Source: Helcobacillus massiliensis
GTDB lineage: Bacteria; Actinomycetota; Actinomycetes; Actinomycetales; Dermabacteraceae
Direction: 5' to 3'
Assembly (NCBI RefSeq): GCF_014191425.1
Contig: NZ_JACHWP010000001.1
Span: 992,001 to 1,056,000 of the forward strand
Length of the DNA stretch: 64,000 nt
The position numbers were made by a program, and so were the translations under genes. A model generated the notes under the pieces. That model had not been told where the DNA came from. It saw only the letters and a list, made by a program, of their open reading frames with translations, and did no database searches. Shown here piece by piece: positions 1 through 64,000 of the stretch (positions within the stretch are counted from its first letter, which is position 1; the number at the start of each line of letters is the position of its first letter).

Positions 1-208
1 CCGCCGTGCTGATGAGGGAGCGGACTCGGAGGGACTTCGTGGCGACTCGGATGGGGAGGCCGCCGGTGCGGCGGCGCATGGCGGCGATGTTGTCCTCGAA
101 GGCGTCGAGGTCGACGACGCCGACGGGGCGGTGGGTGAGCCCGGCCTGCCGGAGGACGGCGTCCAGCTCATCGAACGGCAGGGGGCGGTCGCTGCGAAGA
201 TGTGCCAC
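1..208 (-). CDS. Amino acid deaminase/aldolase, alanine-racemase fold (N-terminal part only)
   Basis: Only the first 69 codons lie in the window; the gene leaves through the left edge. The GTG at 206-208 opens a frame reading VVDLDAFEDNIAAMR and then RVATKSLRVRSL. This is the start of a PLP-binding alanine racemase-type TIM barrel as in the DSD1 / D-threonine aldolase / 'amino acid deaminase/aldolase' family. The Lys of ATKS is the expected Schiff-base lysine. A purine-rich stretch lies about 10 nt before the GTG. These enzymes act on D- or beta-hydroxy amino acids, but the substrate cannot be read from this fragment. Family assignment is good; exact function is open. Confidence 0.75.
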   Translation of the reverse strand, partial: MAHLRSDRPLPFDELDAVLRQAGLTHRPVGVVDLDAFEDNIAAMRRRTGGLPIRVATKSLRVRSLISTA

Positions 209-279
209 GGTGCACGGCCCTTTCCTCAGGAGGCGGCTGTCTGACGCGCTCAGCCCGGCGCACCCTCGGGCCAGCGGGC

Positions 280-1143
280 TCAGGCGCGGCGGCGCTCGAG
301 CACCTCATCCAGTGTAAGGCCCTCGGCGATGGTCATTCCGGCGGCGGCCTCCGCATCCGCGGTCTCGGCTTCGACCGCTTCGATCTCCTCGAGGCGTGCG
401 TACTCGAGCGGGGCGGTGGCGGAGGACAGGGTGCCGTAGCGGTAGGTCTGGGACTGCTCACGAGCATCGGTGCCGATGATCTCGCGCAGGAACAGTTCGT
501 GTCGCTCTGCGGGACCCATCACGGCGCTGCGAGCCGGCTGCGCGGTCTCAGCCTGTGCGGCGGTCGCAGTGGAACCGGCTCCGCTGCCGGCATCGTCGGC
601 TTCCGCGGCGGCCGCCTGGCCGAGGGGTGCCGACTCCTGGACGCGTGCCGGACGCACTGCGCGGCGCTGGCGGCGCGTTCGGGTCAGGCGCAGCGCAGTC
701 GCGAACATGACGGCGAGCCATGCGACGCCCGCTGCGAGCCACCAGCTGGTGAGCCCGGCGATGGCGGTTCCGGTGAGCGCCAGTGCTCCGACCAGCAGGA
801 CCAGCAGGATCGCGGTCAGCAGCCGGTGACGGTTCTCCACGGGCGCGATGACCTCGGCGCCGAGATCACGGCCTGCGCCCTGAACCTCGAAGCGCGGGCG
901 GTCGATCGGAGTGCTGGGACGGAGCAGCTGGGAGCGGTGAGCCATGGGGGAAGCCTTTGCTGATCGTTGCCGGGCCCGCACGCCGCCAGTGAGGTCGCGT
1001 GCGGTGTGGGTGAACCTCTCCTGGTTCATCTCCTGCGCCTGACCGAGCAGTTCTCGGCGACGGGAGATGCGCGGCACAGCGTACCCCAGCCACATGAGCA
1101 GCAGGAGGACGAGGAGCACCGCACCAAGATTGAATTCGTTCAC
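280..1143 (-). CDS. sepX: SepX/GlpR-like divisome membrane protein
   Basis: 287 aa from a GTG. The N-terminus has one membrane helix at about residues 7-24, followed by a basic linker. Two further hydrophobic stretches lie near residues 106-150, and an Ala/Glu-rich tail follows. This is the architecture of actinobacterial SepX/GlpR, a membrane protein that works with FtsZ in septum formation. The position beside a RimJ-type acetyltransferase and 5-formyl-THF cyclo-ligase is the usual neighbourhood of that gene. A TACCCT hexamer lies 6 nt before the GTG with no Shine-Dalgarno, so the mRNA is probably leaderless. The assignment rests on topology and synteny because the sequence itself is weakly conserved. 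Confidence 0.7.
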   Translation of the reverse strand: MNEFNLGAVLLVLLLLMWLGYAVPRISRRRELLGQAQEMNQERFTHTARDLTGGVRARQRSAKASPMAHRSQLLRPSTPIDRPRFEVQGAGRDLGAEVIAPVENRHRLLTAILLVLLVGALALTGTAIAGLTSWWLAAGVAWLAVMFATALRLTRTRRQRRAVRPARVQESAPLGQAAAAEADDAGSGAGSTATAAQAETAQPARSAVMGPAERHELFLREIIGTDAREQSQTYRYGTLSSATAPLEYARLEEIEAVEAETADAEAAAGMTIAEGLTLDEVLERRRA

Positions 1144-1149
1144 TGTTCC

Positions 1150-1155
1150 AGGGTA
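1150..1155 (-). promoter_or_regulatory. -10 hexamer of a probably leaderless sepX/glpR transcript
   Basis: TACCCT on the minus strand, 6 nt upstream of the GTG start at 1143. There is no Shine-Dalgarno between it and the start. The geometry puts +1 at or next to the start codon. Confidence 0.45.
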
Positions 1156-1210
1156 ATGACAGCGATGTCATTTCCCGGTCAGACACGCGCGGCCTCCCCA
1201 TGGAATCCGC

Positions 1211-1807
1211 TCACGGATTCAGCGGACGGTGCTCCTCCGCGGTCACGGCGAGCAGCAGGTGGTCGCGCCAGGCGCCGTTGACGTGCATCGACCCGGTCAG
1301 CAGGCCCTCACGGCGCAGCCCGACCTTGTGCGCCACCCGCAGGGATGCGGTGTTGGAGGGCTGGATCTGGGCGGTGACGCGGTGCAGGGCGAGGTCTTCG
1401 AAGCAGTAGTCCAGGGCGAGGCGCAGTGCCCGCGTCATCACTCCGCACCCGGCGGCGCTCTCCTCGATCCAATAGCCGATGGGGGCGGTGCTGACCGCGC
1501 CCCACATCATGGGGCCGATCATGACCAGGCCGGTCAGGCGCCCTTCCACCTCAACAGCGAGGGTTGCGGTGGAGCCGAGCCGGTCGCTGCGGCGCAGGGA
1601 GCGGAACACTGCGGCGGAGGAGGCGGGGGCATCAGCCGACGGATCCACGGCCTCCCAGGGGCGGAGCCATTCCCAGTTCTGGTCCCGCAGACGGATGAAT
1701 GCTCGACGGTCGCGGCGGCGCAGGGGCCGAAGCTCGACCCGCGGTTCGTGCCGCGGCGCGCCTGCGTCGGCCGGGGACTGGGCGGCAGGTCCGCCCGGTT
1801 CTCTCAT
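1211..1807 (-). CDS. RimJ/RimL-type GNAT N-acetyltransferase
   Basis: 198 aa. The start is set at the ATG at 1805-1807, which has AAGGGG just upstream; the frame stays open farther upstream but would run into the divergent gene. The protein reads VELRPLRRRDRRAFIRLRDQN and later GYWIEESAAGCGVMTRALRLALDY. That second stretch is the acetyl-CoA-binding segment of the GNAT fold, and TASLRVAHKVGLRREG is the typical C-terminal signature of the RimJ branch. RimJ-like enzymes acetylate protein N-termini, often of ribosomal proteins; the substrate here is inferred only. It is transcribed away from the cyclo-ligase gene at 1842. Confidence 0.85.
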   Translation of the reverse strand: MREPGGPAAQSPADAGAPRHEPRVELRPLRRRDRRAFIRLRDQNWEWLRPWEAVDPSADAPASSAAVFRSLRRSDRLGSTATLAVEVEGRLTGLVMIGPMMWGAVSTAPIGYWIEESAAGCGVMTRALRLALDYCFEDLALHRVTAQIQPSNTASLRVAHKVGLRREGLLTGSMHVNGAWRDHLLLAVTAEEHRPLNP

Positions 1808-1829
1808 GGTCACCCCTTGATCTTCGTGC

Positions 1830-1835
1830 CAGGAT
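1830..1835 (+). promoter_or_regulatory. -10-like hexamer before 5-formyl-THF cyclo-ligase
   Basis: CAGGAT followed by 6 nt and the ATG at 1842. There is no Shine-Dalgarno in the gap, consistent with a leaderless start, though the first base deviates from T. Confidence 0.35.
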
Positions 1836-1841
1836 GGCGAC

Positions 1842-2480
1842 ATGAGCAACATCGACGACCTCACCGCCCGCAAGAAGGCGCTGCGCAAAGAGATCCTCGC
1901 CGCCCGCCGCTCCGCCTATTCGACACCGGAGGGCGCGCAGCGGCACCGTGATGAGTCCGAAGCGCTCGTCGCCCACCTGGAGGGCTTCATCGACTCCCAT
2001 CTGGGTGACCTCGAGCGCCCCCTCGTGGTTGCGGGCTACAGCGCGCTGCCGACGGAGGCGAATCCCATGGCGCTGCTGCGCACCCTCGCAACCGGCGGTT
2101 CGACCGTCCTGCTGCCGGTGTACCACGGCGATGTGCTGACCTGGAGGGAGTGGGACGGCGTCAGCGAACTGGAGGCATCAGAAGGGGCGAAGTTCGGAAC
2201 GGAACCGACCGGTGAGGACCACGGTGTGGAGGGCCTCGCCACGGCGGATCTGATCATCACGCCGGCGGTGGCGGTCGACCGTTCGGGCACCCGCATCGGC
2301 CACGGCAAGGGCTACTACGACCGCGCTCTTCAGCACCGGTCCACGGAGTCGTTCGTGGTGACTGCGGTGAACCCGTCGGAGCTTCTGCCGGCGGGAACGC
2401 TGCCGCGCGACGAGCACGACTACCCGATCCGGTTCGCTGCAACAGCGGACGGCATCGCGGTACTCACCGACGACGCCTGA
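1842..2480 (+). CDS. 5-formyltetrahydrofolate cyclo-ligase
   Basis: 212 aa. The enzyme converts 5-formyl-THF to 5,10-methenyl-THF with ATP in the cytosol. The N-terminal part has the basic ARKKALRKEILAARR helix. The C-terminal half carries DLIITPAVAVDRSGTRIGHGKGYYDRAL, whose GxGxGYYDR segment is the ATP/substrate signature of the family. Length is normal. The stop at 2478-2480 is two bases before the left end of the IS110 copy, so the insertion left this gene intact. It sits divergently from the acetyltransferase with only 34 bases between starts. Confidence 0.95.
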   Translation: MSNIDDLTARKKALRKEILAARRSAYSTPEGAQRHRDESEALVAHLEGFIDSHLGDLERPLVVAGYSALPTEANPMALLRTLATGGSTVLLPVYHGDVLTWREWDGVSELEASEGAKFGTEPTGEDHGVEGLATADLIITPAVAVDRSGTRIGHGKGYYDRALQHRSTESFVVTAVNPSELLPAGTLPRDEHDYPIRFAATADGIAVLTDDA

Positions 2481-2482
2481 CT

Positions 2483-2707
2483 CCCCGTTACCTTGTGAGC
2501 ACCCCGATGGACGGGGTCTGGTCGCTCGGCCGGGTATGGCTTTGTTGCCCTGCCATTGATGGTCCGGGGGGTGTTGCCGCCCGGTCGAGAGACACGCGTT
2601 GACCGCTGATAGGGACACGGCCCAGCTCTGTCTGAGGTCTCTTCGTAACGTGGGTGCCGGCATCGGGTGTCGAGACTGCGGCCAGCAGTGATGAGGAGGA
2701 CAGCGTC
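2483..2707 (+). ncRNA. Putative IS110 bridge-RNA locus (left end of copy A)
   Basis: This non-coding left end precedes the recombinase gene, where IS110-group elements encode their bridge RNA. ATAGGGACAC at 2609-2618 is identical to the right-end sequence at 3940-3949, as expected for a left donor guide. GTAACG at 2645-2650 is complementary to CGTTAC at 2486-2491 in the left end, and the following TGGG can extend pairing to the C-run with one bulge, as expected for a right donor guide. The two segments would flank a donor-binding loop. The exact RNA ends and the target-binding loop could not be set. The identification is inferred from family knowledge plus these matches. Confidence 0.55.
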
Positions 2708-3931
2708 ATGAACACAGGGTTCGCGGTCGTGATCGGCCTGGACGTCGGGAAGACAGCTCACCACGCGTGCGCACTCGACCCGGAGGGGAACAAGCTGTTC
2801 GACAAGCCCCTCCCGCAGGACGAGACCAAACTTCGCGAGCTGTTCACCCAGCTGCAGAACCACGGCGAAGTGCTGCTGGTCGTCGATCAGCCGAACACCA
2901 TCGGAGCGTTGCCGATCGCGGTGGCCCGGGATACCGGCTGCACAGTCGCCTACCTTCCCGGATTGGCGATGCGGAAGGCCGCGGACCTCTATCCGGGCAG
3001 GTCAAAGACCGATGCGCGCGACGCGTTCATCATCGCCGACACGGCCCGCACCATGCCTCACACCCTCCGGCAGGTCGATCGCGACAGCGAGGTCCTCTCC
3101 GCACTGAAGGTCCTTGCCGGCTTCGACGAGGACCTCGCCCACGAGACCACAAGGGCGCTGAACCGGATCCGGTCCCTGCTCACCCAGATCCACCCCGCGC
3201 TCGAGCGCGTCTTCGCAGGCGGGAAGCTTTCCACTGGGCTCGTGCTGGACCTGCTGGAGAAGTTTGGCGGACCCACCGGCCTCCGAAGTGCCGGCCGAAG
3301 GAAGGTGCTGCGGTTCGCCCGCGCGCATTCACGCCGCGACCCCGAGACGCTGGTCGAGCAGATCTTCACAGCCCTTAGCGAGCAGACCGTCATCGTGCCC
3401 GCCACCGCAGCGGTTGAGCTGGTGATCCCCCGAGTCGCTGGCCAGGTTAAAGAGCTGAAAGAACAGCGCGCGACCGTGGCCCACGAAGTGGAGGGCATGC
3501 TGGAGGACTTCCCTCTCGCCTCGGTCTTGATGAGCATGCCGGGGATCGGCATCAAGACCGCCGCCCAGATCCTCCTCGCGATCGGTGATGGCTCCGCGTT
3601 TGAGTCCGCCAGCCACCTCGCGGCCTATGCCGGGATCGCGCCGGTCACCCGCAGATCAGGCACCTCGATCCGCGGAGAGTTCCCCGCCCGGTCAGGGAAC
3701 AAACGCCTGAAGAACGCCCTGTTCTACTCCGCCTGGGTCGCCTCCAACCACGACCCCATCTCCAAGGCCTACTACGATCGCAAACGCGCCGAAGGCAAAC
3801 GGCACAACGCCGCCGTGATCTGCCTAGCCCGCCGCCGCTGCAACGTCATCTACGCCATGCTCCGCGACGGCACCTACTACCAGCCACCGACAACCGCCCC
3901 TACCCCCGAGCCGACCGCTCTCGCGGCTTGA
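2708..3931 (+). CDS. IS110-family recombinase/transposase, copy A
   Basis: 407 aa from the ATG at 2708, preceded by GAGGAGGA. The N-terminal RuvC-like DEDD domain has D12 (GLDVGK), D60 (VVDQP) and D102/D105 (TDARDAF). The second acidic position is Asp where IS621 has Glu. The C-terminal Transposase_20 domain starts near MPGIGIKTAAQILLAIG, and TRRSGTS around residue 317 holds the candidate nucleophilic serine. It acts with a bridge RNA to recombine the circular element into target DNA. Residue 173 is Lys here and Thr in copy B; otherwise the proteins match. The frame is intact, so the element may be active. Confidence 0.95.
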   Translation: MNTGFAVVIGLDVGKTAHHACALDPEGNKLFDKPLPQDETKLRELFTQLQNHGEVLLVVDQPNTIGALPIAVARDTGCTVAYLPGLAMRKAADLYPGRSKTDARDAFIIADTARTMPHTLRQVDRDSEVLSALKVLAGFDEDLAHETTRALNRIRSLLTQIHPALERVFAGGKLSTGLVLDLLEKFGGPTGLRSAGRRKVLRFARAHSRRDPETLVEQIFTALSEQTVIVPATAAVELVIPRVAGQVKELKEQRATVAHEVEGMLEDFPLASVLMSMPGIGIKTAAQILLAIGDGSAFESASHLAAYAGIAPVTRRSGTSIRGEFPARSGNKRLKNALFYSAWVASNHDPISKAYYDRKRAEGKRHNAAVICLARRRCNVIYAMLRDGTYYQPPTTAPTPEPTALAA

Positions 3932-4049
3932 CTCGAAACATAGGGACACCCCCCCAGTGCACCGGGGCGGCGGAGCGGCCACGGGCTGCCCACACCTCCA
4001 GTCATCCCCAGTCCCTGCGGGCCCCTCGTGGCGCATCGAGGCCCCTTCG

Positions 4050-4055
4050 TAGCAT
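4050..4055 (+). promoter_or_regulatory. -10 hexamer of a probably leaderless SAF-domain gene
   Basis: TAGCAT followed by 6 nt and the ATG at 4062, with no Shine-Dalgarno between. Confidence 0.45.
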
Positions 4056-4061
4056 CAGCGC

Positions 4062-4601
4062 ATGCTGTTCTCACGTGTGACCGATCGCCTGCCCGCTGCA
4101 CGTCGGAGTCTGCGCCGACATCGACGCATCCTCCTCCTGCTCCTGGTCACGGCGATCCTCGCCCAGGGGGTGCAGGCGGCGGCGCGCAGCCTCAGCCCCG
4201 GCACAGCGCATGCCGCTGAGGCGGGGGCATCGGGCGGGACAGGGCATGGGGACGAATCGGGATCCGATGCACGCTCAGCACCCGGGACGGACGGGTCGCA
4301 CAGACCCGCTGAGGGCCGGGCGGTGATCGCCGTGCAGCTGCGCGATGACGCCCTGCTGACACTCCTCACACCCGGCACCGCGATCACCCTCGTGTGTCCG
4401 GGCGGCCCCGAACCGACAGCGCCCGCCATTGAGGCTCGAGTGCATTCCGCGGGTGCAGCACTGCCGGAAGAAACGGAGATCACAGCCGGATCAATAAGTC
4501 CGCGCACTCCCGCAGTACTGGTCGACATCCCCGCAGATGCGGCGTCGTCCGCGGCGCAGTGCGCGGATAGAGGTACTGCAACAATCGCGGTGATCGGGTA
4601 G
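4062..4601 (+). CDS. SAF/RcpC-domain secreted or membrane-anchored protein
   Basis: 179 aa. An arginine-rich N-terminus leads into one hydrophobic helix (residues about 23-36) that acts as a signal or anchor. A low-complexity Gly/Ser/Asp linker follows to about residue 88. The C-terminal part (VIAVQLRDDALLTLLTPG to the end) resembles the SAF/CpaB-RcpC domain found next to mscL in many actinobacteria, where its role is unknown. The related CpaB proteins assemble Flp pili, but no pilus genes are present here. The FmdB zinc-ribbon gene often seen beside this gene is absent; copy A of the IS sits in the gap before it. Confidence 0.65.
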   Translation: MLFSRVTDRLPAARRSLRRHRRILLLLLVTAILAQGVQAAARSLSPGTAHAAEAGASGGTGHGDESGSDARSAPGTDGSHRPAEGRAVIAVQLRDDALLTLLTPGTAITLVCPGGPEPTAPAIEARVHSAGAALPEETEITAGSISPRTPAVLVDIPADAASSAAQCADRGTATIAVIG

Positions 4602-4662
4602 GTTCTCTTCCTGAAGATCGGCCCACTGCGGTCGTTCCGTCCCCTCCTCGAACGGAACACTC

Positions 4663-5097
4663 ATGAAGGGCTTCCGCGACTTCATCATGCAGGGCAACGT
4701 CATCGACCTGGCCGTCGGCGTCGTCATCGGCTCTGCTTTCACCGCTCTCGTCGGCGCATTCGTCACCTACGTGATCACCCCGATCCTCTCCGTGTTCAAC
4801 ACCGGCGGCATCGCCGGCTTCGGTCCGCGCATCATTCGGGACAACCCGGCGACTCAGATCAACATCGGCATGCTGCTGTCCGCGGTGATCACGTTCCTCA
4901 TCACCGCCGCCGTGGTGTACTTCGTGTTCGTCGCCCCGATGGCGAAGGCTCGCCAGATGGCCCGCGTCCGCAAGGGCCTGCCGGCCGTCGAGGAGGACCC
5001 GGTCGCTGAGGACATCGCTCTGCTCACCGAGATCCGCGACCTGCTCGCCGGCGACCAGCGCCACCCGCAGACCGGCACCCCGCGCGTCAACGAGTGA
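4663..5097 (+). CDS. mscL: Large-conductance mechanosensitive channel MscL
   Basis: 144 aa, normal length. It begins MKGFRDFIMQGNVIDLAVGVVIG, with the N-terminal amphipathic helix and TM1 that line the pore. TM2 lies at about residues 66-92 (LLSAVITFLITAAVVYFVFV), followed by a charged cytoplasmic helix (EDIALLTEIRDLLAGD). The homopentameric channel releases solutes on hypo-osmotic shock. It follows the SAF gene after 61 bases and is closed by a strong hairpin at 5158-5194. Confidence 0.97.
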   Translation: MKGFRDFIMQGNVIDLAVGVVIGSAFTALVGAFVTYVITPILSVFNTGGIAGFGPRIIRDNPATQINIGMLLSAVITFLITAAVVYFVFVAPMAKARQMARVRKGLPAVEEDPVAEDIALLTEIRDLLAGDQRHPQTGTPRVNE

Positions 5098-5157
5098 TCG
5101 CATCCGGTCGATTCGGTCAGCGTTCGCGAGCCTGAGCCGCGACCGCCCCCACCGCAC

Positions 5158-5194
5158 ACGAAGCGGGATCCTCTTCTGGAGGGTCCCGCTTCGT
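5158..5194 (+). terminator. Rho-independent-type terminator after mscL
   Basis: The arms ACGAAGCGGGATCC and GGGTCCCGCTTCGT pair nearly perfectly around an 8-9 nt loop. The hairpin lies between mscL and the mutY promoter; there is no long T-tract. Confidence 0.7.
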
Positions 5195-5209
5195 CGCTGT
5201 CCGCGCCGG

Positions 5210-5215
5210 TACAGT
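5210..5215 (+). promoter_or_regulatory. -10 hexamer of a probably leaderless mutY transcript
   Basis: TACAGT followed by 7 nt and GTG at 5223. The hexamer overlaps the alternative GTG at 5214, which argues for the later start. Confidence 0.45.
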
Positions 5216-5222
5216 GGCCGTC

Positions 5223-6188
5223 GTGACCTCCTCCCCCGCCGACTCCCACCGCACGAGAGAACCAGTGGCATCGTTGCCGCGACGCGACCTGTTCCGCCTC
5301 ATCGCCGACTGGTTCGATGAGCATCGTCGCGATCTTCCATGGCGGCGCCCGTCGGTCTCCCCGTGGGGCGTGCTCGTCAGCGAAGTGATGAGCCAGCAGA
5401 CCCCGGTGGGCCGCGTCGCCCCTGCATGGGTGGAGTGGATGGAGACCTGGCCCACCCCCGCCGACCTCGCCACCGCCGATCCGGCGGATGTTCTGCGGGC
5501 ATGGGGCTCGCTCGGCTACCCGCGCCGAGCGCTGCGCCTGCAGGAGTGCGCGCAGGCGATCACAGATCGGCACAACGGCCGTGTCCCCGGCGACCCGGAG
5601 CTCCTGCGCGCCCTGCCCGGCATCGGAGAGTACACCGCCGCTGCAGTCGCGTCCTTCGCATTCGGTCAGCGGATCCGCGTGCTCGACACGAACATCCGGC
5701 GCGTGATCGGGCGCGTCATCTCCGGTGAGTTCGACCAGCGGCCGTCGTCGACTGCGGCGGAGCGCTCCCTCGCGGATTCGCTGCTGCCGGCGAGCGCGGG
5801 CGACAGTGTCATCTGGAACGAAGGCATCATGGAGCTCGGCGCGCTGATCTGCACCGCCCGGTCCCCACGCTGCGACGACTGCCCGCTCGCTGCGCACTGC
5901 ACCTGGAACGTCGAGGGCCGACGGGTTCCCGAGGTGCGCCGCTCCCCCGTGCAGAAGTTCGCCGGCACGGACCGTCAGCTGCGCGGCCGCGTTATGAAGC
6001 ACCTGCGCCAGGCGACGGGTGCGGCCGCTTCGGAAGCGGATCTGCAACGAGCCGCTGCGACGGATGACGCCCGCTTTGCGCGCATCCTGCAGTCACTGCT
6101 CACTGATCGTCTCGTCCACCGGGTGCCGACGGGCTCCGCCGGTGACGCAGCGATCGCGCTCGGACCGCCGCCGCGAGCCGTTCGATGA
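5223..6188 (+). CDS. mutY: A/G-specific adenine glycosylase MutY
   Basis: 321 aa from GTG 5223, chosen because the in-frame GTG at 5214 overlaps the promoter -10. It removes adenine mispaired with 8-oxoguanine or G. Visible elements are WRRPSVSPWGVLVSEVMSQQT (Glu catalytic region), the helix-hairpin-helix LPGIGEYTAAAVASFAFG, the catalytic Asp in VLDTNIRR, and the C-x6-C-x2-C-x5-C iron-sulfur motif (CTARSPRCDDCPLAAHC). The C-terminal part is short compared with enterobacterial MutY, which is usual in actinobacteria. Its last 89 bases overlap the tail of the convergent dedA gene. Confidence 0.95.
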   Translation: MTSSPADSHRTREPVASLPRRDLFRLIADWFDEHRRDLPWRRPSVSPWGVLVSEVMSQQTPVGRVAPAWVEWMETWPTPADLATADPADVLRAWGSLGYPRRALRLQECAQAITDRHNGRVPGDPELLRALPGIGEYTAAAVASFAFGQRIRVLDTNIRRVIGRVISGEFDQRPSSTAAERSLADSLLPASAGDSVIWNEGIMELGALICTARSPRCDDCPLAAHCTWNVEGRRVPEVRRSPVQKFAGTDRQLRGRVMKHLRQATGAAASEADLQRAAATDDARFARILQSLLTDRLVHRVPTGSAGDAAIALGPPPRAVR

Positions 6189-6756
6189 TCAGCGACAGCA
6201 CCACCGCCACCGCCAGCGAGACGATCACCCCGATCAGCCGGTGGCTGGTGAACCACTGCCCTGCGATCGCCCCGACCGCGGCGCCGTAGGTCGCCCAGCA
6301 GAACGTTGCCACGAGGGACCGGCTGAGGAACCTGCGGTGCTCGTAGCCGAGTGCGCCGGCGGAGAGGTTGACGGCTGTGCGGCCGAACGGGATGTAGCGG
6401 GCGGTCATGATCCACAGGAACCCGTGGCTCTCCAGCCCCGCTTCAGCAGCCTCCATTCCGGCCTGCATCTTCGGGCGCTGAAGGAACCGCAGGCGGTGCA
6501 GCGGCACCCGTCGGCCGATGAGGAACGTGAGGTTGTCTCCGAGGAACGCGCCGACCCAGGCTGCCGGGACGAGCAGCCACAGAGTGGGCGTGCCGCCCGA
6601 GGACCACAGGGAGGCGAGGGTGACGAGCACGGATTCGCTGGGCACCGTGGGGAAGAACGCGTCCACGAACGCGCACGCGAACATCACCAGGTGGATCCAC
6701 CAGGCGTCGGCGACGCCGGCGATCCACACCTCCAGCTGATGCATCCAGGCGGTCAT
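6100..6756 (-). CDS. DedA/SNARE-associated family membrane protein
   Basis: 218 aa. It has the DedA layout: an N-terminal hydrophobic helix, the FFPTVPSESVLVTLASLWSSGG segment, GDNLTFLIGR, then the conserved region GFLWIMTARYIPFGRTAVNLSAGAL, and two C-terminal helices. DedA proteins are inner-membrane proteins, several of which act as undecaprenyl-phosphate or lipid flippases; the substrate here is not known. The C-terminal basic tail, about the last 30 codons, is encoded opposite the 3' end of mutY. Confidence 0.9.
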   Translation of the reverse strand: MTAWMHQLEVWIAGVADAWWIHLVMFACAFVDAFFPTVPSESVLVTLASLWSSGGTPTLWLLVPAAWVGAFLGDNLTFLIGRRVPLHRLRFLQRPKMQAGMEAAEAGLESHGFLWIMTARYIPFGRTAVNLSAGALGYEHRRFLSRSLVATFCWATYGAAVGAIAGQWFTSHRLIGVIVSLAVAVVLSLIIERLAAAVRARSLRHRRSPSAPGGRDDQ

Positions 6757-6785
6757 GGGCGGTGCTCTCCGGTCACGGATCGACA

Positions 6786-6816
6786 GCGCCCCGCCCGGCG
6801 GAACCGGACGGGGCGC
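6786..6816 (-). terminator. Candidate terminator of clpC
   Basis: GCGCCCCG pairs with CGGGGCGC (8 bp) around an inner CCGG/CCGG pairing. It begins 14 bases past the clpC stop, between clpC and dedA. There is no clear T-tract. Confidence 0.45.
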
Positions 6817-6829
6817 CTGCGCTGTCAGG

Positions 6830-9346
<2,517 letters not shown>

Positions 9347-9413
9347 GCTTCTCCTCAGTCTGGTCGTCAGATGGTACGAGCCTATGCGGGATGCCCCTGG
9401 GAACGCGCTCCTG

Positions 9414-9429
9414 TTCGCCACAGGGTGAA
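9414..9429 (-). promoter_or_regulatory. Candidate ClgR-type operator upstream of clpC
   Basis: TTCGCC-ACAG-GGTGAA is an imperfect inverted repeat 30 bases upstream of the clpC -10 (TAGGCT, 9379-9384). This is where the activator ClgR binds clp promoters in other actinobacteria. The match to the CGC-N-GCG type box is partial, so the call is tentative. Confidence 0.3.
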
Positions 9430-9476
9430 ACGGTTCGGGACCGGCTCACCTGCCTGCGGCGGACGCAATCGGTCGA

Positions 9477-9482
9477 TAGGAT
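9477..9482 (+). promoter_or_regulatory. -10 element for mqo
   Basis: TAGGAT, 36 bases before the mqo ATG, leaving room for a short leader that includes the AAGGGA ribosome site. No convincing -35 was seen. Confidence 0.35.
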
Positions 9483-9518
9483 CGGGGACGGACACGCGAT
9501 CTTGTGAAGGGAAGTCTG

Positions 9519-11012
9519 ATGCCGACTCGGTCGTCGAGAACAGTGAACGCGAGCACAGCTGATGCGGTGCTGATCGGCGGCGGAATCGCCAGCGCCACCC
9601 TGGCGGCGCTGCTGACCGAACTGGAACCCGACTGGCGGATCGTGGTGCTGGAGAAGCTGCCGAAGGTGGGCCAGGAGGCATCGGATGGCTGGAACAACGC
9701 CGGCACCGGCCACTCCGCTCTGTGCGAACTGAACTACACTCCGCAGGACGTCGACGGGTCCGTCAGTCCGAAGAAGGCCATCAGCATCAACGAGCAGTTC
9801 CAGCTGTCGCGGCAGTTCTGGTCGCACCTGGTGGAGACCGGCAGCATCGCCGATCCGTCCGCGTTCATCCACTCGGTTCCGCACATCAGCTTCGTGCGCG
9901 GCCTGGAGAACGCCGACTACCTGCGCCGTCGCCACGAGGCCCTCTCCCAGAACCCCCTGTTCCGCGACATGGAGTACACCACCAGTCACGCGGAACTGTC
10001 CGAGTGGGCGCCGCTGATCACCCGGGGGCGCCCGGAGACCGAATCGATCGCCGCGACCCGTTCGCTGGACGGCACCGACGTCAACTTCGGCGAGCTCACC
10101 CGCATCCTCTTCGATGCCGCGTCGAAGCAGGGCACCGAGGTGCGCACGGGCCGCACCGTCACCTCTCTGCGCCGCATGGGCCGCGACTGGGGTGTGATGT
10201 CCCGTGGCACGGACGGCGATGTCTCTGTGGTGCGTGCTCCGTTCGTGTTCGTCGGCGCCGGCGGCAATGCCCTGCCGCTGATGCAGGACGCCGGGATCGA
10301 TGAGATCCGCGGGTTCGGCGGCTTCCCGATCTCCGGTGAATGGCTGCGCTGCACGAACCCGGACATCGTCGCCGACCACAGCGCCAAGGTGTACGGCAAG
10401 GCCGCCGTCGGCGCCCCGCCGATGAGCGTGCCGCACCTGGACACCCGGTACATCAACGGCCGCCGCGAGCTGATGTTCGGCCCCTACGCCGGCTGGTCGC
10501 CGAAGTTCCTCAAGACCGGGTCCAACACGGACCTGCTGCGGTCGGTGAAGCCCTCGAACATCGGCCAGATGCTGGCCGTCGCCCCGCCGAACCTCGACCT
10601 GATGACGTACCTGGTGAGCGAGCTGACCAAGACCTTCAAACAGCGCGTCGCCTCCCTCCAGGAGTTCATGCCGAGCGCCAACGCGGACGACTGGGAGCTG
10701 ATCACCGCCGGTCAGCGCGTCCAGGTGATCGCCCCCGACAAGGACCGGCTCGGCGTGCTGCAGTTCGGCACCCAGCTGATCACCACCGCTGACGGCTCCA
10801 TGGGCGGCATGCTCGGCGCATCCCCCGGCGCGTCCACCTCGGTGGAGATCATGCTGCGCATGCTCGAAGCCGTGTTCCCGCAGCGCTCCAGCACCTGGGA
10901 GCCGAAGGTCCGCGCCATGGTGCCGAGCTGGCGGAAGCCGCTGAGCCAGGACCCGTCGGCCGCGACGGCCTCCCTGGACCGCACCGCCGAGGTCCTCGGC
11001 CTCAACCGGTGA
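9519..11012 (+). CDS. mqo: Malate:quinone oxidoreductase
   Basis: 497 aa. The ATG at 9519 is preferred over the in-frame GTG at 9504 because AAGGGA lies 7 nt before it. The enzyme oxidises malate to oxaloacetate at the membrane and passes electrons to quinone, using FAD. The N-terminus shows the FAD-binding ADAVLIGGGIASATLAALL, then EKLPKVGQEASDGWNNAGTGHSA, which is characteristic of Mqo. Near the C-terminus GGMLGASPGAST is also typical. It lies directly before lutABC, giving a cluster of quinone-linked organic-acid oxidation genes. Confidence 0.97.
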   Translation: MPTRSSRTVNASTADAVLIGGGIASATLAALLTELEPDWRIVVLEKLPKVGQEASDGWNNAGTGHSALCELNYTPQDVDGSVSPKKAISINEQFQLSRQFWSHLVETGSIADPSAFIHSVPHISFVRGLENADYLRRRHEALSQNPLFRDMEYTTSHAELSEWAPLITRGRPETESIAATRSLDGTDVNFGELTRILFDAASKQGTEVRTGRTVTSLRRMGRDWGVMSRGTDGDVSVVRAPFVFVGAGGNALPLMQDAGIDEIRGFGGFPISGEWLRCTNPDIVADHSAKVYGKAAVGAPPMSVPHLDTRYINGRRELMFGPYAGWSPKFLKTGSNTDLLRSVKPSNIGQMLAVAPPNLDLMTYLVSELTKTFKQRVASLQEFMPSANADDWELITAGQRVQVIAPDKDRLGVLQFGTQLITTADGSMGGMLGASPGASTSVEIMLRMLEAVFPQRSSTWEPKVRAMVPSWRKPLSQDPSAATASLDRTAEVLGLNR

Positions 11013-11067
11013 CCCCCACGCCGACCCCCGCGGCGCCCAGCGTCCGCACCCCCGTCGAGGAGGATCG

Positions 11068-11853
11068 ATGAGAATCGCACTGATGGCCACCTGCCTGGCG
11101 GACGTGATGGCCCCCGATGTGGCCCGCTCCACCGTCGAGCTGCTGGAGCGGCTCGGCCACGAGGTCGTGTTCGACAAGCGGCAGACCTGCTGCGGACAGA
11201 TGCACACCAACACCGGCTACTTCCGCGAGGCCGCGCCCGTGGTCCGGCAGTTCGTGGACGTGTTCGAACCGCAGCTGGAGGACGTGGACGCGGTCGTGAT
11301 GCCGTCGGGCTCCTGCGCCGGCGCCGTCCGCGACCAGCACGCCCTGGTGGCCCGCCGCGCCCGTGATGCCGACCTCGAGGAGCGCGCCGGCCGCGTCAGC
11401 GCGAAGACATACGAACTGTCCGAACTGCTCGTGGACGTGCTGAAGGTGACCGACGTGGGCGCGTACTTCCCTCACACCGTCACCTACCACCCCACCTGCC
11501 ATTCGATGCGCTTCCTGAAGGTCGGTCCGCGCCCCCTGCGACTGCTGCGCGCCGTCGAGGGCATCACCGTGGTGAACCTGCCGGAGTCCGACACCTGCTG
11601 CGGCTTCGGCGGCACCTTCTCGGTGAAGAACGCGGAGACGTCCAACGCGATGGTCACCGACAAAGCGAACAACGTGGTGAAGTCCGGCGCCGACTTCGTG
11701 GTCGCCGGTGACGCCTCCTGCCTGATGAACATCGGCGGCAAGCTCGCCCGGCAGGGGCAGCGGCCACGGCCGATCCACCTGGCGCAGATCCTCAACAGCA
11801 CGAAGGAGAACCCGTTCGTGCCGTCGTCGACTCTTCTGGGGAGGGCCTCATGA
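11068..11853 (+). CDS. lutA: Lactate utilization protein A (Fe-S oxidoreductase)
   Basis: 261 aa. It carries two CCG-type cysteine domains: CCGQMHTNTGYF with a later SGSCAGAVR, and HPTCHSMRF with DTCCGFGGTFSVKN. These bind iron-sulfur clusters and match LutA/LldE of the three-subunit L-lactate dehydrogenase complex that oxidises lactate to pyruvate. GAGGAGGATCG precedes the ATG as ribosome site. The stop overlaps the lutB start in ATGA, so the two are translationally coupled. Confidence 0.95.
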   Translation: MRIALMATCLADVMAPDVARSTVELLERLGHEVVFDKRQTCCGQMHTNTGYFREAAPVVRQFVDVFEPQLEDVDAVVMPSGSCAGAVRDQHALVARRARDADLEERAGRVSAKTYELSELLVDVLKVTDVGAYFPHTVTYHPTCHSMRFLKVGPRPLRLLRAVEGITVVNLPESDTCCGFGGTFSVKNAETSNAMVTDKANNVVKSGADFVVAGDASCLMNIGGKLARQGQRPRPIHLAQILNSTKENPFVPSSTLLGRAS

Positions 11854-13376
11854 CCACCGTGAACCTCGGAATGCCCCGGGTGCGCCCACCGTACGCCTCC
11901 GCCTCGTCGGCGCTGATGGGGGCCGACGGGTTCCGCGACGCCGCGAAGGGCGAACTGCAGGACGATCAGCTGCGCGCCAACCTCGCGCACGCCGCCGGAG
12001 GCATCCGCACCAAGCGCGCCAAGGCAGTGCGCGAACTGCGGGACTTCCAGCAGCTGCGCAGCGCCGGCAGTGCCCTGAAATGGCACGTCACCGACCACCT
12101 CCCGGAGCTGCTGGAGCAGTTCGAGGAGGCGTTCACCGCCGCCGGCGGCACGGTCCACTGGGCGCGCGACGCCGACGAGGCGAACCGCATCGTCACCTCC
12201 CTCGTCCGCGACGCGGGCAGTGAGAAGGTGCTGAAGGTGAAGTCGATGGCCACGCAGGAGATCCGCCTGAACGAGGCCCTCGCCGATGCCGGCATCACCG
12301 CCGTGGAGACGGACCTCGCCGAACTGATCGTGCAGCTCGCCGGGGACACGCCCAGCCACATCGTCGTGCCGGCGATCCACCGCAACCGTCGGCAGATCCA
12401 GCAGCTGTTCCGCGACCATCTCCCGGGCGCGCCCGCTGATCTCGGCGACGACCCGCAGGAGCTGACCGCGGCGGCGCGCCGTTTCCTGCGCGAACAGTTC
12501 CTGCAGATGGACACCGCCATCTGCGGCGCGAACTTCGCGGTCGCGGAGACCGGCACCCTGAGCATTGTCGAGTCCGAGGGCAACGGCCGCATGTGCCTGA
12601 CCCTGCCGTCCACGCTGATCGCGGTGATGGGCATAGAGAAGCTCATCCCCACCTTCCAGGACCTCGAAGTGTTCCTGCAGCTCCTGCCGCGGTCCTCCAC
12701 CGGTGAGCGGATGAACCCGTACACCACGATGTTCACCGGCACGCAGGCGGCCGACGGGCCCGAGAATCTGCACATCGTACTGCTGGACAACGGCCGCTCC
12801 GCGGTCCTGTCCGACCCGCACGGGCGGTCCGCTCTGCACTGCATCCGATGCTCCGCCTGCCTGAACGCCTGCCCCGTGTACGAACGCGCCGGCGGACACG
12901 CCTACGGCTCCACCTACCCCGGCCCCATCGGCGCGATCCTCTCACCCCAGATGACCGGGATGGAGGGCGAGGACAATCCGAACGCCACCCTGCCGTACGC
13001 ATCCTCGCTCTGCGGCGCCTGCTACGACGTGTGCCCCGTGAAGATCAACATTCCTGAGATCCTCGTGCACCTGCGCTCCCGGGATGTCGACGAGCGCGCC
13101 GAGGCCGGCGCCAAGCGCAACCAGTGGGATGCGGCGATGGCCGGGGCGTCGAAGCTGATGAGCAGCCCCGGCACCTACGACGCCGTGGTCCGCGCCTCCG
13201 CCCTCATCGGCCGCGCGAAGCCCCGCGGCAACTTCTCGAACCTGCCGCTGCCGATGATCGGTGACTGGACGCAGTTCCGCGACCTGCCCGTTCCCCGCGA
13301 GTCGTTCCGGTCCTGGTATACGAAGAGGGAGAAGGCTCGGCGCAGCGCCGACGCCTCGAACAAGGAGCAGAAGTGA
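11850..13376 (+). CDS. lutB: Lactate utilization protein B (ferredoxin-like Fe-S protein)
   Basis: 508 aa, the large subunit of the LutABC complex. The N-terminal two thirds is the LUD domain (for example VAETGTLSIVESEGNGR). The C-terminal part has two 4Fe-4S motifs, CIRCSACLNACPVY and CGACYDVCPVKI. The intervening YGSTYPGPIGAILSP is diagnostic for LutB/LldF. It overlaps lutA and lutC by 4 nt each. No lactate permease gene is linked here. Confidence 0.95.
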   Translation: MTTVNLGMPRVRPPYASASSALMGADGFRDAAKGELQDDQLRANLAHAAGGIRTKRAKAVRELRDFQQLRSAGSALKWHVTDHLPELLEQFEEAFTAAGGTVHWARDADEANRIVTSLVRDAGSEKVLKVKSMATQEIRLNEALADAGITAVETDLAELIVQLAGDTPSHIVVPAIHRNRRQIQQLFRDHLPGAPADLGDDPQELTAAARRFLREQFLQMDTAICGANFAVAETGTLSIVESEGNGRMCLTLPSTLIAVMGIEKLIPTFQDLEVFLQLLPRSSTGERMNPYTTMFTGTQAADGPENLHIVLLDNGRSAVLSDPHGRSALHCIRCSACLNACPVYERAGGHAYGSTYPGPIGAILSPQMTGMEGEDNPNATLPYASSLCGACYDVCPVKINIPEILVHLRSRDVDERAEAGAKRNQWDAAMAGASKLMSSPGTYDAVVRASALIGRAKPRGNFSNLPLPMIGDWTQFRDLPVPRESFRSWYTKREKARRSADASNKEQK

Positions 13377-14059
13377 GCGACGCGAAGACCGAGATCCTGC
13401 AGCGCCTGCGCACCGCTCTGGACCAGCCCCGACCGAATCCGATCACCGCGCTCGAGGACGTCCCCCGCGACTACCAGGGCCCCGACGCGAAGGCGGAGAC
13501 CACCACCGGCATCGACAAGGTCCTCGCCGCACTGACGAAGACCCTCACCGAGTACGGGGCGGGCGTGCAGATGGTGGAGGAGGCCGATGTCACCGACACC
13601 ATCGCCGAGCTGCTCGATGAGGGCGCCGTCGCCGTGCACGCCCCTGACCTGCCGGAGGCGTGGCTGCCGTCCGCGCAGGCGCAGCTGGTGGCGGACCACG
13701 GCTCGTTGGACGCCCGCTCCCTCGATGATGTGGACGCCGTCATCACCGGCTGCCACACCGCCATCGCCATGACCGGCACTCTTGCGCTGAAGGACGACGG
13801 CATCGGCGGCCGCCGCATCATCTCCCTCATCCCGGATCATCACATCGTCGTGGTCCGGCCCGAGGACACGGTCGTGGGTGTGCCGGCGTGCGTGCAGCGG
13901 ATGCGTGAGGATGACCCGTCGGCCGCGTGGACCTGGATCTCCGGCCCCAGCGCCACCAGCGACATCGAACTGGAGCGCGTGGACGGCGTGCACGGACCGC
14001 GCCGTCTCGACGTGGTGCTGATCGCCCCGCCCGCGCAGGGCGACCAGGACGCCTCATGA
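13373..14059 (+). CDS. lutC: Lactate utilization protein C (LUD domain)
   Basis: 228 aa from a GTG that overlaps the lutB stop (GTGA). It has a single LUD domain. The segment AVITGCHTAIAMTGTLALKDD followed by RRIISLIPDHHIVVV is the core signature of LutC/LldG. It is the third subunit of the lactate oxidation complex. The stop overlaps the start of the following epimerase gene (ATGA), making a four-gene coupled unit. Confidence 0.93.
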   Translation: MSDAKTEILQRLRTALDQPRPNPITALEDVPRDYQGPDAKAETTTGIDKVLAALTKTLTEYGAGVQMVEEADVTDTIAELLDEGAVAVHAPDLPEAWLPSAQAQLVADHGSLDARSLDDVDAVITGCHTAIAMTGTLALKDDGIGGRRIISLIPDHHIVVVRPEDTVVGVPACVQRMREDDPSAAWTWISGPSATSDIELERVDGVHGPRRLDVVLIAPPAQGDQDAS

Positions 14060-14967
14060 CCGGCACTGCTTCCACCCCGTTCACCGGTGAGCTGATCGAC
14101 CTGGCCGCCGGTGACTACCGCGCCCGCATCGCCGCCGTCGGCGCCGCCGTCCAGTCGCTCACCCTCGCCGGCCGCGACCTCATCCTCCCAGCCCCGGTGG
14201 ATGCTCCCAACGCGGAGTACCGCGGAGCGCTGGTGGCGCCCTGGCCGAACCGGCTGGCCGACGGGGACTACACGTGGCACGGCGCCGACCACCACGTGCC
14301 CGTCACCGAAGCATCCACCCGCACCGCCCTGCACGGCCTGACCTGCTTCACCGCCTTCACCGTACGGGAGCGAGCGGCGGATCGAGCAGCGCTTCACCTG
14401 GACCTGGTGCCGAGCCCCGGCTACCCGTTCCCGCTCAGCATCGACGTCGAGCACATCCTCCACGAGGAGCAGGGTCTGACCACCCGCGTAACGGCGCACC
14501 ACATCGACGTCTCCCTCGGGGGCGGCGCACCTGCCCCCTACGGGGTGTGCCCCCACCCGTACCTCGTCGCCGGAACAGATGATGCCGCCTGCTGGTCCCT
14601 GAACCTGCCGGCGCGCCGCGTGCTCGCTGTGGATGACCGCAAGCTGCCCGCCGATCTCCTGCCCGCTTCGGCGCTGCTCGGCGCCGAAGCGGCGGACGGC
14701 GCCCTGGCGCTCGCCGACGCTGCCCTCGACCATGCGTTCACGGACCTCACCGGGGGCCGGGTTGCGGTCCACTCCCCTGCCGGCACCGGCGCGGCGATCG
14801 CCTTCGATCACTCGCGCCTGCCCTGGGTGCAGGTGTACACCTCCGGCACCGCCGTGGCGGTGGAACCGATGACGTGCCCGCCGAACGCGTTCGCGACCGG
14901 CACCGACGTGATCGCGATCGATGCGGGAGACACTGTCCTGCACGAATGGACCATCGACGGCTGGTGA
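14056..14967 (+). CDS. Aldose 1-epimerase family protein
   Basis: 303 aa from ATG 14056, which overlaps the lutC stop. It is a galactose-mutarotase-like beta-sandwich. ALVAPWPNRLADGDYTWHG and LHGL (catalytic His region), YGVCPHPYLVAG and a late Glu in AVEPMTCPPNAFATG fit the aldose 1-epimerase family. The enzyme interconverts alpha and beta anomers of sugars such as glucose or galactose. The link with lactate oxidation is by co-transcription only and the physiological sugar is unknown. Confidence 0.88.
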   Translation: MTGTASTPFTGELIDLAAGDYRARIAAVGAAVQSLTLAGRDLILPAPVDAPNAEYRGALVAPWPNRLADGDYTWHGADHHVPVTEASTRTALHGLTCFTAFTVRERAADRAALHLDLVPSPGYPFPLSIDVEHILHEEQGLTTRVTAHHIDVSLGGGAPAPYGVCPHPYLVAGTDDAACWSLNLPARRVLAVDDRKLPADLLPASALLGAEAADGALALADAALDHAFTDLTGGRVAVHSPAGTGAAIAFDHSRLPWVQVYTSGTAVAVEPMTCPPNAFATGTDVIAIDAGDTVLHEWTIDGW

Positions 14968-14977
14968 TGCGGCGGGC

Positions 14978-14998
14978 CGACGGCACTCGCCGCCGTCG
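14978..14998. terminator. Weak bidirectional hairpin between the epimerase gene and lsr2
   Basis: CGACGGC pairs with GCCGTCG around a 7-nt loop. It lies in the 42-base gap between two convergent genes. It overlaps one of the GGCCGACGG motif copies, so the pairing could be incidental. Confidence 0.35.
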
Positions 14999-15009
14999 CC
15001 GACGTCAGA

Positions 15010-15336
15010 TCAGCTGCCGTTGGCCTCGTGGTAGGCCTCGCGGATGTCAGCGGCGATGCGGCCGCGGTCGGACACGCGGTAGCCGTTCTCGCGGGCCCAC
15101 TCGCGGATCTTCGCGGTCTCCTTCGCGGTGGTCGGTGCACCGGAGGACCGGCGTGCACGCCCGCCGACGCGACGCGCCGACGCGATCCACAGTCCGAATT
15201 CGCGGTGGAGCTTGTCCACGTTCTCCTCGGACAGATCGATTTCGTAGTTCACACCCTGAAGCGAGAAGTTGATGGTGTCCACTGCCTTGGAGCCGTCGAT
15301 GTCATCGATGAGCTCCACAATCGTCTTACGTGCCAC
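15010..15336 (-). CDS. lsr2: Nucleoid-associated protein Lsr2
   Basis: 108 aa. The GTG at 15334-15336 is chosen: it gives MARKTIVELIDDIDGS, matching the usual MAxK start, and has AAAGGA 9 nt upstream. The in-frame ATG at 15345 has AAAGGA touching it. The N-terminal oligomerisation domain contains VNYEIDLSEENVDKLH. The C-terminal DNA-binding domain contains IREWARENGYRVSDRGRIAADI; the xRGR element that inserts into the AT-rich minor groove is present as DRGR. Lsr2 silences AT-rich, often foreign, DNA. The upstream region is itself AT-rich with repeats (see 15405). Confidence 0.96.
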   Translation of the reverse strand: MARKTIVELIDDIDGSKAVDTINFSLQGVNYEIDLSEENVDKLHREFGLWIASARRVGGRARRSSGAPTTAKETAKIREWARENGYRVSDRGRIAADIREAYHEANGS

Positions 15337-15404
15337 AGTCGTCATTCCTTTGCGCAGGGGATCGTCTAACGCCCCCAGGCTATTCCCTCACCTAGTGAAT
15401 ATCA

Positions 15405-15463
15405 AGAATAGAGGTGAACAATTCGCTGAATGAATGGCGATCTATTCGGATGCGGTCTATTCT
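15405..15463. repeat. GAATAGA repeats in the AT-rich region upstream of lsr2
   Basis: AGAATAGA at 15405-15412 is facing TCTATTC at 15441-15447 and TCTATTCT at 15456-15463. There are therefore two direct copies 15 bp apart plus one inverted copy. The region is much more AT-rich than its surroundings. It could be an operator or an Lsr2 autoregulatory site; that is inference. Confidence 0.4.
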
Positions 15464-15654
15464 CGCCCTTCAGGCGCCGGGCTCTGAGACGGCGAATCGG
15501 GTGAACCGTGATGGAGCTCCCATTCGCGTTCCGCTTCCCGCTCCGCGGCGCGCTGACCGCGGTCCGCGCGGACGATCGACCGCAGCACGAACCAGAACAG
15601 CAGGCCCACACCGATCGACGGCACCAGGGCCCCGAGCTCGAACCAGATGTCCAT
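15457..15654 (-). CDS. Small single-span membrane protein downstream of lysS
   Basis: 65 aa. One membrane helix (LGALVPSIGVGLLFWFVL) is followed by a charged helix rich in Arg/Glu and a Ser/Pro/Glu tail. The ATG at 15654 begins 2 nt after the lysS stop; a GTG at 15660 overlaps the stop and is an alternative. Either way translation is coupled to lysS. I do not recognise a function. Small proteins like this commonly follow lysS in related actinobacteria. Confidence 0.65.
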   Translation of the reverse strand: MDIWFELGALVPSIGVGLLFWFVLRSIVRADRGQRAAEREAEREWELHHGSPDSPSQSPAPEGRE

Positions 15655-15656
15655 CG

Positions 15657-17162
15657 TCACTTCACCAGCGGGAACAGGATCGTCTCACGCACACCCAGGC
15701 CGGTGAGCGCCATCAGCAGTCGGTCCATGCCCATGCCCATGCCGCCGGTGGGCGGCAGCGCGTACTCCATCGCCTCGAGGAAGTCCTCGTCCAGGCGCAT
15801 CGCCTCATCGTCGCCCTGAGCCGCCAGGCGGGCCTGCTGCTCGAAGCGCTCACGCTGCACCACCGGGTCGATCAGCTCGGAGTAGGCGGTGGCGAGCTCG
15901 AAGCCGCGCACATACAGGTCCCACTTCTCCACCACGCCGTCCTTCGAGCGGTGCGCACGAGTCAGGGGCGAGGTCTCCGTCGGGAAGTCCATCACGAAGG
16001 TCGGCTCATACAGGTCGTCCTCGGCGAGGTGCTCGAACAGCTCCTCCACCAGTTTGCCGTGGCCGTACTTCGGGTGGTCGAGATCCAGGTCGAGCTCGCG
16101 GGCGATCGCGCGCAGCTCATCGACAGTCGTGGACGGGGTGATGTCCCGACCCAGCTTTTCGCTGACCGTTTCGTACATGCCGATGCGCTTCCATTCACCA
16201 CCGAAGTCGTATTCGGTGCCATCGGCCAGGGTGACGGTGGTGGAGCCGAAAGCGTCCAGAGCGGCCTGCTGCACGAGATTCTGCGTCAGGTCCGCCATCG
16301 TGTTGTAGTCGGCATAGGCCTGGTAGGCCTCGAGCATGGAGAATTCCGGGGCGTGAGTGGAATCGGCGCCCTCATTGCGGAAGTTGCGGTTGATCTCGAA
16401 GACCTTCTCCATTCCGCCGACGGCTGCGCGCTTGAGGAACAGTTCGGGTGCGATCCGCAGGAACAGTTCCATGTCGTAGGCATTCATATGCGTCACGAAT
16501 GGACGGGCGGCGGCGCCCGATGGAACGGCCTGCAGCATGGGGGTCTCCACCTCCATGTAGCCGCGGTTGTGGAAGTTGTTGCGCAGCGACCACATGACAT
16601 CGGCGCGCAGCTTCGCGGTGGCCCGAGCCTGCTCGCGGACGATCAGGTCCACGTAGCGGCGGCGCACCCGCGACTCCTCGGAGAGGTCGGCGAACAGCAC
16701 CGGTAGGGGCCGCATCGCCTTGGCGGCCATGGTCCATTCGGTGGCGAACACGGACAGCTCGCCGCGACGGGACTTCCCGATCGGGCCTTCGAAGAACACG
16801 TGGTCGCCGAGGTCCACATCGGCCTTGTACTGGGCGAAGCGCTCCTGACCCACCTTCGCGAGGGACAGCATCACCTGCAGGCGTTCGCCGGAACCGGCCT
16901 GGATGGTGGCGAAGCACAGCTTGCCGGTGTTGCGCTGGAAGACGACTCGGCCGGCGACGGCGACGACCGTGTCGGTCTCCTCGCCGTCCTCGAGGTCGGC
17001 GTACGTCGCCCGCACGTCCTCGATGGTGTCCTTGACCGGCACGGAGACGGGGTACGCCTCCTCCCCGCGGTCCAGGAGTCGCTGCCGCTTGGCGCGGCGC
17101 ACACTGATCTGGTCGTTGGTGCTCTCTGCTTCTGCCTGGGGGGCGTTCTGGTCAGTCGTCAT
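15657..17162 (-). CDS. lysS: Lysyl-tRNA synthetase, class II
   Basis: 501 aa. The N-terminal OB-fold anticodon-binding domain covers about residues 55-160 ([21 protein letters not shown]). The class II catalytic core has motif 2 [26 protein letters not shown] and motif 3 [16 protein letters not shown]. It charges tRNA-Lys. A GACAAT hexamer sits 6 nt before the ATG with no Shine-Dalgarno, so it probably has its own leaderless promoter although it follows panC by 96 bases. Confidence 0.97.
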
Positions 17163-17168
17163 GGGGTC

Positions 17169-17174
17169 ATTGTC
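17169..17174 (-). promoter_or_regulatory. -10 hexamer of a probably leaderless lysS transcript
   Basis: GACAAT on the minus strand, 6 nt from the ATG at 17162. The same hexamer and spacing occur before the DUF4032 gene at 33157. Confidence 0.5.
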
Positions 17175-17258
17175 TCAGCTTCCCCGAGCGGACCCATGCA
17201 GGGGTGAGCGACGCGGCACGGTGAGTGTGCGCACCTTCACCCGCCGCGCACCGAGTGG

Positions 17259-18095
17259 TCAGGTGCCGACGGTGATCTCAGCGTTGTCGAGCAGGCGCAC
17301 GCCCTGCACCCGCGCCGCGACGATCACGACCGCGTCCCCGGTGAAGGACGAGTCGATCGGCTCGAAGGTGGCGGGGTCGACCGCTTCGGCGTAGTCCCAC
17401 TGGACGTCAGTGCTGCTGGTGGCGCGCGCCTGTTCGAGAGCGTGCAACAGCTCGGGGGCCGGCATCCGTCGGCCGCTCAGATCCTTCAGCAGGCCGGACA
17501 GAGCCAGCGCGTGCCAGCGTCCGTCCTCGTCGAGGTAGGCGTTGCGGGAGGAGCGGGCGAGGCCGGAGCCCTCCCGGGAGATGGGGGCGGGGATGATGTC
17601 GACGGGAACGTTGAAGTCCCGGACGAGGCGGCGGATGACGGCGAGCTGCTGCGCGTCCTTCTGCCCGAACACGGCGATGTCGGGCCGGATGATGGTGAAC
17701 AGCTTCAGCACCACGGTGGCGACGCCGTTGAAGTGCCCCGGGCGCATGGCGCCTTCGAAGACGGTGCCGATGCGTCCCACGTCCACCTGGAACGGCTCCT
17801 CGGCGGGGTACATCTCCTCGGCGCTGGGGGCGAAGAGGTAGTCGGCGAGGCCGTCGACCTTCGCGAGGTCGCCGTCGAGGTCGCGGGGGTAGCGGTCGTA
17901 GTCCTCGTTCGGACCGAACTGCAGGGGATTGACGAAGTCGGAGACGATGAGGACGTCGGACTGCTCGCGGGCGCGGCGCATCAGGGTGAGGTGCCCGTCG
18001 TGCAGGGAGCCCATGGTGGGCACGAGGCCCACCCGGCCGGTGAGGGAGGCGCGGATGTCGCGCATCTCGGCGATGGTGGTGATCAGGCGGGTCAC
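17259..18095 (-). CDS. panC: Pantoate--beta-alanine ligase
   Basis: 278 aa from a GTG overlapping the preceding stop (GTGA). It joins pantoate and beta-alanine with ATP to form pantothenate. The HIGH-like ATP site is VPTMGSLHDGHLTLMRRA. FVNPLQFGPNEDYDRYPR and FGQKDAQQLAVIRRLVRD are the other family signatures; the KMSKS-like segment is SSRNAYL. The beta-alanine supplier panD is in the same window at 43914, unlinked. Its coupling to the DUF2520 gene is discussed there. Confidence 0.97.
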   Translation of the reverse strand: MTRLITTIAEMRDIRASLTGRVGLVPTMGSLHDGHLTLMRRAREQSDVLIVSDFVNPLQFGPNEDYDRYPRDLDGDLAKVDGLADYLFAPSAEEMYPAEEPFQVDVGRIGTVFEGAMRPGHFNGVATVVLKLFTIIRPDIAVFGQKDAQQLAVIRRLVRDFNVPVDIIPAPISREGSGLARSSRNAYLDEDGRWHALALSGLLKDLSGRRMPAPELLHALEQARATSSTDVQWDYAEAVDPATFEPIDSSFTGDAVVIVAARVQGVRLLDNAEITVGT

Positions 18096-19000
18096 TCGGG
18101 GTCCTCCGTGGTGTCTGTTCCCGTGGCGGGGTCGGTGTCGGCGAGCAGCCGGGCGATGGTGCGCTTCTTCGGCTCGTCAAGGTCGGTGAGGGCGAGCGCG
18201 CCGGCGGCGAGGGCCCGGTAAGTGCGGTCCACCTCCGGGCGGCGCATCTCTCGGATGGCGTCGAGGTGCTCGCCGACGGTGCCGGCGTCTCCGCGCATGA
18301 CGGGCCCGGTGAGGGCGGCGGGGCCGGTGCGGAGGGTCTCATCGAGTGCGGCGTGCAGCAGCGGGGAGACGAGACGGGCGGGGTCCTCCACCCCGAGCTC
18401 GTCCAGGATGGACAGCACCTGGTTGACCAGGACGACGAGGTGGTTGGAGCCGTGGGCGAGGGCCATGTGGTAGGCACCGCGGTCCGCTTCACCGATCTCC
18501 ACGGGTTCGCCCTCCATCTCGACGACGAGCGCTTTGGCGATCGGCAGGAACATGGGGGCGGCGGTAACGGCCCAGGGGCAGCCGATGAGGCGCTTGAGGT
18601 CGAGGGACATCCCGGTGAACGTCATCGCGGGGTGAAGGGCCAGCGTGATCGCGCCCTTCTCCTGCAGGGGCTTCAGCACCTCGATGCCGTAGCGGCCGGA
18701 AGTGTGGGCGATGATCTGACCGCCGGGAACGACCCCGGCGGTCGCGAGTCCTTCGGCGAGGTCGGCGAGGGCGTCGTCGGGCACCGCGAGGACCACCAGT
18801 TCGCTTCGTTCCAGGATGGTGGGCGCATCGAGGATGGGGATGCCGGGCAGCAGGTCGTCGGCGCGCTGCCGGGAGGCGTCGCTGACGGCGGCGACCCCGG
18901 TGATGGCGTGACCGGCGGCGCGCAGCGCGGAGCCGACGACGGCGCCGACCCGACCGGCGCTGATGATGCCGACGCCCATGCGGTGTCCTGGTGTGCTCAC
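18092..19000 (-). CDS. Rossmann-like / DUF2520 oxidoreductase
   Basis: 302 aa. The GTG at 19000 overlaps the stop of the PH-domain gene (GTGA), which fixes the start. The N-terminal Rossmann domain reads MGVGIISAGRVGAVVGSALRAAGH, an NADP-type GxGxxG variant, with VVLAVPDDALADLAEGL. The C-terminal DUF2520 helical domain contains HPAMTFTG and ALAHGSNHLVVLVNQVL. The overall plan resembles ketopantoate reductase. The gene is fused by overlap to panC, so a role in pantothenate synthesis is plausible but unproven. A TACCGT hexamer 6 nt before the GTG could give an internal promoter. Confidence 0.85.
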   Translation of the reverse strand: MSTPGHRMGVGIISAGRVGAVVGSALRAAGHAITGVAAVSDASRQRADDLLPGIPILDAPTILERSELVVLAVPDDALADLAEGLATAGVVPGGQIIAHTSGRYGIEVLKPLQEKGAITLALHPAMTFTGMSLDLKRLIGCPWAVTAAPMFLPIAKALVVEMEGEPVEIGEADRGAYHMALAHGSNHLVVLVNQVLSILDELGVEDPARLVSPLLHAALDETLRTGPAALTGPVMRGDAGTVGEHLDAIREMRRPEVDRTYRALAAGALALTDLDEPKKRTIARLLADTDPATGTDTTEDPE

Positions 19001-20604
19001 GCCTCCACGGTAGCGCGCGCACCGGACCGGCGGGGACGCGCCCACTGCTCGCGGTGAGCGAGACGACGCCTCGTCGCCGCATCGTTGTGCAGGACGGGCA
19101 GGAGCCGCAGGGCGTCAGCGGTCGGCAGGGTGAGCACCTCGGAGTCGTCGGCAGTGGTGACCCTGAGCGGCAGGAGCCCGATGCGGCGGTCGATGGGGCC
19201 CTCGAGGGCTTCGACCGTCTGGATCCGGTCCCGGGGGATGATGCGGATCCGCTTGACGAGGGTTCCGCTGCGCACCAGCACAGCATGGGGCGTCAGCATG
19301 ACGCTGGTGAACCGGCGTCCGAGCGGGAACAGCCAATGGTCGGGGCGGATGCCGGGCAGCTCGGCGGCTGGGACGCGCAGCATGCGGGTGAGCATGGCGA
19401 CGTCGTCCTCGGCGGAGGTCTCGGCAGCAGCATCCGCAGCGACATCCTCCGGGCCGGGGCCGCCTGCGCCCCATGCTTCAGGGGGAATGGGGAGGCCGAC
19501 GGGTGCCAGCATGTGGTCGATGCTGCGCACCAGTTCATCGCCGGTGCCGACGGGAAGGATCGCGCCGTTCTCGTCGTCGTCCTCCGCTCCGGCGGTGGCC
19601 ACATCCATCTGCACCCAGGCGGGGTCCCGCCACAGGAGGGGCTGGCGCAGGGTGGCGGTCTGGATCCGGTCAGCGGAGAGGTTGTCGGAGCGGGTGGTGA
19701 ACAGGCCGCGCCGGGCGCGCAGGCCGGCGTCGGTGGAGCGGGAGGTGAAGCCCCAGCCCTTTTCGATGCGGTCGAGGATCAGCTTCGGTCCGGCGATGAC
19801 CGCGGTGAGAACCGGGATCAGCGCGCGCATGCTGAATCCGTCGAGGACCATCGCCGTGATGGGGCCGATGGCGACCAGCACGGTGAGAATCGGCACGAAC
19901 CACATGAACGGGTCGCGCATCAGTGCGTGCAGGAGCCGCTGGGTGGGGATCTGCGCGAGCAGGGTGCCGGTGGTGACGCCGTCGAGCAGGGTGCCGCGGA
20001 TCCGGTCCGCGGTGCTGGCCTGCTCCTGTTCCTCGGGATCGGTGCCCGGCAGCTCCGGCACCGACTCGGCATCGGCGTCGTCGGAGGACGAAGCCGCGAT
20101 CTGCAGGATCCGTCGGCGCACCTCCTCCGCGCGGGCGGAGGAGAGGTAGGTGAGGTCCAGGTGGGAATCGCCGCCGCCGACGAGCTCCACCCGCACCTTC
20201 GCCAGACCCAGCAGGCGCGGAACCAGCGGCCGGTGGATGGAGACGGAGTCGATGCGTCCGCGGGGCGCGGTGCGGCGCGTGGTGGTGATGAACCGGGACC
20301 GCAGGAAGACCCCGTCGGGCACCACAGCGTAGGCGGTGAGGCGCCACCTGATGAACGACCCGGCGACGAACAGCAGAACGACGCCCGCGAGGATGCCGAG
20401 GGCGATCAGCAGGCGGGTGAGGGTGAACTCGTCGATCAGCTCGCTGATGTTCTGTGCGGTGAGGATCGCGATGGCGCCGGCCACCACCTGCCAGCCCGTC
20501 AGCAGCGGGGTGAGCGGGTGCAGGCGCTGGAACTCGGTGTCCGGCGGGTCCTGGCGCTGCTCGGCGAGCTGCTCCGGAGTGTCCGGGGCGGTCTCCTCGG
20601 CCAT
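18997..20604 (-). CDS. PH-domain (bPH2/YdbT-type) membrane protein, large
   Basis: 535 aa. Three bacterial PH-like domains are visible. The first follows two membrane helices (VVAGAIAILTAQNISELI, LLIALGILAGVVLLFVAG) and reads VVPDGVFLRSRFITTTRR. The second begins after another helix pair near residue 245. The third reads VMLTPHAVLVRSGTLVKRIRIIPRDRIQTVEA. Function is unknown; the family (YdbS/YdbT) is linked to envelope stress and secretion in Bacillus. It overlaps the small PH gene by 1 nt (TGATG) and the DUF2520 gene by 4 nt. Confidence 0.85.
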   Translation of the reverse strand: MAEETAPDTPEQLAEQRQDPPDTEFQRLHPLTPLLTGWQVVAGAIAILTAQNISELIDEFTLTRLLIALGILAGVVLLFVAGSFIRWRLTAYAVVPDGVFLRSRFITTTRRTAPRGRIDSVSIHRPLVPRLLGLAKVRVELVGGGDSHLDLTYLSSARAEEVRRRILQIAASSSDDADAESVPELPGTDPEEQEQASTADRIRGTLLDGVTTGTLLAQIPTQRLLHALMRDPFMWFVPILTVLVAIGPITAMVLDGFSMRALIPVLTAVIAGPKLILDRIEKGWGFTSRSTDAGLRARRGLFTTRSDNLSADRIQTATLRQPLLWRDPAWVQMDVATAGAEDDDENGAILPVGTGDELVRSIDHMLAPVGLPIPPEAWGAGGPGPEDVAADAAAETSAEDDVAMLTRMLRVPAAELPGIRPDHWLFPLGRRFTSVMLTPHAVLVRSGTLVKRIRIIPRDRIQTVEALEGPIDRRIGLLPLRVTTADDSEVLTLPTADALRLLPVLHNDAATRRRLAHREQWARPRRSGARATVEA

Positions 20605-21104
20605 CACAGCGCCGCCATCTGCTCGGCGGCTTCGCGCAGGATCACCGCGCGCAGATGCTCGGACTGCGCCTTCTCCAGGCCGGGGATGGTGATGTCGCTT
20701 CCGGCGGTCTTCACCGTGATGGTGGACAGGCCGTAGCGGCGCTCGATGGGTCCCTCGTCGATCTCGATGTCCTGCACGCGTCCGAACGGCACCGCCTCGA
20801 TGCTGCGGAACATGATGCCGGTGCGCAGCAGAACGTCGTGCTCGCGGACCGCGTAGGCGATGGCGCGGGTGCGTCGACCGAGCAGCAGAACGGACTGCGC
20901 CACCAGCAGGTAGAGCGGAAGCGCGAACAGGTGGGTCCACCAGGGCCACTCGAGCCAGGCGCACAGGACGTTCCAGCCTGCGGCGAGCCCGAGGAAGATC
21001 AGCCACCGGATGAGGCCGGAGACGCGGCGGGCGGCGAGGAGCTTCGGGGACACGGGCGTGAGGGTGTGGTCCTCGCCCGGGAGGGGGATCGCGGAGCGGG
21101 TCAT
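20604..21104 (-). CDS. PH-domain (bPH2/YdbS-type) membrane protein, small
   Basis: 166 aa. Two membrane helices (LIRWLIFLGLAAGWNVLCAW and THLFALPLYLLVAQSVLLL) precede one PH domain, AYAVREHDVLLRTGIMFRSIEAVPFGRVQDIEI, with the conserved RVQDIE and YGLSTITV elements. It pairs with the larger PH protein encoded 1 nt downstream, and the two probably form a membrane complex. Confidence 0.87.
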   Translation of the reverse strand: MTRSAIPLPGEDHTLTPVSPKLLAARRVSGLIRWLIFLGLAAGWNVLCAWLEWPWWTHLFALPLYLLVAQSVLLLGRRTRAIAYAVREHDVLLRTGIMFRSIEAVPFGRVQDIEIDEGPIERRYGLSTITVKTAGSDITIPGLEKAQSEHLRAVILREAAEQMAAL

Positions 21105-21175
21105 GCGGCCATCATGTCACCGCTGACGGGGGCTCCCCTCCTCCGATGGTCGAAGAGAGTGCCGACGTGCGTCGC

Positions 21176-21703
21176 TCAGGCCGGTGGGGCGTCCGAGACG
21201 GTGGGTGAGGGCCCCTCTGTCTCGGCATCGCCCTCCTCCGGCGGCAGCTTGCCCCACCGTTCAGCGATGAATCCGACGATCGCGAGGACGGCGGCGCTGA
21301 GAGCGGCGAACCCAGTGGGCAGCAGCGCCCCGGTGAGGGTGCCCGTTCCGTTGATCAGCAGGAACACCAGTTCTCCTCCGAAGAATCCGGCGACGAGGGA
21401 CCCGGTGATGATGGCGGCGCGGGCGAACAGCAGAGTGCGGAACGCGGTCACCATGTCGAGTTCGTGGCGGCGCGGCGCTGCGGTGTGCTCGCGTCGGCGC
21501 TCCTCGCATTCCACCATGTAGCGCCGCACCCGCAGCGCGAAGGTGAGGAGGACACCGGCGAGGGCGAGCATGGTGAGACCGGACATCCAGCCCGGCAGCG
21601 GCAGCGGCTGCCCGGCGGAGCCCAGCAGGTGGCCGAGGCCGAGCCCGAGAGCGGCGGCGATCAGCAGCAACCAGATCGCCGTGGTGACCGGGGTGGCTCG
21701 CAC
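21176..21703 (-). CDS. DUF3180 family membrane protein
   Basis: 175 aa from the GTG at 21701-21703, four bases after the folB-folK stop. It reads VRATPVTTAIWLLLIAAALGLGLGHLLGSAGQ, the typical DUF3180 opening, with four membrane helices in two hairpins. LLFARAAIITGSLVAGFFGGELVFLL is the conserved third helix region. The function is unknown, but actinobacteria keep this gene just after folK. The acidic tail is variable. Confidence 0.82.
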   Translation of the reverse strand: MRATPVTTAIWLLLIAAALGLGLGHLLGSAGQPLPLPGWMSGLTMLALAGVLLTFALRVRRYMVECEERRREHTAAPRRHELDMVTAFRTLLFARAAIITGSLVAGFFGGELVFLLINGTGTLTGALLPTGFAALSAAVLAIVGFIAERWGKLPPEEGDAETEGPSPTVSDAPPA

Positions 21704-21707
21704 GCGC

Positions 21708-22700
21708 TCAGCCGTCCTCGGTCGGCGCTGGGGCGCTGTGCGCGGGCCCACCGGCGGGGGCCGACGGGTACCCGACCACCTCGATCCCGGGACGGATGCC
21801 GTCCCGGTCCTGGGCATCGGCGAGCAGATCCGGCACTCCGCGGCTGCGGCCCGGCAGGGTGATGGGTGTGCCGAGGCGCTCCTCGAGGTCAGCGAGGGGA
21901 TGCAGCACGAATGCTCGCTCGTGGGCGCGGGGGTGCGGGAGGGTCAGTGCCGGGTCGTTCAGCTGGAGCTCACCCCAGGTGATGACGTCGACGTCCAGGG
22001 TGCGCGGTCCCCAGCGGACGATGCGCCGGCGCTGCGCGACCTGTTCGATGTGCTGGGCGAGGTCGAGCAGCTGCCATGGGCTGAGGGTGGTGTCCACGGC
22101 GATGGCGGCGTTGAGGAAGCTGTCCTGCTCCACCCCGCCGACGGGGTCCGTCTCGATTGTGGCGGACGCGGCCACCAGGTCGATGCCGTGGGCCCGTTCC
22201 AGCTCCTGCAGCGCCAGCTGCAGGTAGGCCGCGCGGTCCCCCATGTTGGAGCCGACGGCGAGGATCGCCCGCACCGGTGGGGCGTCCCGCTGGATCTGCA
22301 CGAACACGGTGTCGAAGCGCATGTCGATCGGCGCGGTCGGTTTGCTGATCCGCACCATGCAGGAGCGCACCATCGGGTGCTCTGCATGGATCCGCTCGGC
22401 GATGCGCGCCGCCAGTGTTTCGATGAGGTCCACGCTCGGGGAGTCGATGACGTCCTGGATGATCGCGGCGACGTCCGCGTAGGACACGGTGCGGTCCAGC
22501 GCGTCATCACGACCGGCGGAGCGGGTGTCCACCGACAGTCGGCAGTCGACGCGGAAGTCGTGGCCGTCGATCTTCTCCTGCTCCAGGACGCCGTGCGGGC
22601 CGTGAACGGTGAAGCCGTCCATGCCGATGACGTCCAGGGCCTCCGGCCGCCAGGCCGGCACCCCGTGGGAGAGGATCTGTTCACTGTTCAGCTCAGGCAT
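21708..22700 (-). CDS. folBK: Bifunctional dihydroneopterin aldolase / HPPK (FolB-FolK fusion)
   Basis: 330 aa in one frame. Residues 1-125 are FolB (DGFTVHGPHGVLEQEKIDGHDF, VSYADVAAIIQDV, LIETLAARIAERI), which cleaves dihydroneopterin to 6-hydroxymethyl-dihydropterin. From about residue 143 the FolK part begins, ILAVGSNMGDRAAYLQLAL, with the pyrophosphokinase signature RWGPRTLDVDVITWG and LPHPRAHERAFVLHPLADL. Fusing the two puts consecutive steps of folate synthesis on one chain. The start ATG at 22698-22700 overlaps the folP stop by 8 nt. Confidence 0.95.
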   Translation of the reverse strand: MPELNSEQILSHGVPAWRPEALDVIGMDGFTVHGPHGVLEQEKIDGHDFRVDCRLSVDTRSAGRDDALDRTVSYADVAAIIQDVIDSPSVDLIETLAARIAERIHAEHPMVRSCMVRISKPTAPIDMRFDTVFVQIQRDAPPVRAILAVGSNMGDRAAYLQLALQELERAHGIDLVAASATIETDPVGGVEQDSFLNAAIAVDTTLSPWQLLDLAQHIEQVAQRRRIVRWGPRTLDVDVITWGELQLNDPALTLPHPRAHERAFVLHPLADLEERLGTPITLPGRSRGVPDLLADAQDRDGIRPGIEVVGYPSAPAGGPAHSAPAPTEDG

Positions 22701-23661
22701 CGGCGCCTCCGGCGACCTCGGCGGCACGGTGGGCCGACGGGTACTCGCCGTCGGCCAGGTGCGCATTGAACCCGTCGGCCTCCCCCACGCGGCCCTGCAG
22801 GGCGCTGACCACGCGGATGCCGGCGGCGGTGGCTGCGACATCGTGCACACGCACCGCCCAGGTGCCGCGGGCGGCGCACAGGGTGGAGATCGCCGCGGTG
22901 GCGGCGTCGCGGTCGCCGCCGAGGGCGGTGACGAAGCGCTTGCGGGACACCCCGACCAGCAGCGGCAGGCCCAGCTGCTCCAGAACGGCGAGCTCGCGCA
23001 GCAGGTCCCAGTTCTGCCGCCCCTTCTTCGAGAACCCGAATCCGGGGTCGAGGACGAGGGAGCCCTCCTCCACACCGGCGTCGCGGACGCGGTCGATCTG
23101 CTCGGAGAGTTCGCGGGCGACATCGCGAGCGACGTCCTCGTAGTCGGTCATGGCGTTCATGACGTCGCTGTGGCCGCGCCAGTGCATGCCGATGAACACC
23201 GGCGGGGCGCTGAGAGAGGTGCGCGCTGCGGCCACCACCGGTGCCATCTGCTCATCGGCGAGACCAGCGGAGACGTCGTTGACGATGAGGGCGCCGGCCT
23301 TCACGGACTCCTGAGCGACGGATGCGCGCATGGTGTCCACGCTGATCACGATGCCGCGCTCAGCGAGATCGCGGACCACGGGAATCACGCGGCGCAGCTC
23401 TTCGTCCTCGGTGACGCGCTCACCGCCGGGGCGGGTGGATTCGCCGCCGATGTCGATGATGTCGGCGCCGTCGGCGATGAGCTTCTCAGCGTGGGCGACC
23501 GCGTCACCGCGCTCGTTGTGGGCTCCGCCGTCGGAGAACGAATCCGGCGTCACGTTGAGCACGCCCATGGTGAGGGTGCGCCCGGCGTGCATCATCGCCT
23601 CCGGCAGTCCCTGCGGGGACGTCCAGGCGGGCGCCGATGCGGCATCGAGGAAGCCCGGCAT
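22693..23661 (-). CDS. folP: Dihydropteroate synthase
   Basis: 322 aa. It condenses 6-hydroxymethyl-dihydropterin pyrophosphate with p-aminobenzoate and is the sulfonamide target. Signatures are LTMGVLNVTPDSFSDGG, ADIIDIGGESTRPGG, VNDVSAG, and LDPGFGFSKKGRQNW, followed by GVSRKRFV. The ATG shares one base with the folE stop (TGATG). A C-terminal extension (SALQGRVGEADGFNAH onward) is slightly longer than in E. coli. The 3' end carries two of the GGCCGACGGGT copies. Confidence 0.96.
   Translation of the reverse strand: MPGFLDAASAPAWTSPQGLPEAMMHAGRTLTMGVLNVTPDSFSDGGAHNERGDAVAHAEKLIADGADIIDIGGESTRPGGERVTEDEELRRVIPVVRDLAERGIVISVDTMRASVAQESVKAGALIVNDVSAGLADEQMAPVVAAARTSLSAPPVFIGMHWRGHSDVMNAMTDYEDVARDVARELSEQIDRVRDAGVEEGSLVLDPGFGFSKKGRQNWDLLRELAVLEQLGLPLLVGVSRKRFVTALGGDRDAATAAISTLCAARGTWAVRVHDVAATAAGIRVVSALQGRVGEADGFNAHLADGEYPSAHRAAEVAGGADA
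22732..22780. repeat. Densest cluster of the dispersed GGCCGACGGGT motif
   Basis: Copies lie at 22732-22742 (plus) and 22770-22780 (minus), with a shorter GGCCGACGG copy on the minus strand at 22748-22756. The other full 11-mers start at 5916, 11921, 19494, 21759, 46138, 47095, 59940 and 62717 (plus), and at 6506, 10951, 13913, 31371, 43471, 45436, 50079 and 51708 (minus). All lie within genes and none within the IS copies. The role is unknown. Confidence 0.75.
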
Positions 23662-24278
23662 CAGCGGCTGACCTGGCTGGTGATCAGCGACATCGCCTCT
23701 GCGCGGGTGGCCTCTTTCTTCAGCTGGCCGCGCACGGCGCTGGTGACGGTGGCCGAACGGGGCGAGCGGACGCCGCGCATCGACATGCACATGTGCTCGG
23801 CCTCCATCACCACGATCGCCCCGAGGGCGCTGATCTCCGACATGATGGCGTCCGCGATCTGGCTCGTAAGGCGCTCCTGCACCTGCGGGCGCGCCGCGTA
23901 GCCCTCGACCACGCGGGCGAGCTTCGACAGGCCCACCACCTTCCCGCTGGGGCCGGGGATGTACCCAACGTTCGCGGTGCCGTGGAACGGCAGCAGGTGG
24001 TGTTCGCACATCGAATAGAACGCGATGTCGCGGATGATGACCATCTCGTTGTGCTCAACATCGAACTGTCGCGCCAGGTGCTCCTTCGGGTCCTCGTGGA
24101 GGCCGCGGAACACTTCGGCGTACATGCGGGCGACCCGACCCGGGGTGTCCAGGAGTCCGTCGCGCTGGGGGTCCTCACCGACGGCGGCGAGGATCTCCTT
24201 CACCGCTGCTTCGATGCGGTCGAGGTCGACCGGCGACTCACCGGGGTTCGGGGTGCTCGGCTCGGTGGTCACGCTCAC
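23661..24278 (-). CDS. folE: GTP cyclohydrolase I
   Basis: 205 aa from a GTG overlapping the ftsH stop (GTGA). It converts GTP to 7,8-dihydroneopterin triphosphate, the first step of folate synthesis. [12 protein letters not shown] and the later [15 protein letters not shown] hold the zinc-binding Cys and His residues. [23 protein letters not shown] is also diagnostic. It is the first gene of the folE-folP-folBK run. Confidence 0.97.
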
Positions 24279-26299
24279 GCTCCTGGGATCGGGGGCTCGT
24301 CGCCGCCGGGCTGCGGCAGCTCGGGTGGGGTGGGGCTCAGCGGTTCGCCGGCGCCCTTGTTCTCGGTGCCGTCGGGCTCGCCGCTGATCTGCCCGGGTGC
24401 GCCGCCCACGAGGGGCTCGTGGAACACGGGCCGGGTGGAGGAGGACTGCCAGACCTCGCGCGGCGCGCGCTTCTTCACGTTCGCGAAGATGTCCGCGAGC
24501 TGGTGCTCGTCCAGGGTCTCCTTCTCCAGCAGCTCCTCCACGAGGCGGTCGAGGACATCGCGGTTCTCGCGGATGATCTGCCAGGCCTCATCGAGGGCGT
24601 TGTCGAGCAGGCGGCGGATCTCGTTGTCGATCAGCTCCGCGGTCTCCGGGGAGTAGCGCGGGCCCTGGCCCTGCTGCATGCCGACGAACACTTCGTCCTG
24701 GTCGCTGGCGAGCGCCACCTGGCCCACCACATCGCTCATACCGAGCTGGGTGACCATGGTGCGGGCGATCTTCGTGGCGTTCTGCAGGTCCGAGCTGGGG
24801 CCGGTGGTGACGTCGTGGAAGATGCCCTCCTCCACGGCGTACCCGCCCATCGCGTAGGCGAGGCGGTCCAGCAGCTCATTGCGGGACTGGTAGTTGCGGT
24901 CCTGGGTGGGGACCACCATCGTGTAGCCGCCGGCGCGGCCGCGCGGCAGGATCGTCACCTTCGTGACGGGGGCGGAGTTGTTCAGCGCCGCCGCCACGAG
25001 CGCGTGGCCGCCCTCATGGTAGGCGGTCATCTGGCGCTCGCGCTCCGTCATGACCTTCGAGTACCGCTGCGGACCCATGGAGACGCGGTCGATCGCCTCG
25101 TCCAGGGCGCGGTTGTCGATGATCTGGTTGCCGCTGCGGGCGGTCAGCAGCGCCGCCTCGTTGAGGACGTTCGCGAGGTCAGCGCCGGACATGCCGATGG
25201 AGCGGCGGGCGATGTTCTCGAAGTCGATGTCATCGGCGAAGGGCTTGCCCTTGGCGTGGACCTGGAGGATCTTCAGGCGGCCCTTAAGGTCGGGCGCCTC
25301 CACTGCGATCTGGCGGTCGAAGCGGCCGGGGCGCAGCAGCGCCGGGTCGAGGATGTCCACGCGGTTGGTGGCAGCGATGAGGATGACGTTCTGGTTCTCC
25401 TCGAAGCCGTCCATCTCCACGAGCATCTGGTTCAGGGTCTGCTCGCGCTCGTCGTGACCGCCGCCCATGCCGGCGCCGCGGTGGCGACCGACGGCGTCGA
25501 TCTCATCGATGAAGATGATGGCGGGGGCGTTCTCCTTCGCGGTGGAGAACAGGTCGCGCACGCGCGAGGCGCCGACTCCGACGAACATCTCCACGAAGTC
25601 CGAACCGGAGATGGAGTAGAACGGCACGCCCGCCTCACCGGCGACGGCCTTGGCGATGAGAGTCTTACCCGTTCCCGGCGGGCCGTACAGCAGCACGCCC
25701 TTGGGGATCTTCGCCCCGACGGCCTGGTAGCGCTCCGGGGAGACGAGGAACTGCTTGATCTCGTCGAGCTCCTCGACCGCCTCCTGGGCACCGGCGACGT
25801 CCGCGAAGGTGACCTTCGGGGCCTCCTTGTTGAACAGCTTCGCCTTGGACTTGCCGAACTGCATGGCGCGGCCGCCGCCCTGGGCGTTCATGATGAGGAA
25901 CCAGAACAGGCCGAGGAACAGCAGCAGCGGCAGGACGGAGAAGGCGAGGGTGGACAGCCAGGACGACCGCGCGATCTCGTCGGTGTAGCCCTTCTTCGGG
26001 GCGGCGTCCTCCACGGCCTTGACGACGGCGTCACCGCGGGCGGTGACGTACGGGAACTGGACCTTGGTGCCCTTGTCCTCGAACTCCTCGGTGAGGACGA
26101 GGTTCACCTGCTGCTGGTTGCCGTCGATGATCTCGGCCTGCTCGACCTTCTTGGAGTTCAGCAGCTCCAGGCCCTGCTGGGTGTCGATCTTCTGGTACCC
26201 GCCGGAGCCGAAAAGGCTGAACAGGAGGAAGGCGAGCACCGCGAGGGCGATGATCGCAACCGCCGCGGATGGGACGCGGGCCTTCTTTTTCTTTGCCAT
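24275..26299 (-). CDS. ftsH: ATP-dependent zinc metalloprotease FtsH
   Basis: 674 aa. Two N-terminal membrane helices (about residues 11-31 and 115-137) bracket an extracytoplasmic domain. The AAA module has Walker A GPPGTGKT, Walker [12 protein letters not shown], and the SRH region [17 protein letters not shown]. The zinc site is [12 protein letters not shown]. It degrades membrane and unstable cytosolic proteins as a hexamer. The last 40 residues are Pro/Gly-rich. The first residues [13 protein letters not shown] are basic, fitting the inside-positive rule. It follows hpt after 78 bases. Confidence 0.97.
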
Positions 26300-26377
26300 A
26301 GATGAAATGCGCTATTCCGATTCGTGGATGATGATGGGGCTACGGTAGCCGCCCGTGCTGGGCTCTGGCGAGTGGGA

Positions 26378-26932
26378 TCAGTCCGTGTACGCCGAGGGCT
26401 TGAGAACCCCGATGTACGGCAGGTTCCGGTACTGTTCTGCGTGATCCAGGCCATAGCCCACAACGAACTCGTTGGGGATGTCGAAGCCGCAGAAGCGGAC
26501 GTCGATGTCGACCTTGACGGCGTCGGGCTTGCGCAGCAGGGTGCAGATCTCCACGCTCTTGGGGCCGCGAGAGCGGAGGTTGGCGATCAGCCAGGAGAGG
26601 GTGAGCCCGGAGTCGATGATGTCCTCGACGATGAGGACGCGCCGACCGGTGATGTCCGCGTTGAGGTCCTTGATGATGCGGACCACGCCGGAGGACTTGG
26701 TGCCGCTGCCGTAGGAGGACACGGCCATCCAGTCCATGTCGATCGGCAGGTCGATGCGGCGGGCGAGGTCGGCGACGATCATGACGGCGCCCTTGAGCAC
26801 GCCGACGAGCAGGGGCGGCTCATCCTGGTACGCCTCCGCGATCTCGCGGCCGAGCTCGGCCACGCGGTCGGCGATCTGCTGTTCGGTCAGCAGGATGCTC
26901 TGCACATCCGGATGGTGGTCCTGGCTGGTCAC
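26378..26932 (-). CDS. hpt: Hypoxanthine phosphoribosyltransferase
   Basis: 184 aa. It salvages hypoxanthine and guanine to IMP and GMP using PRPP. The PRPP-binding loop is [20 protein letters not shown], and [18 protein letters not shown] and [20 protein letters not shown] are the other family segments. The ATG overlaps the tilS stop by 4 nt. The tilS-hpt-ftsH order is conserved widely in Gram-positive bacteria. Confidence 0.96.
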
Positions 26933-28056
26933 GAAGGCCTCCGCTGGGTCGCTGCTGGGTGGGTGGTCACGAACAGGATGGCCCCGTTGGACCGATGCAC
27001 ATCGATCCTACCGGGTAGCGGGATCGGGCCCTGACCGCGGTATGCGGACAGCAGGGAGTCGGCGGCGAGCACCTGCCGGCGCAGGATCGACTTGTCCGAC
27101 GGGTGCCCGCCGAGGCGGGCGGCCTCCGCAGCGGCGAGCTTCAGCACCCGGGTGCGCAGGGCCCGCGCCAGCGGCGCGAGCGCGGTGGCGCTGAGGGCGA
27201 GCACGGTGCCGTCGGGGTCCTCGGCCGACGGATGCCGGCGAGCAGCGGTGAACTCCTCGGCGGCGAGGTCGTCGAGGACGTCGGCGTCATCGCGCAGGAG
27301 GTCCGCTGTGCGCACGAGCGCGGAGGTGACGTGCTCGCCCAGCACCTCCTGCAGCTGCGGCAGCGCGGCGGTGCGCACGGCGACGCGCAGCAGGTCCTGG
27401 TCCTCGTTCATGGGGTCGTCCCAGATGTCGAGGTCGAGCTGGTCGCAGATGGCGCGGGTGTCCTTGCGCCACAGCCCGGTGGTCTCATCGCGGCCGGTGC
27501 CGAGGAAGGGGCGGAGGATGCGGCCGCGCTCACGGGGAATGCCGGCCAGCGAGCGGGCGCCGGAGCCGCGGGCGAGCCCGAGCAGCACCTGTTCGGCCTG
27601 GTCGTCGAGGGTGTGGCCGAGCAGGACGGCGAGGGCCCCGCTGGCGTCGGCGATCTCATCGAGGGCGTCGAGGCGGGCGGTGCGGGCGCGCTGCTCCACT
27701 CCCCCGGGCGCATCCCGGTCGACCTGCACCCGTCGGACGGTCACCTGGTCGGCGCCGACTCGTTCGGCGGTGGTGCGGGCGCGCTCCGCCACCGAGGCGG
27801 AGTCGTCGGCGAGGCCGTGGTCGATGATGACGGCGTGAGTGCTCAGGCCCAGCTTCCGGGCGCACCAGACGGTGGTGGCGAGCAGAGCGGTGGAGTCCGC
27901 GCCGCCGCTGAGGCCGACGATGATGCGGGCGGAGGCATCCGCCTGGTCGCCGTGGAGCGCGTGGTCGGTGCGGTCGGCGAGGTCGGTGAGGCGCTGCAGG
28001 AGCGCGGCGCGGACCGCTGTGCGGGCGCGCGCGATCTGCGGCGGCGGTCCCGTCAT
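26929..28056 (-). CDS. tilS: tRNA(Ile)-lysidine synthetase TilS
   Basis: 375 aa. The P-loop of the N-type ATP pyrophosphatase is [21 protein letters not shown]-like [22 protein letters not shown] and [22 protein letters not shown] are TilS signatures. It converts C34 of tRNA-Ile(CAU) to lysidine so that it reads AUA. It overlaps dacB by 1 nt (TGATG) and hpt by 4 nt. The C-terminal substrate-binding domain seen in E. coli is reduced, as is usual for actinobacteria. Confidence 0.95.
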
Positions 28057-29567
28057 CAGGACTGCTCGCGGATCATCAGCGCGGCGGTGGTGTCCACGGC
28101 TGCGCGGGCGGCGTCCGCGTCCGCTCCGTCGAAGCCGTACACGACGATGGAGAAGCCGACCACGCGGCCGTCGGCGAGGGTGGTGACCCCGGTGAGGGAG
28201 GAGGTGCCGGCGAGGTACCCGGTCTTACCGCGGACGATGCCGCGCGCGTCGGTGACGGAGGAGGCTTCGAAGCGGTCGGCGAGGGTGCCCTCGAGCCCGC
28301 TGATGGGGACGAGGGTGAACACCTCGCGCACCGGGTCGGGCGCTTCGCCGGTGGACCAGGCGTTGAGTTCGGCCAGCAGACGCGGCGGGATGCGGTTGTC
28401 GGCGGAGAGGCCGGAGTTGTCGGCGATGCGGAGCCCGTCGGCATGCAGGCCCTCGTCACGGGCCAGCAGAGTGATGTCCTCCTGGACGGCGTCGCGGGCG
28501 CCGGCGACTGTGGCCGGCTTGCCCTGCTCGGCGGCGACGAGGCGGCCGAGGACCTCCGCGGTGGTGTTGTCCGAGTGGATGAGGGTGTGGTGGATGAGGT
28601 CGCGGACGGGCGCGGACTGCACCTGGGCGATCTCAGCGGCGTCCTTCGGCACTGCGGCGCGGTTCGGCTCCCCGGTGACGGTGATGCCGTTCTTCTCCAG
28701 TTCGGCGCGGAACGCCGTGAGGGCGTCCTCCGAGGGGTTGGTGGACTTCGGTCCGTACGGTTCGCCGTCCAGGCGGCCGCCGTCGACCGCGATCGCGGTG
28801 ATGGGGGCGACCCACCCACCGGAGGGCCCATTGCTGCCCCAGGCGGGGTTGACGGGATCGTCGGCGAACGCGGTGTCGTCGAGGTGCAGGGCTACGGATG
28901 TGACGCCCTGCTTCTTCAGGTCGTCGGCGGTGGCGCGGGCGAGGTCCGTGATGGAGGCGCGGGAGAGGTCCTCCTTCACCACCGGTTTCGACGCCGCGGA
29001 CTCGGTGGTCAGCATCATGTCGCCGCCGCCGCGGAGGAACAGGTCCCCGCCCTTCAGATGGGTGGAGGTCGTCAGCCGGGAATCCAGGTCGATGTGGCGC
29101 GCCGCCGCGACGGACGTGAGCAGCTTCATGGTGGACGCTGGGACGCGTGCGGTGTCGCCGTCGTGCTCCGCGATGGTCTCCCCCGTGCGGGCGTCGACCA
29201 CGCTGAAGGCGAGGTGGTTGTTGACCACGGGGATCTCGGCGGCGCGCATCATCGCGGCAGTGATCTGGTCGCCGGACACCGTCGGCTGGACAGCGTCCCC
29301 GGACGCATCGGCGCTGGGGTCGGCATCGGGGTCGGCGCTCGACTGACCTGCGGGAGCGCCCGAGCTGGGGTCGACGGGGGCGAGCGCCTTTGGGGCGGGC
29401 GGCGTCATCGTCTCCGCGGCGGCGGGTGGGTTGACCGGAGGGTGGCCGGCGGCGCGGTCGATCGTGATGACGCCCGGCAGAGCGTCCACGGCGTCGGCCA
29501 GTGCATAGAACCCGACGGGGACGGCAAGGCACAGACCCAGAGCTGCTGCGCGCACACTCCGCTTCAT
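28056..29567 (-). CDS. dacB: D-alanyl-D-alanine carboxypeptidase / endopeptidase (PBP4 family)
   Basis: 503 aa from the ATG at 29565-29567 with GGGAGG upstream. The signal peptide is [21 protein letters not shown] Pro/Ala-rich linker to about residue 95 leads to the S13 peptidase domain. The active-site motifs are SxxK in [14 protein letters not shown], SxN in [12 protein letters not shown] and KTG in [15 protein letters not shown]. It acts outside the membrane, trimming peptidoglycan stem peptides. It heads the minus-strand run down to lysS and is divergent from ppa. A TACTGT -10 is at 29605-29610. Confidence 0.94.
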
Positions 29568-29604
29568 CCGCTGCCTCCCATCGAACGCGAACCCGTCGGG
29601 CATC

Positions 29605-29610
29605 ACAGTA
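29605..29610 (-). promoter_or_regulatory. -10 element of the dacB-tilS-hpt run
   Basis: TACTGT on the minus strand, giving a leader of about 30 nt that contains the GGGAGG ribosome site. No good -35 was recognised. Confidence 0.35.
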
Positions 29611-29727
29611 GCGGATCGGCGATGCTGCAGGCCGGCTGGGGATCACGGGGGTAGGGTGGACCCAATTGATGCGCCGGCCCTAGGTCGCGCGCCTGAGACC
29701 TTTTCCGTTGAGCCAATGGAGTCAGAC

Positions 29728-30261
29728 GTGGAATTCGACGCAACGATCGAGATCCCCAAGGGGAATCGCAACAAGTATGAGGTGGAGCACCACACCGGGC
29801 GCATCCGCCTGGACCGCATGCTCTTCACCGCCACCCGCTACCCGGACGACTACGGGTTCATCGAAGGCACCCTCGGTGAGGACGGCGATCCCCTGGATGT
29901 TCTCGTTCTGCTGGAGGAGCCCACGTTCCCCGGCTGCCTGATCCGCTGCCGTGCGATCGGCATGTTCCGCATGCGCGATGAGGCCGGCGGTGACGACAAG
30001 ATCCTCGCCGTCCCGGTGGAGGACAAGCGCCAGGTGCGCCGTCAGGAGCTGACCGACGTCTCCGAGTTCCACCGCCTGGAGATCCAGCACTTCTTCGAGG
30101 TCTACAAGGACCTCGAGCCGGGCAAGAGCGTGGAGGGCGCCCACTGGGAGGGCCGCTCCGCAGCCGAGGCGGAGATCCGCGCCTCCTTCAAGCGCGCCGT
30201 GGAAGCGGGCCCTGAGCACTACAACGAGTACACCCCGAAGGAGTTCTTCGAGAAGGACTGA
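29728..30261 (+). CDS. ppa: Inorganic pyrophosphatase, soluble class I
   Basis: 177 aa. The GTG at 29728 is chosen: GGAG lies 6 nt before it and the product begins [19 protein letters not shown], the usual actinobacterial start. The upstream in-frame ATG at 29716 has no ribosome site. Active-site stretches are [25 protein letters not shown] (three metal-binding Asp) and [10 protein letters not shown]. It hydrolyses pyrophosphate released by biosynthesis. A strong hairpin follows at 30291-30325. Confidence 0.97.
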
Positions 30262-30290
30262 TCTCTGTCCGGATCACCTGGTCCACGAGG

Positions 30291-30325
30291 CGGGCCCCCG
30301 ATTGCACTGTGCAGTCGGGGGCCCG
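30291..30325. terminator. Bidirectional terminator between ppa and the EcsC-like gene
   Basis: CGGGCCCCCGA pairs with TCGGGGGCCCG, with extra pairing TGCA/TGCA near a short loop. It sits between two convergent genes, so it can serve both. Confidence 0.75.
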
Positions 30326-30339
30326 CTCGGCTCTGGGCG

Positions 30340-31074
30340 TCAGGGCGACGGTCGCTCGTCCTTCTTCGCGCCCTCGATGGTGGTGGTGTGGGCGTGGGAG
30401 AAGATCTCACGCGAGGCGTCGATGACGCTCTTGGCCACGGCGCGATTGCCGAATCCGCCGATCGCCGCGCCGAGGCCGAACGGGGCGAGGCGGCCCAGCC
30501 ACACCCCGCCGAGGCGAGTCGCCGCCCGGCGCTGGATCCACTTCTTCACGCGTTTGTTGACCTGGGCCATGACGAAGTCGGGTGCGATGCCGTCCAGCAC
30601 AGTGGACCACTGCGCCCCCTGCTTGCCGAGCGCCTTCGCAACGATCTCACTGCCGCGCTCACCGCCGATGATGCCGAGCGTGACCATGCGGCGGCGCTCC
30701 GGATCGGTCATGTCCACCCCGCGCACGCGCGCAACGGACAGGGCGAGGAAGGCGCATGCCTCGGCGAACGCGGCGCCTTCACCGGCGGTCAGCCCGACCG
30801 CCAGAGCGGTTCCCACGCCGGGCAGGGCGGCGGTTCCGCCGACGCCGGCGCCGGTCGCGGTGGCGAGGGTGAGGAACTGCTTCTCGATGCGCCGCACGAC
30901 CTGATCATCGGTGAGCTCGGGGCGCTTGCGGCGGATGCCGTCGATGTACTTGTTCGCCAGCGGCGCCTGCAGGGCGAGCGCACGGTCGATCAGGGCGAAG
31001 TGGCGGTCGGCGATCTGGACGCCCGCCTCCTCAGGGGTCAGCGCGTCCGTGTCTGCTCTCTTCGCAGCGGCCAT
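30340..31074 (-). CDS. EcsC-family-like protein
   Basis: 244 aa. The middle carries a Gly/Ala-rich amphipathic stretch (ATATGAGVGGTAALPGVGTALAVGLTAGEGAAFAE split by charged turns), then RVRGVDMTDPERRRMVTLGIIGGE. This matches the EcsC protein family of actinobacteria. C-terminal glycine-rich segments (LAPFGLGAAIGGFGNRAVAKSVI) may contact the membrane. The molecular function of the family is unclear. The gene is 54 bases downstream of def on the same strand. Confidence 0.6.
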   Translation of the reverse strand: MAAAKRADTDALTPEEAGVQIADRHFALIDRALALQAPLANKYIDGIRRKRPELTDDQVVRRIEKQFLTLATATGAGVGGTAALPGVGTALAVGLTAGEGAAFAEACAFLALSVARVRGVDMTDPERRRMVTLGIIGGERGSEIVAKALGKQGAQWSTVLDGIAPDFVMAQVNKRVKKWIQRRAATRLGGVWLGRLAPFGLGAAIGGFGNRAVAKSVIDASREIFSHAHTTTIEGAKKDERPSP

Positions 31075-31128
31075 GGGGTCTCCTTCCGGTGGGCGCTCGA
31101 GTGCCCTCTCGGGCGGGCTCTCCTGGTC

Positions 31129-31824
31129 TCAGGACTGGGACGCGGATCGAGTGTGGGCGACCTCACCGGGGTTGAGTTCGGTGATCGGGCCGGTCAGCCC
31201 GAGGTAGTCGACCGCGTCCGTCAGCTCCTCATAGTACGGAGCGTAGTCCTCCCAGATCATGGACCGATCCACGGCGCGGTCATGGCAGAGAATCCCGTCG
31301 AGGTGGTCGGCTTCGTGCTGGAAGATGCGGGCGGGCCACCCGGACCACACCTCGTCGAGGTCACGGCGGGACCCGTCGGCCCCGATGACGGTTCCGCGCA
31401 CCCGCACCCGCTGGTGGCGCGGAACGATGGAGCGCCAGCCGTCCACGCTCAGGCACCCCTCCCATGCGTACACCACGGTCTCGCCGACTCCCTCGTACCG
31501 GGGGTTGGCGATGCAGTGCAGGGGCAGATCACGGCGCTCGAGGGGGTCCTCGCCCTCCTCCTCGTCGAAGCCGACGGAATCCTCCATCACCACGAGCCGC
31601 AGCGGCAGGCCGATCTGGGGCGCCGCAACACCGACGCCGGGCGCTTCGTGCATGGTGATGACCATGGCCCGCAGCAGGGCGGAGAGCTCGTCGGCATCGA
31701 GCTGGTCCGCGAAGGCGACGCTGGATGCCCGCAGAGCAGGGTGCCCGGCCTGGACGATCCGCAGCGGGTCGGCGGAGTCGTCGCGGCGGGAGAGGATCTT
31801 GGCGGTGAGGTCGCGCAGCTTCAT
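31129..31824 (-). CDS. def: Peptide deformylase
   Basis: 231 aa, longer than E. coli PDF by an N-terminal extension and a C-terminal tail. The three motifs are GVGVAAPQIGLPLRL, YAWEGCLSV (metal-binding Cys) and FQHEADHLDGIL (HExxH). It removes the formyl group from nascent proteins. An acidic insertion (EEEGEDPLE) between motifs 1 and 2 is unusual in size but tolerated in actinobacterial forms. Confidence 0.94.
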   Translation of the reverse strand: MKLRDLTAKILSRRDDSADPLRIVQAGHPALRASSVAFADQLDADELSALLRAMVITMHEAPGVGVAAPQIGLPLRLVVMEDSVGFDEEEGEDPLERRDLPLHCIANPRYEGVGETVVYAWEGCLSVDGWRSIVPRHQRVRVRGTVIGADGSRRDLDEVWSGWPARIFQHEADHLDGILCHDRAVDRSMIWEDYAPYYEELTDAVDYLGLTGPITELNPGEVAHTRSASQS

Positions 31825-31889
31825 GCCCCTGTTCTACCAGGCGAACATCTCCGCAGCCCGGCTGTGGAATGTCCCACATCCGGCGGAGA

Positions 31890-31933
31890 ACCTGCGATAC
31901 GATCACTGGACCTGCGACAACGAGGTTCGCAGG
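31890..31933 (+). promoter_or_regulatory. Candidate promoter/operator of the MsmX/UgpC-type ATPase gene
   Basis: ACCTGCGA occurs at 31890-31897 and again at 31910-31917, exactly 20 bp apart (two helical turns). A TACGAT -10 candidate lies between them at 31898-31903. The inverted copy TCGCAGG at 31927-31933 makes a 7-bp palindrome with the second repeat. This looks like a regulator-binding array over a transcription start; the regulator is unknown. Confidence 0.5.
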
Positions 31934-31989
31934 CTTCGCTTCACAACGGATCGTCCGGCACGTACCTGCCGGTGAAGGAGAACAGCCCC

Positions 31990-33078
31990 ATGGCAACCGT
32001 GACCTATGACAGTGCCACCCGCATCTACCCGGGCAACGACAAGCCCTCGGTGGACAGCCTCAACATCGACATCGAGGACGGCGAGTTCCTCGTCCTCGTC
32101 GGCCCGTCGGGCTCGGGCAAGTCGACCGCTCTGCGCATGCTCGCCGGCCTCGAAGAGGTCAATGCCGGCCGCATCCTCATCGGCGACCGCGACGTCACCG
32201 ACGTCCCGCCGAAGGACCGCGACATCGCCATGGTGTTCCAGAACTACGCGCTGTACCCCCACATGTCCGTGGCGGACAACATGGGCTTCGCGCTGAAGAT
32301 CCAGGGCAAGCCGAAGGCCGAGATCCGTGAGCGCGTCCGCGAGGCCGCCGAGATCCTCGACCTCACCGAGTACCTGGACCGCAAGCCGAAGGCCCTCTCC
32401 GGCGGTCAGCGCCAGCGTGTGGCCATGGGCCGCGCCATCGTCCGCAGCCCCCAGGTGTTCCTCATGGACGAGCCGCTGTCGAACCTCGATGCGAAGCTGC
32501 GCGTCTCCACCCGTACTCAGATCGCGTCCCTGCAGCGCCGCCTCGGCGTCACCACCGTGTACGTGACGCACGACCAGACCGAGGCCATGACCATGGGTGA
32601 CCGCGTGGCCGTCCTGGACCACGGCATCCTGCAGCAGGTCGACACCCCGCGCACTATGTACGACCGCCCGGCGAACGTGTTCGTGGCCGGCTTCATCGGC
32701 TCCCCCGCCATGAACCTCATCGAGCAGCCGCTCTCCGAGGGCGGTGTGCAGTTCGGGGGCGCCCTCGTGCCGGTGGACCGCTCCACGCTCTCCCAGTCCT
32801 CGGACAACTCCGTCACCGTCGGTGTCCGCCCCGAGGATCTGGAGATCTCCCCGGACGGCGAGGGCCTGCCGGTCGAGATCGACGTAGTCGAGGAGCTCGG
32901 CGCCGACGCCTACGTGTACGGCCGCCTCGCTGGTGAGAAGAACCCAACCGCGAAGCCGATCATCGCGCGCGTGGACGGCCGCACTCCCCCGCAGAAGGGT
33001 GAGACGGTCCACTTCCGCCCGAAGCAGAACCACGTGCACCTGTTCGATCTCAGCAGCGGCCTGCGCCTGGGCGACTGA
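31990..33078 (+). CDS. ugpC: ABC transporter ATP-binding protein, MsmX/UgpC type
   Basis: 362 aa from the ATG at 31990 with AAGGAG 10 nt upstream. Walker A is GPSGSGKST, the signature is LSGGQRQRVAMGRAIV, and Walker B is VFLMDEPLSNLD with the switch His in VTHDQTEAMT. The C-terminal OB-type regulatory domain (VTVGVRPEDLEIS to LFDLSSGLRLGD) is that of sugar-importer ATPases. No permease or binding-protein genes are adjacent. This is the pattern of a shared ATPase serving several carbohydrate importers encoded elsewhere. Confidence 0.93.
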   Translation: MATVTYDSATRIYPGNDKPSVDSLNIDIEDGEFLVLVGPSGSGKSTALRMLAGLEEVNAGRILIGDRDVTDVPPKDRDIAMVFQNYALYPHMSVADNMGFALKIQGKPKAEIRERVREAAEILDLTEYLDRKPKALSGGQRQRVAMGRAIVRSPQVFLMDEPLSNLDAKLRVSTRTQIASLQRRLGVTTVYVTHDQTEAMTMGDRVAVLDHGILQQVDTPRTMYDRPANVFVAGFIGSPAMNLIEQPLSEGGVQFGGALVPVDRSTLSQSSDNSVTVGVRPEDLEISPDGEGLPVEIDVVEELGADAYVYGRLAGEKNPTAKPIIARVDGRTPPQKGETVHFRPKQNHVHLFDLSSGLRLGD

Positions 33079-33096
33079 CCCGGCCCGACCGAAGGG

Positions 33097-33132
33097 CGAG
33101 GGGCGCGCATCCATCCGGGTGCGCGCCCCTCG
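33097..33132 (+). terminator. Terminator after the MsmX/UgpC-type gene
   Basis: CGAGGGGCGCGCA pairs perfectly with TGCGCGCCCCTCG (13 bp) around a 10-nt loop. Confidence 0.7.
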
Positions 33133-33156
33133 TCATCACCGGACCCCGCGATGGGA

Positions 33157-33162
33157 GACAAT
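33157..33162 (+). promoter_or_regulatory. -10 hexamer of a probably leaderless DUF4032 gene
   Basis: GACAAT, then 6 nt, then ATG at 33169, with no Shine-Dalgarno. The geometry is identical to that of lysS. Confidence 0.5.
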
Positions 33163-33168
33163 GGACCC

Positions 33169-34410
33169 ATGGCCGCCCTGGAGATCTCCGCTGCACGTCC
33201 CGATCCCGCCCTACTGGATCTGCCGTGGCACCTCCCCTTGGCGGACTGGCCGGACGACCTTCTCGCCTCCCTCCCCCGCGGCATCTCCCGCCACGTGGTG
33301 CGGTTCGCCCGTGTCTCCGGGCGTGTGCTCGCCCTCAAGGAGATCACCGAGGACCTCGCCCGCAGCGAGTTCCGACTGCTGCGGCTGCTGGCGAAGATGA
33401 ACATTCCAGCGGTGGAGTCCTTCGCCGTGGTGTCCGGCAGGGAGACGGTCGATGGCAGGCCCTTGGACGCGGTCCTCATCACCCGCCACCTCCAGTACTC
33501 CCTGCCGTACCGTGCGCTGTTCTCCCAGGTGAATCAGCCGCAGACCGCGAGCCGTCTGCTCGATGCCCTTGCCGTGCTGCTGGTGCGCCTGCACCTCGCC
33601 GGCTTCTACTGGGGCGATGTGTCCCTGTCCAACACGCTGTTCCGCCGCGATGCCGGCTCCTTCGCCGCCTACCTCGTCGACGTCGAGACCGGGCAGCTGC
33701 ACGAGACCCTCTCGCGCGGTCAGCGCGAATACGACCTCGACCTCGCCCGCACCAACATCATCGGAGAGATGTTCGACCTGCAGGCCGGGGAGAAACTGGC
33801 CGATGACGTCGATGCGATCGAGATCGGTGACCAGCTGGTGCAGCGCTACCAGGTGCTGTGGGCGACCCTCACCGAACGGGAGACGTTCAGCTCCGAAGAG
33901 CGCTGGCGGGTCTCCGCCCGCATCGAGAAGCTCAACGAGCTCGGCTTCGACGTGGACGAACTCGACATCACCACCGACCTCGACGGCACCTCGGTCAGCA
34001 TCCAGCCGAAGGTGGTGGACGCCGGTCACCATGCACGGCGTCTGCTGCGCCTGACCGGCATCGACGCACAGGAGAACCAGGCTCGGCGCCTGCTGAACGA
34101 CCTCGACCAGTACGCCGCCGAAACGGACCAGCAGGGCGAGGACGAGGACTTCGTGGCGCACGAATGGCTGCAGGAGTGCTACGAGCCGGTGGTGAGGGCG
34201 ATTCCCCGGGCGATGCGCCGCAAACTGCAGGCGCCGGAGTTCTACCACGAGCTGCTGGAACATCGGTGGCACCTGTCGCAGCGCCTCGGACACGACGCGA
34301 CGATGGACCAGACCGTTCAGGACTACATCCTCACCGTCCTGATCCACCGTCAGGATGAGCGGGCGCTGATCACCTCGGAGACGTCAGCGATCCCGATCTT
34401 CGAGGGCTGA
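33169..34410 (+). CDS. Kinase-like DUF4032 domain protein
   Basis: 413 aa. The N-terminal half resembles lipopolysaccharide-kinase/ABC1-type kinases. It has a nucleotide-lobe Lys in LALKEITEDLARSEF, the catalytic-loop-like LHLAGFYWGDVSLSNTLF, and the metal-binding Asp in AYLVDVETGQ. The C-terminal half (DELDITTDLDGTSVSIQPKVVDAGHHARR onward) is DUF4032. The substrate is unknown. The catalytic residues look intact, so it may be an active kinase. It begins just after a terminator and is probably monocistronic. Confidence 0.8.
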   Translation: MAALEISAARPDPALLDLPWHLPLADWPDDLLASLPRGISRHVVRFARVSGRVLALKEITEDLARSEFRLLRLLAKMNIPAVESFAVVSGRETVDGRPLDAVLITRHLQYSLPYRALFSQVNQPQTASRLLDALAVLLVRLHLAGFYWGDVSLSNTLFRRDAGSFAAYLVDVETGQLHETLSRGQREYDLDLARTNIIGEMFDLQAGEKLADDVDAIEIGDQLVQRYQVLWATLTERETFSSEERWRVSARIEKLNELGFDVDELDITTDLDGTSVSIQPKVVDAGHHARRLLRLTGIDAQENQARRLLNDLDQYAAETDQQGEDEDFVAHEWLQECYEPVVRAIPRAMRRKLQAPEFYHELLEHRWHLSQRLGHDATMDQTVQDYILTVLIHRQDERALITSETSAIPIFEG

Positions 34411-34430
34411 CGCCCCGCCGCCCGAGCGGC

Positions 34431-35375
34431 TCAGCGCAGGCCGGCGCGGGCACGGTGGCCCGCCACCTCGTACAGCACGATCGACGCCGCCACCGACGCG
34501 TTCAGCGACTCCGTGGTCGCCGCCATCGGAATGGATGTGATCGCATCGCACTTCTCCCGCGTGAGACGGGAGATGCCCTTGTCCTCCGCACCGATGACCA
34601 GCACCAGCGGGTCCGGGGCGAACGTCAGCTCGCGGGGGTTCTGGTCCCCGTCGGCGTCGAGGCCGACGGCGAACACACCGCGCTTCTTGAGGTCGTCGAT
34701 CGCACGGTTCAGGTTCGTCACCTGCGCCACCCGCACGCGTCCGGCGGCACCGGCGGCCACTTTGTACACGCTGGCGGTCATCTGCGCGGAGCGGCGCTCC
34801 GGCACGATCACGCCATGCACACCGAACGCACCGGCGCTGCGGAGGATGGCGCCGAGGTTGCGCGGGTCGGTGATGCCGTCGAGCGCCACGAACAGCGGCG
34901 CCTCGAAGCGCTGAGCGGCGATGTCCATCAGTTCGTCGATGTCGGCGTACTCGTACGGCGGGATGGTCAGCACCACGCCCTGGTGGACGGCGCCGTCGGT
35001 CATGGTGTCCAGTTCGTTGCGGCTGGCTTCTCGCAGCGGAATGTTCTCCGCCTGCGCGATCCGCATGATCTCGCGCACGCGGTCGTCCACATCCATGCGG
35101 ATCTGCAGGGTGAGGCCCAGGGACGGCACCTCGTCCCGCATCGCCTCGAGCACGGAGTTGCGGCCTGCGATGTGGGTGGGGCGGTTCGCGATGTCCTTCT
35201 GAGCCTTCGGCTTCGGTCGGCGCCTGCCCGTCTTCGCACCGGCGCGGCCGACGGTGTCCTGCGTGCCCTTGTACGCCTTGTGGTACGGGCGGTCCTCCGC
35301 CTTGGGGGTGGGGCCGCGGCCGCGCAGACCGCGTCGGCGCTGGCCTCCTGAGCCCTTGGGTGCTGAGCGTGCCAT
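34431..35375 (-). CDS. rlmB: 23S rRNA (guanosine-2'-O-)-methyltransferase RlmB (SpoU family)
   Basis: 314 aa from the ATG at 35373-35375 with GAGGA upstream. The first 70 residues are very basic and unstructured. The SpoU substrate-binding domain begins IAGRNSVLEAMRD. The SPOUT domain has FVALDGITDPRNLGAILRSAGAFG, LVIGAEDKGISRL and IPMAATTESLNASVAASIVLYE, the knot that binds SAM. It is 60 bases after cysS in the same direction, a common pairing in Gram-positives. Confidence 0.94.
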   Translation of the reverse strand: MARSAPKGSGGQRRRGLRGRGPTPKAEDRPYHKAYKGTQDTVGRAGAKTGRRRPKPKAQKDIANRPTHIAGRNSVLEAMRDEVPSLGLTLQIRMDVDDRVREIMRIAQAENIPLREASRNELDTMTDGAVHQGVVLTIPPYEYADIDELMDIAAQRFEAPLFVALDGITDPRNLGAILRSAGAFGVHGVIVPERRSAQMTASVYKVAAGAAGRVRVAQVTNLNRAIDDLKKRGVFAVGLDADGDQNPRELTFAPDPLVLVIGAEDKGISRLTREKCDAITSIPMAATTESLNASVAASIVLYEVAGHRARAGLR

Positions 35376-35435
35376 GATTCCTCCGAATCGGATTCGGCGC
35401 CGCATCGGCGCGCGCGTGGTGTCGGTGTCGTGTGG

Positions 35436-36875
35436 TCAGTGGTCGGTCAGCGACCAGCGGGCGCCGTCCGCACCGTCCTCGATGGTGATGCCGGCGGCAC
35501 CGAGTCGCTCGCGGATGGCGTCGGCCGCCGCCCAGTCCTTCGCGGCGCGCGCCTGGGCCCGCTCCTCGAGCTGCGCGGTCACCAGCGCATCCAACGCATC
35601 CTCTGCGGCCGTTCCCGAGGTCCGGGTGCTCTGGGCGCGCCACTGCACTGGGTCCAGGCCCAGCACATCCAGCATGCCGCGCAGGGACGAGACCGTGCGG
35701 GCGATCGCCGTCAGGTCCTGCTGCTTCGCGCCGAGGAGGGTGTTGAGGTCCGCGTGGGTGCGGTGGATGTTGGCGAGGGCATCGGCCACGGAGAGGTCGT
35801 CGTCCATCGCGGCGACGAACGCCTCCGGCAGATCCGCCTCCGCGGGATCGATCAGCTCCGCCGATGCTGAGGATCCATCGACCGCCTCCACGGCGCGGAG
35901 CACGGACGCATCCAGTCGCGCGATGACCGTCTCGGCGTCGCCGAGGATGCGGCTGTTGAACTCCATGTCGGACCGGTAGTGACTGGAGACCATCGCCAGA
36001 CGGATCGCCTGCGGGGAGGACTGCGTCAGCGCCTCTTCGGCGGTGATGAAGTTGCCGAGGCTCTTGCCCATCTTCATGCCGTCCACGGTGAGCATGCCGG
36101 CGTGCATCCAGCGCTGTGCGAACCCGTAGCCGGCGCCGAACGACTGCGCCTGCTCGTTCTCGTGGTGGGGGAAGCGGAGGTCGAGGCCGCCGCCGTGGAT
36201 GTCGAACGACTCCCCCAGGTACTTCCGGCTCATGGCGGAGCATTCGAGGTGCCAGCCGGGCCGGCCGCGACCGAACGGGGTGTTCCACGCGGCGGACTCC
36301 GGCTCGTCGGCCTTCGCCTGCTTCCACAGCGCGAAGTCCCGACGGTCGCGCTTACCGCGCTCGGGGGCTTCGAGGTCGTCGATCATGTCATCGAGGGACT
36401 GGTTCGTCAGGGAGCCGTACTCCGGCAGGGAGCGGACGTCGAAGTAGACGTTGCCCTCACCGTCGGCGTAGGCGTGGCCGCGGTCGATCAGCAGCTGCAT
36501 GAAGTCGACCTGTTCGGGCACATGCCCGGTGGCGCGCGGTTCGTAGTCGGGGCGCACAGCACCGAAGCGGTCCATGATCTCGCCGAAGAGGCGCTCGTGC
36601 TGGATGGACCAAGCCCACCAGGGGCGGCCCTCCTGCTCGGCGCGGGCGAGGATCTTGTCATCGATGTCGGTGACGTTGCGGACATAGGTGACGTCGTATC
36701 CGCTGCGGCGCAGCCAGCGCACGAGGACGTCAAATGCGAGGAAGGTGCGGACGTGCCCGATGTGCGGCCCGTCCTGCACGGTGGGACCGCAGACGTACAG
36801 GCCCACCTTCCCCTCCGTCAGCGGAATGAAGTCCGAGAGCGTGCGGGTGGCGGAGTCATGCAGTCGAAGAGTCAC
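35436..36875 (-). CDS. cysS: Cysteinyl-tRNA synthetase
   Basis: 479 aa. The class I catalytic domain has the HIGH motif in GPTVQDGPHIGHVRTFLAFD, zinc ligands from VCGPT and the later CSAMSRKYLG and HHENEQAQSFGA, and KMGKS in GMKMGKSLGNFI instead of KMSKS. The C-terminal helical bundle carries DALDALVTAQLEERAQAR. It charges tRNA-Cys. ACGACCGTT-like regulatory features were not seen upstream. Confidence 0.97.
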   Translation of the reverse strand: MTLRLHDSATRTLSDFIPLTEGKVGLYVCGPTVQDGPHIGHVRTFLAFDVLVRWLRRSGYDVTYVRNVTDIDDKILARAEQEGRPWWAWSIQHERLFGEIMDRFGAVRPDYEPRATGHVPEQVDFMQLLIDRGHAYADGEGNVYFDVRSLPEYGSLTNQSLDDMIDDLEAPERGKRDRRDFALWKQAKADEPESAAWNTPFGRGRPGWHLECSAMSRKYLGESFDIHGGGLDLRFPHHENEQAQSFGAGYGFAQRWMHAGMLTVDGMKMGKSLGNFITAEEALTQSSPQAIRLAMVSSHYRSDMEFNSRILGDAETVIARLDASVLRAVEAVDGSSASAELIDPAEADLPEAFVAAMDDDLSVADALANIHRTHADLNTLLGAKQQDLTAIARTVSSLRGMLDVLGLDPVQWRAQSTRTSGTAAEDALDALVTAQLEERAQARAAKDWAAADAIRERLGAAGITIEDGADGARWSLTDH

Positions 36876-36910
36876 CAGGCCAGCATATTCTGCGCGTCTG
36901 GGGAACGGAA

Positions 36911-36939
36911 AAGCGGACCGCCCGCAGGGCGATCCGCTT
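36911..36939 (-). terminator. Terminator after the holin-superfamily gene
   Basis: On the minus strand AAGCGGATCGCCC pairs with GGGCGGTCCGCTT (one mismatch, 3-nt loop) and is followed by a T-run (TTTTCC). This is a canonical intrinsic terminator. Confidence 0.85.
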
Positions 36940-36960
36940 CTCGATGATGAGGGAGGCGAC

Positions 36961-37464
36961 TCAGGCGCGGGCCTTCGTCTTCTCCACGGAGCGAGCAGCG
37001 ACCTGCTTGCCGTAGAGCTCCTCGTAGGCGTCGTCGTAGTCAGCGGCGTTCACGGGGCGCTTGCCCTGCACTGCTCCGACGGCGCTGGTGGCGGTTTCGA
37101 CGGTGGTGGTCGGGCCCTTGATCCTCTTCGCGACCAGGAACGCCGCGAGGCCCAGGATCAGGCCGAGCACGATGAGCGCAGCGGCGACGATGAGGAAGGA
37201 CAGCCACGGGCTGAGACCCAGGGCCACCAGACCCCATGCGGCGGTGAACAGGAGCATCACCCAGGCGCTGAGCAGGAAGAACACCAGGACGGCGGCAAGG
37301 GCGGCGGTGATGCCGGCCTTGACCACGATGTCCGTGATCTCCTTCTTGGCGATGGCGATCTCTCGCTGCACAACGCCGGTGACCTCGGCTTTGATGGACG
37401 TGATGAGCTCGCTGATGGATCGCTGGCTCGTCCGCGACGCGCGGTCATTCGAAGAGTTGATCAT
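36961..37464 (-). CDS. Phage-holin-superfamily (Actinobacterial holin-X) membrane protein
   Basis: 167 aa. The N-terminal amphipathic helix (SISELITSIKAEVTGVVQREIAIAKKE) is followed by two membrane helices (LAAVLVFFLLSAWVMLLFTA and LSFLIVAAALIVLGLILGLA) and a basic C-terminus. This is the chromosomal Phage_holin_3_6 family, which is found next to acs in many actinobacteria. It is not evidence of a prophage, and its function is unknown. Confidence 0.82.
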   Translation of the reverse strand: MINSSNDRASRTSQRSISELITSIKAEVTGVVQREIAIAKKEITDIVVKAGITAALAAVLVFFLLSAWVMLLFTAAWGLVALGLSPWLSFLIVAAALIVLGLILGLAAFLVAKRIKGPTTTVETATSAVGAVQGKRPVNAADYDDAYEELYGKQVAARSVEKTKARA

Positions 37465-37501
37465 GAAGAAACCCTATCAGGACTGTGATCTGGTCGTTAT
37501 G

Positions 37502-38602
37502 TCAGTCGAGGGTGATCCGGCGGCGCCGCTGCTTCTCCGGGCGGGGGCCCGCCGAGGAGCTGCGGCGCACTTCCAGCCGCGGGGTCACCGCGACGTCGCG
37601 GGCCGGACCGTCGTACCCACCGGCGCGCTCCACGATGAACTGCGCCGCCATCGCACCCAGGCGCCGCGAATTCGGATCGATGCTGGTGAGCTGCGCCGTT
37701 CCGGAGGCGGCGAGCGAGGTGTTGCCGTAGCCGACGACCGACAGGTCCGCCGGAACGCTGTAGCCCGCCTCGACCGCTGCGGTGAGGACTCCCGTCGCAG
37801 TGACGTCGTTCGAGCAGGTGATCGCGGTCGGAACCGAGGAGCCGTTCAGCAGCATCGACCCGGCGGTGCGCCCCACCTGTTCGGAGAAGTCGGCGGGCTC
37901 CACACGTGCGCGGTCCTCCAGACCGTGGCGTGCCATGGCCGCGGTGAACGCCTCGGCGCGCTCCTGCGCCACCGTGTACCCCACACCGCCCACGTGGGCG
38001 ATGTCCTTGTGCCCCATCGCCACCAGGTGGTCCACGACGAGGCCGAGGCCGGCCTCGTCGTCGATGCGGACCGTGTCCATGGTGCCGATGTGCTGCTTGG
38101 ATGCGCCGATCGCGACGATCGGGCGGGAGCCGATGGCGCGGCGCACCACGTCCATATCGGGGAGGTCGGAAGCCATGATGAAGCCGTCCACGCCGAGCGC
38201 GGTCAGCGAGGAGATGGTGGACTCGTCCACCGTCACCGGGTACTCCGGGACGCGCTGACGGGTCGGCACCACCACGACCGTGCGCCCGGTGGCCGACAGC
38301 TCAATGCGGATGGCCCGCACAAGGTCGGAGATCCACGTGTTGCGCATCGTGTTCACCAGGACGGCGATGACTCCGTTGCGCGCGTCCTCCTCCGAGATGT
38401 CCTCGAGGGGGAAGTTGAGGCGCTCAGCGGCTTCGCGGGTGCGCTGCGCGAGGTCCGGTTTGATGTCCGGGGCGCCGCGCAGGGCGCGCACTGCGATCGC
38501 ACTGGTGATGCCGACGGATTCGGCGACGTCGTTGAGCGATGCCCGCGTCTTCGTCGGGTCGCTCTGGAACGGTTCGGTCTTCTTCTCAGCCATGGCCATC
38601 AT
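37502..38602 (-). CDS. LacI-family transcriptional regulator
   Basis: 366 aa. The N-terminal HTH is ASLNDVAESVGITSAIAVRALRG with hinge helix AERLNF. The periplasmic-binding-like effector domain runs from NGVIAVLVNTMRNTWISDL to RLGAMAAQFIVERAGG. Three ATGs (38602, 38599, 38593) compete and none has a strong ribosome site. It lies 15 bases downstream of acs, so it may be co-transcribed with it and control acetate or sugar genes; the ligand is unknown. Confidence 0.93.
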   Translation of the reverse strand: MMAMAEKKTEPFQSDPTKTRASLNDVAESVGITSAIAVRALRGAPDIKPDLAQRTREAAERLNFPLEDISEEDARNGVIAVLVNTMRNTWISDLVRAIRIELSATGRTVVVVPTRQRVPEYPVTVDESTISSLTALGVDGFIMASDLPDMDVVRRAIGSRPIVAIGASKQHIGTMDTVRIDDEAGLGLVVDHLVAMGHKDIAHVGGVGYTVAQERAEAFTAAMARHGLEDRARVEPADFSEQVGRTAGSMLLNGSSVPTAITCSNDVTATGVLTAAVEAGYSVPADLSVVGYGNTSLAASGTAQLTSIDPNSRRLGAMAAQFIVERAGGYDGPARDVAVTPRLEVRRSSSAGPRPEKQRRRRITLD

Positions 38603-38617
38603 TGTTCCATCACTTGC

Positions 38618-40588
<1,971 letters not shown>

Positions 40589-40636
40589 CCTGGCTCTCCT
40601 CCACGGGTCCGGGTGCGGCGGTGCTGGTCAGAAGCA

Positions 40637-40681
40637 CAGGAGCCGACGGACGCGGATCTCTCCGCTGTCCGCCGGCTCCTG
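40637..40681 (-). terminator. Terminator after sdaA
   Basis: CAGGAGCCG and CGGCTCCTG pair, continued by CGGAC/GTCCG with small bulges. The hairpin is about 52 bases past the sdaA stop and before acs. Confidence 0.65.
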
Positions 40682-40732
40682 CGGCGTGACCCTCACAACG
40701 TTATCGCATGTGGGCTGAAGCACAGAATCGGG

Positions 40733-42136
40733 TCAGCACTCGGGCAGCGACACCGGCACCGTGATCGCGAGACCGCCCATTGCGGTCTCCTTGTAGCGCT
40801 CGTTCATGTCCTTGCCGGTGCGGCGCATCGTCTCGATGACGGTGTCCAGGGAGACCAGGTGCTCACCGTTGCCGCGCAGGGCGAACCGCACCGCCGTGAT
40901 CGCCTTGATGGAGCCCATCGCGTTGCGTTCGATGCAGGGGATCTGCACGAGGCCGCCCACCGGGTCGCACGTGAGGCCCAGGTTGTGCTCCATCGCGATC
41001 TCCGCAGCGTTCTCCACCTGCGGGGGCTTGGCGCCCATCACCTCGGCGAGGCCGGCCGCGGCCATGGAGGAAGCGGAGCCCACCTCGCCCTGGCAGCCGA
41101 CCTCGGCGCCGGAGATGGAGGCGTTCTCCTTGTAGAGGGAGCCGACGGCCGCCGCGGCGAGCAGGAAGCGCACCACCGCGTCGTCCTTCTCCTCCTGGGT
41201 GTCGAAGTCCAGGAAGTTGAGGGCGTAGAACAGGACGGCGGGGATGATGCCGGCTGCGCCGTTGGTGGGGGCGGTGACGACCCGGCCGCCCGCCGCGTTC
41301 TCCTCGTTGACGGCGAGAGCGGCGAGGCTGACCCAGTCGAACTGGCTGTCGCGGCTCTTGTCCGGATCCTCCGCCTGGAGGGACTCGTACCAGCCGGCAG
41401 CGCGGCGCTTGACGTTCAGCCCGCCCGGCAGAACACCGGGAGTGTGCATCCCGGCGGTGATGCAGGCGTCCATCGCGGCCCAGATCTCCAGTGCCCCGGC
41501 ACGGACCTCCTCTTCGCTGCGCCACTGGCGCTCGCGCCACATCATGGCCTGCGAGATGGAGATGCCGTGCTCCTCGCACACGCGCAGCAGCTCAGCGCCG
41601 GTGGTGAAGATCGGGTTGACGTCCTCGGCTTCGTCGGCCGCGTCCGCACCTCGCGCGTTGATCTCCTCCTTGGTGAGCACGAAGCCGCCGCCGACGGAGA
41701 AGGACGTGCGCGTGGCGATGACTTCGCCGTCGGCGTCCAGGGCGTTGAAGGTCATGCCGTTGGAGTGCTCGGGCAGGAAGGTGAGGGGGTGCACCACGAT
41801 CGTGGAGGGGCGCAGGGTGACGGGCACCTGCCCGCCGAGCAGCAGCCCGCCCTCCTTCTCGATCTCCTGGGCGCGCTCCCAGCCCTTGACGGGGTCGATC
41901 TCACGGGGGTCATTGCCCTCCAGGCCGAGGATGACGGCATCGAGGGTGCCGTGGCCGATGCCGGTGGCGGCGAGGGAGCCGTACAGGTGGACATCGAGGT
42001 CATCGAGTCGGGAACGGATGCCCTCATCGGCGAGGATCTCCTGCGCCCACTCGTTCGCGGCGCGCATGGGACCGACGGTGTGCGAGGACGACGGCCCGAT
42101 GCCGATCTTGAACAGGTCGAACAAGCTGATTGCCAT
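40733..42136 (-). CDS. sdaA: L-serine ammonia-lyase (single-chain, iron-sulfur)
   Basis: 467 aa. It deaminates L-serine to pyruvate. The beta domain opens SLFDLFKIGIGPSSSHTVGPMRAA. The alpha domain has NGAAGIIPAVLFYAL. Cys residues in EVGCQGEVGSASSMAAAG and GLTCDPVGGLVQIPCIERNA are the 4Fe-4S ligands of the bacterial class. It is the single-polypeptide type that joins the alpha and beta parts, which are separate in Bacillus. It ends at a hairpin. Confidence 0.96.
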   Translation of the reverse strand: MAISLFDLFKIGIGPSSSHTVGPMRAANEWAQEILADEGIRSRLDDLDVHLYGSLAATGIGHGTLDAVILGLEGNDPREIDPVKGWERAQEIEKEGGLLLGGQVPVTLRPSTIVVHPLTFLPEHSNGMTFNALDADGEVIATRTSFSVGGGFVLTKEEINARGADAADEAEDVNPIFTTGAELLRVCEEHGISISQAMMWRERQWRSEEEVRAGALEIWAAMDACITAGMHTPGVLPGGLNVKRRAAGWYESLQAEDPDKSRDSQFDWVSLAALAVNEENAAGGRVVTAPTNGAAGIIPAVLFYALNFLDFDTQEEKDDAVVRFLLAAAAVGSLYKENASISGAEVGCQGEVGSASSMAAAGLAEVMGAKPPQVENAAEIAMEHNLGLTCDPVGGLVQIPCIERNAMGSIKAITAVRFALRGNGEHLVSLDTVIETMRRTGKDMNERYKETAMGGLAITVPVSLPEC

Positions 42137-42155
42137 ATCTGATCCTTACTGGTCC

Positions 42156-43706
42156 TTACTTCCCCCGACTGCGTGCACCGCCGGAGCGCTTCGGGCCACC
42201 CTGCCCTCGGCCGCGTCCGCCGCCTCGCCCGGCGCCGGAACGGCCGCCCCGCGGGCTCCTGCGCTCGGACGCGCCCTCGCCCTGGCCCCGCCAGGTGCTC
42301 GTGGTCGTCCGCCGCTGGTGCCGTCGGCCGGCGCCGCCCCGGCTCCCGGATGCGGCCCCTGCGGCGCCCTCGCCGTCCTGGTCGTAGACGGAGCGCCGCG
42401 CCTCGTTCTCGCGGCGCACCTCGGCGCGCCGCTGGTCGGCTCCCCTGCCGCCTCGGATGTCGAGGCGGCGCGGGGCACCCTTGTGCTTGATCATCGCGGG
42501 ATCCTCCGCGGGTTCGCCCGACGGGGCCCTGCCGCCCACGAAGCGGAGCACCTCATCGTTCTCAGAGGCCACATCATGCCATTGGACGGGGGCTTCCGCT
42601 GCATCCAGGAGCCGCGACACGCCGTCCTTCTGGTGCGGAAGGACAAGGGTGACCACGATGCCGTGCGCGCCGGCGCGGGCGGTGCGACCCGACCGGTGCA
42701 CGTAGTCCTTCGCCGTCTCCGGCGGGTCCACGTGCAGGACGAGGGAGACGTCGTCGATGTGGATGCCGCGCGCCGCAACGTCCGTGGCGACGAGGACGTC
42801 GTAAGCGCCGTTGCGGAAGCCGGCCAGGACATTGGTGCGCATTCCCTGCTGCTTGGAGCCGTGCAGGGCGGCGGCGGCCACGCCCACCTCCACCAGTTCC
42901 TGGGCGACGCGCTCCGCGCCCAGCTGCGTGCGGGTGAAGATGAGGGTGCGGCCGTCCCTCGCGGCGATCTGCGCGGTGATCTCCCGTTTGCGCTTGGGGT
43001 TGATGGCGTACGCCTCGTGCCGCATCGTCTTCACAGCGGCGGCCACCGGAGTGGTCTCGTGGGTGACGGGGTCCACGAGGAAGTCGTCGACGATCCGCTC
43101 CACCTGGTCGTCGAGCGTGGCGGAGAACAGCATCTTCTGCGTTCCCATGGGGATGTTCGCGAGGATCTCCCCGATCTGCGGCAGGAAGCCGAGGTCGGCC
43201 ATGTGGTCCGCCTCGTCGATCACGGTGGTCTCGATGCAGTCCAGTCCGAGGTCGCCGCGGATCGCGAGGTCCTTCACACGGCCGGGTGTGGCGACGATGA
43301 TCGCGACTCCGCGCCTCAGCGCCTCGGCCTGCTTCTCGATGTTCATCCCGCCGGCCACCAGCTGCGCGCGGATGCCGACTGCGCGGGCGAACGGGTGGAT
43401 GGTGTCGACGACCTGCACCGCCAGCTCGCGCGTGGGCACCAGCACGATGCCGAGCGGGCGCCGCTTGTGCACCCGTCGGCCGCGGAAGCGCGCCGTCATC
43501 GCGAGGGTGAACGCGAGGGTCTTGCCGCTGCCGGTCTCAGCGCGGGCGAGGACGTCGCGGCCCGCGAGCGCGTCGGGGAGGATCGCCTCCTGGATCTCGA
43601 AGGCGCGGGTGAAGCCGTGGTAGTCGAGTTCGTTGATCAGCTCGGTGGGCAGGGCCATGTCCTCGAAGGGCGTCCCCTTGGAGCGGCGGTTCTTCGCTTT
43701 CGGCAT
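42156..43706 (-). CDS. DEAD-box RNA helicase
   Basis: 516 aa from the ATG at 43704-43706 with GAGGAGGAA upstream. The Q motif region is FTRAFEIQEAILPDALAG. Motif I is ARAETGSGKTLAF, Ia is PTRELAVQV, motif II is DEAD in VIDEADHMADLG and III is SAT in MLFSATLDDQ. Motifs V and VI are ATDVAARGIHIDDV and YVHRSGRTARAG. The last 90 residues are an RGG/Arg-Gly-rich tail typical of RNA-binding extensions in RhlE/DeaD-type proteins. It remodels RNA in ribosome assembly or decay. Confidence 0.94.
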   Translation of the reverse strand: MPKAKNRRSKGTPFEDMALPTELINELDYHGFTRAFEIQEAILPDALAGRDVLARAETGSGKTLAFTLAMTARFRGRRVHKRRPLGIVLVPTRELAVQVVDTIHPFARAVGIRAQLVAGGMNIEKQAEALRRGVAIIVATPGRVKDLAIRGDLGLDCIETTVIDEADHMADLGFLPQIGEILANIPMGTQKMLFSATLDDQVERIVDDFLVDPVTHETTPVAAAVKTMRHEAYAINPKRKREITAQIAARDGRTLIFTRTQLGAERVAQELVEVGVAAAALHGSKQQGMRTNVLAGFRNGAYDVLVATDVAARGIHIDDVSLVLHVDPPETAKDYVHRSGRTARAGAHGIVVTLVLPHQKDGVSRLLDAAEAPVQWHDVASENDEVLRFVGGRAPSGEPAEDPAMIKHKGAPRRLDIRGGRGADQRRAEVRRENEARRSVYDQDGEGAAGAASGSRGGAGRRHQRRTTTSTWRGQGEGASERRSPRGGRSGAGRGGGRGRGQGGPKRSGGARSRGK

Positions 43707-43913
43707 CGGTTCCTCCTCTGCGGGCCGGCGCGGCGCGGGTCTGCTGTTCCTCATGCGGGCCGACGGGGCCCTGCCGGCAGGCGCCGGTGAACTCCCCCAG
43801 TATCGCAGGAACGGGGCCGGTGGGCCCTGAGCGTGACAGGCCCGTCGCCCCTGCGCGGATGCGGCGAACGCCTCACTGACCGCGGGCGCTTCCGGTGGGA
43901 CAATGGGGGCATC

Positions 43914-44321
43914 ATGATGCGAACACTGATGACCTCGAAGATCCACCGCGCCACCGTCACCCAGGCGGACCTGCACTATGTCGGCTCCGTGACGGTGGAC
44001 GCCGACCTGCTGGACGCCGCCGGACTCATGGAGAACGAGAAGGTCGCGATCGTCGACATCACCAATGGTGCCCGTCTCGAGACCTATGTCATCCGCGGGG
44101 AGCACGGCACCGGCGAGATCAAGGTGAACGGCGCGGCCGCCCACCTGGTGCATCCCGGTGACCTCGTCATCCTCATCGCCTACGGGCTGATGGATGACGC
44201 GGAGGCCGCGGTGCATGAGCCGCGCGTGGTGCACGTGGACGAGAACAACCGCATCGTGGGCATCGGGACCGATCCCGCGCAGCCCGTCCCGGGGATGCCG
44301 GGCCAGATCGCGTCGCGGTGA
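43914..44321 (+). CDS. panD: Aspartate 1-decarboxylase (pyruvoyl enzyme)
   Basis: 135 aa. The ATG at 43914 makes the self-cleavage site fall at Gly24-Ser25 (HYVGSVTVD), exactly as in the E. coli enzyme. [13 protein letters not shown] and [20 protein letters not shown] are conserved. It makes beta-alanine for PanC. GACAAT lies at 43899-43904, nine bases before the start, so the leader is very short or absent. It is followed after 14 bases by the AEC gene. Confidence 0.97.
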
Positions 44322-44335
44322 GCCGGCGATCCTGA

Positions 44336-45262
44336 ATGCTCGGAGTTCTCAGCGGCTTCTTCATCATTTCGGTCCTGATCGCGGTCGGCATCGCCGCTGG
44401 CCTGACCGGGATCCTCGGCCCGCAGGGGCGGTTCGTGCTGAACCGCATCACCTATTTCGTGGGGACGCCCGCGCTGGTGTTCACCTCACTGATGGATTCG
44501 GACCTCTCGATGGTGCTGTCGCCGCATTTCGCTATCGCAGCGATTGCGGCGTTCATGACCGTGGCGCTGACGGGGGCGGCTGCGCAGTTGCTGCTGCGTC
44601 GGCGCCCCGAGCACACCCTGGTGACGGCGGTCAGCGCCTCGATGGTGAACTCCGCGAACATGGGCTTCCCGCTGGCGGCGTACGTGCTGGGCGATGTGGC
44701 GTTCGCACTGCCGATCGTGCTGTTCCAGATGGCGCTCTTCACCCCGATGTTCCAGTTCGTCCTGCATGCGGTGAAGAGCGGGCAGCGGCCGTCGCTGAAG
44801 GCGTTCGCGGCGAACGTTGCGGCGAACCCGACGATCATCGCGGCGGCGATCGGCATCGCTCTGCTGGCGGCGGGGGGGAGCCTGCCCGCGTTCGCCATGG
44901 AGCCGATCGAGATCCTGGGCGGGCTGTCGATCCCCGGTCTGCTGATCAGCTTCGGCATGTCGCTGGTGGCCTCGAAGCCGCTCGCGAAGACCGATGGGGT
45001 GCGCGCTGATGTGTTTCTGGCGAGCGCGTTCAAGCTGATCGTGATGCCGCTGGTGGCGTTCGGTGCGGCGGCGGTGCTGTTCGGGCTGTCCGGTCATGCG
45101 CTGTTCGCGGCGGTCGTGATGGCGGCTCTGCCGACGGCGCAGAACGTGTACGTGACGGCGGCGCACTATGAGACGGCGGAGGAGGTCTCGCGCGATACGG
45201 CGCTGGTGACCTCGATCGGCACGATGCTGGTGCTGCTGGCGGTCAGCCCCTTCTTCACCTGA
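44336..45262 (+). CDS. AEC-family (auxin efflux carrier-like) transporter
   Basis: 308 aa with about ten membrane helices in two five-helix halves. Conserved points are FVGTPALVFTSLM in the first half, SANMGFPLAAYVLG, and NPTIIAAAIGIALLAAG; the end reads LPTAQNVYVTAAHYETAEEVSRDTALVTS. Bacterial AEC carriers move dicarboxylates such as malate; the substrate here is unknown. It may share a transcript with panD. Confidence 0.9.
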   Translation: MLGVLSGFFIISVLIAVGIAAGLTGILGPQGRFVLNRITYFVGTPALVFTSLMDSDLSMVLSPHFAIAAIAAFMTVALTGAAAQLLLRRRPEHTLVTAVSASMVNSANMGFPLAAYVLGDVAFALPIVLFQMALFTPMFQFVLHAVKSGQRPSLKAFAANVAANPTIIAAAIGIALLAAGGSLPAFAMEPIEILGGLSIPGLLISFGMSLVASKPLAKTDGVRADVFLASAFKLIVMPLVAFGAAAVLFGLSGHALFAAVVMAALPTAQNVYVTAAHYETAEEVSRDTALVTSIGTMLVLLAVSPFFT

Positions 45263-45275
45263 GGGCCGCGCCTCT

Positions 45276-45295
45276 CCCCGCTCTCCCGCGCGGGG
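45276..45295. terminator. Weak hairpin between the convergent AEC and response-regulator genes
   Basis: CCCCGC pairs with GCGGGG around an 8-nt loop in a 36-base gap. Confidence 0.35.
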
Positions 45296-45298
45296 CTC

Positions 45299-45949
45299 TC
45301 AGCGCAGCGCCTTGAACAGGTCGAGGGCGAGGACGGTGCGGTCACGGGCACCGGTTTTGCGCAGCAGAGCGGAGATGTGGTTGCGGACCGTCCCCTCGGC
45401 GAGGAACAGCTGCGCGGCGATCTCCTGGTTGGAGCACCCGTCGGCCACCTTTTCGGCAACGCGCCGCTCGGTCGGGGTGAGGACGGTCAGGATGCCCTCC
45501 TCCCCCTCTCCGGACGGTGGCGGGGAGTACGCGGCGCGGGCGACGCGCGGGGCGATCACCATGCCGCCGCCGACGGCTGCGCGCAGCGCGTCGGCGAGGG
45601 TGGTGGTCGAGGAGTCCTTCAGGAGGAAGCCGGCAGCTCCGGCGGCGATGGCGCCCTGCACGAGGTCGGGTTCGTCGAAGGTGGTGAGCACCAGCACCGG
45701 CAGGCCGGGGTGGCGGTCGGCAACGGCCCGGACGAGGTCGATTCCGTCCATGTGGGGCATCTTCGCGTCGGTGAGGACAGCATCGACCTCGGTGGTGGTG
45801 AGCAGGGCGAGCGCTTCGCGTCCGTCGGCGGCCTGGGCCGCCACGTCGATGCCGTCCTCGGTGCCGAGCAGGAGGGTGAGCCCGCGGCGCAGCAGCTGCT
45901 GGTCGTCGACCACGAGGACACGCAGGGGCGGACGGTCGGTGGAGGTCAT
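45299..45949 (-). CDS. NarL/LuxR-type response regulator
   Basis: 216 aa. The receiver domain has acidic residues in VLVVDDQQLLRRG, the phospho-acceptor Asp in VDAVLTDAKMPHMDGIDLV and the Lys in LKDSSTTTL. The C-terminal LuxR HTH reads LTPTERRVAEKVADGCSNQEIAAQLFLAEGTVRNHISALLRK. It is encoded 4 nt overlapping the end of its kinase gene. The target is unknown; the divergent CPBP gene is a candidate. Confidence 0.95.
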   Translation of the reverse strand: MTSTDRPPLRVLVVDDQQLLRRGLTLLLGTEDGIDVAAQAADGREALALLTTTEVDAVLTDAKMPHMDGIDLVRAVADRHPGLPVLVLTTFDEPDLVQGAIAAGAAGFLLKDSSTTTLADALRAAVGGGMVIAPRVARAAYSPPPSGEGEEGILTVLTPTERRVAEKVADGCSNQEIAAQLFLAEGTVRNHISALLRKTGARDRTVLALDLFKALR

Positions 45950-47223
45950 GCTGGGGCTCCTTCGGTGGTGGCGAGGGCCTCGCCCGCGGGGACGGTGACG
46001 GTGAGGCGGAAGACCCGCCCGCCTCCCTCACCTGCCGGGCGGGCGTCGGCGGTGAGGGTGCCGCCGAGGATGCGGGCGGCGCGGGTGAGGCCGGTGAGTC
46101 CGATGCCGCGGTGCTCGGCGGGCAGGAGGCCGACGGGTGCGTCCGCAGCGGGGTTCTGGACAGTGACGGTGACGGTGCCCTCAGCGCGGTCGTGGTGGAT
46201 GTCGATGGTGACATGGTCGGCGCGGGCATGCCGCAGGGCGTTGGTGAGGCCCTCCTGGACGGTGCGCAGCGACAGGCGCTCCATCGGTTCGGTGAGGGCG
46301 GCGCCGGCGAGGTCCTCGGTGAGGGTGACGGTGAGGCCGGTGCGTTCGAAGGAGGCGACGGCGTCCTCAACAGCGGCGATGCCGTGGGAGCCGTCGCGGC
46401 GGATGGGGCTGAGGGCCCGCACCCAGGTGCGCATCTCCCCCATGGCGTCGGAGGCGGTGGTCCGGGCGGTGGCGATCTCCTGCCAGGCCGCCTCGGGTGC
46501 GCGGTCGCGCATCCGCTGCGCGAATTCGAGGCTCATGCCGATGAGGGTGAGGCGGTGGCCGAGCCCGTCGTGGAGTTCGGCGGCGGCTCGTGCCCGTTCT
46601 TCGGCGAGCATGAGATCGCGTTCGGCGACGCTGCGGCGCGCCAGTTCCTGCAGGGCGCGGTCGCGCTGCGCGACGGCGCGGCGCTCCTCCTCCACGAGGG
46701 TCGCGTAGCGGGCGAGGATGACGCCGAGGATGGTGCCGAGGGCGTACACCATCGCCACGGGCAGCACGTTCAGAACAGCGTGGAGGACGGGCGTGCCGAA
46801 CAGGAGCGGCCCGGCGGCGATGCTGACGGCGGCGTCGATGGCAACGGCAGCAAGGGAGATCCGCCAGGAGGCGTCGAGCACGAGGAGCAGAGTGGAGAGG
46901 ATCAGCGCTGGTGCGTACAGGCCCAGGTGGCCGAGGAGGGCGCCGGCGGCGAGCAGCGCGAAGACGAGGATCGCCAGCGCGGACCGGATGCGCCTGCTGG
47001 TGAGGCTGCGCCGCAGGACCCACAGCAGACCGACGCTGGCTGTGATCGCCGCGATGCCGGTGGCGATCGGTGCGGAAGCGGCGGTGAAGACGGGGGCCGA
47101 CGGGTCCTCGAGCGCATCGGGGTTCGCGAACTGCAGCACCCCCAGCAGGTAGCAGAACAGGGCTCCGGCCTGCAGGAGCGGCAGGGCGCGGGTGGGGTCG
47201 GCGGTGCTCTCTGGTCGGGTCAC
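45946..47223 (-). CDS. Sensor histidine kinase (HisKA_3/NarX type)
   Basis: 425 aa from a GTG. Six or so membrane helices fill the first 190 residues with no large extracellular domain. A coiled segment (LVEEERRAVAQRDRALQELARR) precedes the dimerisation/phosphoacceptor site AAELHDGLGHRLTLIGMSLE. The ATPase domain has TVQEGLTNALRHARA (N box) and GIGLTGLTRAARILGGTL (G box). Such intramembrane-type sensors often detect envelope stress or antimicrobial peptides. It is the first gene of the pair. Confidence 0.93.
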   Translation of the reverse strand: MTRPESTADPTRALPLLQAGALFCYLLGVLQFANPDALEDPSAPVFTAASAPIATGIAAITASVGLLWVLRRSLTSRRIRSALAILVFALLAAGALLGHLGLYAPALILSTLLLVLDASWRISLAAVAIDAAVSIAAGPLLFGTPVLHAVLNVLPVAMVYALGTILGVILARYATLVEEERRAVAQRDRALQELARRSVAERDLMLAEERARAAAELHDGLGHRLTLIGMSLEFAQRMRDRAPEAAWQEIATARTTASDAMGEMRTWVRALSPIRRDGSHGIAAVEDAVASFERTGLTVTLTEDLAGAALTEPMERLSLRTVQEGLTNALRHARADHVTIDIHHDRAEGTVTVTVQNPAADAPVGLLPAEHRGIGLTGLTRAARILGGTLTADARPAGEGGGRVFRLTVTVPAGEALATTEGAPA

Positions 47224-47319
47224 GGCATGAGCCTATGCGCGGCGGCCGTGCACTGACCCATGACACGGGTCATGGGTGTCGGTGACGAGCGGCACTGAAG
47301 CCCCAGGGGCACCGATTCC

Positions 47320-47325
47320 TAGCGT
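47320..47325 (+). promoter_or_regulatory. -10 hexamer before the CPBP protease gene
   Basis: TAGCGT followed by GGAGGTC and the ATG at 47333. The leader would be nearly absent, yet a GGAGG is present, so it may be used with or without a leader. Confidence 0.4.
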
Positions 47326-47332
47326 GGAGGTC

Positions 47333-48262
47333 ATGACATCTCAGCCTCCCTCCCCCACCGTTCAGCCCCGCCTTCCGATGTGGGTGCGCATCCTGCTGAC
47401 CCTTGCCGTGTTCACTGCGGCGCCAGCCGCGCCGATGCTGGTGCTCGCGCTCCTGCCCGATGCCCATGCCGACTTCGTCGGCGCCGACGACGCCGCGCAT
47501 ATGCGCATCGCACTTCTGGTGTGGCCGCTGGCGCTGGTGGTGTTCGTCGGCGGCTCCATGGCGCTGGTGCGCTGGGCTGACCGTCGCCCGGTCGGCGACC
47601 TGGGGCTGCGACCGGGGCCGCGTGCTCTCATCGCCCTGGTCGTCGGCACCGCCGTCTCCGTGGCGATCGCCGCTGCCGCCACCGCGGGCTGGCTGCTGGT
47701 GGAGCCGGTGCTGGCGTCCCCGGCGGGGCCCGCCACGGCGGAGGAGGCCGCGCTCGGCGCCCCCGCCGCTCTGGCGCAGATCCCCGCCTGGCTGCTGCTC
47801 GCCTACATCCTGGTTCGGTCCTTCGTTCTGCAGGGCATCGGCGAGGAGGTGCTGATGCGCGGCTATCTGCTTCAGTCGCTGCGGTCACGGCCCCGTCGGG
47901 CAGTGTTCATCGCCGCGGTGGTGTTCACCCTGCCGCATCTGGGGAGCTCGGGCGGCCAGCAGGGTCTGATCGGGCACCTGTCGTATCTGACGATCCCGTT
48001 CGGGTTCTCCCTCACCGCCGCCGCCCTCGGGATCCTGCTGCGCAGCGTCTGGGCCGCGGCCGGCATCCACGGCGGCTTCCATCTCGGCATGGCGGTGCTC
48101 GGCGTGGGCGGGGCTCCGCTCACCTCCCCCTGGATGTTCCTCATCCTGGGAGCGGCGCACGTCCTGGTGGGCCTCGTCCTGCTCAGCCGCGTCAGCCCGG
48201 CGCGCTGGGCTGAGGTCGCCGTGCGCGGCCCGTACGCCCATCCGGTGCACGGCTCGATCTGA
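47333..48262 (+). CDS. CPBP-family intramembrane metalloprotease
   Basis: 309 aa from the ATG at 47333, preceded by GGAGG. About eight membrane helices. The active-site motifs of the CPBP/Abi family are GIGEEVLMRGYLL (EExxxR), FTLPHL and GIHGGFHLG. Eukaryotic Rce1 homologues cut prenylated proteins; bacterial ones are tied to bacteriocin immunity and peptide maturation. It is divergent from the two-component genes, suggesting control by them. Confidence 0.9.
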   Translation: MTSQPPSPTVQPRLPMWVRILLTLAVFTAAPAAPMLVLALLPDAHADFVGADDAAHMRIALLVWPLALVVFVGGSMALVRWADRRPVGDLGLRPGPRALIALVVGTAVSVAIAAAATAGWLLVEPVLASPAGPATAEEAALGAPAALAQIPAWLLLAYILVRSFVLQGIGEEVLMRGYLLQSLRSRPRRAVFIAAVVFTLPHLGSSGGQQGLIGHLSYLTIPFGFSLTAAALGILLRSVWAAAGIHGGFHLGMAVLGVGGAPLTSPWMFLILGAAHVLVGLVLLSRVSPARWAEVAVRGPYAHPVHGSI

Positions 48263-48307
48263 GAGCATGACGGTTCACCGTGACTGCTGTGTGGAGGAGA
48301 TCGGATC

Positions 48308-48787
48308 GTGCACCTGTACTTCGTCTGCTGGGGGAACATCTGCCGCAGCCCGATGGCTGAGCGCATCGCGCAGGAGTGCGCCCGCGAGCATCTGACCGCC
48401 TCCGAGCTGGAGGAGCTGAGCATCGAATCCTTCGGCGTGTCCAGCGAGGAGCTCGGCAATCCCATCGACCACCGCGCCCGGGTGGAGCTGCGCCGCCACG
48501 GCATCGATGCGGACAACCACCGGGCCCGTCAGATCACCGAGCACGATGTGCGGGAGGCGGACCTCATCATCGCGGCGGAGGACTTCCACCTGGAGCGTCT
48601 GCGCGCCCTCGGCGCCCGCGAAAACCAGATCGCTCTGGTCACCGACTTCGTCCCCGGTGCGGATGCGGGCGACCCGCTGCCGGACCCGTGGTACGGCGGG
48701 GCGGAGAACTTCACCTCCACCATGAACGTGCTGAACGAGGCGATGCCGCACATCTTCGCGGCCGTGAAGGAGCGCCTGCAGGCGTGA
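48308..48787 (+). CDS. Low-molecular-weight protein-tyrosine phosphatase
   Basis: 159 aa from a GTG with GGAGGA about 10 nt upstream. The P-loop is FVCWGNICRSPMAE, so the Cys nucleophile and the Arg of CX5R are present, followed by Ser-Pro. The general-acid loop is DPLPDPWYGG. It removes phosphate from tyrosine, often of capsule-regulating kinases; none is nearby. The position just before leuS is kept in some actinobacteria. Confidence 0.94.
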   Translation: MHLYFVCWGNICRSPMAERIAQECAREHLTASELEELSIESFGVSSEELGNPIDHRARVELRRHGIDADNHRARQITEHDVREADLIIAAEDFHLERLRALGARENQIALVTDFVPGADAGDPLPDPWYGGAENFTSTMNVLNEAMPHIFAAVKERLQA

Positions 48788-48955
48788 GGTGATCCGCGCT
48801 GGACCGATCCGGTGTCCAGCGGGCGGCTTCGGTAGTCTGGGAGCACCGCCAACGCCGGCTGCTCCCCCACCCCACCGGGATGCTCACCCATCCAGCTGGG
48901 CCCCTGTGCGCGGGAGCATCCGTCGGCCGACCCGCTCAGACGCACAAGGATTGGG

Positions 48956-51928
48956 ATGACTGACGCACCGCATCGCTACAACGCCGATCTCGCCGGCTCC
49001 ATTGAGGAGCGCTGGCAGGCCTTCTGGAAGGACAACGGCAGCTTCCACGCCGTGGACCCCGAGGGCGAGTTCGCCGGCGACGGCTCCCCGCTCCCGGAGA
49101 AGTCCTTCATCATGGACATGTTCCCCTACCCCTCCGGCAAGGGTCTGCACGTGGGGCACCCCCTGGGCTACATCGCCACCGACGTGCTGGCCCGCTACGA
49201 GCGGATGAAGGGCAAGAACGTCCTGTACACGATGGGCTACGACGCGTTCGGCCTGCCCGCTGAGCAGTACGCCATCGAGACCGGCACCCACCCGCGCACC
49301 ACCACTGACGAGAACGTGGCGAACATGTCCCGCCAGCTGTTCCGCCTCGGCCTCTCGCATGACCTGCGCCGCGCCCTGCGCACCACCGACGCCGACTTCG
49401 TGAAGTGGACGCAGTGGATCTTCCTGCAGCTGTTCGAGTCCTGGTACGACCCGACGGCCGAGAACGTCGACGGCGTCACCGGCCGCGCCCGCCCCATCAG
49501 CGAACTGAAGGGCGCGATCCAGAACCGCGAGGTGGATCCGTGGGCGATGGCGGAGAGGCTCGGCATCGAGCTGCCGCAGCACTGGATCGAGCGCAAGCCC
49601 TCCCCGAAGCACTGGATCGAGGGCGACTCCACCCCGTTCGACTTCCTGGTGCAGTACACCCCCGAGCAGATGCAGGAGCTGGTGGACTCCTTCCGCCTCG
49701 CCTACATCTCCGACACCCCGGTCAACTGGTGCCCGGGACTCGGCACCGTGCTGGCGAACGAGGAGGTCACCGCCGACGGGCGCTCCGAGCGCGGCAACTA
49801 CCCGGTCTTCAAGCGCCGCCTGCGTCAGTGGAACATGCGCATCACCGCCTACGCGGACCGCCTCGTGGACGATCTGGACCGCGTGGACTGGCCGGAGTCG
49901 ATCAAGCTGATGCAGCGCAACTGGATCGGCCGCAGCCACGGCGCCCAGGTGCGCTTCCGCTTCGCCGACGCCCCGTCCGCCCTCGCCGGCGGCGAGTTCG
50001 ACGTGTTCACCACCCGCGCCGACACCCTCTTCGGCGCCACCTTCTGTGCGCTCTCCCCCGAACACGCTCTGATGGCGGACCCGTCGGCCCTACCCGACTC
50101 CTGGCCGGACGGCACGAAGGACGCCTGGACCGGCGGCGCCGCCACACCCGCCGAGGCGGTCCGCGCCTACCAGCAGCGCGCCGCCTCCCTCACCGACGAC
50201 GACCGCACCGACGAGGACCGCCCCAAGACCGGCGTGTTCACCGGCCTGTTCGCCGTCAACCCGATGGACGGGCGGAAGATCCCCGTGTTCGTCGCCGACT
50301 ACGTGCTCATCGGCTACGGCACCGGCGCCGTCATGGCGGTGCCGGCCGAGGACGAGCGCGACTACGCGTTCGCTTCGGCGTACGACCTCGACATCATCCG
50401 CACCGTCCAGGTCCCGGACGACTTCGAGGAGGGCCGGGCCTACACCGGTGACGGCGAGAAGATCAACTCCCGCAGCGACGAGCTGGACCTCAACGGCCTC
50501 GGCATCGACGACGCGAAGCAGAAGGCCCTCGAGTACGCGATCGAGAAGGGCTTCGGCCGCGCCCGCACCACGTACCGTCTGCGCGACTGGCTGTTCTCCC
50601 GCCAGCGCTACTGGGGTGAGCCGTTCCCCATCGTGTACGCCAAGGACGACCCCACCACCCCGATCCCGCTGCCGATGGAGCACCTGCCCGTGCCGCTGCC
50701 GGAGCTGGACGACTTCTCCCCCACCGCGCTGGATCCGAACGACACCGACACGGAGCCGCAGACCCCGCTGAGCCGCAACCAGGACTGGGTGAACGTGCGT
50801 CTGGACCTCGGCGACGGCGAGAAGGACTACATCCGCGAAACGAACACGATGCCGAACTGGGCCGGCTCCTCCTGGTACGAGCTGCGCTACACCGACCCCA
50901 CGAACGAGGATGAGCTCACCTCCCGCGCGAACGAGGAGTACTGGATGGGGCCGCGCAGTGAGGGCTCCGTGGGCGGTGTGGACCTGTACGTGGGCGGTGT
51001 GGAGCACGCCGTGCTGCACCTGCTGTACGCCCGCTTCTGGCACAAGGTCCTGTTCGACCTCGGCCACCTGTCCAGCCAGGAGCCGTTCCATCGCCTGTTC
51101 AACCAGGGCTACGTGCAGGCCTACGCCTACACCGACGCCCGCGGCGTGTACGTCCCCGCTGAGGAGGTCGTAGAGGAGGCCGACGGCACCTTCACCTACA
51201 ACGGCGAGAGGGTCTCCCAGGAGTACGGCAAGATGGGCAAGTCGCTGAAGAACTCGGTGACCCCGGACGACATGTACGCCCAGTTCGGCGCGGACACCTT
51301 CCGCGTGTACGAGATGTCGATGGGCCCTCTTGACCAGTCCCGTCCGTGGGAGACCCGCGCCGTGGTCGGCGCTCAGCGCTTCCTGCAGCGCCTGTGGCGC
51401 CTCGTCATCGACGAGGAGACCGGTGAGGTCATCGCCGGTGACGGCGAGGCCGACGCTGCCACCCTCAAGGCCCTGCACACCACGATCGATGCGGTCACCG
51501 TGGAGATGGACAACATGCGGTTCAACACCGCGATCTCCAAGATGATCGAACTGGTCAACCAGCTCACGAAGCTGATGACCGCCGGCACCGCGGTTCCGCG
51601 CAGCGTGGTGGAGCCGCTGATCCTGATGGCGGCGCCGCTGGCGCCGCACATCGCGGAGGAGATGTGGCACCGCCTGGGCCACGAGGAGCCCCTGGTGCGG
51701 GCGCCGTACCCGTCGGCCGATGAGGCCTACCTCGGCGCGGACGAGATCACCGCGGTGGTCCAGGTGAAGGGCAAGGTCCGCCACCGCCTGCAGGTGCCGG
51801 CGGACATCACCGCCGAGGACCTCGAGGCCCGCGTGATGGCCGAGGACCGTGTGAAGGAGCTGCTGGAGGGCCAGGAGCTGCGCAAGGTGATCGTGCGCGC
51901 CCCGAAGCTCGTCAACCTGGTGATCTGA
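48956..51928 (+). CDS. leuS: Leucyl-tRNA synthetase
   Basis: 990 aa, long for the family because of inserted linkers. The HIGH motif is HVGH in YPSGKGLHVGHPLGYI. The CP1 editing domain reads VFTTRADTLFGATF and later VPAEDERDYAFA. The KMSKS loop is KMGKS in EYGKMGKSLKNSV. The anticodon-binding C-terminal domain ends KVIVRAPKLVNLVI. Two GGCCGACGGGT copies lie in this gene, both on the minus strand. It ends 88 bases before a hairpin at 52017. Confidence 0.97.
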   Translation: MTDAPHRYNADLAGSIEERWQAFWKDNGSFHAVDPEGEFAGDGSPLPEKSFIMDMFPYPSGKGLHVGHPLGYIATDVLARYERMKGKNVLYTMGYDAFGLPAEQYAIETGTHPRTTTDENVANMSRQLFRLGLSHDLRRALRTTDADFVKWTQWIFLQLFESWYDPTAENVDGVTGRARPISELKGAIQNREVDPWAMAERLGIELPQHWIERKPSPKHWIEGDSTPFDFLVQYTPEQMQELVDSFRLAYISDTPVNWCPGLGTVLANEEVTADGRSERGNYPVFKRRLRQWNMRITAYADRLVDDLDRVDWPESIKLMQRNWIGRSHGAQVRFRFADAPSALAGGEFDVFTTRADTLFGATFCALSPEHALMADPSALPDSWPDGTKDAWTGGAATPAEAVRAYQQRAASLTDDDRTDEDRPKTGVFTGLFAVNPMDGRKIPVFVADYVLIGYGTGAVMAVPAEDERDYAFASAYDLDIIRTVQVPDDFEEGRAYTGDGEKINSRSDELDLNGLGIDDAKQKALEYAIEKGFGRARTTYRLRDWLFSRQRYWGEPFPIVYAKDDPTTPIPLPMEHLPVPLPELDDFSPTALDPNDTDTEPQTPLSRNQDWVNVRLDLGDGEKDYIRETNTMPNWAGSSWYELRYTDPTNEDELTSRANEEYWMGPRSEGSVGGVDLYVGGVEHAVLHLLYARFWHKVLFDLGHLSSQEPFHRLFNQGYVQAYAYTDARGVYVPAEEVVEEADGTFTYNGERVSQEYGKMGKSLKNSVTPDDMYAQFGADTFRVYEMSMGPLDQSRPWETRAVVGAQRFLQRLWRLVIDEETGEVIAGDGEADAATLKALHTTIDAVTVEMDNMRFNTAISKMIELVNQLTKLMTAGTAVPRSVVEPLILMAAPLAPHIAEEMWHRLGHEEPLVRAPYPSADEAYLGADEITAVVQVKGKVRHRLQVPADITAEDLEARVMAEDRVKELLEGQELRKVIVRAPKLVNLVI

Positions 51929-52016
51929 GGCGGCGCCGGGGCCGTGCGACACCGATATCACCCCCTGCCTCAATAATTCAGCCCCAAATCTCCCGACAAC
52001 CAGACTGACGAGAATA

Positions 52017-52052
52017 TAGGCCGGGCCATCGCTCACGTGATGGCCCGGCCTA
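52017..52052. terminator. Strong bidirectional terminator between leuS and the accessory island
   Basis: TAGGCCGGGCCATC and GATGGCCCGGCCTA form a perfect 14-bp stem with an 8-nt loop, between convergent leuS and the small membrane-protein gene. Confidence 0.8.
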
Positions 52053-52068
52053 CTCGTACAGAGGGGAG

Positions 52069-52263
52069 TCAGAGGCGTCGTCCGCTCCCAACACCCCGAA
52101 TCACGGGAACAGTGAAGACCCCGGCCACGACTGCGGCGACACCCCAAATGACAATATTATTCGGTAGCAATGCACCGCCGGTCGCGAACGAGAATATCGC
52201 TGCCAAGAGGAGCGTAGTCGTCGCGAACATTCCGATGCCGATCAGCCACGCTGTCGTGCGCAT
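52069..52263 (-). CDS. Small two-helix membrane protein in the AT-richer island
   Basis: 64 aa from the ATG at 52261-52263, with GGAAAGGATGG upstream. It has two hydrophobic helices (TAWLIGIGMFATTTLLLAA and NIVIWGVAAVVAGVFTVPVI) and a basic end. It starts 25 bases after the stop of the disrupted secreted-protein gene, so the two formed an operon. Size and topology recall immunity or accessory proteins of secreted peptides, but I do not recognise the family. Base composition is clearly lower in G+C than in leuS next door. Confidence 0.65.
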   Translation of the reverse strand: MRTTAWLIGIGMFATTTLLLAAIFSFATGGALLPNNIVIWGVAAVVAGVFTVPVIRGVGSGRRL

Positions 52264-52840
52264 ACTCCATCCTTTCCGCGAGCAACGTTCAAGATCCAGC
52301 ACAGACGATTGCGCTACCTGCAAGGGCCGCTGCGATCGCCGCTGGACCACCGACAGCTCTCAAAACGCCCTTGAGCGCGGCGGGCCCCAATCCTCGGACG
52401 ATGGTTTTCGCTGCGAGCCCCCAGCGATACATCTTTATAGCATCAGCGATGGCAGTCCATGTGCCCGCACTCAATGCGCCTGCTGGGATTCCGAGCGCGC
52501 TTAGGACGACGCACTGGGCGTACGACTTTGCACTGGATGCTGACGCCGTTCGATCGCCCGCGATGGCAACCCGACCGTCGGCCATTGCATTGAGCTCGCT
52601 TGCCATTTTCTCAAATTTCGGCAACGCGTCACCGTATCCATCGGCAATCACAGCAGAGTCGTGGACTACAAATTTTCCACTCTTGACCGGCATATACCTG
52701 GTAAAGAAGTCTTCGAGGCCCTTGGAAATAACCTCGGCGTCCTCTTGCTGATCGCGAGAAAGAGTCAGGCCCTTTTCAGCTGCGGCAGGATCGACACCTG
52801 CCCCTTCTGCCCGCGGGGACACCCCAAGCGCAACACTCAA

Positions 52841-53065
52841 CCCCGTTACCTTGTGAGCACCCCGATGGACGGGGTCTGGTCGCTCGGCCGGGTATGGCTT
52901 TGTTGCCCTGCCATTGATGGTCCGGGGGGTGTTGCCGCCCGGTCGAGAGACACGCGTTGACCGCTGATAGGGACACGGCCCAGCTCTGTCTGAGGTCTCT
53001 TCGTAACGTGGGTGCCGGCATCGGGTGTCGAGACTGCGGCCAGCAGTGATGAGGAGGACAGCGTC
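52841..53065 (+). ncRNA. Putative IS110 bridge-RNA locus (copy B)
   Basis: Same sequence as the left end of copy A, with the donor-guide candidates at 52967-52976 and 53003-53008. The target-binding loop is therefore expected to be the same in both copies. Confidence 0.55.
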
Positions 53066-54289
53066 ATGAACACAGGGTTCGCGGTCGTGATCGGCCTGGA
53101 CGTCGGGAAGACAGCTCACCACGCGTGCGCACTCGACCCGGAGGGGAACAAGCTGTTCGACAAGCCCCTCCCGCAGGACGAGACCAAACTTCGCGAGCTG
53201 TTCACCCAGCTGCAGAACCACGGCGAAGTGCTGCTGGTCGTCGATCAGCCGAACACCATCGGAGCGTTGCCGATCGCGGTGGCCCGGGATACCGGCTGCA
53301 CAGTCGCCTACCTTCCCGGATTGGCGATGCGGAAGGCCGCGGACCTCTATCCGGGCAGGTCAAAGACCGATGCGCGCGACGCGTTCATCATCGCCGACAC
53401 GGCCCGCACCATGCCTCACACCCTCCGGCAGGTCGATCGCGACAGCGAGGTCCTCTCCGCACTGAAGGTCCTTGCCGGCTTCGACGAGGACCTCGCCCAC
53501 GAGACCACAAGGGCGCTGAACCGGATCCGGTCCCTGCTCACCCAGATCCACCCCGCGCTCGAGCGCGTCTTCGCAGGCGGGACCCTCTCGACCGGACTCG
53601 TGCTGGACCTGCTGGAGAAGTTCGGCGGACCCACCGGCCTCCGAAGTGCCGGCCGAAGGAAGGTGCTGCGGTTCGCCCGCGCGCATTCACGCCGCGACCC
53701 CGAGACGCTGGTCGAGCAGATCTTCACAGCCCTTAGCGAGCAGACCGTCATCGTGCCCGCCACCGCAGCGGTTGAGCTGGTGATCCCCCGAGTCGCTGGC
53801 CAGGTTAAAGAGCTGAAAGAACAGCGCGCGACCGTGGCCCACGAAGTGGAGGGCATGCTGGAGGACTTCCCTCTCGCCTCGGTCTTGATGAGCATGCCGG
53901 GGATCGGCATCAAGACCGCCGCCCAGATCCTCCTCGCGATCGGTGATGGCTCCGCGTTTGAGTCCGCCAGCCACCTCGCGGCCTATGCCGGGATCGCGCC
54001 GGTCACCCGCAGATCAGGCACCTCGATCCGCGGAGAGTTCCCCGCCCGGTCAGGGAACAAACGCCTGAAGAACGCCCTGTTCTACTCCGCCTGGGTCGCC
54101 TCCAACCACGACCCCATCTCCAAGGCCTACTACGATCGCAAACGCGCCGAAGGCAAACGGCACAACGCCGCCGTGATCTGCCTAGCCCGCCGCCGCTGCA
54201 ACGTCATCTACGCCATGCTCCGCGACGGCACCTACTACCAGCCACCGACAACCGCCCCTACCCCCGAGCCGACCGCTCTCGCGGCTTGA
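53066..54289 (+). CDS. IS110-family recombinase/transposase, copy B
   Basis: 407 aa, identical to copy A except Thr173 instead of Lys173. The catalytic residues D12, D60, D102, D105 and the candidate Ser317 are intact. The nearby codons of copy B (ACC CTC TCG) fit the high-GC usage of the element better than those of copy A (AAG CTT TCC). Copy B may therefore be the ancestral form, and A may have acquired a patch from a relative. Confidence 0.95.
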   Translation: MNTGFAVVIGLDVGKTAHHACALDPEGNKLFDKPLPQDETKLRELFTQLQNHGEVLLVVDQPNTIGALPIAVARDTGCTVAYLPGLAMRKAADLYPGRSKTDARDAFIIADTARTMPHTLRQVDRDSEVLSALKVLAGFDEDLAHETTRALNRIRSLLTQIHPALERVFAGGTLSTGLVLDLLEKFGGPTGLRSAGRRKVLRFARAHSRRDPETLVEQIFTALSEQTVIVPATAAVELVIPRVAGQVKELKEQRATVAHEVEGMLEDFPLASVLMSMPGIGIKTAAQILLAIGDGSAFESASHLAAYAGIAPVTRRSGTSIRGEFPARSGNKRLKNALFYSAWVASNHDPISKAYYDRKRAEGKRHNAAVICLARRRCNVIYAMLRDGTYYQPPTTAPTPEPTALAA

Positions 54290-54526
54290 CTCGAAACATA
54301 GGGACACCCCCCACTAAGGCGGATGTGGCAAATGCTCGGCGGTCAACTGTCATCCTTGAAGTAGTCACAAAAGATCCTCCTTCGGTGAGAGTGTCTGCCA
54401 TGCAACGTCGCAGCATTCTCAACTCCGACCCCTCCAGCTAAACACGATCAGGCATTTGGGTCAAGAGATCACCAAGACTGCACAAACAAGGGGTGCATCG
54501 GGGGTAAACGAGCTTCTGCCCTGCTC

Positions 54527-55879
54527 TCAGGGGTGACGGCTCCGAGGCGTGTCATGCGCCAGGTCCTTGCCCTTGGTCTCCGGCATGAACGCCATCACTG
54601 CGCAGGAGATGACCAGCAGCGCCACCACGTAGACGCCGAACTGGATCTGGTCGCCCACCCACGTGTTGAGGTACGGGGCGGTGCCGCCGAACAGGGCGAT
54701 CGCGATCGCGTACGGGATGCCGAAGCCGCTGGCGCGGTTGCCGGTGGAGAACATCTCCGCATACATCGCGGGAGCGTGGGACAGCATGCCGGCCAGCAGC
54801 ACGAGCTGCACGACGATCGCCACGACCAGCTGCCAGAACTCACCCTGGATCAGCAGAATCAGCGGAATGTACAGCACGGCGGTGCCCAGCAGGCCGCCGA
54901 TGGCGCAGGGCCTGCGGCCGATGCGATCGGAGAGCGCGCCCCACACCGGCAGGGCGAGGATGAGCGCAATGTTGCCGATCATGGAGGCGAGGAACGCCTC
55001 CTGGTCGGTGTAGCCGAGGTTCTGCTTCGCCAGCGCAGCGATGGACACCGACCAGATGTAGTAGGCGACGGTCAGGCCCGCCGTCATGAAGATGACGCGC
55101 AGGGCGCGCGAACGGTCCTGCCAGAGGGCCACGAGGACGTTGACCTTCGCCTCCTCCTGCTGCTGGCGCTGCTGCTCCTCTTCGAACACGTCGGACTCCT
55201 CCATCGAGGAGCGGATCCACAGCGCCATGAGGCCGAGGACCGCGCCGATCGCGAACGGGATGCGCCAGCCCCAGGCGTTCATCTGCGACTCGGTCAGGAT
55301 GCTGGAGAGGATGAGGCCGAGCAGCAGGCCGGCGAGCAGGCCGATGGTGCCGGTGACGTAGATGGAGGACGCCCACAGGCCGCGGTGCTCCCGCGGCGAA
55401 TGCTCCGCGAGGTAGGTCTGGGCGCTGGGAAGCTCGCCGCCGTGGGCGAGGCCCTGCACAAGGCGCGCCACCAGGAGGATCACGGAGGACCACACGCCGA
55501 CCTGGTCGTAGGTGGGCAGAGCGGCGATCAGCAGGGAGCCGAAGGAGGCGGCGAGGACGGCGACGGTCAGGGCGTGCTTGCGGCCGATGCGGTCACCGAT
55601 CCAGCCGAAGACGAAGCCGCCGAAGGGGCGGGCCACGAACCCGACGGCGAAGATCGCCATGGTCTGCAGGAACGCCGAGGTCGGGTCGTCGTCGTTGAAC
55701 GCCTGGGCGGAGAAGTAGACGGCGAAGCTGGCATAGATGTTCCAGTCGAACCATTCGAGGCCGTTGCCGACCCCGGTGCCGAGGATGGTCTTCATCGAGG
55801 ACTGCTTGGCGGCCGGCTCGGCGGCGCCGACGGATGCTGCTGTATGGGAGCCGTTCGGGGGTGTGCTCTGTTCTCGCAT
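54527..55879 (-). CDS. MHS-family MFS transporter (metabolite:H+ symporter)
   Basis: 450 aa from the ATG at 55877-55879. Twelve membrane helices. The opening GTGVGNGLEWFDWNIYASFAVYFSAQAF is the MHS signature seen in KgtP, ProP and ShiA. GWIGDRIGRKHAL and LSDRIGRRPC are the two MFS loop motifs, and QGLAHGGELPSAQTYLAEHSPREHRG is also typical. It imports an organic acid, betaine or similar solute; which one cannot be told. The loop after helix 6 is Glu/Gln-rich. It is transcribed towards the IS-disrupted gene. Confidence 0.93.
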   Translation of the reverse strand: MREQSTPPNGSHTAASVGAAEPAAKQSSMKTILGTGVGNGLEWFDWNIYASFAVYFSAQAFNDDDPTSAFLQTMAIFAVGFVARPFGGFVFGWIGDRIGRKHALTVAVLAASFGSLLIAALPTYDQVGVWSSVILLVARLVQGLAHGGELPSAQTYLAEHSPREHRGLWASSIYVTGTIGLLAGLLLGLILSSILTESQMNAWGWRIPFAIGAVLGLMALWIRSSMEESDVFEEEQQRQQQEEAKVNVLVALWQDRSRALRVIFMTAGLTVAYYIWSVSIAALAKQNLGYTDQEAFLASMIGNIALILALPVWGALSDRIGRRPCAIGGLLGTAVLYIPLILLIQGEFWQLVVAIVVQLVLLAGMLSHAPAMYAEMFSTGNRASGFGIPYAIAIALFGGTAPYLNTWVGDQIQFGVYVVALLVISCAVMAFMPETKGKDLAHDTPRSRHP

Positions 55880-55885
55880 ACGCAC

Positions 55886-55891
55886 ACTGTA
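55886..55891 (-). promoter_or_regulatory. -10 hexamer of a probably leaderless MHS transporter gene
   Basis: TACAGT on the minus strand, 6 nt before the ATG at 55879, with no Shine-Dalgarno. Confidence 0.5.
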
Positions 55892-55951
55892 GGTGCCCGG
55901 CATCTCATCCGCGTGCTCATCCTTCAGCGTGGACACACGCCCGACACACGA

Positions 55952-55988
55952 AGCGGCGCCGCACAGATCAGGTCCGTGCGGCGCCGCT
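55952..55988 (-). terminator. Terminator after clpB
   Basis: AGCGGCGCCGCAC pairs perfectly with GTGCGGCGCCGCT (13 bp). It lies 20 bases past the clpB stop. Confidence 0.7.
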
Positions 55989-56007
55989 GTGTCAGTCGCG
56001 AGCGGGA

Positions 56008-58659
56008 TCAGTCCGCTTCCTGCTCCCCGGTGACGGTCAGCGCCAGCGCATCGTCCGCGGCGTCGACGGCCACGGCGATCGTGTCGCCGTCGCGCACCGC
56101 GCCCTGCAGGATCAGGCGGGCGAGCTGGTCGCCGATCTCCTTCTGCACCAGACGCTTCAGCGGACGAGCACCGTAGGCGGGGTCGTAGCCCTTCTCGGCG
56201 AGCCAGCGCTCCGCCTGCTCGTCGACGTCCAGGCTGATGCGGCGGTCCTCGAGTCGCTGCGCGACCGAGGCGATCTGCAGGCCCACGATGTGGGTGAGTT
56301 CGTCGCGGCCGAGCGGATCGAACATGACGATGTCGTCCAGGCGGTTGAGGAACTCCGGTTTGAAGGCGGCGCGCACGGTCGCCATCACGGCGTCCTCGCG
56401 GGCCGACGGCTCCATCTCCTGATTCTGCAGGAACTGCGAACCGAGGTTCGAGGTGAGGATCAGGATGGTGCTGCGGAAGTCCACCGTGCGCCCCTGGCCG
56501 TCGGTCAGACGGCCGTCGTCCAGGACCTGCAGCAGGATGTCGAAGATGTCCGCGTGGGCCTTCTCCACCTCGTCCAGCAGGACCACCGAGTACGGGCGGC
56601 GGCGCACCGCCTCGGTCAGCTGACCGCCCTCGTCATAGCCCACATACCCCGGAGGGGCGCCGACGAGACGGGACACCGAGTGCTTCTCGGCGTACTCCGA
56701 CATGTCGATGCGGATCATGGCGTGCTCGTCGTCGAAGAGGAACTCGGCGAGGGACTTCGCCAGCTCCGTCTTGCCCACACCCGTGGGACCGAGGAACAGG
56801 AAGGATCCCGTCGGCCGGTTCGGGTCGGCGATGCCGGCGCGGGAGCGCCTCACCGCATCCGCCACCTCGGCGACGGCGCGCTTCTGCCCGATGAGGCGCT
56901 GCCCGATGATGGACTCCATGTCCAGCAGCTTCTGCGTTTCGCTCTTCAGCAGGCGGCCGGCGGGGATGCCGGTCCAGGCGGAGACGACGTCGGCGATGTC
57001 GTCCGGTCCAACCTTGTCCGCCACCAGCGGTGCGCGGTCGTCGACGGTCTCGGCCTGACCGGACTCCTCGGCCTCCTCGGCCTCGGCGAGCTCCTGCTTG
57101 AGAGCGGGGATGTCGCCGTAGAGGATCTTGGAGGCGCTCGTCAGGTCGCCGTCGCGCTGGGCGCGGTCGGCCTGCATGCGCAGGTCCTCCAGCTTCGCCT
57201 TCAGCTCACCGACCCTGTTCAGGCCGGCCTTCTCGCTCTCCCACCGGGCGGAGAGGGCGTTCATCTCCTCGGTCTTCTCCGCGAGCTGCGACTGGACGTG
57301 CTCGAGCTGGGCGCGGGACCCGTCGTCGTCGGAGCCCTGCAGGGCCATCTCCTCCATCTTCAGGCGGTCCACCTGGCGGCGCAGGATGTCCAGCTCCACC
57401 GGGGAGGAGTCCAGTTCCATGCGCAGGCGGCTGGCGGCCTCGTCGACCAGGTCGATGGCCTTGTCCGGCAGCTGGCGGGAGGCGATGTAGCGGTCGCTCA
57501 TCGCGGCTGCCGCGACCAGGGCGGAGTCGGCGATGGTGACCTTGTGGTGCGCCTCGTACTTGTCCTTGAGTCCGCGCAGGATCGTGACGGTGTCCTCCAC
57601 GGACGGCTCGCCGACGAACACCTGCTGGAAGCGGCGCTCCAGCGCCGGGTCCTTCTCGATGTTCTCGCGGTACTCATCCAGGGTGGTGGCGCCCACCATG
57701 CGCAGTTCGCCGCGGGCGAGCATCGGCTTGAGCATGTTGCCGGCGTCCATGGATGAGTCGCCGGTGGAGCCGGCGCCGACCACGGTGTGCAGCTCGTCGA
57801 TGAAGGTGACGATCTGGCCGTTGGACTGGCGGATCTCGTCGAGGACGGCCTTCATCCGCTCCTCGAACTCGCCGCGGTACTTCGACCCGGCGACCATCGA
57901 GGACAGGTCCAGGGCGATGAGGGTCTTGCCCTGCAGGGACTGCGGGACGTCACCGGCGACCATGCGCTGGGCGAGGCCCTCGGCGACAGCGGTTTTGCCG
58001 ACTCCCGGTTCGCCGATGAGCACGGGGTTGTTCTTGGTGCGGCGGGACAGGACCTGGACCACGCGGCGGATCTCGGCGTCGCGGCCGATCACCGGATCGA
58101 GCTTGCCCTCGCGGGCTCGGGCGGTGAGGTCGAGTCCGTACTTCTCGAGGCTCTTGAAGGTGCCTTCGGGGTTGGAGCTGTTCACGGGGGTGCCTCCGGT
58201 AAGGGTGGTGATGGCGGCGCGCAGGGCCTCTGCGGTGGCGCCGGAGTCGGTCAGGATGTCGCGGGCGGGGCTGGCGGCGGTGGCGATGCCCAGCAGCAGG
58301 TGCTCGGTGGAGATGTAGGGCCGGTCGTCCTCGCCGCGGGCGGCGGCGTCGGTGCGCGCGAGTCCGGCTGCTTCACCGGCTGCTTCGAGGGCGTCGTAGC
58401 CGTCGCCCTGCACGGTGGGCTTGACCACGGAAGTGCCGCTGACGCGTGGCAGGCCCTCGAGCTCGCGCTCCACGCCCCTGGTGAGGGACGGGATGTCGAC
58501 GCCGACCTCCCGGAGGGCGGCGGTCGCGATGGAGTCCTCCTGGCCGAGCAGGGCCTTGAGGATGTGCGCCGCAGTGACGGCGGGGTTGCGGCGGGAGGAG
58601 GCGGAGTGCGCTGCCTGCTGCACAGCCTCTTCTGAACGGGTGGTGAAGCGGAAGTCCAT
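56008..58659 (-). CDS. clpB: Disaggregase chaperone ClpB
   Basis: 883 aa. The ATG at 58657-58659 is chosen because AAGGAG lies 8 nt before it; an upstream GTG would overlap that site. The N domain contains [22 protein letters not shown]1 has [17 protein letters not shown] long charged coiled-coil (about residues 400-530) is the ClpB middle domain, with no UVR motif. NBD2 has [17 protein letters not shown]. With DnaK it dissolves protein aggregates. A HAIR operator lies 90 bases upstream, so HspR is the likely repressor. Confidence 0.97.
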
Positions 58660-58748
58660 TCCACGCACTCCTTTCGCTGGTGTCGTTGACAGTGGATCAC
58701 AGGCCGGTGGGAGTTCCCACGACCATCACTGAGAACAACGACAGCGAA

Positions 58749-58769
58749 GTTGAGTCTATTCCGCTCAAC
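58749..58769 (-). promoter_or_regulatory. HAIR element (HspR operator) upstream of clpB
   Basis: GTTGAGT-N7-GCTCAAC on the plus strand matches the HspR consensus CTTGAGT-N7-ACTCAAG at 11 of 14 positions. A TAGACT hexamer inside it on the minus strand could be the clpB -10. HspR represses clpB and dnaK in Streptomyces and mycobacteria. Confidence 0.8.
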
Positions 58770-58797
58770 CCTGCTGACGGGGCGTTTGCGGCCCAGG

Positions 58798-59226
58798 TCA
58801 CAGGCTGAACGGGCCGCTCCCGCGCCGCTGGGTGTTGCTCGCGCGGCCGCGCAGTCGATCCAGCGCCCTGCGCTCCTTCTTCGTGGGCCGGCCGCTCCCC
58901 CGTTCCCGTCTCGGCGGCGCCGCGAACAGCTGCGGGGGCGGCGGCGGGGACACGTCCTCGTACGCGCTCTGCGCGATCGGAGCGCCCACCCTCTTCGCCA
59001 GGAGGCGCCGCACCACGAAGATCCGCTCATGCCCGGGCCGACGGATCCTCACCTCATCGCCCACCGCCACCTTCGCCGACGCCTTCGGCACCTCGGAGTT
59101 CAGCCGCACATGACCGGCGGTGATCAGGCTCTTCGCCGCCGAACGGGTCTTCGCCAGCCGCACCGCATGCAGCCACACGTCCAGGCGTGCGGAGCTCGGA
59201 TCGGAGGCGGCGGCGGGGCGGTTCAT
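58798..59226 (-). CDS. S4-domain RNA-binding protein (Hsp15-like)
   Basis: 142 aa from the ATG at 59224-59226. The S4 domain reads RLDVWLHAVRLAKTRSAAKSLITAGHVRLN, followed by VGDEVRIR. A basic, Pro-rich tail (GRPTKKERRALDRLRGR) follows, as in Hsp15-type heat-shock proteins that rescue stalled 50S subunits. It lies just upstream of clpB on the same strand, which fits a stress link. A TAGGGT hexamer is 7 nt before the start. Confidence 0.9.
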   Translation of the reverse strand: MNRPAAASDPSSARLDVWLHAVRLAKTRSAAKSLITAGHVRLNSEVPKASAKVAVGDEVRIRRPGHERIFVVRRLLAKRVGAPIAQSAYEDVSPPPPPQLFAAPPRRERGSGRPTKKERRALDRLRGRASNTQRRGSGPFSL

Positions 59227-59233
59227 GCGGCCC

Positions 59234-59239
59234 ACCCTA
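59234..59239 (-). promoter_or_regulatory. -10 hexamer of a probably leaderless S4-protein gene
   Basis: TAGGGT on the minus strand, 7 nt from the ATG at 59226, no Shine-Dalgarno. Confidence 0.45.
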
Positions 59240-59355
59240 CCGAGCAGGTGAGCGTCCACGGCGCCGTTCGCGCGTGCCGGGCGGACCCCCGGCACTGTTC
59301 AGGAAGCATCCCTAGACTCACGGGGACGGAACCCACAGAAGGAGCGGATGCGAGC

Positions 59356-60846
59356 GTGCCCCAGAGATTCGCGAAGTACTACGCTCCCGGCACAGCGCGC
59401 ACGGTCACCCCGGAGTTCACCAACGTCCCCGCCGCCATCACCGCGGCCGCCGAGCGGTTCGCGTCGTCGGTCGCCCTCGACTTCCAGGGCCGGACCCTCA
59501 CCTATCGGCAGCTCGGACAGCAGATCGACATCGCCGCGCAGGGGCTGCTGGACCGCGGCATCCGCAAGGGCGACCGCGTCAGCCTCCTGCTGCCGATGAG
59601 CCTGGACGCCGTCATCGCCTTCCATGCCGTTCTGCGGATCGGCGCCGTGGTCGTGCAGCACTCCCCGCACACCCCCGCCGCTCAGCTGTCCCGCTACTTC
59701 GACGACTACGAACCGGTGTGCGCCATCGTCTCCGAGGAGCGCCTCGGTGTGCTGACGCGGATCCCGTCGGCCGCGCTGCCGCTGTCCGTGATCGCGGTGC
59801 CGCGCCCGCCCTCTCAGCTCGACGTCACGAAGATCTCCCTGACCGGCACCATCTCCACGCTGAAGAGGACCGCCGCCGTCTCCACCGGGAAGCTCGCGCG
59901 GCCCTTCATGAAGCGGGAGAAGCCGGCCGAGAAGGGCGGGGCCGACGGGTTCTACGTCGGCAAGTGGCGGAGCGTGCTCACCTCCGCCCGGATCGACGCC
60001 GACCACCCCATGCCCAGCGGCGACGACATCGCCCTGATCATGTACGGAGATGAGGGCGGCCGGCACCCCCTCGGGTCGATCATCACCCATGGGAACCTCT
60101 GCGCCATGGCCGCCCAGTCGCTGTCGTGGCTGGCGGACACCCAGCCCGGGCAGGAGGCGAGCCTGGCGATGTGGCCGCTGCACTCCGTGGTGGGCGTGGC
60201 CGATGCGCTCACCACGAGCCTGTTCCACGGTCGCCGCGTCATCCTCATCCCCGCCTTCGACCGTGCCGCGGTCGCCAAAGCGGTGAAGAAGCATCGGCCG
60301 GTGGTCCTCGCCGCCGATACCGAAGTGGTCGACCACCTCGCCGCCCTCGCCCACGACGGCAAGCTCGACATCGCCAGCATCCGCGTGGCCTTCACACCGA
60401 CGTCGCGCATCACCGAGGAGACCGCCACGAGCTGGCTGGAGGCCACCCACCAGATGCCGACGATCATCGGCTACGGCCTGGAGGAGTCGTGCGTGGTCGC
60501 GGCGATCCCCGGCATCAGCCCCCACCCGGAGGCGATCCGCGCCCTCGCCGCGTTCAGCGACTCGCCCGGCATCGTCGGCATCCCCTTCCCCGCCACCCAG
60601 ATGCGGGTGGTGGATCCCAGCCACCGCGGCCGCGTCCTGCCCACCGGCGACGCCGGCGAACTGATGGTGAAGGGTCCACAGGTGTTCCACGGCTACTGGG
60701 GCCGCCCCGACAAGACCTCTGAGGTGCTCACCGGGGACGGCTGGGTCCTCACCGGCGACATGGCCGTGATGGACGCCGACGGGTTCGTGGAGATCCTCGG
60801 TCGGGTCAGCTCCGGCAGGAAGCGCGACTGCCCCACCGGCCAGTAG
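59356..60846 (+). CDS. Degenerate, C-terminally truncated AMP-binding (acyl-CoA synthetase-like) protein
   Basis: 496 aa from a GTG. The fold is that of long-chain acyl-CoA synthetases: ALDFQGRTLTYRQLGQQ near the start, AVLRIGAVVVQHSP, YGLEES, and VLTGDMAVMDADGFVEILGR near the end. Two things are wrong for an active enzyme. The phosphate-binding YTSGTTGxPKG loop is replaced by YGDEGGRHPLG. The mobile C-terminal domain with the catalytic lysine is absent, the protein stopping 17 residues after the hinge. It may be a pseudoenzyme or a decaying gene, although the frame is clean. A TAGACT -10 candidate lies at 59313. Confidence 0.75.
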   Translation: MPQRFAKYYAPGTARTVTPEFTNVPAAITAAAERFASSVALDFQGRTLTYRQLGQQIDIAAQGLLDRGIRKGDRVSLLLPMSLDAVIAFHAVLRIGAVVVQHSPHTPAAQLSRYFDDYEPVCAIVSEERLGVLTRIPSAALPLSVIAVPRPPSQLDVTKISLTGTISTLKRTAAVSTGKLARPFMKREKPAEKGGADGFYVGKWRSVLTSARIDADHPMPSGDDIALIMYGDEGGRHPLGSIITHGNLCAMAAQSLSWLADTQPGQEASLAMWPLHSVVGVADALTTSLFHGRRVILIPAFDRAAVAKAVKKHRPVVLAADTEVVDHLAALAHDGKLDIASIRVAFTPTSRITEETATSWLEATHQMPTIIGYGLEESCVVAAIPGISPHPEAIRALAAFSDSPGIVGIPFPATQMRVVDPSHRGRVLPTGDAGELMVKGPQVFHGYWGRPDKTSEVLTGDGWVLTGDMAVMDADGFVEILGRVSSGRKRDCPTGQ

Positions 60847-60857
60847 GCGCGGCGCGC

Positions 60858-60863
60858 TAGGCT
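60858..60863 (+). promoter_or_regulatory. -10 hexamer of a probably leaderless deoD transcript
   Basis: TAGGCT followed by 6 nt and ATG at 60870; no Shine-Dalgarno. Confidence 0.5.
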
Positions 60864-60869
60864 GGGCGC

Positions 60870-61592
60870 ATGTCGACACACATCGGAGCCGAACCCGGCC
60901 AGATCGCACCCCATGTCCTGATGCCCGGCGACCCCTACCGGGCCCGCTGGATCGCCGAGGACTTCCTCGAGGACGCCGAGCTCGTCACGGAGGTCCGCGG
61001 CATGCTCGGCTACACCGGCACCCACAACGGCCGCCGCGTTACTGCCATGGGCTCCGGCATGGGACAGCCGTCCATCGGCATCTACGCGCAGGAGCTGTTC
61101 GCCGAGTACGGCGTCGAGGCCATCATCCGCGTCGGCAGCTGCGGCGGCCTGTCCGAGAAGGTCGCTGTGCGCGACGTCGTCATCGGCTCCGCCGCCTCCA
61201 CGGACTCCGCGATGAACCGCGCCCGCTTCGGCGACGTCACCTTCGCGCCCACCGCGGACTTCGACCTGATGCGCGCCGCGGTCGACTCCGCGAATGAGCG
61301 CGGCCTGCCCGCGGTGGTGGGCGGCCTGTTCTCCTCCGACCAGTTCTACAACCCGCGCACCGACATCACCGCGACCCTCGCCGGCTACGGCGTGCTCGGC
61401 GTCGAGATGGAGGCATCGGCCCTGTACACCCTCGCCGCGCAGTTCGACCGCCGCGCCCTCTCCATCTGCACCGTGTCCGATCACCTCATCACCGGTGAGG
61501 AGACCAGTGCGCAGGAGCGGCAGGAGACCTTCTCCGACATGGTCGTCATGGCGCTGGATGCGCTGCACACCCTGGACGTCAGCACCCACTGA
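60870..61592 (+). CDS. deoD: Purine-nucleoside phosphorylase, DeoD type
   Basis: 240 aa, matching the hexameric bacterial class. HIGAEPGQIAPHVLMPGDPYRARWIAE split by family-typical turns opens the protein; GSGMGQPSIGIYAQEL and RVGSCGGLSEKVAVRDVVI form the phosphate and base sites. GVEMEASALYTLA contains the ribose-binding Met-Glu, and SDHLITGEE the catalytic Asp. It splits purine nucleosides with phosphate for salvage, complementing hpt at 26378. Confidence 0.96.
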   Translation: MSTHIGAEPGQIAPHVLMPGDPYRARWIAEDFLEDAELVTEVRGMLGYTGTHNGRRVTAMGSGMGQPSIGIYAQELFAEYGVEAIIRVGSCGGLSEKVAVRDVVIGSAASTDSAMNRARFGDVTFAPTADFDLMRAAVDSANERGLPAVVGGLFSSDQFYNPRTDITATLAGYGVLGVEMEASALYTLAAQFDRRALSICTVSDHLITGEETSAQERQETFSDMVVMALDALHTLDVSTH

Positions 61593-61609
61593 GCCGGTCG
61601 GGCACACGA

Positions 61610-61639
61610 AAGGGGCGGAGCCTCTTGGCTCCGCCCCTT
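61610..61639. terminator. Bidirectional terminator after deoD
   Basis: AAGGGGCGGAGCC pairs perfectly with GGCTCCGCCCCTT around a TCTT loop. It separates convergent deoD and the small membrane-protein gene. Confidence 0.85.
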
Positions 61640-61688
61640 CCGTCATCGAGGACTCAGCGCGGCGGCTGAGACAGCGCGCGACGCGTGG

Positions 61689-61973
61689 TCAGTCGAGCAG
61701 TTCCTCGGAATCGTTCTTGTGGCGCGGGATCACCGCGAAGGTGATGTACAGCGCGACCAGGCACATGGCCAGGCCGATGATGAAGTACCAGTTCCACACG
61801 GTGTAGAGGCTCAGCACCCACAGGCCGGCGGTGAAAAGCAGGAACAGCGGGATGAACATCGCGAGCGACGAACCGAGGCTGTTGCCCTCACCGGTCTGGT
61901 TGGCTTCGCGCCTCTCGTCCACGGTGTGCGAGCCCTCGGCTCCCCGAACGTCCGAAGCGGCGTATGCGTTCAT
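61689..61973 (-). CDS. Small two-helix membrane protein
   Basis: 94 aa from the ATG at 61971-61973 with GGAGGATCG upstream. A charged N-terminal 37 residues precede two helices (LAMFIPLFLLFTAGLWVLSLY and YFIIGLAMCLVALYITFAVI) and a short acidic tail. I do not recognise a named family. It starts 13 bases after the amidotransferase stop, so the two are likely co-transcribed. Confidence 0.75.
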   Translation of the reverse strand: MNAYAASDVRGAEGSHTVDERREANQTGEGNSLGSSLAMFIPLFLLFTAGLWVLSLYTVWNWYFIIGLAMCLVALYITFAVIPRHKNDSEELLD

Positions 61974-61986
61974 CGATCCTCCAAAA

Positions 61987-62835
61987 TCACGGCTGTACCG
62001 TTGCCATCTTAGGCGATGGAGCCACCGCGCGCGAACCTGACGTGATGCCCACGAAGCGGGCGAACAGTTCGGCGGCGTCCGCGCGCGTCTCCGGATGGAA
62101 CTGGACGGCGAGGACCGGCGCACCGGAGGTCGACTGCACCGCATGCACAACCCCCGAGGCGTGGCGCGCCACCACGCGCAGCCCCCGCCCCAGGGCGTCG
62201 ATCGCCTGGTGGTGGAACGCGCTGACGGTCGGTGCGGTGCCGAGCGCCAGCGCCACGTCGCTGTCCGCGTCGACCTCGATCGGCACCTCGGTGAGCTGCT
62301 GGTCACTGCGCGGGTACGCGAGATCCTCATCCGCGAGGTGCTGGATGAGGGTGCCGCCGCGCGCCACGTTGATGATCTGCAGGCCGCGGCAGATGCCGAG
62401 CACGGGGATGCCGTTCTCCTCGGCGGCCTGAGCGAGCTCGATCTCGAACGCGTCGCGCGCCTCGTCGGCGGCGAAGTCCGTCGGCAGAGCATCCGCGCCG
62501 TAGCGCGCGGGGTCGATGTCGGTGCCGCCGGTGATGACGATGCCGTCGAGGTCGGCGAGCTCGTCGGCGCTCCACACCTCACCGGGCGTCAGGATGACGG
62601 GCCGTCCGCCGGCTTCGCGGATGGCGGTGGTGTAGTTGGTGGTCACGGCGGTGGCCTCGTACCCGGCCCAGGCGCCGTCGGTGAGCGTGCGCGTGCCGGC
62701 GGTGATGCCGATGAGGGGCCGACGGGTGCGGCCGGTGGCGGTGTCCGCGCTGGGGGCGGCGGTGCTGCCGATGAAGGCGGACATGCGGATGGCGTCCTTG
62801 TGAGAAGCAGTGTCATGTGCAGCGATGTTGCTCAT
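61987..62835 (-). CDS. Class I glutamine amidotransferase / gamma-glutamyl-GABA hydrolase family (peptidase C26)
   Basis: 282 aa. The nucleophile Cys lies in PVLGICRGLQIINVARGG. The catalytic His-Glu pair is in VLAVQFHPETRAD, and VITGGTDIDPARYG and SAFHHQAID are further PuuD-type signatures. PuuD hydrolyses gamma-glutamyl-GABA in putrescine breakdown. No other puu genes are nearby, so the substrate is uncertain. The first 38 residues before RRPLIGITAG are variable, and a later start such as the internal ATG is possible. Confidence 0.88.
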   Translation of the reverse strand: MSNIAAHDTASHKDAIRMSAFIGSTAAPSADTATGRTRRPLIGITAGTRTLTDGAWAGYEATAVTTNYTTAIREAGGRPVILTPGEVWSADELADLDGIVITGGTDIDPARYGADALPTDFAADEARDAFEIELAQAAEENGIPVLGICRGLQIINVARGGTLIQHLADEDLAYPRSDQQLTEVPIEVDADSDVALALGTAPTVSAFHHQAIDALGRGLRVVARHASGVVHAVQSTSGAPVLAVQFHPETRADAAELFARFVGITSGSRAVAPSPKMATVQP

Positions 62836-63028
62836 TGCGCCATCCTTTCCGTGTCATTCGGCGGTGCTCGGCGGCCCCGCAGTGGTGCTGTGCTCCCCCG
62901 CTGCCGCGAGGGTTCCCCCAGTTCACTGCACGGGAAGGCCCCATCACAATCTGCATGGCCGAATGTGAACACGCCGCGATCCGAGCCCGGGCGCGCCGTC
63001 AGCCGCACCCGGGCCGGGCTCGGTCGGC

Positions 63029-64000
63029 TCAGCCGCGGGAGGCGATCGCTGCGCCCTCGGTCAGTGACTCGAGCTTCGCCCAGGCGATGTCCGGGTGGAT
63101 GCGGCCGCCGAACCCGCAGTCGGAGGATCCGATGACGCGCTCCGGTCCCACGATGTCGGCGAAGCGGCGCAGGCGCTGCGCCACGAGTTCCGGATGCTCC
63201 ACCACGTTGGTGGCGTGCGAGACCACGCCGGGCATGATAACGCGGTCCGCGGGCAGCTCGATGTCCTTCCACACCACCCATTCGTGCTCATGGCGCACAT
63301 TGCCGGCCTCGAAGCTGAAGTACTTCGCGTTGATCTGCAGCATCAGCTCCGCGATGTGGCGGAACTCGATGTCGGTGGTGTGGGGGCCGTGCCAGGAGCC
63401 CCAGCAGAGGTGGAAGCGCACCTGCTCCTGCGGGATCCCCTCCAGTGCCCGGTTGATCGCATCGACCCGCTTCTGGGTGAACGCGAGGTAGTCCTCGATG
63501 GTGGGTTCGGGGTTGATCTGGTCCCAGTTCTCCGCGATCGACGGATCGTCGATCTGCAGCAGAAGTCCGGAGTCCGCGATCGCGCGGTACTCCTCGCGCA
63601 TGACCTGCACCCACGCCTCGATGAACGCGTCCTCATCGCCGTAGTGGTCATCGGCGATGCGGGCACCGGAGCCCGGTGAGAGGGAGGAGAGGAAGCCCTG
63701 GTCGTACCCTGCGGCGTCGAGCGCGGAGCGGAAGTTGCGGGTGTCCGTCGCGGCGAACTCCCGGCCGAGGTCGGTGTAGCCGATGGCGGAGGTGGCGGCC
63801 GGGAACACCTTCTGTCCACCGACCGTGATGCCGGACTCCGGGTCGTTGTAGGCGTCGGCGAAGCGGACCCAGTCGCGGCGATCGGGGAACGAGGTGAGGC
63901 GGATGCGGCCCGGTTCGGAGCGCTTGGGCTCACTGTGGCGGTGGTCCTCGCCCGTGATCTCCAGGCCGGCGGTGCGGCCGAAGATGTACGACCACCAGGA
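63029..64000 (-). CDS. Cobalamin-independent methionine synthase-like protein (MetE C-terminal domain family), 5' end outside window
   Basis: At least 323 codons; the frame stays open to the right edge (GQKVFPAATSAIGYTDLGREF and upstream WSYIFGRTAGLEITG), so the start lies beyond 64000. A stand-alone MetE-type barrel: LLLQIDDPSIAENWDQ, FHLCWGSWHGPHTTDIEF with the zinc-binding His/Cys, and IGSSDCGFGGRIHPDIAW with the second zinc Cys. Such single-domain proteins use methyl donors other than polyglutamyl methyl-THF; the donor here is not known. The 193-base gap to the amidotransferase gene holds no gene. Confidence 0.88.
   Translation of the reverse strand, partial: SWWSYIFGRTAGLEITGEDHRHSEPKRSEPGRIRLTSFPDRRDWVRFADAYNDPESGITVGGQKVFPAATSAIGYTDLGREFAATDTRNFRSALDAAGYDQGFLSSLSPGSGARIADDHYGDEDAFIEAWVQVMREEYRAIADSGLLLQIDDPSIAENWDQINPEPTIEDYLAFTQKRVDAINRALEGIPQEQVRFHLCWGSWHGPHTTDIEFRHIAELMLQINAKYFSFEAGNVRHEHEWVVWKDIELPADRVIMPGVVSHATNVVEHPELVAQRLRRFADIVGPERVIGSSDCGFGGRIHPDIAWAKLESLTEGAAIASRG

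Follow-up and report, generated by a model that had tools for sequence, protein, structure and literature searches.

Which enzyme reduces ketopantoate to pantoate in Helcobacillus massiliensis is the question raised by a DUF2520 gene that overlaps panC in the window, the whole stretch of 64,000 nucleotides analysed here. The gene very probably encodes a PanG-type ketopantoate reductase (probability about 0.85), a function supported by homology to the DUF2520 protein of a panBCD operon; three further lines of support are the signature residues, gaps in the pathway of relatives, and the coordinated way in which decay and replacement occur within the class. A preliminary description had proposed it as the missing reductase of pantothenate synthesis. 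The reductase role is upheld by this evidence, whereas 'missing' is correct only in part: no panE was found, yet ilvC is present.

The DUF2520-panC locus and the pathway genes of the genome

The DUF2520 gene and panC overlap by four bases (...CCCGAGTGACC...), GTGA being common to the GTG start of panC and the TGA stop of the DUF2520 gene (Table 1). This overlap, already noted in the preliminary description, is confirmed and fits translational coupling, but the claim that it forces co-translation is too strong: the overlap is likewise 4 bases in Tsukamurella, while an Arthrobacter has a 41-base gap. The order on the minus strand is ftsH, folE, folP, folB-folK, a DUF3180-like gene, PH-domain genes, DUF2520, panC, lysS and lsr2, with names assigned by analogy with the annotated Tsukamurella and Arthrobacter loci. 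In Tsukamurella (L066), panD and coaX are inserted between panC and lysS. A promoter and terminator scan gave no signal above chance, and no tRNA was found in positions 10000-30000.

Table 1 Features of the locus, in window coordinates
Feature	Position	Strand	Basis
DUF2520 gene (putative PanG type)	18092..19000	-	Start GTG 19000 or ATG 18979; stop TGA 18094-18092; PF10727+PF10728, signature residues kept, AlphaFold2 pLDDT 92.9
panC, pantoate--beta-alanine ligase	17259..18095	-	GTG start 18095; PF02569 E 1.3e-91; TIGR00018 above cut-off
GTGA overlap (4 bases) of DUF2520 stop and panC start	18092..18095	-	Sequence
Predicted N-terminal NADP-binding Rossmann part	18629..18982	-	PF10727, residues 5-122 of P0001; strand-helix alternation in the model
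C-terminal helical DUF2520 domain with YH, N, TGPxxRGDxxTxxxH	18206..18580	-	PF10728, residues 139-263 of P0001; signature
panD, aspartate decarboxylase, distant from the panC locus	43914..44318	+	tblastn match extent; 66% identity to Tsukamurella PanD over 135 aligned positions
lysS, next gene downstream in the conserved order fol-...-DUF2520-panC-lysS	15657..17162	-	ORF; similar order in Tsukamurella L066
Open frame with the folB-folK region of the upstream folate cluster (gene boundaries approximate)	21708..23123	-	ORF; Tsukamurella and Arthrobacter in the same order

The host assembly (2.6 Mb, 99.9% complete) contains panB (C1:820399), ilvC (C1:449140) and panC, as well as panD, which lies in the window as previously described. 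The earlier statement that panE is absent now extends to the whole genome: PF08546, which marks the ApbA_C-type panE, has no match at E ≤ 0.001, and both PF02558 matches belong to proteins whose sequences were read as ProC and GpsA. Thus, the check suggested with the original proposal, a search of the genome for panE or ilvC, finds IlvC present and does not find PanE.

Domains, fold and residue signature of the DUF2520 protein

Two Pfam domains, PF10727 (E 1.9e-39) and PF10728 (E 5.9e-33), are recognised in the protein beyond their curated cut-offs, and no NCBIfam model reached its cut-off. The nearest solved folds to its AlphaFold2 model (pTM 0.84, 40-row alignment) are 3d1l_B (Z 22.0, rmsd 2.6, 252 aligned) and 2i76_B (TM1727; Z 20.3, rmsd 2.7, 241 aligned). 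Close after these in Foldseek ranks 3dfu, the related fold of Cgl2689 of Corynebacterium glutamicum (26% identity over 221 aligned residues, Z 18.0). The 3-hydroxyisobutyrate, prephenate and arogenate dehydrogenases, ketol-acid reductoisomerases and imine reductases give Z 17-19. The fold supports a NAD(P)-dependent 6PGDH-like dehydrogenase but says nothing about the substrate. PanE/ApbA and IlvC, which passages of PMC11487621 and PMC4353338 describe as able to catalyse ketopantoate reduction, could perform the same reaction and belong to the same broad superfamily, but the window protein matches neither the PanE/ApbA domains PF02558 and PF08546 nor PF01450 (KARI_C, IlvC) at E ≤ 0.1. Its description as a mirror of PanE is therefore accurate for the general 6PGDH-like layout and inaccurate for the domains, and the nearest folds are 3d1l and 2i76.

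A link between DUF2520 and the panB, panC and panD genes occurs outside the class. On an Enterococcus faecium plasmid (L062:4986-7953), DUF2520, panB, panC and panD are four consecutive genes flanked by insertion sequences, and the DUF2520 protein aligns with the window protein over 250 positions at 20% identity (two-sequence E 1e-21). This unit is apparently a mobile vitamin B5 pathway; Enterococcus accounts for 102 of the 123 plasmid records that match the window protein. An alignment of the E. faecium protein with Monoglobus and Legionella relatives served as query for further relatives; it yielded 211 candidate stretches, of which 152 were confirmed and the best 80, mostly from Clostridia, were kept. 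In these best 80 of 152, panB occurs within the retrieved flanks (at most about 4 kb either way) in 74 and directly downstream on the same strand within 400 bp in 71, and panB, panC and panD are all present in 61; one query protein comes from a pan operon, so the 80 are a non-independent sample for the panB link. Six (L090, L099, L111, L117, L136 and L146) have no panB, panC or panD nearby, some of them lying near contig ends.

Among 49 genomes of the 80 relatives, surveyed on contigs of at least 3 kb, 32 lack ApbA_C, nine lack IlvC and seven lack both, although completeness is not given and single absences could be gaps. The seven are L074 (Asaccharospora irregularis), L075, L101, L110, L133 (Thermohalobacter berrensis), L139 (Alkalithermobacter paradoxus) and L141 (Tissierella pigra); all have DUF2520-panB-panC, and six also have panD. 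A control, Thermotoga maritima, carries panB, panC, DUF2520 and IlvC but gave no match to ApbA_C.

The 74 panB-linked relatives yielded a signature, HxSG, HP, YH, N and TGPxxRGDxxTxxxH, which was derived here and is not a published definition. Near-invariant in these panB-linked relatives outside the class are D73, H97, S99, G100, H121, P122, Y175, H176, N184, G230, P231, R234, D236, T239, H243 and Y259 (P0001 numbering), and the window protein retains all signature positions. In profile alignments, TM1727 retains HxSG, HP, YH, N and TGPxxRGD, and 3d1l lacks S99 and H121. The first Rossmann glycine (P0001 residue 12; window 18959-18961, minus strand) is Ser in the window protein and in 16 of 133 other class proteins; a Ser found in 17 of 134 is evidently tolerated.

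The core residues H121, H176, N184, R234 and D236 are kept in 129 of the 134 class genomes with DUF2520, and panB and panC are present in all 129. The five exceptions are G024, G022, G072, G090 and G062. Two of these five lack the genes, against 0 of 129 (Fisher test, p 0.001), a value that is descriptive only because it is post hoc, with residues chosen after the alignment was viewed and kinship ignored. Outside the class, two of the best 80 of 152 relatives deviate: L145 (N184G) and L084 (D236A), the derived open frame of L084 being shorter than its tblastn match at the end. At position 184, G062 has L and L145 has G, and pan genes adjoin both; with N184 left out of the core set, G022 and G062 would score as intact. 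In G062 (L037:5788-7290, plus strand), N184L occurs despite a complete pan operon, and a single open frame joins DUF2520 (PF10728) to PanD (PF02261), followed by panB and panC. This frame may be a fusion; an internal PanD start is a possible alternative.

Distribution, decay and replacement in the class

In a sample of 148 genomes of the class, DUF2520 was found in 134, ApbA_C in 86, panC in 145, panB in 146 and IlvC in 146. At least 101 of the 134 have panC directly downstream of DUF2520 on the same strand, a lower bound, as 19 of the remaining 33 had only 144-525 bases fetched downstream; adjacency this frequent is not due to chance. In a quick tree of 79 of 230 rows with long branches, no starred clade of half the rows or fewer contains the window protein, which falls within larger starred groups of class proteins, separate from the Clostridial ones.

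The 14 genomes without DUF2520 are G017, which also lacks panC, and 13 genomes of one family, f24 (13 of 13 in the set, 1.2-2.2 Mb; for example G034, G087 and G123), which keep panB, panC and IlvC. Seven of the f24 genomes have no ApbA_C match and six have weak ones, of which the single one checked (G034) is GpsA. Judged from these matches, PanE is probably absent from this family and IlvC may be its sole ketopantoate reductase. The count of 86 of 148 is thus an upper bound for PanE, of which ApbA_C is an imperfect marker (G034 matches weakly through GpsA, and C. glutamicum also matches). ApbA_C matches of at least 77 bits occur in 34 class genomes, 31 of which also carry an intact DUF2520, and 77 of the 129 intact-signature genomes have some ApbA_C match while 52 have none. 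PanE-type matches and intact DUF2520 therefore often coexist. Gaps in IlvC within the class were rejected as proof: only G006 and G125 of 148 lack it, the gap in G125 is probably an assembly artefact (its ilvN match ends 4 bases from a contig end), and G006, a 230-contig assembly without IlvC and ilvN, was set aside.

G024 and G022 are the only class genomes without panB; both also lack panC, and both keep DUF2520 as an open frame. In the single-contig genome G024 (L036:5504-7997), the protein carries S99C/H176Q/N184D/T239A/H243Q/Y259H, and lysS now lies directly 3' of DUF2520, panC being gone. The changes in G022 are D73E/N184D. In family f5, a DUF2520 copy without the signature adjoins lysS at the ancestral place in six of six genomes, with folate genes upstream in five; the sixth stretch stops at a contig end. 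In group g6 (G072 and G090; L038 and L043), panC remains between the decayed DUF2520 and lysS, and a strong ApbA_C match lies elsewhere (E 5e-25 and 2e-24). PanE may have replaced DUF2520 function here, with the caveat that an ApbA_C match alone does not prove PanE. In group g7 (G081, G108, G117 and G135; L249, L250, L251 and L252), panC has been lost from the old locus. These four genomes carry another DUF2520 gene far from that locus; its protein retains all five core residues, with signature changes confined to H243 and/or Y259, and falls well away from the vertically inherited actinobacterial branch. This gene is the first of a DUF2520-panC-panD-panB operon in three of the genomes and of DUF2520-panC-panB in G117. 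An ApbA_C match was additionally found in G135.

The decayed f5 copies have also lost the C-terminal TGPxxRGD motif, yet their frames are open in six of six. Pairwise dN is 0.12-0.38 and dS 0.56-0.87 (Nei-Gojobori), which suggests that these copies are under constraint. Together with the open frames in G022 and G024, which lack the pathway, the six retained copies indicate that the locus may have another role. One specific version, which we consider unlikely, is that actinobacterial PanG combines ketopantoate reduction with a further function at the folate-lysS locus that is non-catalytic, the old copy being kept as a pseudo-enzyme after takeover by PanE or a second PanG or after loss of the pathway. 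It draws on the six open f5 frames beside lysS, with dN below dS, and on G024 and, less clearly, G022.

Probable ketopantoate reduction by DUF2520 proteins and its alternatives

A ketopantoate reductase named PanG was reportedly described by Miller et al. in 2013, with FTT1388, EF1861 and homologues in C. difficile and Coxiella. A passage of PMC4572677 (2015) gives Corynebacterium ulceribovis, which lacks panE, a DUF2520 oxidoreductase called PanG-like, with homologues EF1861, FTT1388 and a C. difficile protein, and states that the protein was shown in Francisella to turn 2-dehydropantoate into pantoate. In excerpts, PMC5449765 and PMC4207893 refer to PanG as a new reductase and place homologues of it in Coxiella and C. 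difficile, PMC6593275 treats PanE and PanG as alternatives, PMC9903615 describes panB, panG and panC of Wolbachia, and in PMC8557817 a protein of Rhodococcus appears under the name 'Ketopantoate reductase PanG'. The B. subtilis 'PanG' (YkpB) was rejected as a name clash: a passage of PMC11487621 groups YkpB orthologously with PanE, and B. subtilis, a control, has no PF10728 match. A PanG function for DUF2520 is thus not new, dating from PanG in 2013 and the PanG-like protein of C. ulceribovis in 2015; new here are the decayed but retained copies, the replacement and the DUF2520-PanD open frame. No paper testing an actinobacterial DUF2520/PanG member was recognised among the open-licence papers listed by the literature searches.

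The window gene has PF10727 and PF10728, the signature residues and a genetic link to panC. It shares the signature with relatives from other phyla, of which that of E. faecium heads a panBCD operon; its likeness to FTT1388 and EF1861 is drawn from descriptions in citing passages. It differs in belonging to an actinobacterial branch, in lying between folate genes and lysS with panB elsewhere, and in sharing only 18-30% identity with relatives outside the class. Rv3603c of Mycobacterium tuberculosis (COG5495), also a panC neighbour, is likened to it by description. A passage of PMC3317503 (2012) assigns Rv3603c to the pantothenate operon, treats it as a COG5495 gene whose function is unknown and guesses at a regulator, and one of PMC6710366 reports Rv3603c, PanB and CoaX as more abundant in a leuD panCD mutant. 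The naming of Rv3603c conflicts: an excerpt of PMC7770189, a 2020 review of the pathway as a tuberculosis drug target, mentions it once, as coaX.

As a PanG-type enzyme (COG5495, PF10727+PF10728), the window protein would be an NADPH-dependent 2-dehydropantoate (ketopantoate) 2-reductase. Its N-terminal Rossmann domain would bind NADPH, and ketopantoate would occupy the cleft towards the helical DUF2520 domain, where the near-invariant Arg234 probably holds the carboxylate. Hydride would be transferred to the 2-oxo carbon, and a proton would come from His121 and/or His176 together with Asp236 and, in most cases, Asn184 and His243. Co-production with PanC would let pantoate pass straight into pantothenate synthesis, with IlvC as a likely backup.

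Points against this function are IlvC, which could perform the step and occurs in the host and in 146 of 148 class genomes, and the 13 of 148 genomes, all f24, that manage with panB, panC and IlvC but no DUF2520. They fit a quite improbable alternative in which pantoate comes from IlvC and the DUF2520 protein serves the folate and pantothenate genes as partner or regulator, the idea printed in 2012 for Rv3603c (a passage of PMC3317503); retention of decayed copies with dN below dS also agrees with it. For C. glutamicum, a passage of PMC4353338 citing Merkamm 2003 reports IlvC as the only ketopantoate reductase and as compensating for missing panE. However, this species, a control, has no PF10728 match, in which its Cgl2689 differs from the window protein, and hence offers no test of an intact protein; as an argument against PanG it was set aside. 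It does have an ApbA_C match. Also against IlvC as the sole reductase, the catalytic-looking residues are conserved across phyla and altered in genomes that have lost the pathway or possess a different candidate for the reductase, and seven genomes with a panB-linked relative lack both IlvC and ApbA_C matches.

That the protein reduces a different 2-oxo acid or an imine, its adjacency to panC reflecting an unrelated link, is highly improbable. The fold is indeed common to 3-hydroxyisobutyrate dehydrogenase, imine reductases, prephenate dehydrogenase and ketol-acid reductoisomerase, and some DUF2520 genes, those of Legionella, Monoglobus and the Arthrobacter pDCT5 and Novosphingobium plasmids, have no annotated pan gene within 5 kb. 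However, the gene directly 3' is panB in most of the best 80 of 152 relatives and panC in no fewer than 101 of the 134 class genomes, which, together with the single DUF2520-PanD frame in G062, speaks against this reading.

If ketopantoate reduction by DUF2520 proteins is true for this class, the pantoate step would be filled in many actinobacteria with panB and panC but no PanE, as in the 52 of 129 intact-signature genomes without an ApbA_C match. DUF2520, still the Pfam name, would gain a job in actinobacteria, including for the panC neighbour Rv3603c, and the cases of decay and replacement would provide a direct genetic test of this function.

Follow-up and report, generated by a model that had tools for sequence, protein, structure and literature searches.

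The locus and the architecture of the protein

We analyzed a stretch of 64,000 nt from Helcobacillus massiliensis (hereafter the window; G+C content 69%), in which a 496-aa open reading frame lies between an S4-domain gene and a deoD-like gene (Table 1). The sole Pfam match of its product, which we refer to as pseudo-FadD, is the AMP-binding domain PF00501 (7.8e-56; residues 30-448, positions 3-384 of 384 in the profile). The N-domain of acyl-CoA ligases is thus present over its full profile, and the C-terminal lid (PF13193), with its hinge and A10 Lys, is missing and gave no Pfam match. The top NCBIfam family is FadD PRK05605 (NF004114), which matches residues 4-484, that is, up to the hinge, with 310.9 bits against an equivalog cut-off of 766 bits. 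The promoter scan returned nothing. Opposite pseudo-FadD, an antisense open frame of 536 aa (59299-60909, minus strand) is probably an artefact of the high G+C content. The window also contains an AMP-binding enzyme with an intact lid (about 38732-40315, minus strand, in a 669-aa open frame), probably an acetyl-CoA synthetase, and, just ahead of the MFS/clpB stretch, a frame that by eye resembles an IS110-family transposase (53012-54289, plus strand).

Table 1. Features of the pseudo-FadD locus (window positions; residues are those of pseudo-FadD)
Feature	Residues	Position	Strand	Remarks
clpB		56008..58668	-	syntenic marker in g1, g3 and g6
S4-domain (HSP15-like) gene		58798..59295	-	divergently oriented; also flanks the g3 orthologues; named by sequence resemblance
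Shine-Dalgarno-like AGAAGGAG		59337..59344	+	11 nt upstream of GTG; from sequence
pseudo-FadD		59356..60846	+	496-aa ANL N-terminal domain without lid
Subdomain A	23-150	59422..59805	+	0.41 invariant vs 0.31-0.38 in active FadDs
Variable linker	151-205	59806..59970	+	
Former ATP P-loop (A3 motif)	230-240	60043..60075	+	YGDEGGRHPLG
A4/acyl-side helix	269-300	60160..60255	+	remodelled and re-fixed: W273, S277, A282, T287, R293
Former adenine/Mg site (SGAM, YGxTE)	336-405	60361..60570	+	5/56 = 0.09 invariant vs 0.40-0.47 in active FadDs
YGLEES (A5 remnant)	373-378	60472..60489	+	Thr lost 5/5, Glu377 kept 5/5
Barrel and pre-hinge	406-480	60571..60795	+	still conserved, 0.47 invariant
TGD (A7)		60751..60759	+	present in window protein, lost in 4/4 g3 species
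Non-conserved tail and TAG		60796..60846	+	truncation at A8 hinge, lid absent
deoD-like purine nucleoside phosphorylase		60870..61592	+	23 bp downstream; named by sequence resemblance

A first-pass annotation of this DNA had described a clean frame of 496 codons with a GTG start, a missing C-terminal lid and a P-loop replaced by YGDEGGRHPLG. These three observations were borne out: the frame runs from GTG to TAG, the Pfam search recovers PF00501 without PF13193, and residues 230-240 stand at equal length in place of the YTSGTTGxP[K/R]G of active relatives. The annotation had also raised a sequencing error near 60830 as a possible cause of the missing lid. An error or frameshift masking the lid was discarded: the stop codon occupies 60844-60846, the ATG of deoD is at 60870, and the 23-bp gap between the two genes leaves no DNA to code for a lid, while the proteins of all five species that carry pseudo-FadD end at the same hinge. 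A separate lid encoded elsewhere, which the annotation had proposed to look for, was likewise not found, since a PF13193 search of the five genomes (G000 and G039-G042) yielded no free-standing domain. Every PF13193 match lies in a frame of 415-2318 aa that holds, or adjoins in register, an AMP-binding match, and a split enzyme with its lid supplied in trans was rejected on this ground.

The AlphaFold model, based on ten sequences, is of moderate quality (pLDDT 61, pTM 0.69), with residues 152-200, 232-258 and 378-412 poorly predicted. Foldseek matches it best to FadD5, 4-coumarate-CoA ligase and further ANL N-domains, so that the predicted model confirms the ANL fold class and nothing beyond it. 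The crystallised N-domains of FadD5 (8r2r) and FadD13 (3t5c) share the same lidless fold with this predicted structure (E-values of 4.7e-27 to 7.9e-26). These two entries are N-domains of full-length FadDs of the active type, whereas pseudo-FadD is naturally lidless and its ATP site is destroyed. Because both N-domains were solved alone, an N-domain of this kind can, by analogy, fold by itself.

Orthologues, synteny and origin

We compared one species of genus g1 (the window genome), four species of the sister genus g3, and genera g2, g4 and g6 of the same family. All four g3 species possess a homologue of pseudo-FadD with 40-47% identity to the window protein, in open frames of 473-500 aa that contain no stop, and no frameshift was found in any of the five species. 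Each of the g3 orthologues presents a broken P-loop and ends at the same hinge as the window protein. The loss of the P-loop and the truncation at the hinge are shared by the sister species, and the possibility that this copy alone had decayed beside intact orthologues, which the first-pass annotation had entertained, is excluded. P-loop, TGD, hinge and lid are all present in the intact FadDs of g4, g6 and some g2, which are about 565-596 aa long.

The pseudo-FadD locus adjoins clpB and the S4-domain gene in both g1 and g3, with deoD nearby. In g6, one intact FadD adjoins clpB and another adjoins deoD; these two paralogues (L052:6843-8630 and L052:13234-14931) are about 5 kb apart. The intact FadD of g4 is followed by a Sua5-like gene, as in g3. 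Sua5-like and MFS genes separate pseudo-FadD from deoD in g3 (L047:10847-12818) and are missing from the window at 60846-60870; elsewhere in the window genome, the closest Sua5-like match presents only 26% identity. The G+C content of the g3 loci is 63-69%.

The five pseudo-FadDs group as one clade (100/100) on a long stem in a 38-protein tree, although the long branches of this tree leave their attachment point among active FadDs unsure. The ClpB tree groups g1 and g3 as sisters (100/99), with a ClpB divergence of about 22% between them. These two results fit one old origin, and a single loss in the common ancestor of g1 and g3 would be the simplest account. Judging from family match, tree and synteny, the ancestor is an ordinary long-chain FadD (PRK05605-like) inherited by vertical descent. 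The TGD was apparently lost later in g3, whose tail also differs.

Searches of 396 genomes from the order and 394 from the class revealed no further member of the truncated type: the pseudo-FadDs scored 799-890 bits and all other matches 353 or less. An open frame of 506 aa in genome G084 starts at base 3 of its contig and is thus cut by the contig end. Scanning the genome contigs yielded distant active ligases as the only matches, and viral contigs gave one weak match or none. We also considered that pseudo-FadD might be a paralogue maintained next to an active sister copy; this was rejected, as no second FadD of the clade was found in g1 or g3. A link between the loss and the loss of beta-oxidation was discarded as well, because g1 and g6 show no clean association: both beta-oxidation markers that we searched for are absent from g6, which has two intact FadDs, and present in g1, which has the pseudoenzyme.

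Catalytic motifs and selective constraint

The P-loop signature of acyl-CoA ligases, [YF]TSGTTGxPKG with its Lys, is absent from pseudo-FadD. The catalytic Lys is replaced by Leu in all five species, and the g3 orthologues read YAQRGPAAPLG, YEGHTRASSLG (two species) and YEGGTRTSALG. The A5 signature YGxTE, with both Thr and Glu, is also absent from the pseudo-FadDs, and their SGAM loop is lost or freely variable, as is the hinge Arg in g3. Both motif remnants reported by the first-pass annotation, YGLEES and VLTGDM, are present in the window protein; the TGD of the latter is restricted to this species, with TKE, TTS, TSS or TPS at its position in g3. Of the 109 canonical columns with near-complete invariance in active FadDs, all five pseudo-FadDs keep 43; the other 66 are not kept in all five, some of them because the lid is missing. 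Conversely, 32 positions are invariant in pseudo-FadDs yet rare in active FadDs. These include W273 in place of Leu, S277 in place of His and S103 in place of Asn, and several of them, such as W273, S277, A282, D321 and V324, fall in the A4 and PPxF segments. From motif knowledge of ANL folds, the new invariant residues are tentatively placed in the acyl pocket. The re-fixed residues favour a new function over drift.

Adenylation by ANL enzymes needs the P-loop and the lid Lys, and thioesterification needs domain alternation. Since the P-loop Lys, the lid and the nucleotide contacts are gone, this established chemistry strongly argues that pseudo-FadD would be unable to make acyl-adenylate or acyl-CoA by the usual route. 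It could be supposed that the lidless protein retains some residual or changed catalysis, such as hydrolysis or a different reaction of acyl substrates, through Glu377 and the new residues. The 43 retained columns, Glu377 and the new invariant polar residues S103, S277 and D321 are consistent with such an activity. We regard it as unlikely, given the loss of P-loop, Lys, Thr, SGAM and, in g3, TGD, and given that the nucleotide half varies freely; we know of no ANL enzyme that is active despite all of these losses.

We further estimated the selection acting on pseudo-FadD, as the first-pass annotation had suggested. For three close g3 species, the dN/dS values are 0.055-0.066 at dS of 1.2-1.7, and neutrality is rejected (2dlnL of 350-402); beyond these three, protein identity is 40-50%, synonymous sites are saturated and dS is meaningless. 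For the same species pairs, dN/dS is 0.020-0.027 for ClpB, 0.016-0.036 for DeoD, 0.030-0.037 for MFS, 0.043-0.081 for Sua5 and 0.20-0.26 for one less constrained gene. The ratio of pseudo-FadD is about twice that of ClpB or DeoD. This faster evolution relative to its neighbours, together with the deeper erosion in g3, where TGD is lost, would be in line with a decaying pseudogene or an annotation artefact on its way out. Such a fate is nonetheless highly improbable: dN/dS is about 0.06 at a synonymous divergence above 1 per site, the five frames lack stops and frameshifts despite the ClpB difference between g1 and g3, and subdomain A is as conserved as in active enzymes.

Constraint was then mapped along the protein by counting invariant columns in the five pseudo-FadDs and, for comparison, in three groups of five active FadDs whose spread is similar or somewhat lower; the map is coarse, as the pseudo-FadDs represent three deep lineages only. 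In the P-loop, 3 of 11 columns are invariant (0.27), against 8-10 of 11 (0.73-0.91) in active FadDs, and the adenine/Mg site is even more variable (Table 1). The linker spans 50-55 residues in the five pseudo-FadDs, compared with 37-38 in the intact FadDs of the family (37-48 in the wider active FadDs listed). Invariance is 0.47 in the A4 helix (0.28-0.47 in active FadDs), in barrel residues 406-450 (0.42-0.49) and in pre-hinge residues 451-480 (0.27-0.43). This segment-wise comparison indicates that the nucleotide site is released from constraint and that the remaining segments are not.

A proposed binding protein of FadD descent

Pseudo-FadD bears the marks of a pseudoenzyme: its catalytic residues are lost, the loss is fixed across species, and purifying selection has acted since, as measured by dN/dS. 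Homology, orthology and fold (from the tree, synteny and Foldseek) all point to FadD as its source. Intact copies at syntenic positions in g6 and g4, the best family match and the shared N-domain fold relate pseudo-FadD to PRK05605, from which it differs by its bit score and by the absence of the lid, P-loop Lys, SGAM and YGxTE. We hold with high confidence that pseudo-FadD is a pseudoenzyme incapable of adenylation and maintained by selection, and it almost certainly has a job other than fatty-acid activation. The suggestion of a pseudoenzyme with a kept role, made from the window alone, agrees with the single origin, the low dN/dS and the uninterrupted frames in five species. Of the two roles offered with it, binding of a lipid or acyl group accords with the constraint map. 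The other, acyl-AMP binding, is disfavoured, since the elements that contact the nucleotide (the P-loop, the SGAM loop, the Thr of YGxTE and, in g3, TGD and the hinge Arg) have all been lost or vary freely.

We propose that a PRK05605-like FadD lost the use of ATP once, in the ancestor of two sister genera. In the present-day proteins the lid is deleted at the hinge, and the P-loop Lys, the adenine contacts, the Mg-site Thr and, in g3, the ribose contacts have disappeared. The remaining N-domain may act by binding, most likely by taking up a ligand in its remodelled acyl-side pocket. This ligand may be a fatty acid, an acyl-CoA or another hydrophobic molecule, for which pseudo-FadD would serve as carrier, buffer or sensor; a partner could be contacted through the exposed face that formerly docked the lid. 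Taken as a whole, a dead pseudoenzyme kept as a binding protein, including ligand binding in this pocket, seems to us an evenly balanced proposition.

The main rival possibility, which we consider less probable, is that the lidless protein serves as a scaffold or regulator, contacting another protein via subdomain A and the former lid face of the barrel, with no small ligand. Its partner might, equally tentatively, be a remaining long-chain acyl-CoA synthetase or a lipid enzyme. The barrel and pre-hinge region indeed stays conserved although its lid is gone, and these genomes encode two other AMP-binding enzymes, probably of the long-chain type. Yet the A4/acyl-side helix is under constraint equal to that seen in active enzymes and carries new fixed residues, neither of which a pure surface role needs, and no partner gene is linked to the locus, whose neighbours are housekeeping genes.

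Under the binding-protein reading, pseudo-FadD resembles bacterial pseudoenzymes in general, such as dead kinase-like or protease-like scaffolds, in which catalytic residues are lost, the fold is conserved and a new role (here a presumed one) is gained. We found no paper in the open-access literature describing an ANL-superfamily pseudoenzyme under that name. We lean slightly towards a new class of protein: an ATP-independent acyl/ligand-binding or regulatory protein derived from a FadD through deletion of its lid and release of its nucleotide half, and fixed in the g1 and g3 clade. Adenylate-forming enzymes are among the largest enzyme superfamilies, and a PF00501 match alone would lead to this dead protein being annotated as a CoA ligase. 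Genome data suffice to trace the ancestor, the single origin, the synteny and the segment-wise release of constraint, and with this history the abilities of the non-nucleotide half of FadD alone become testable.
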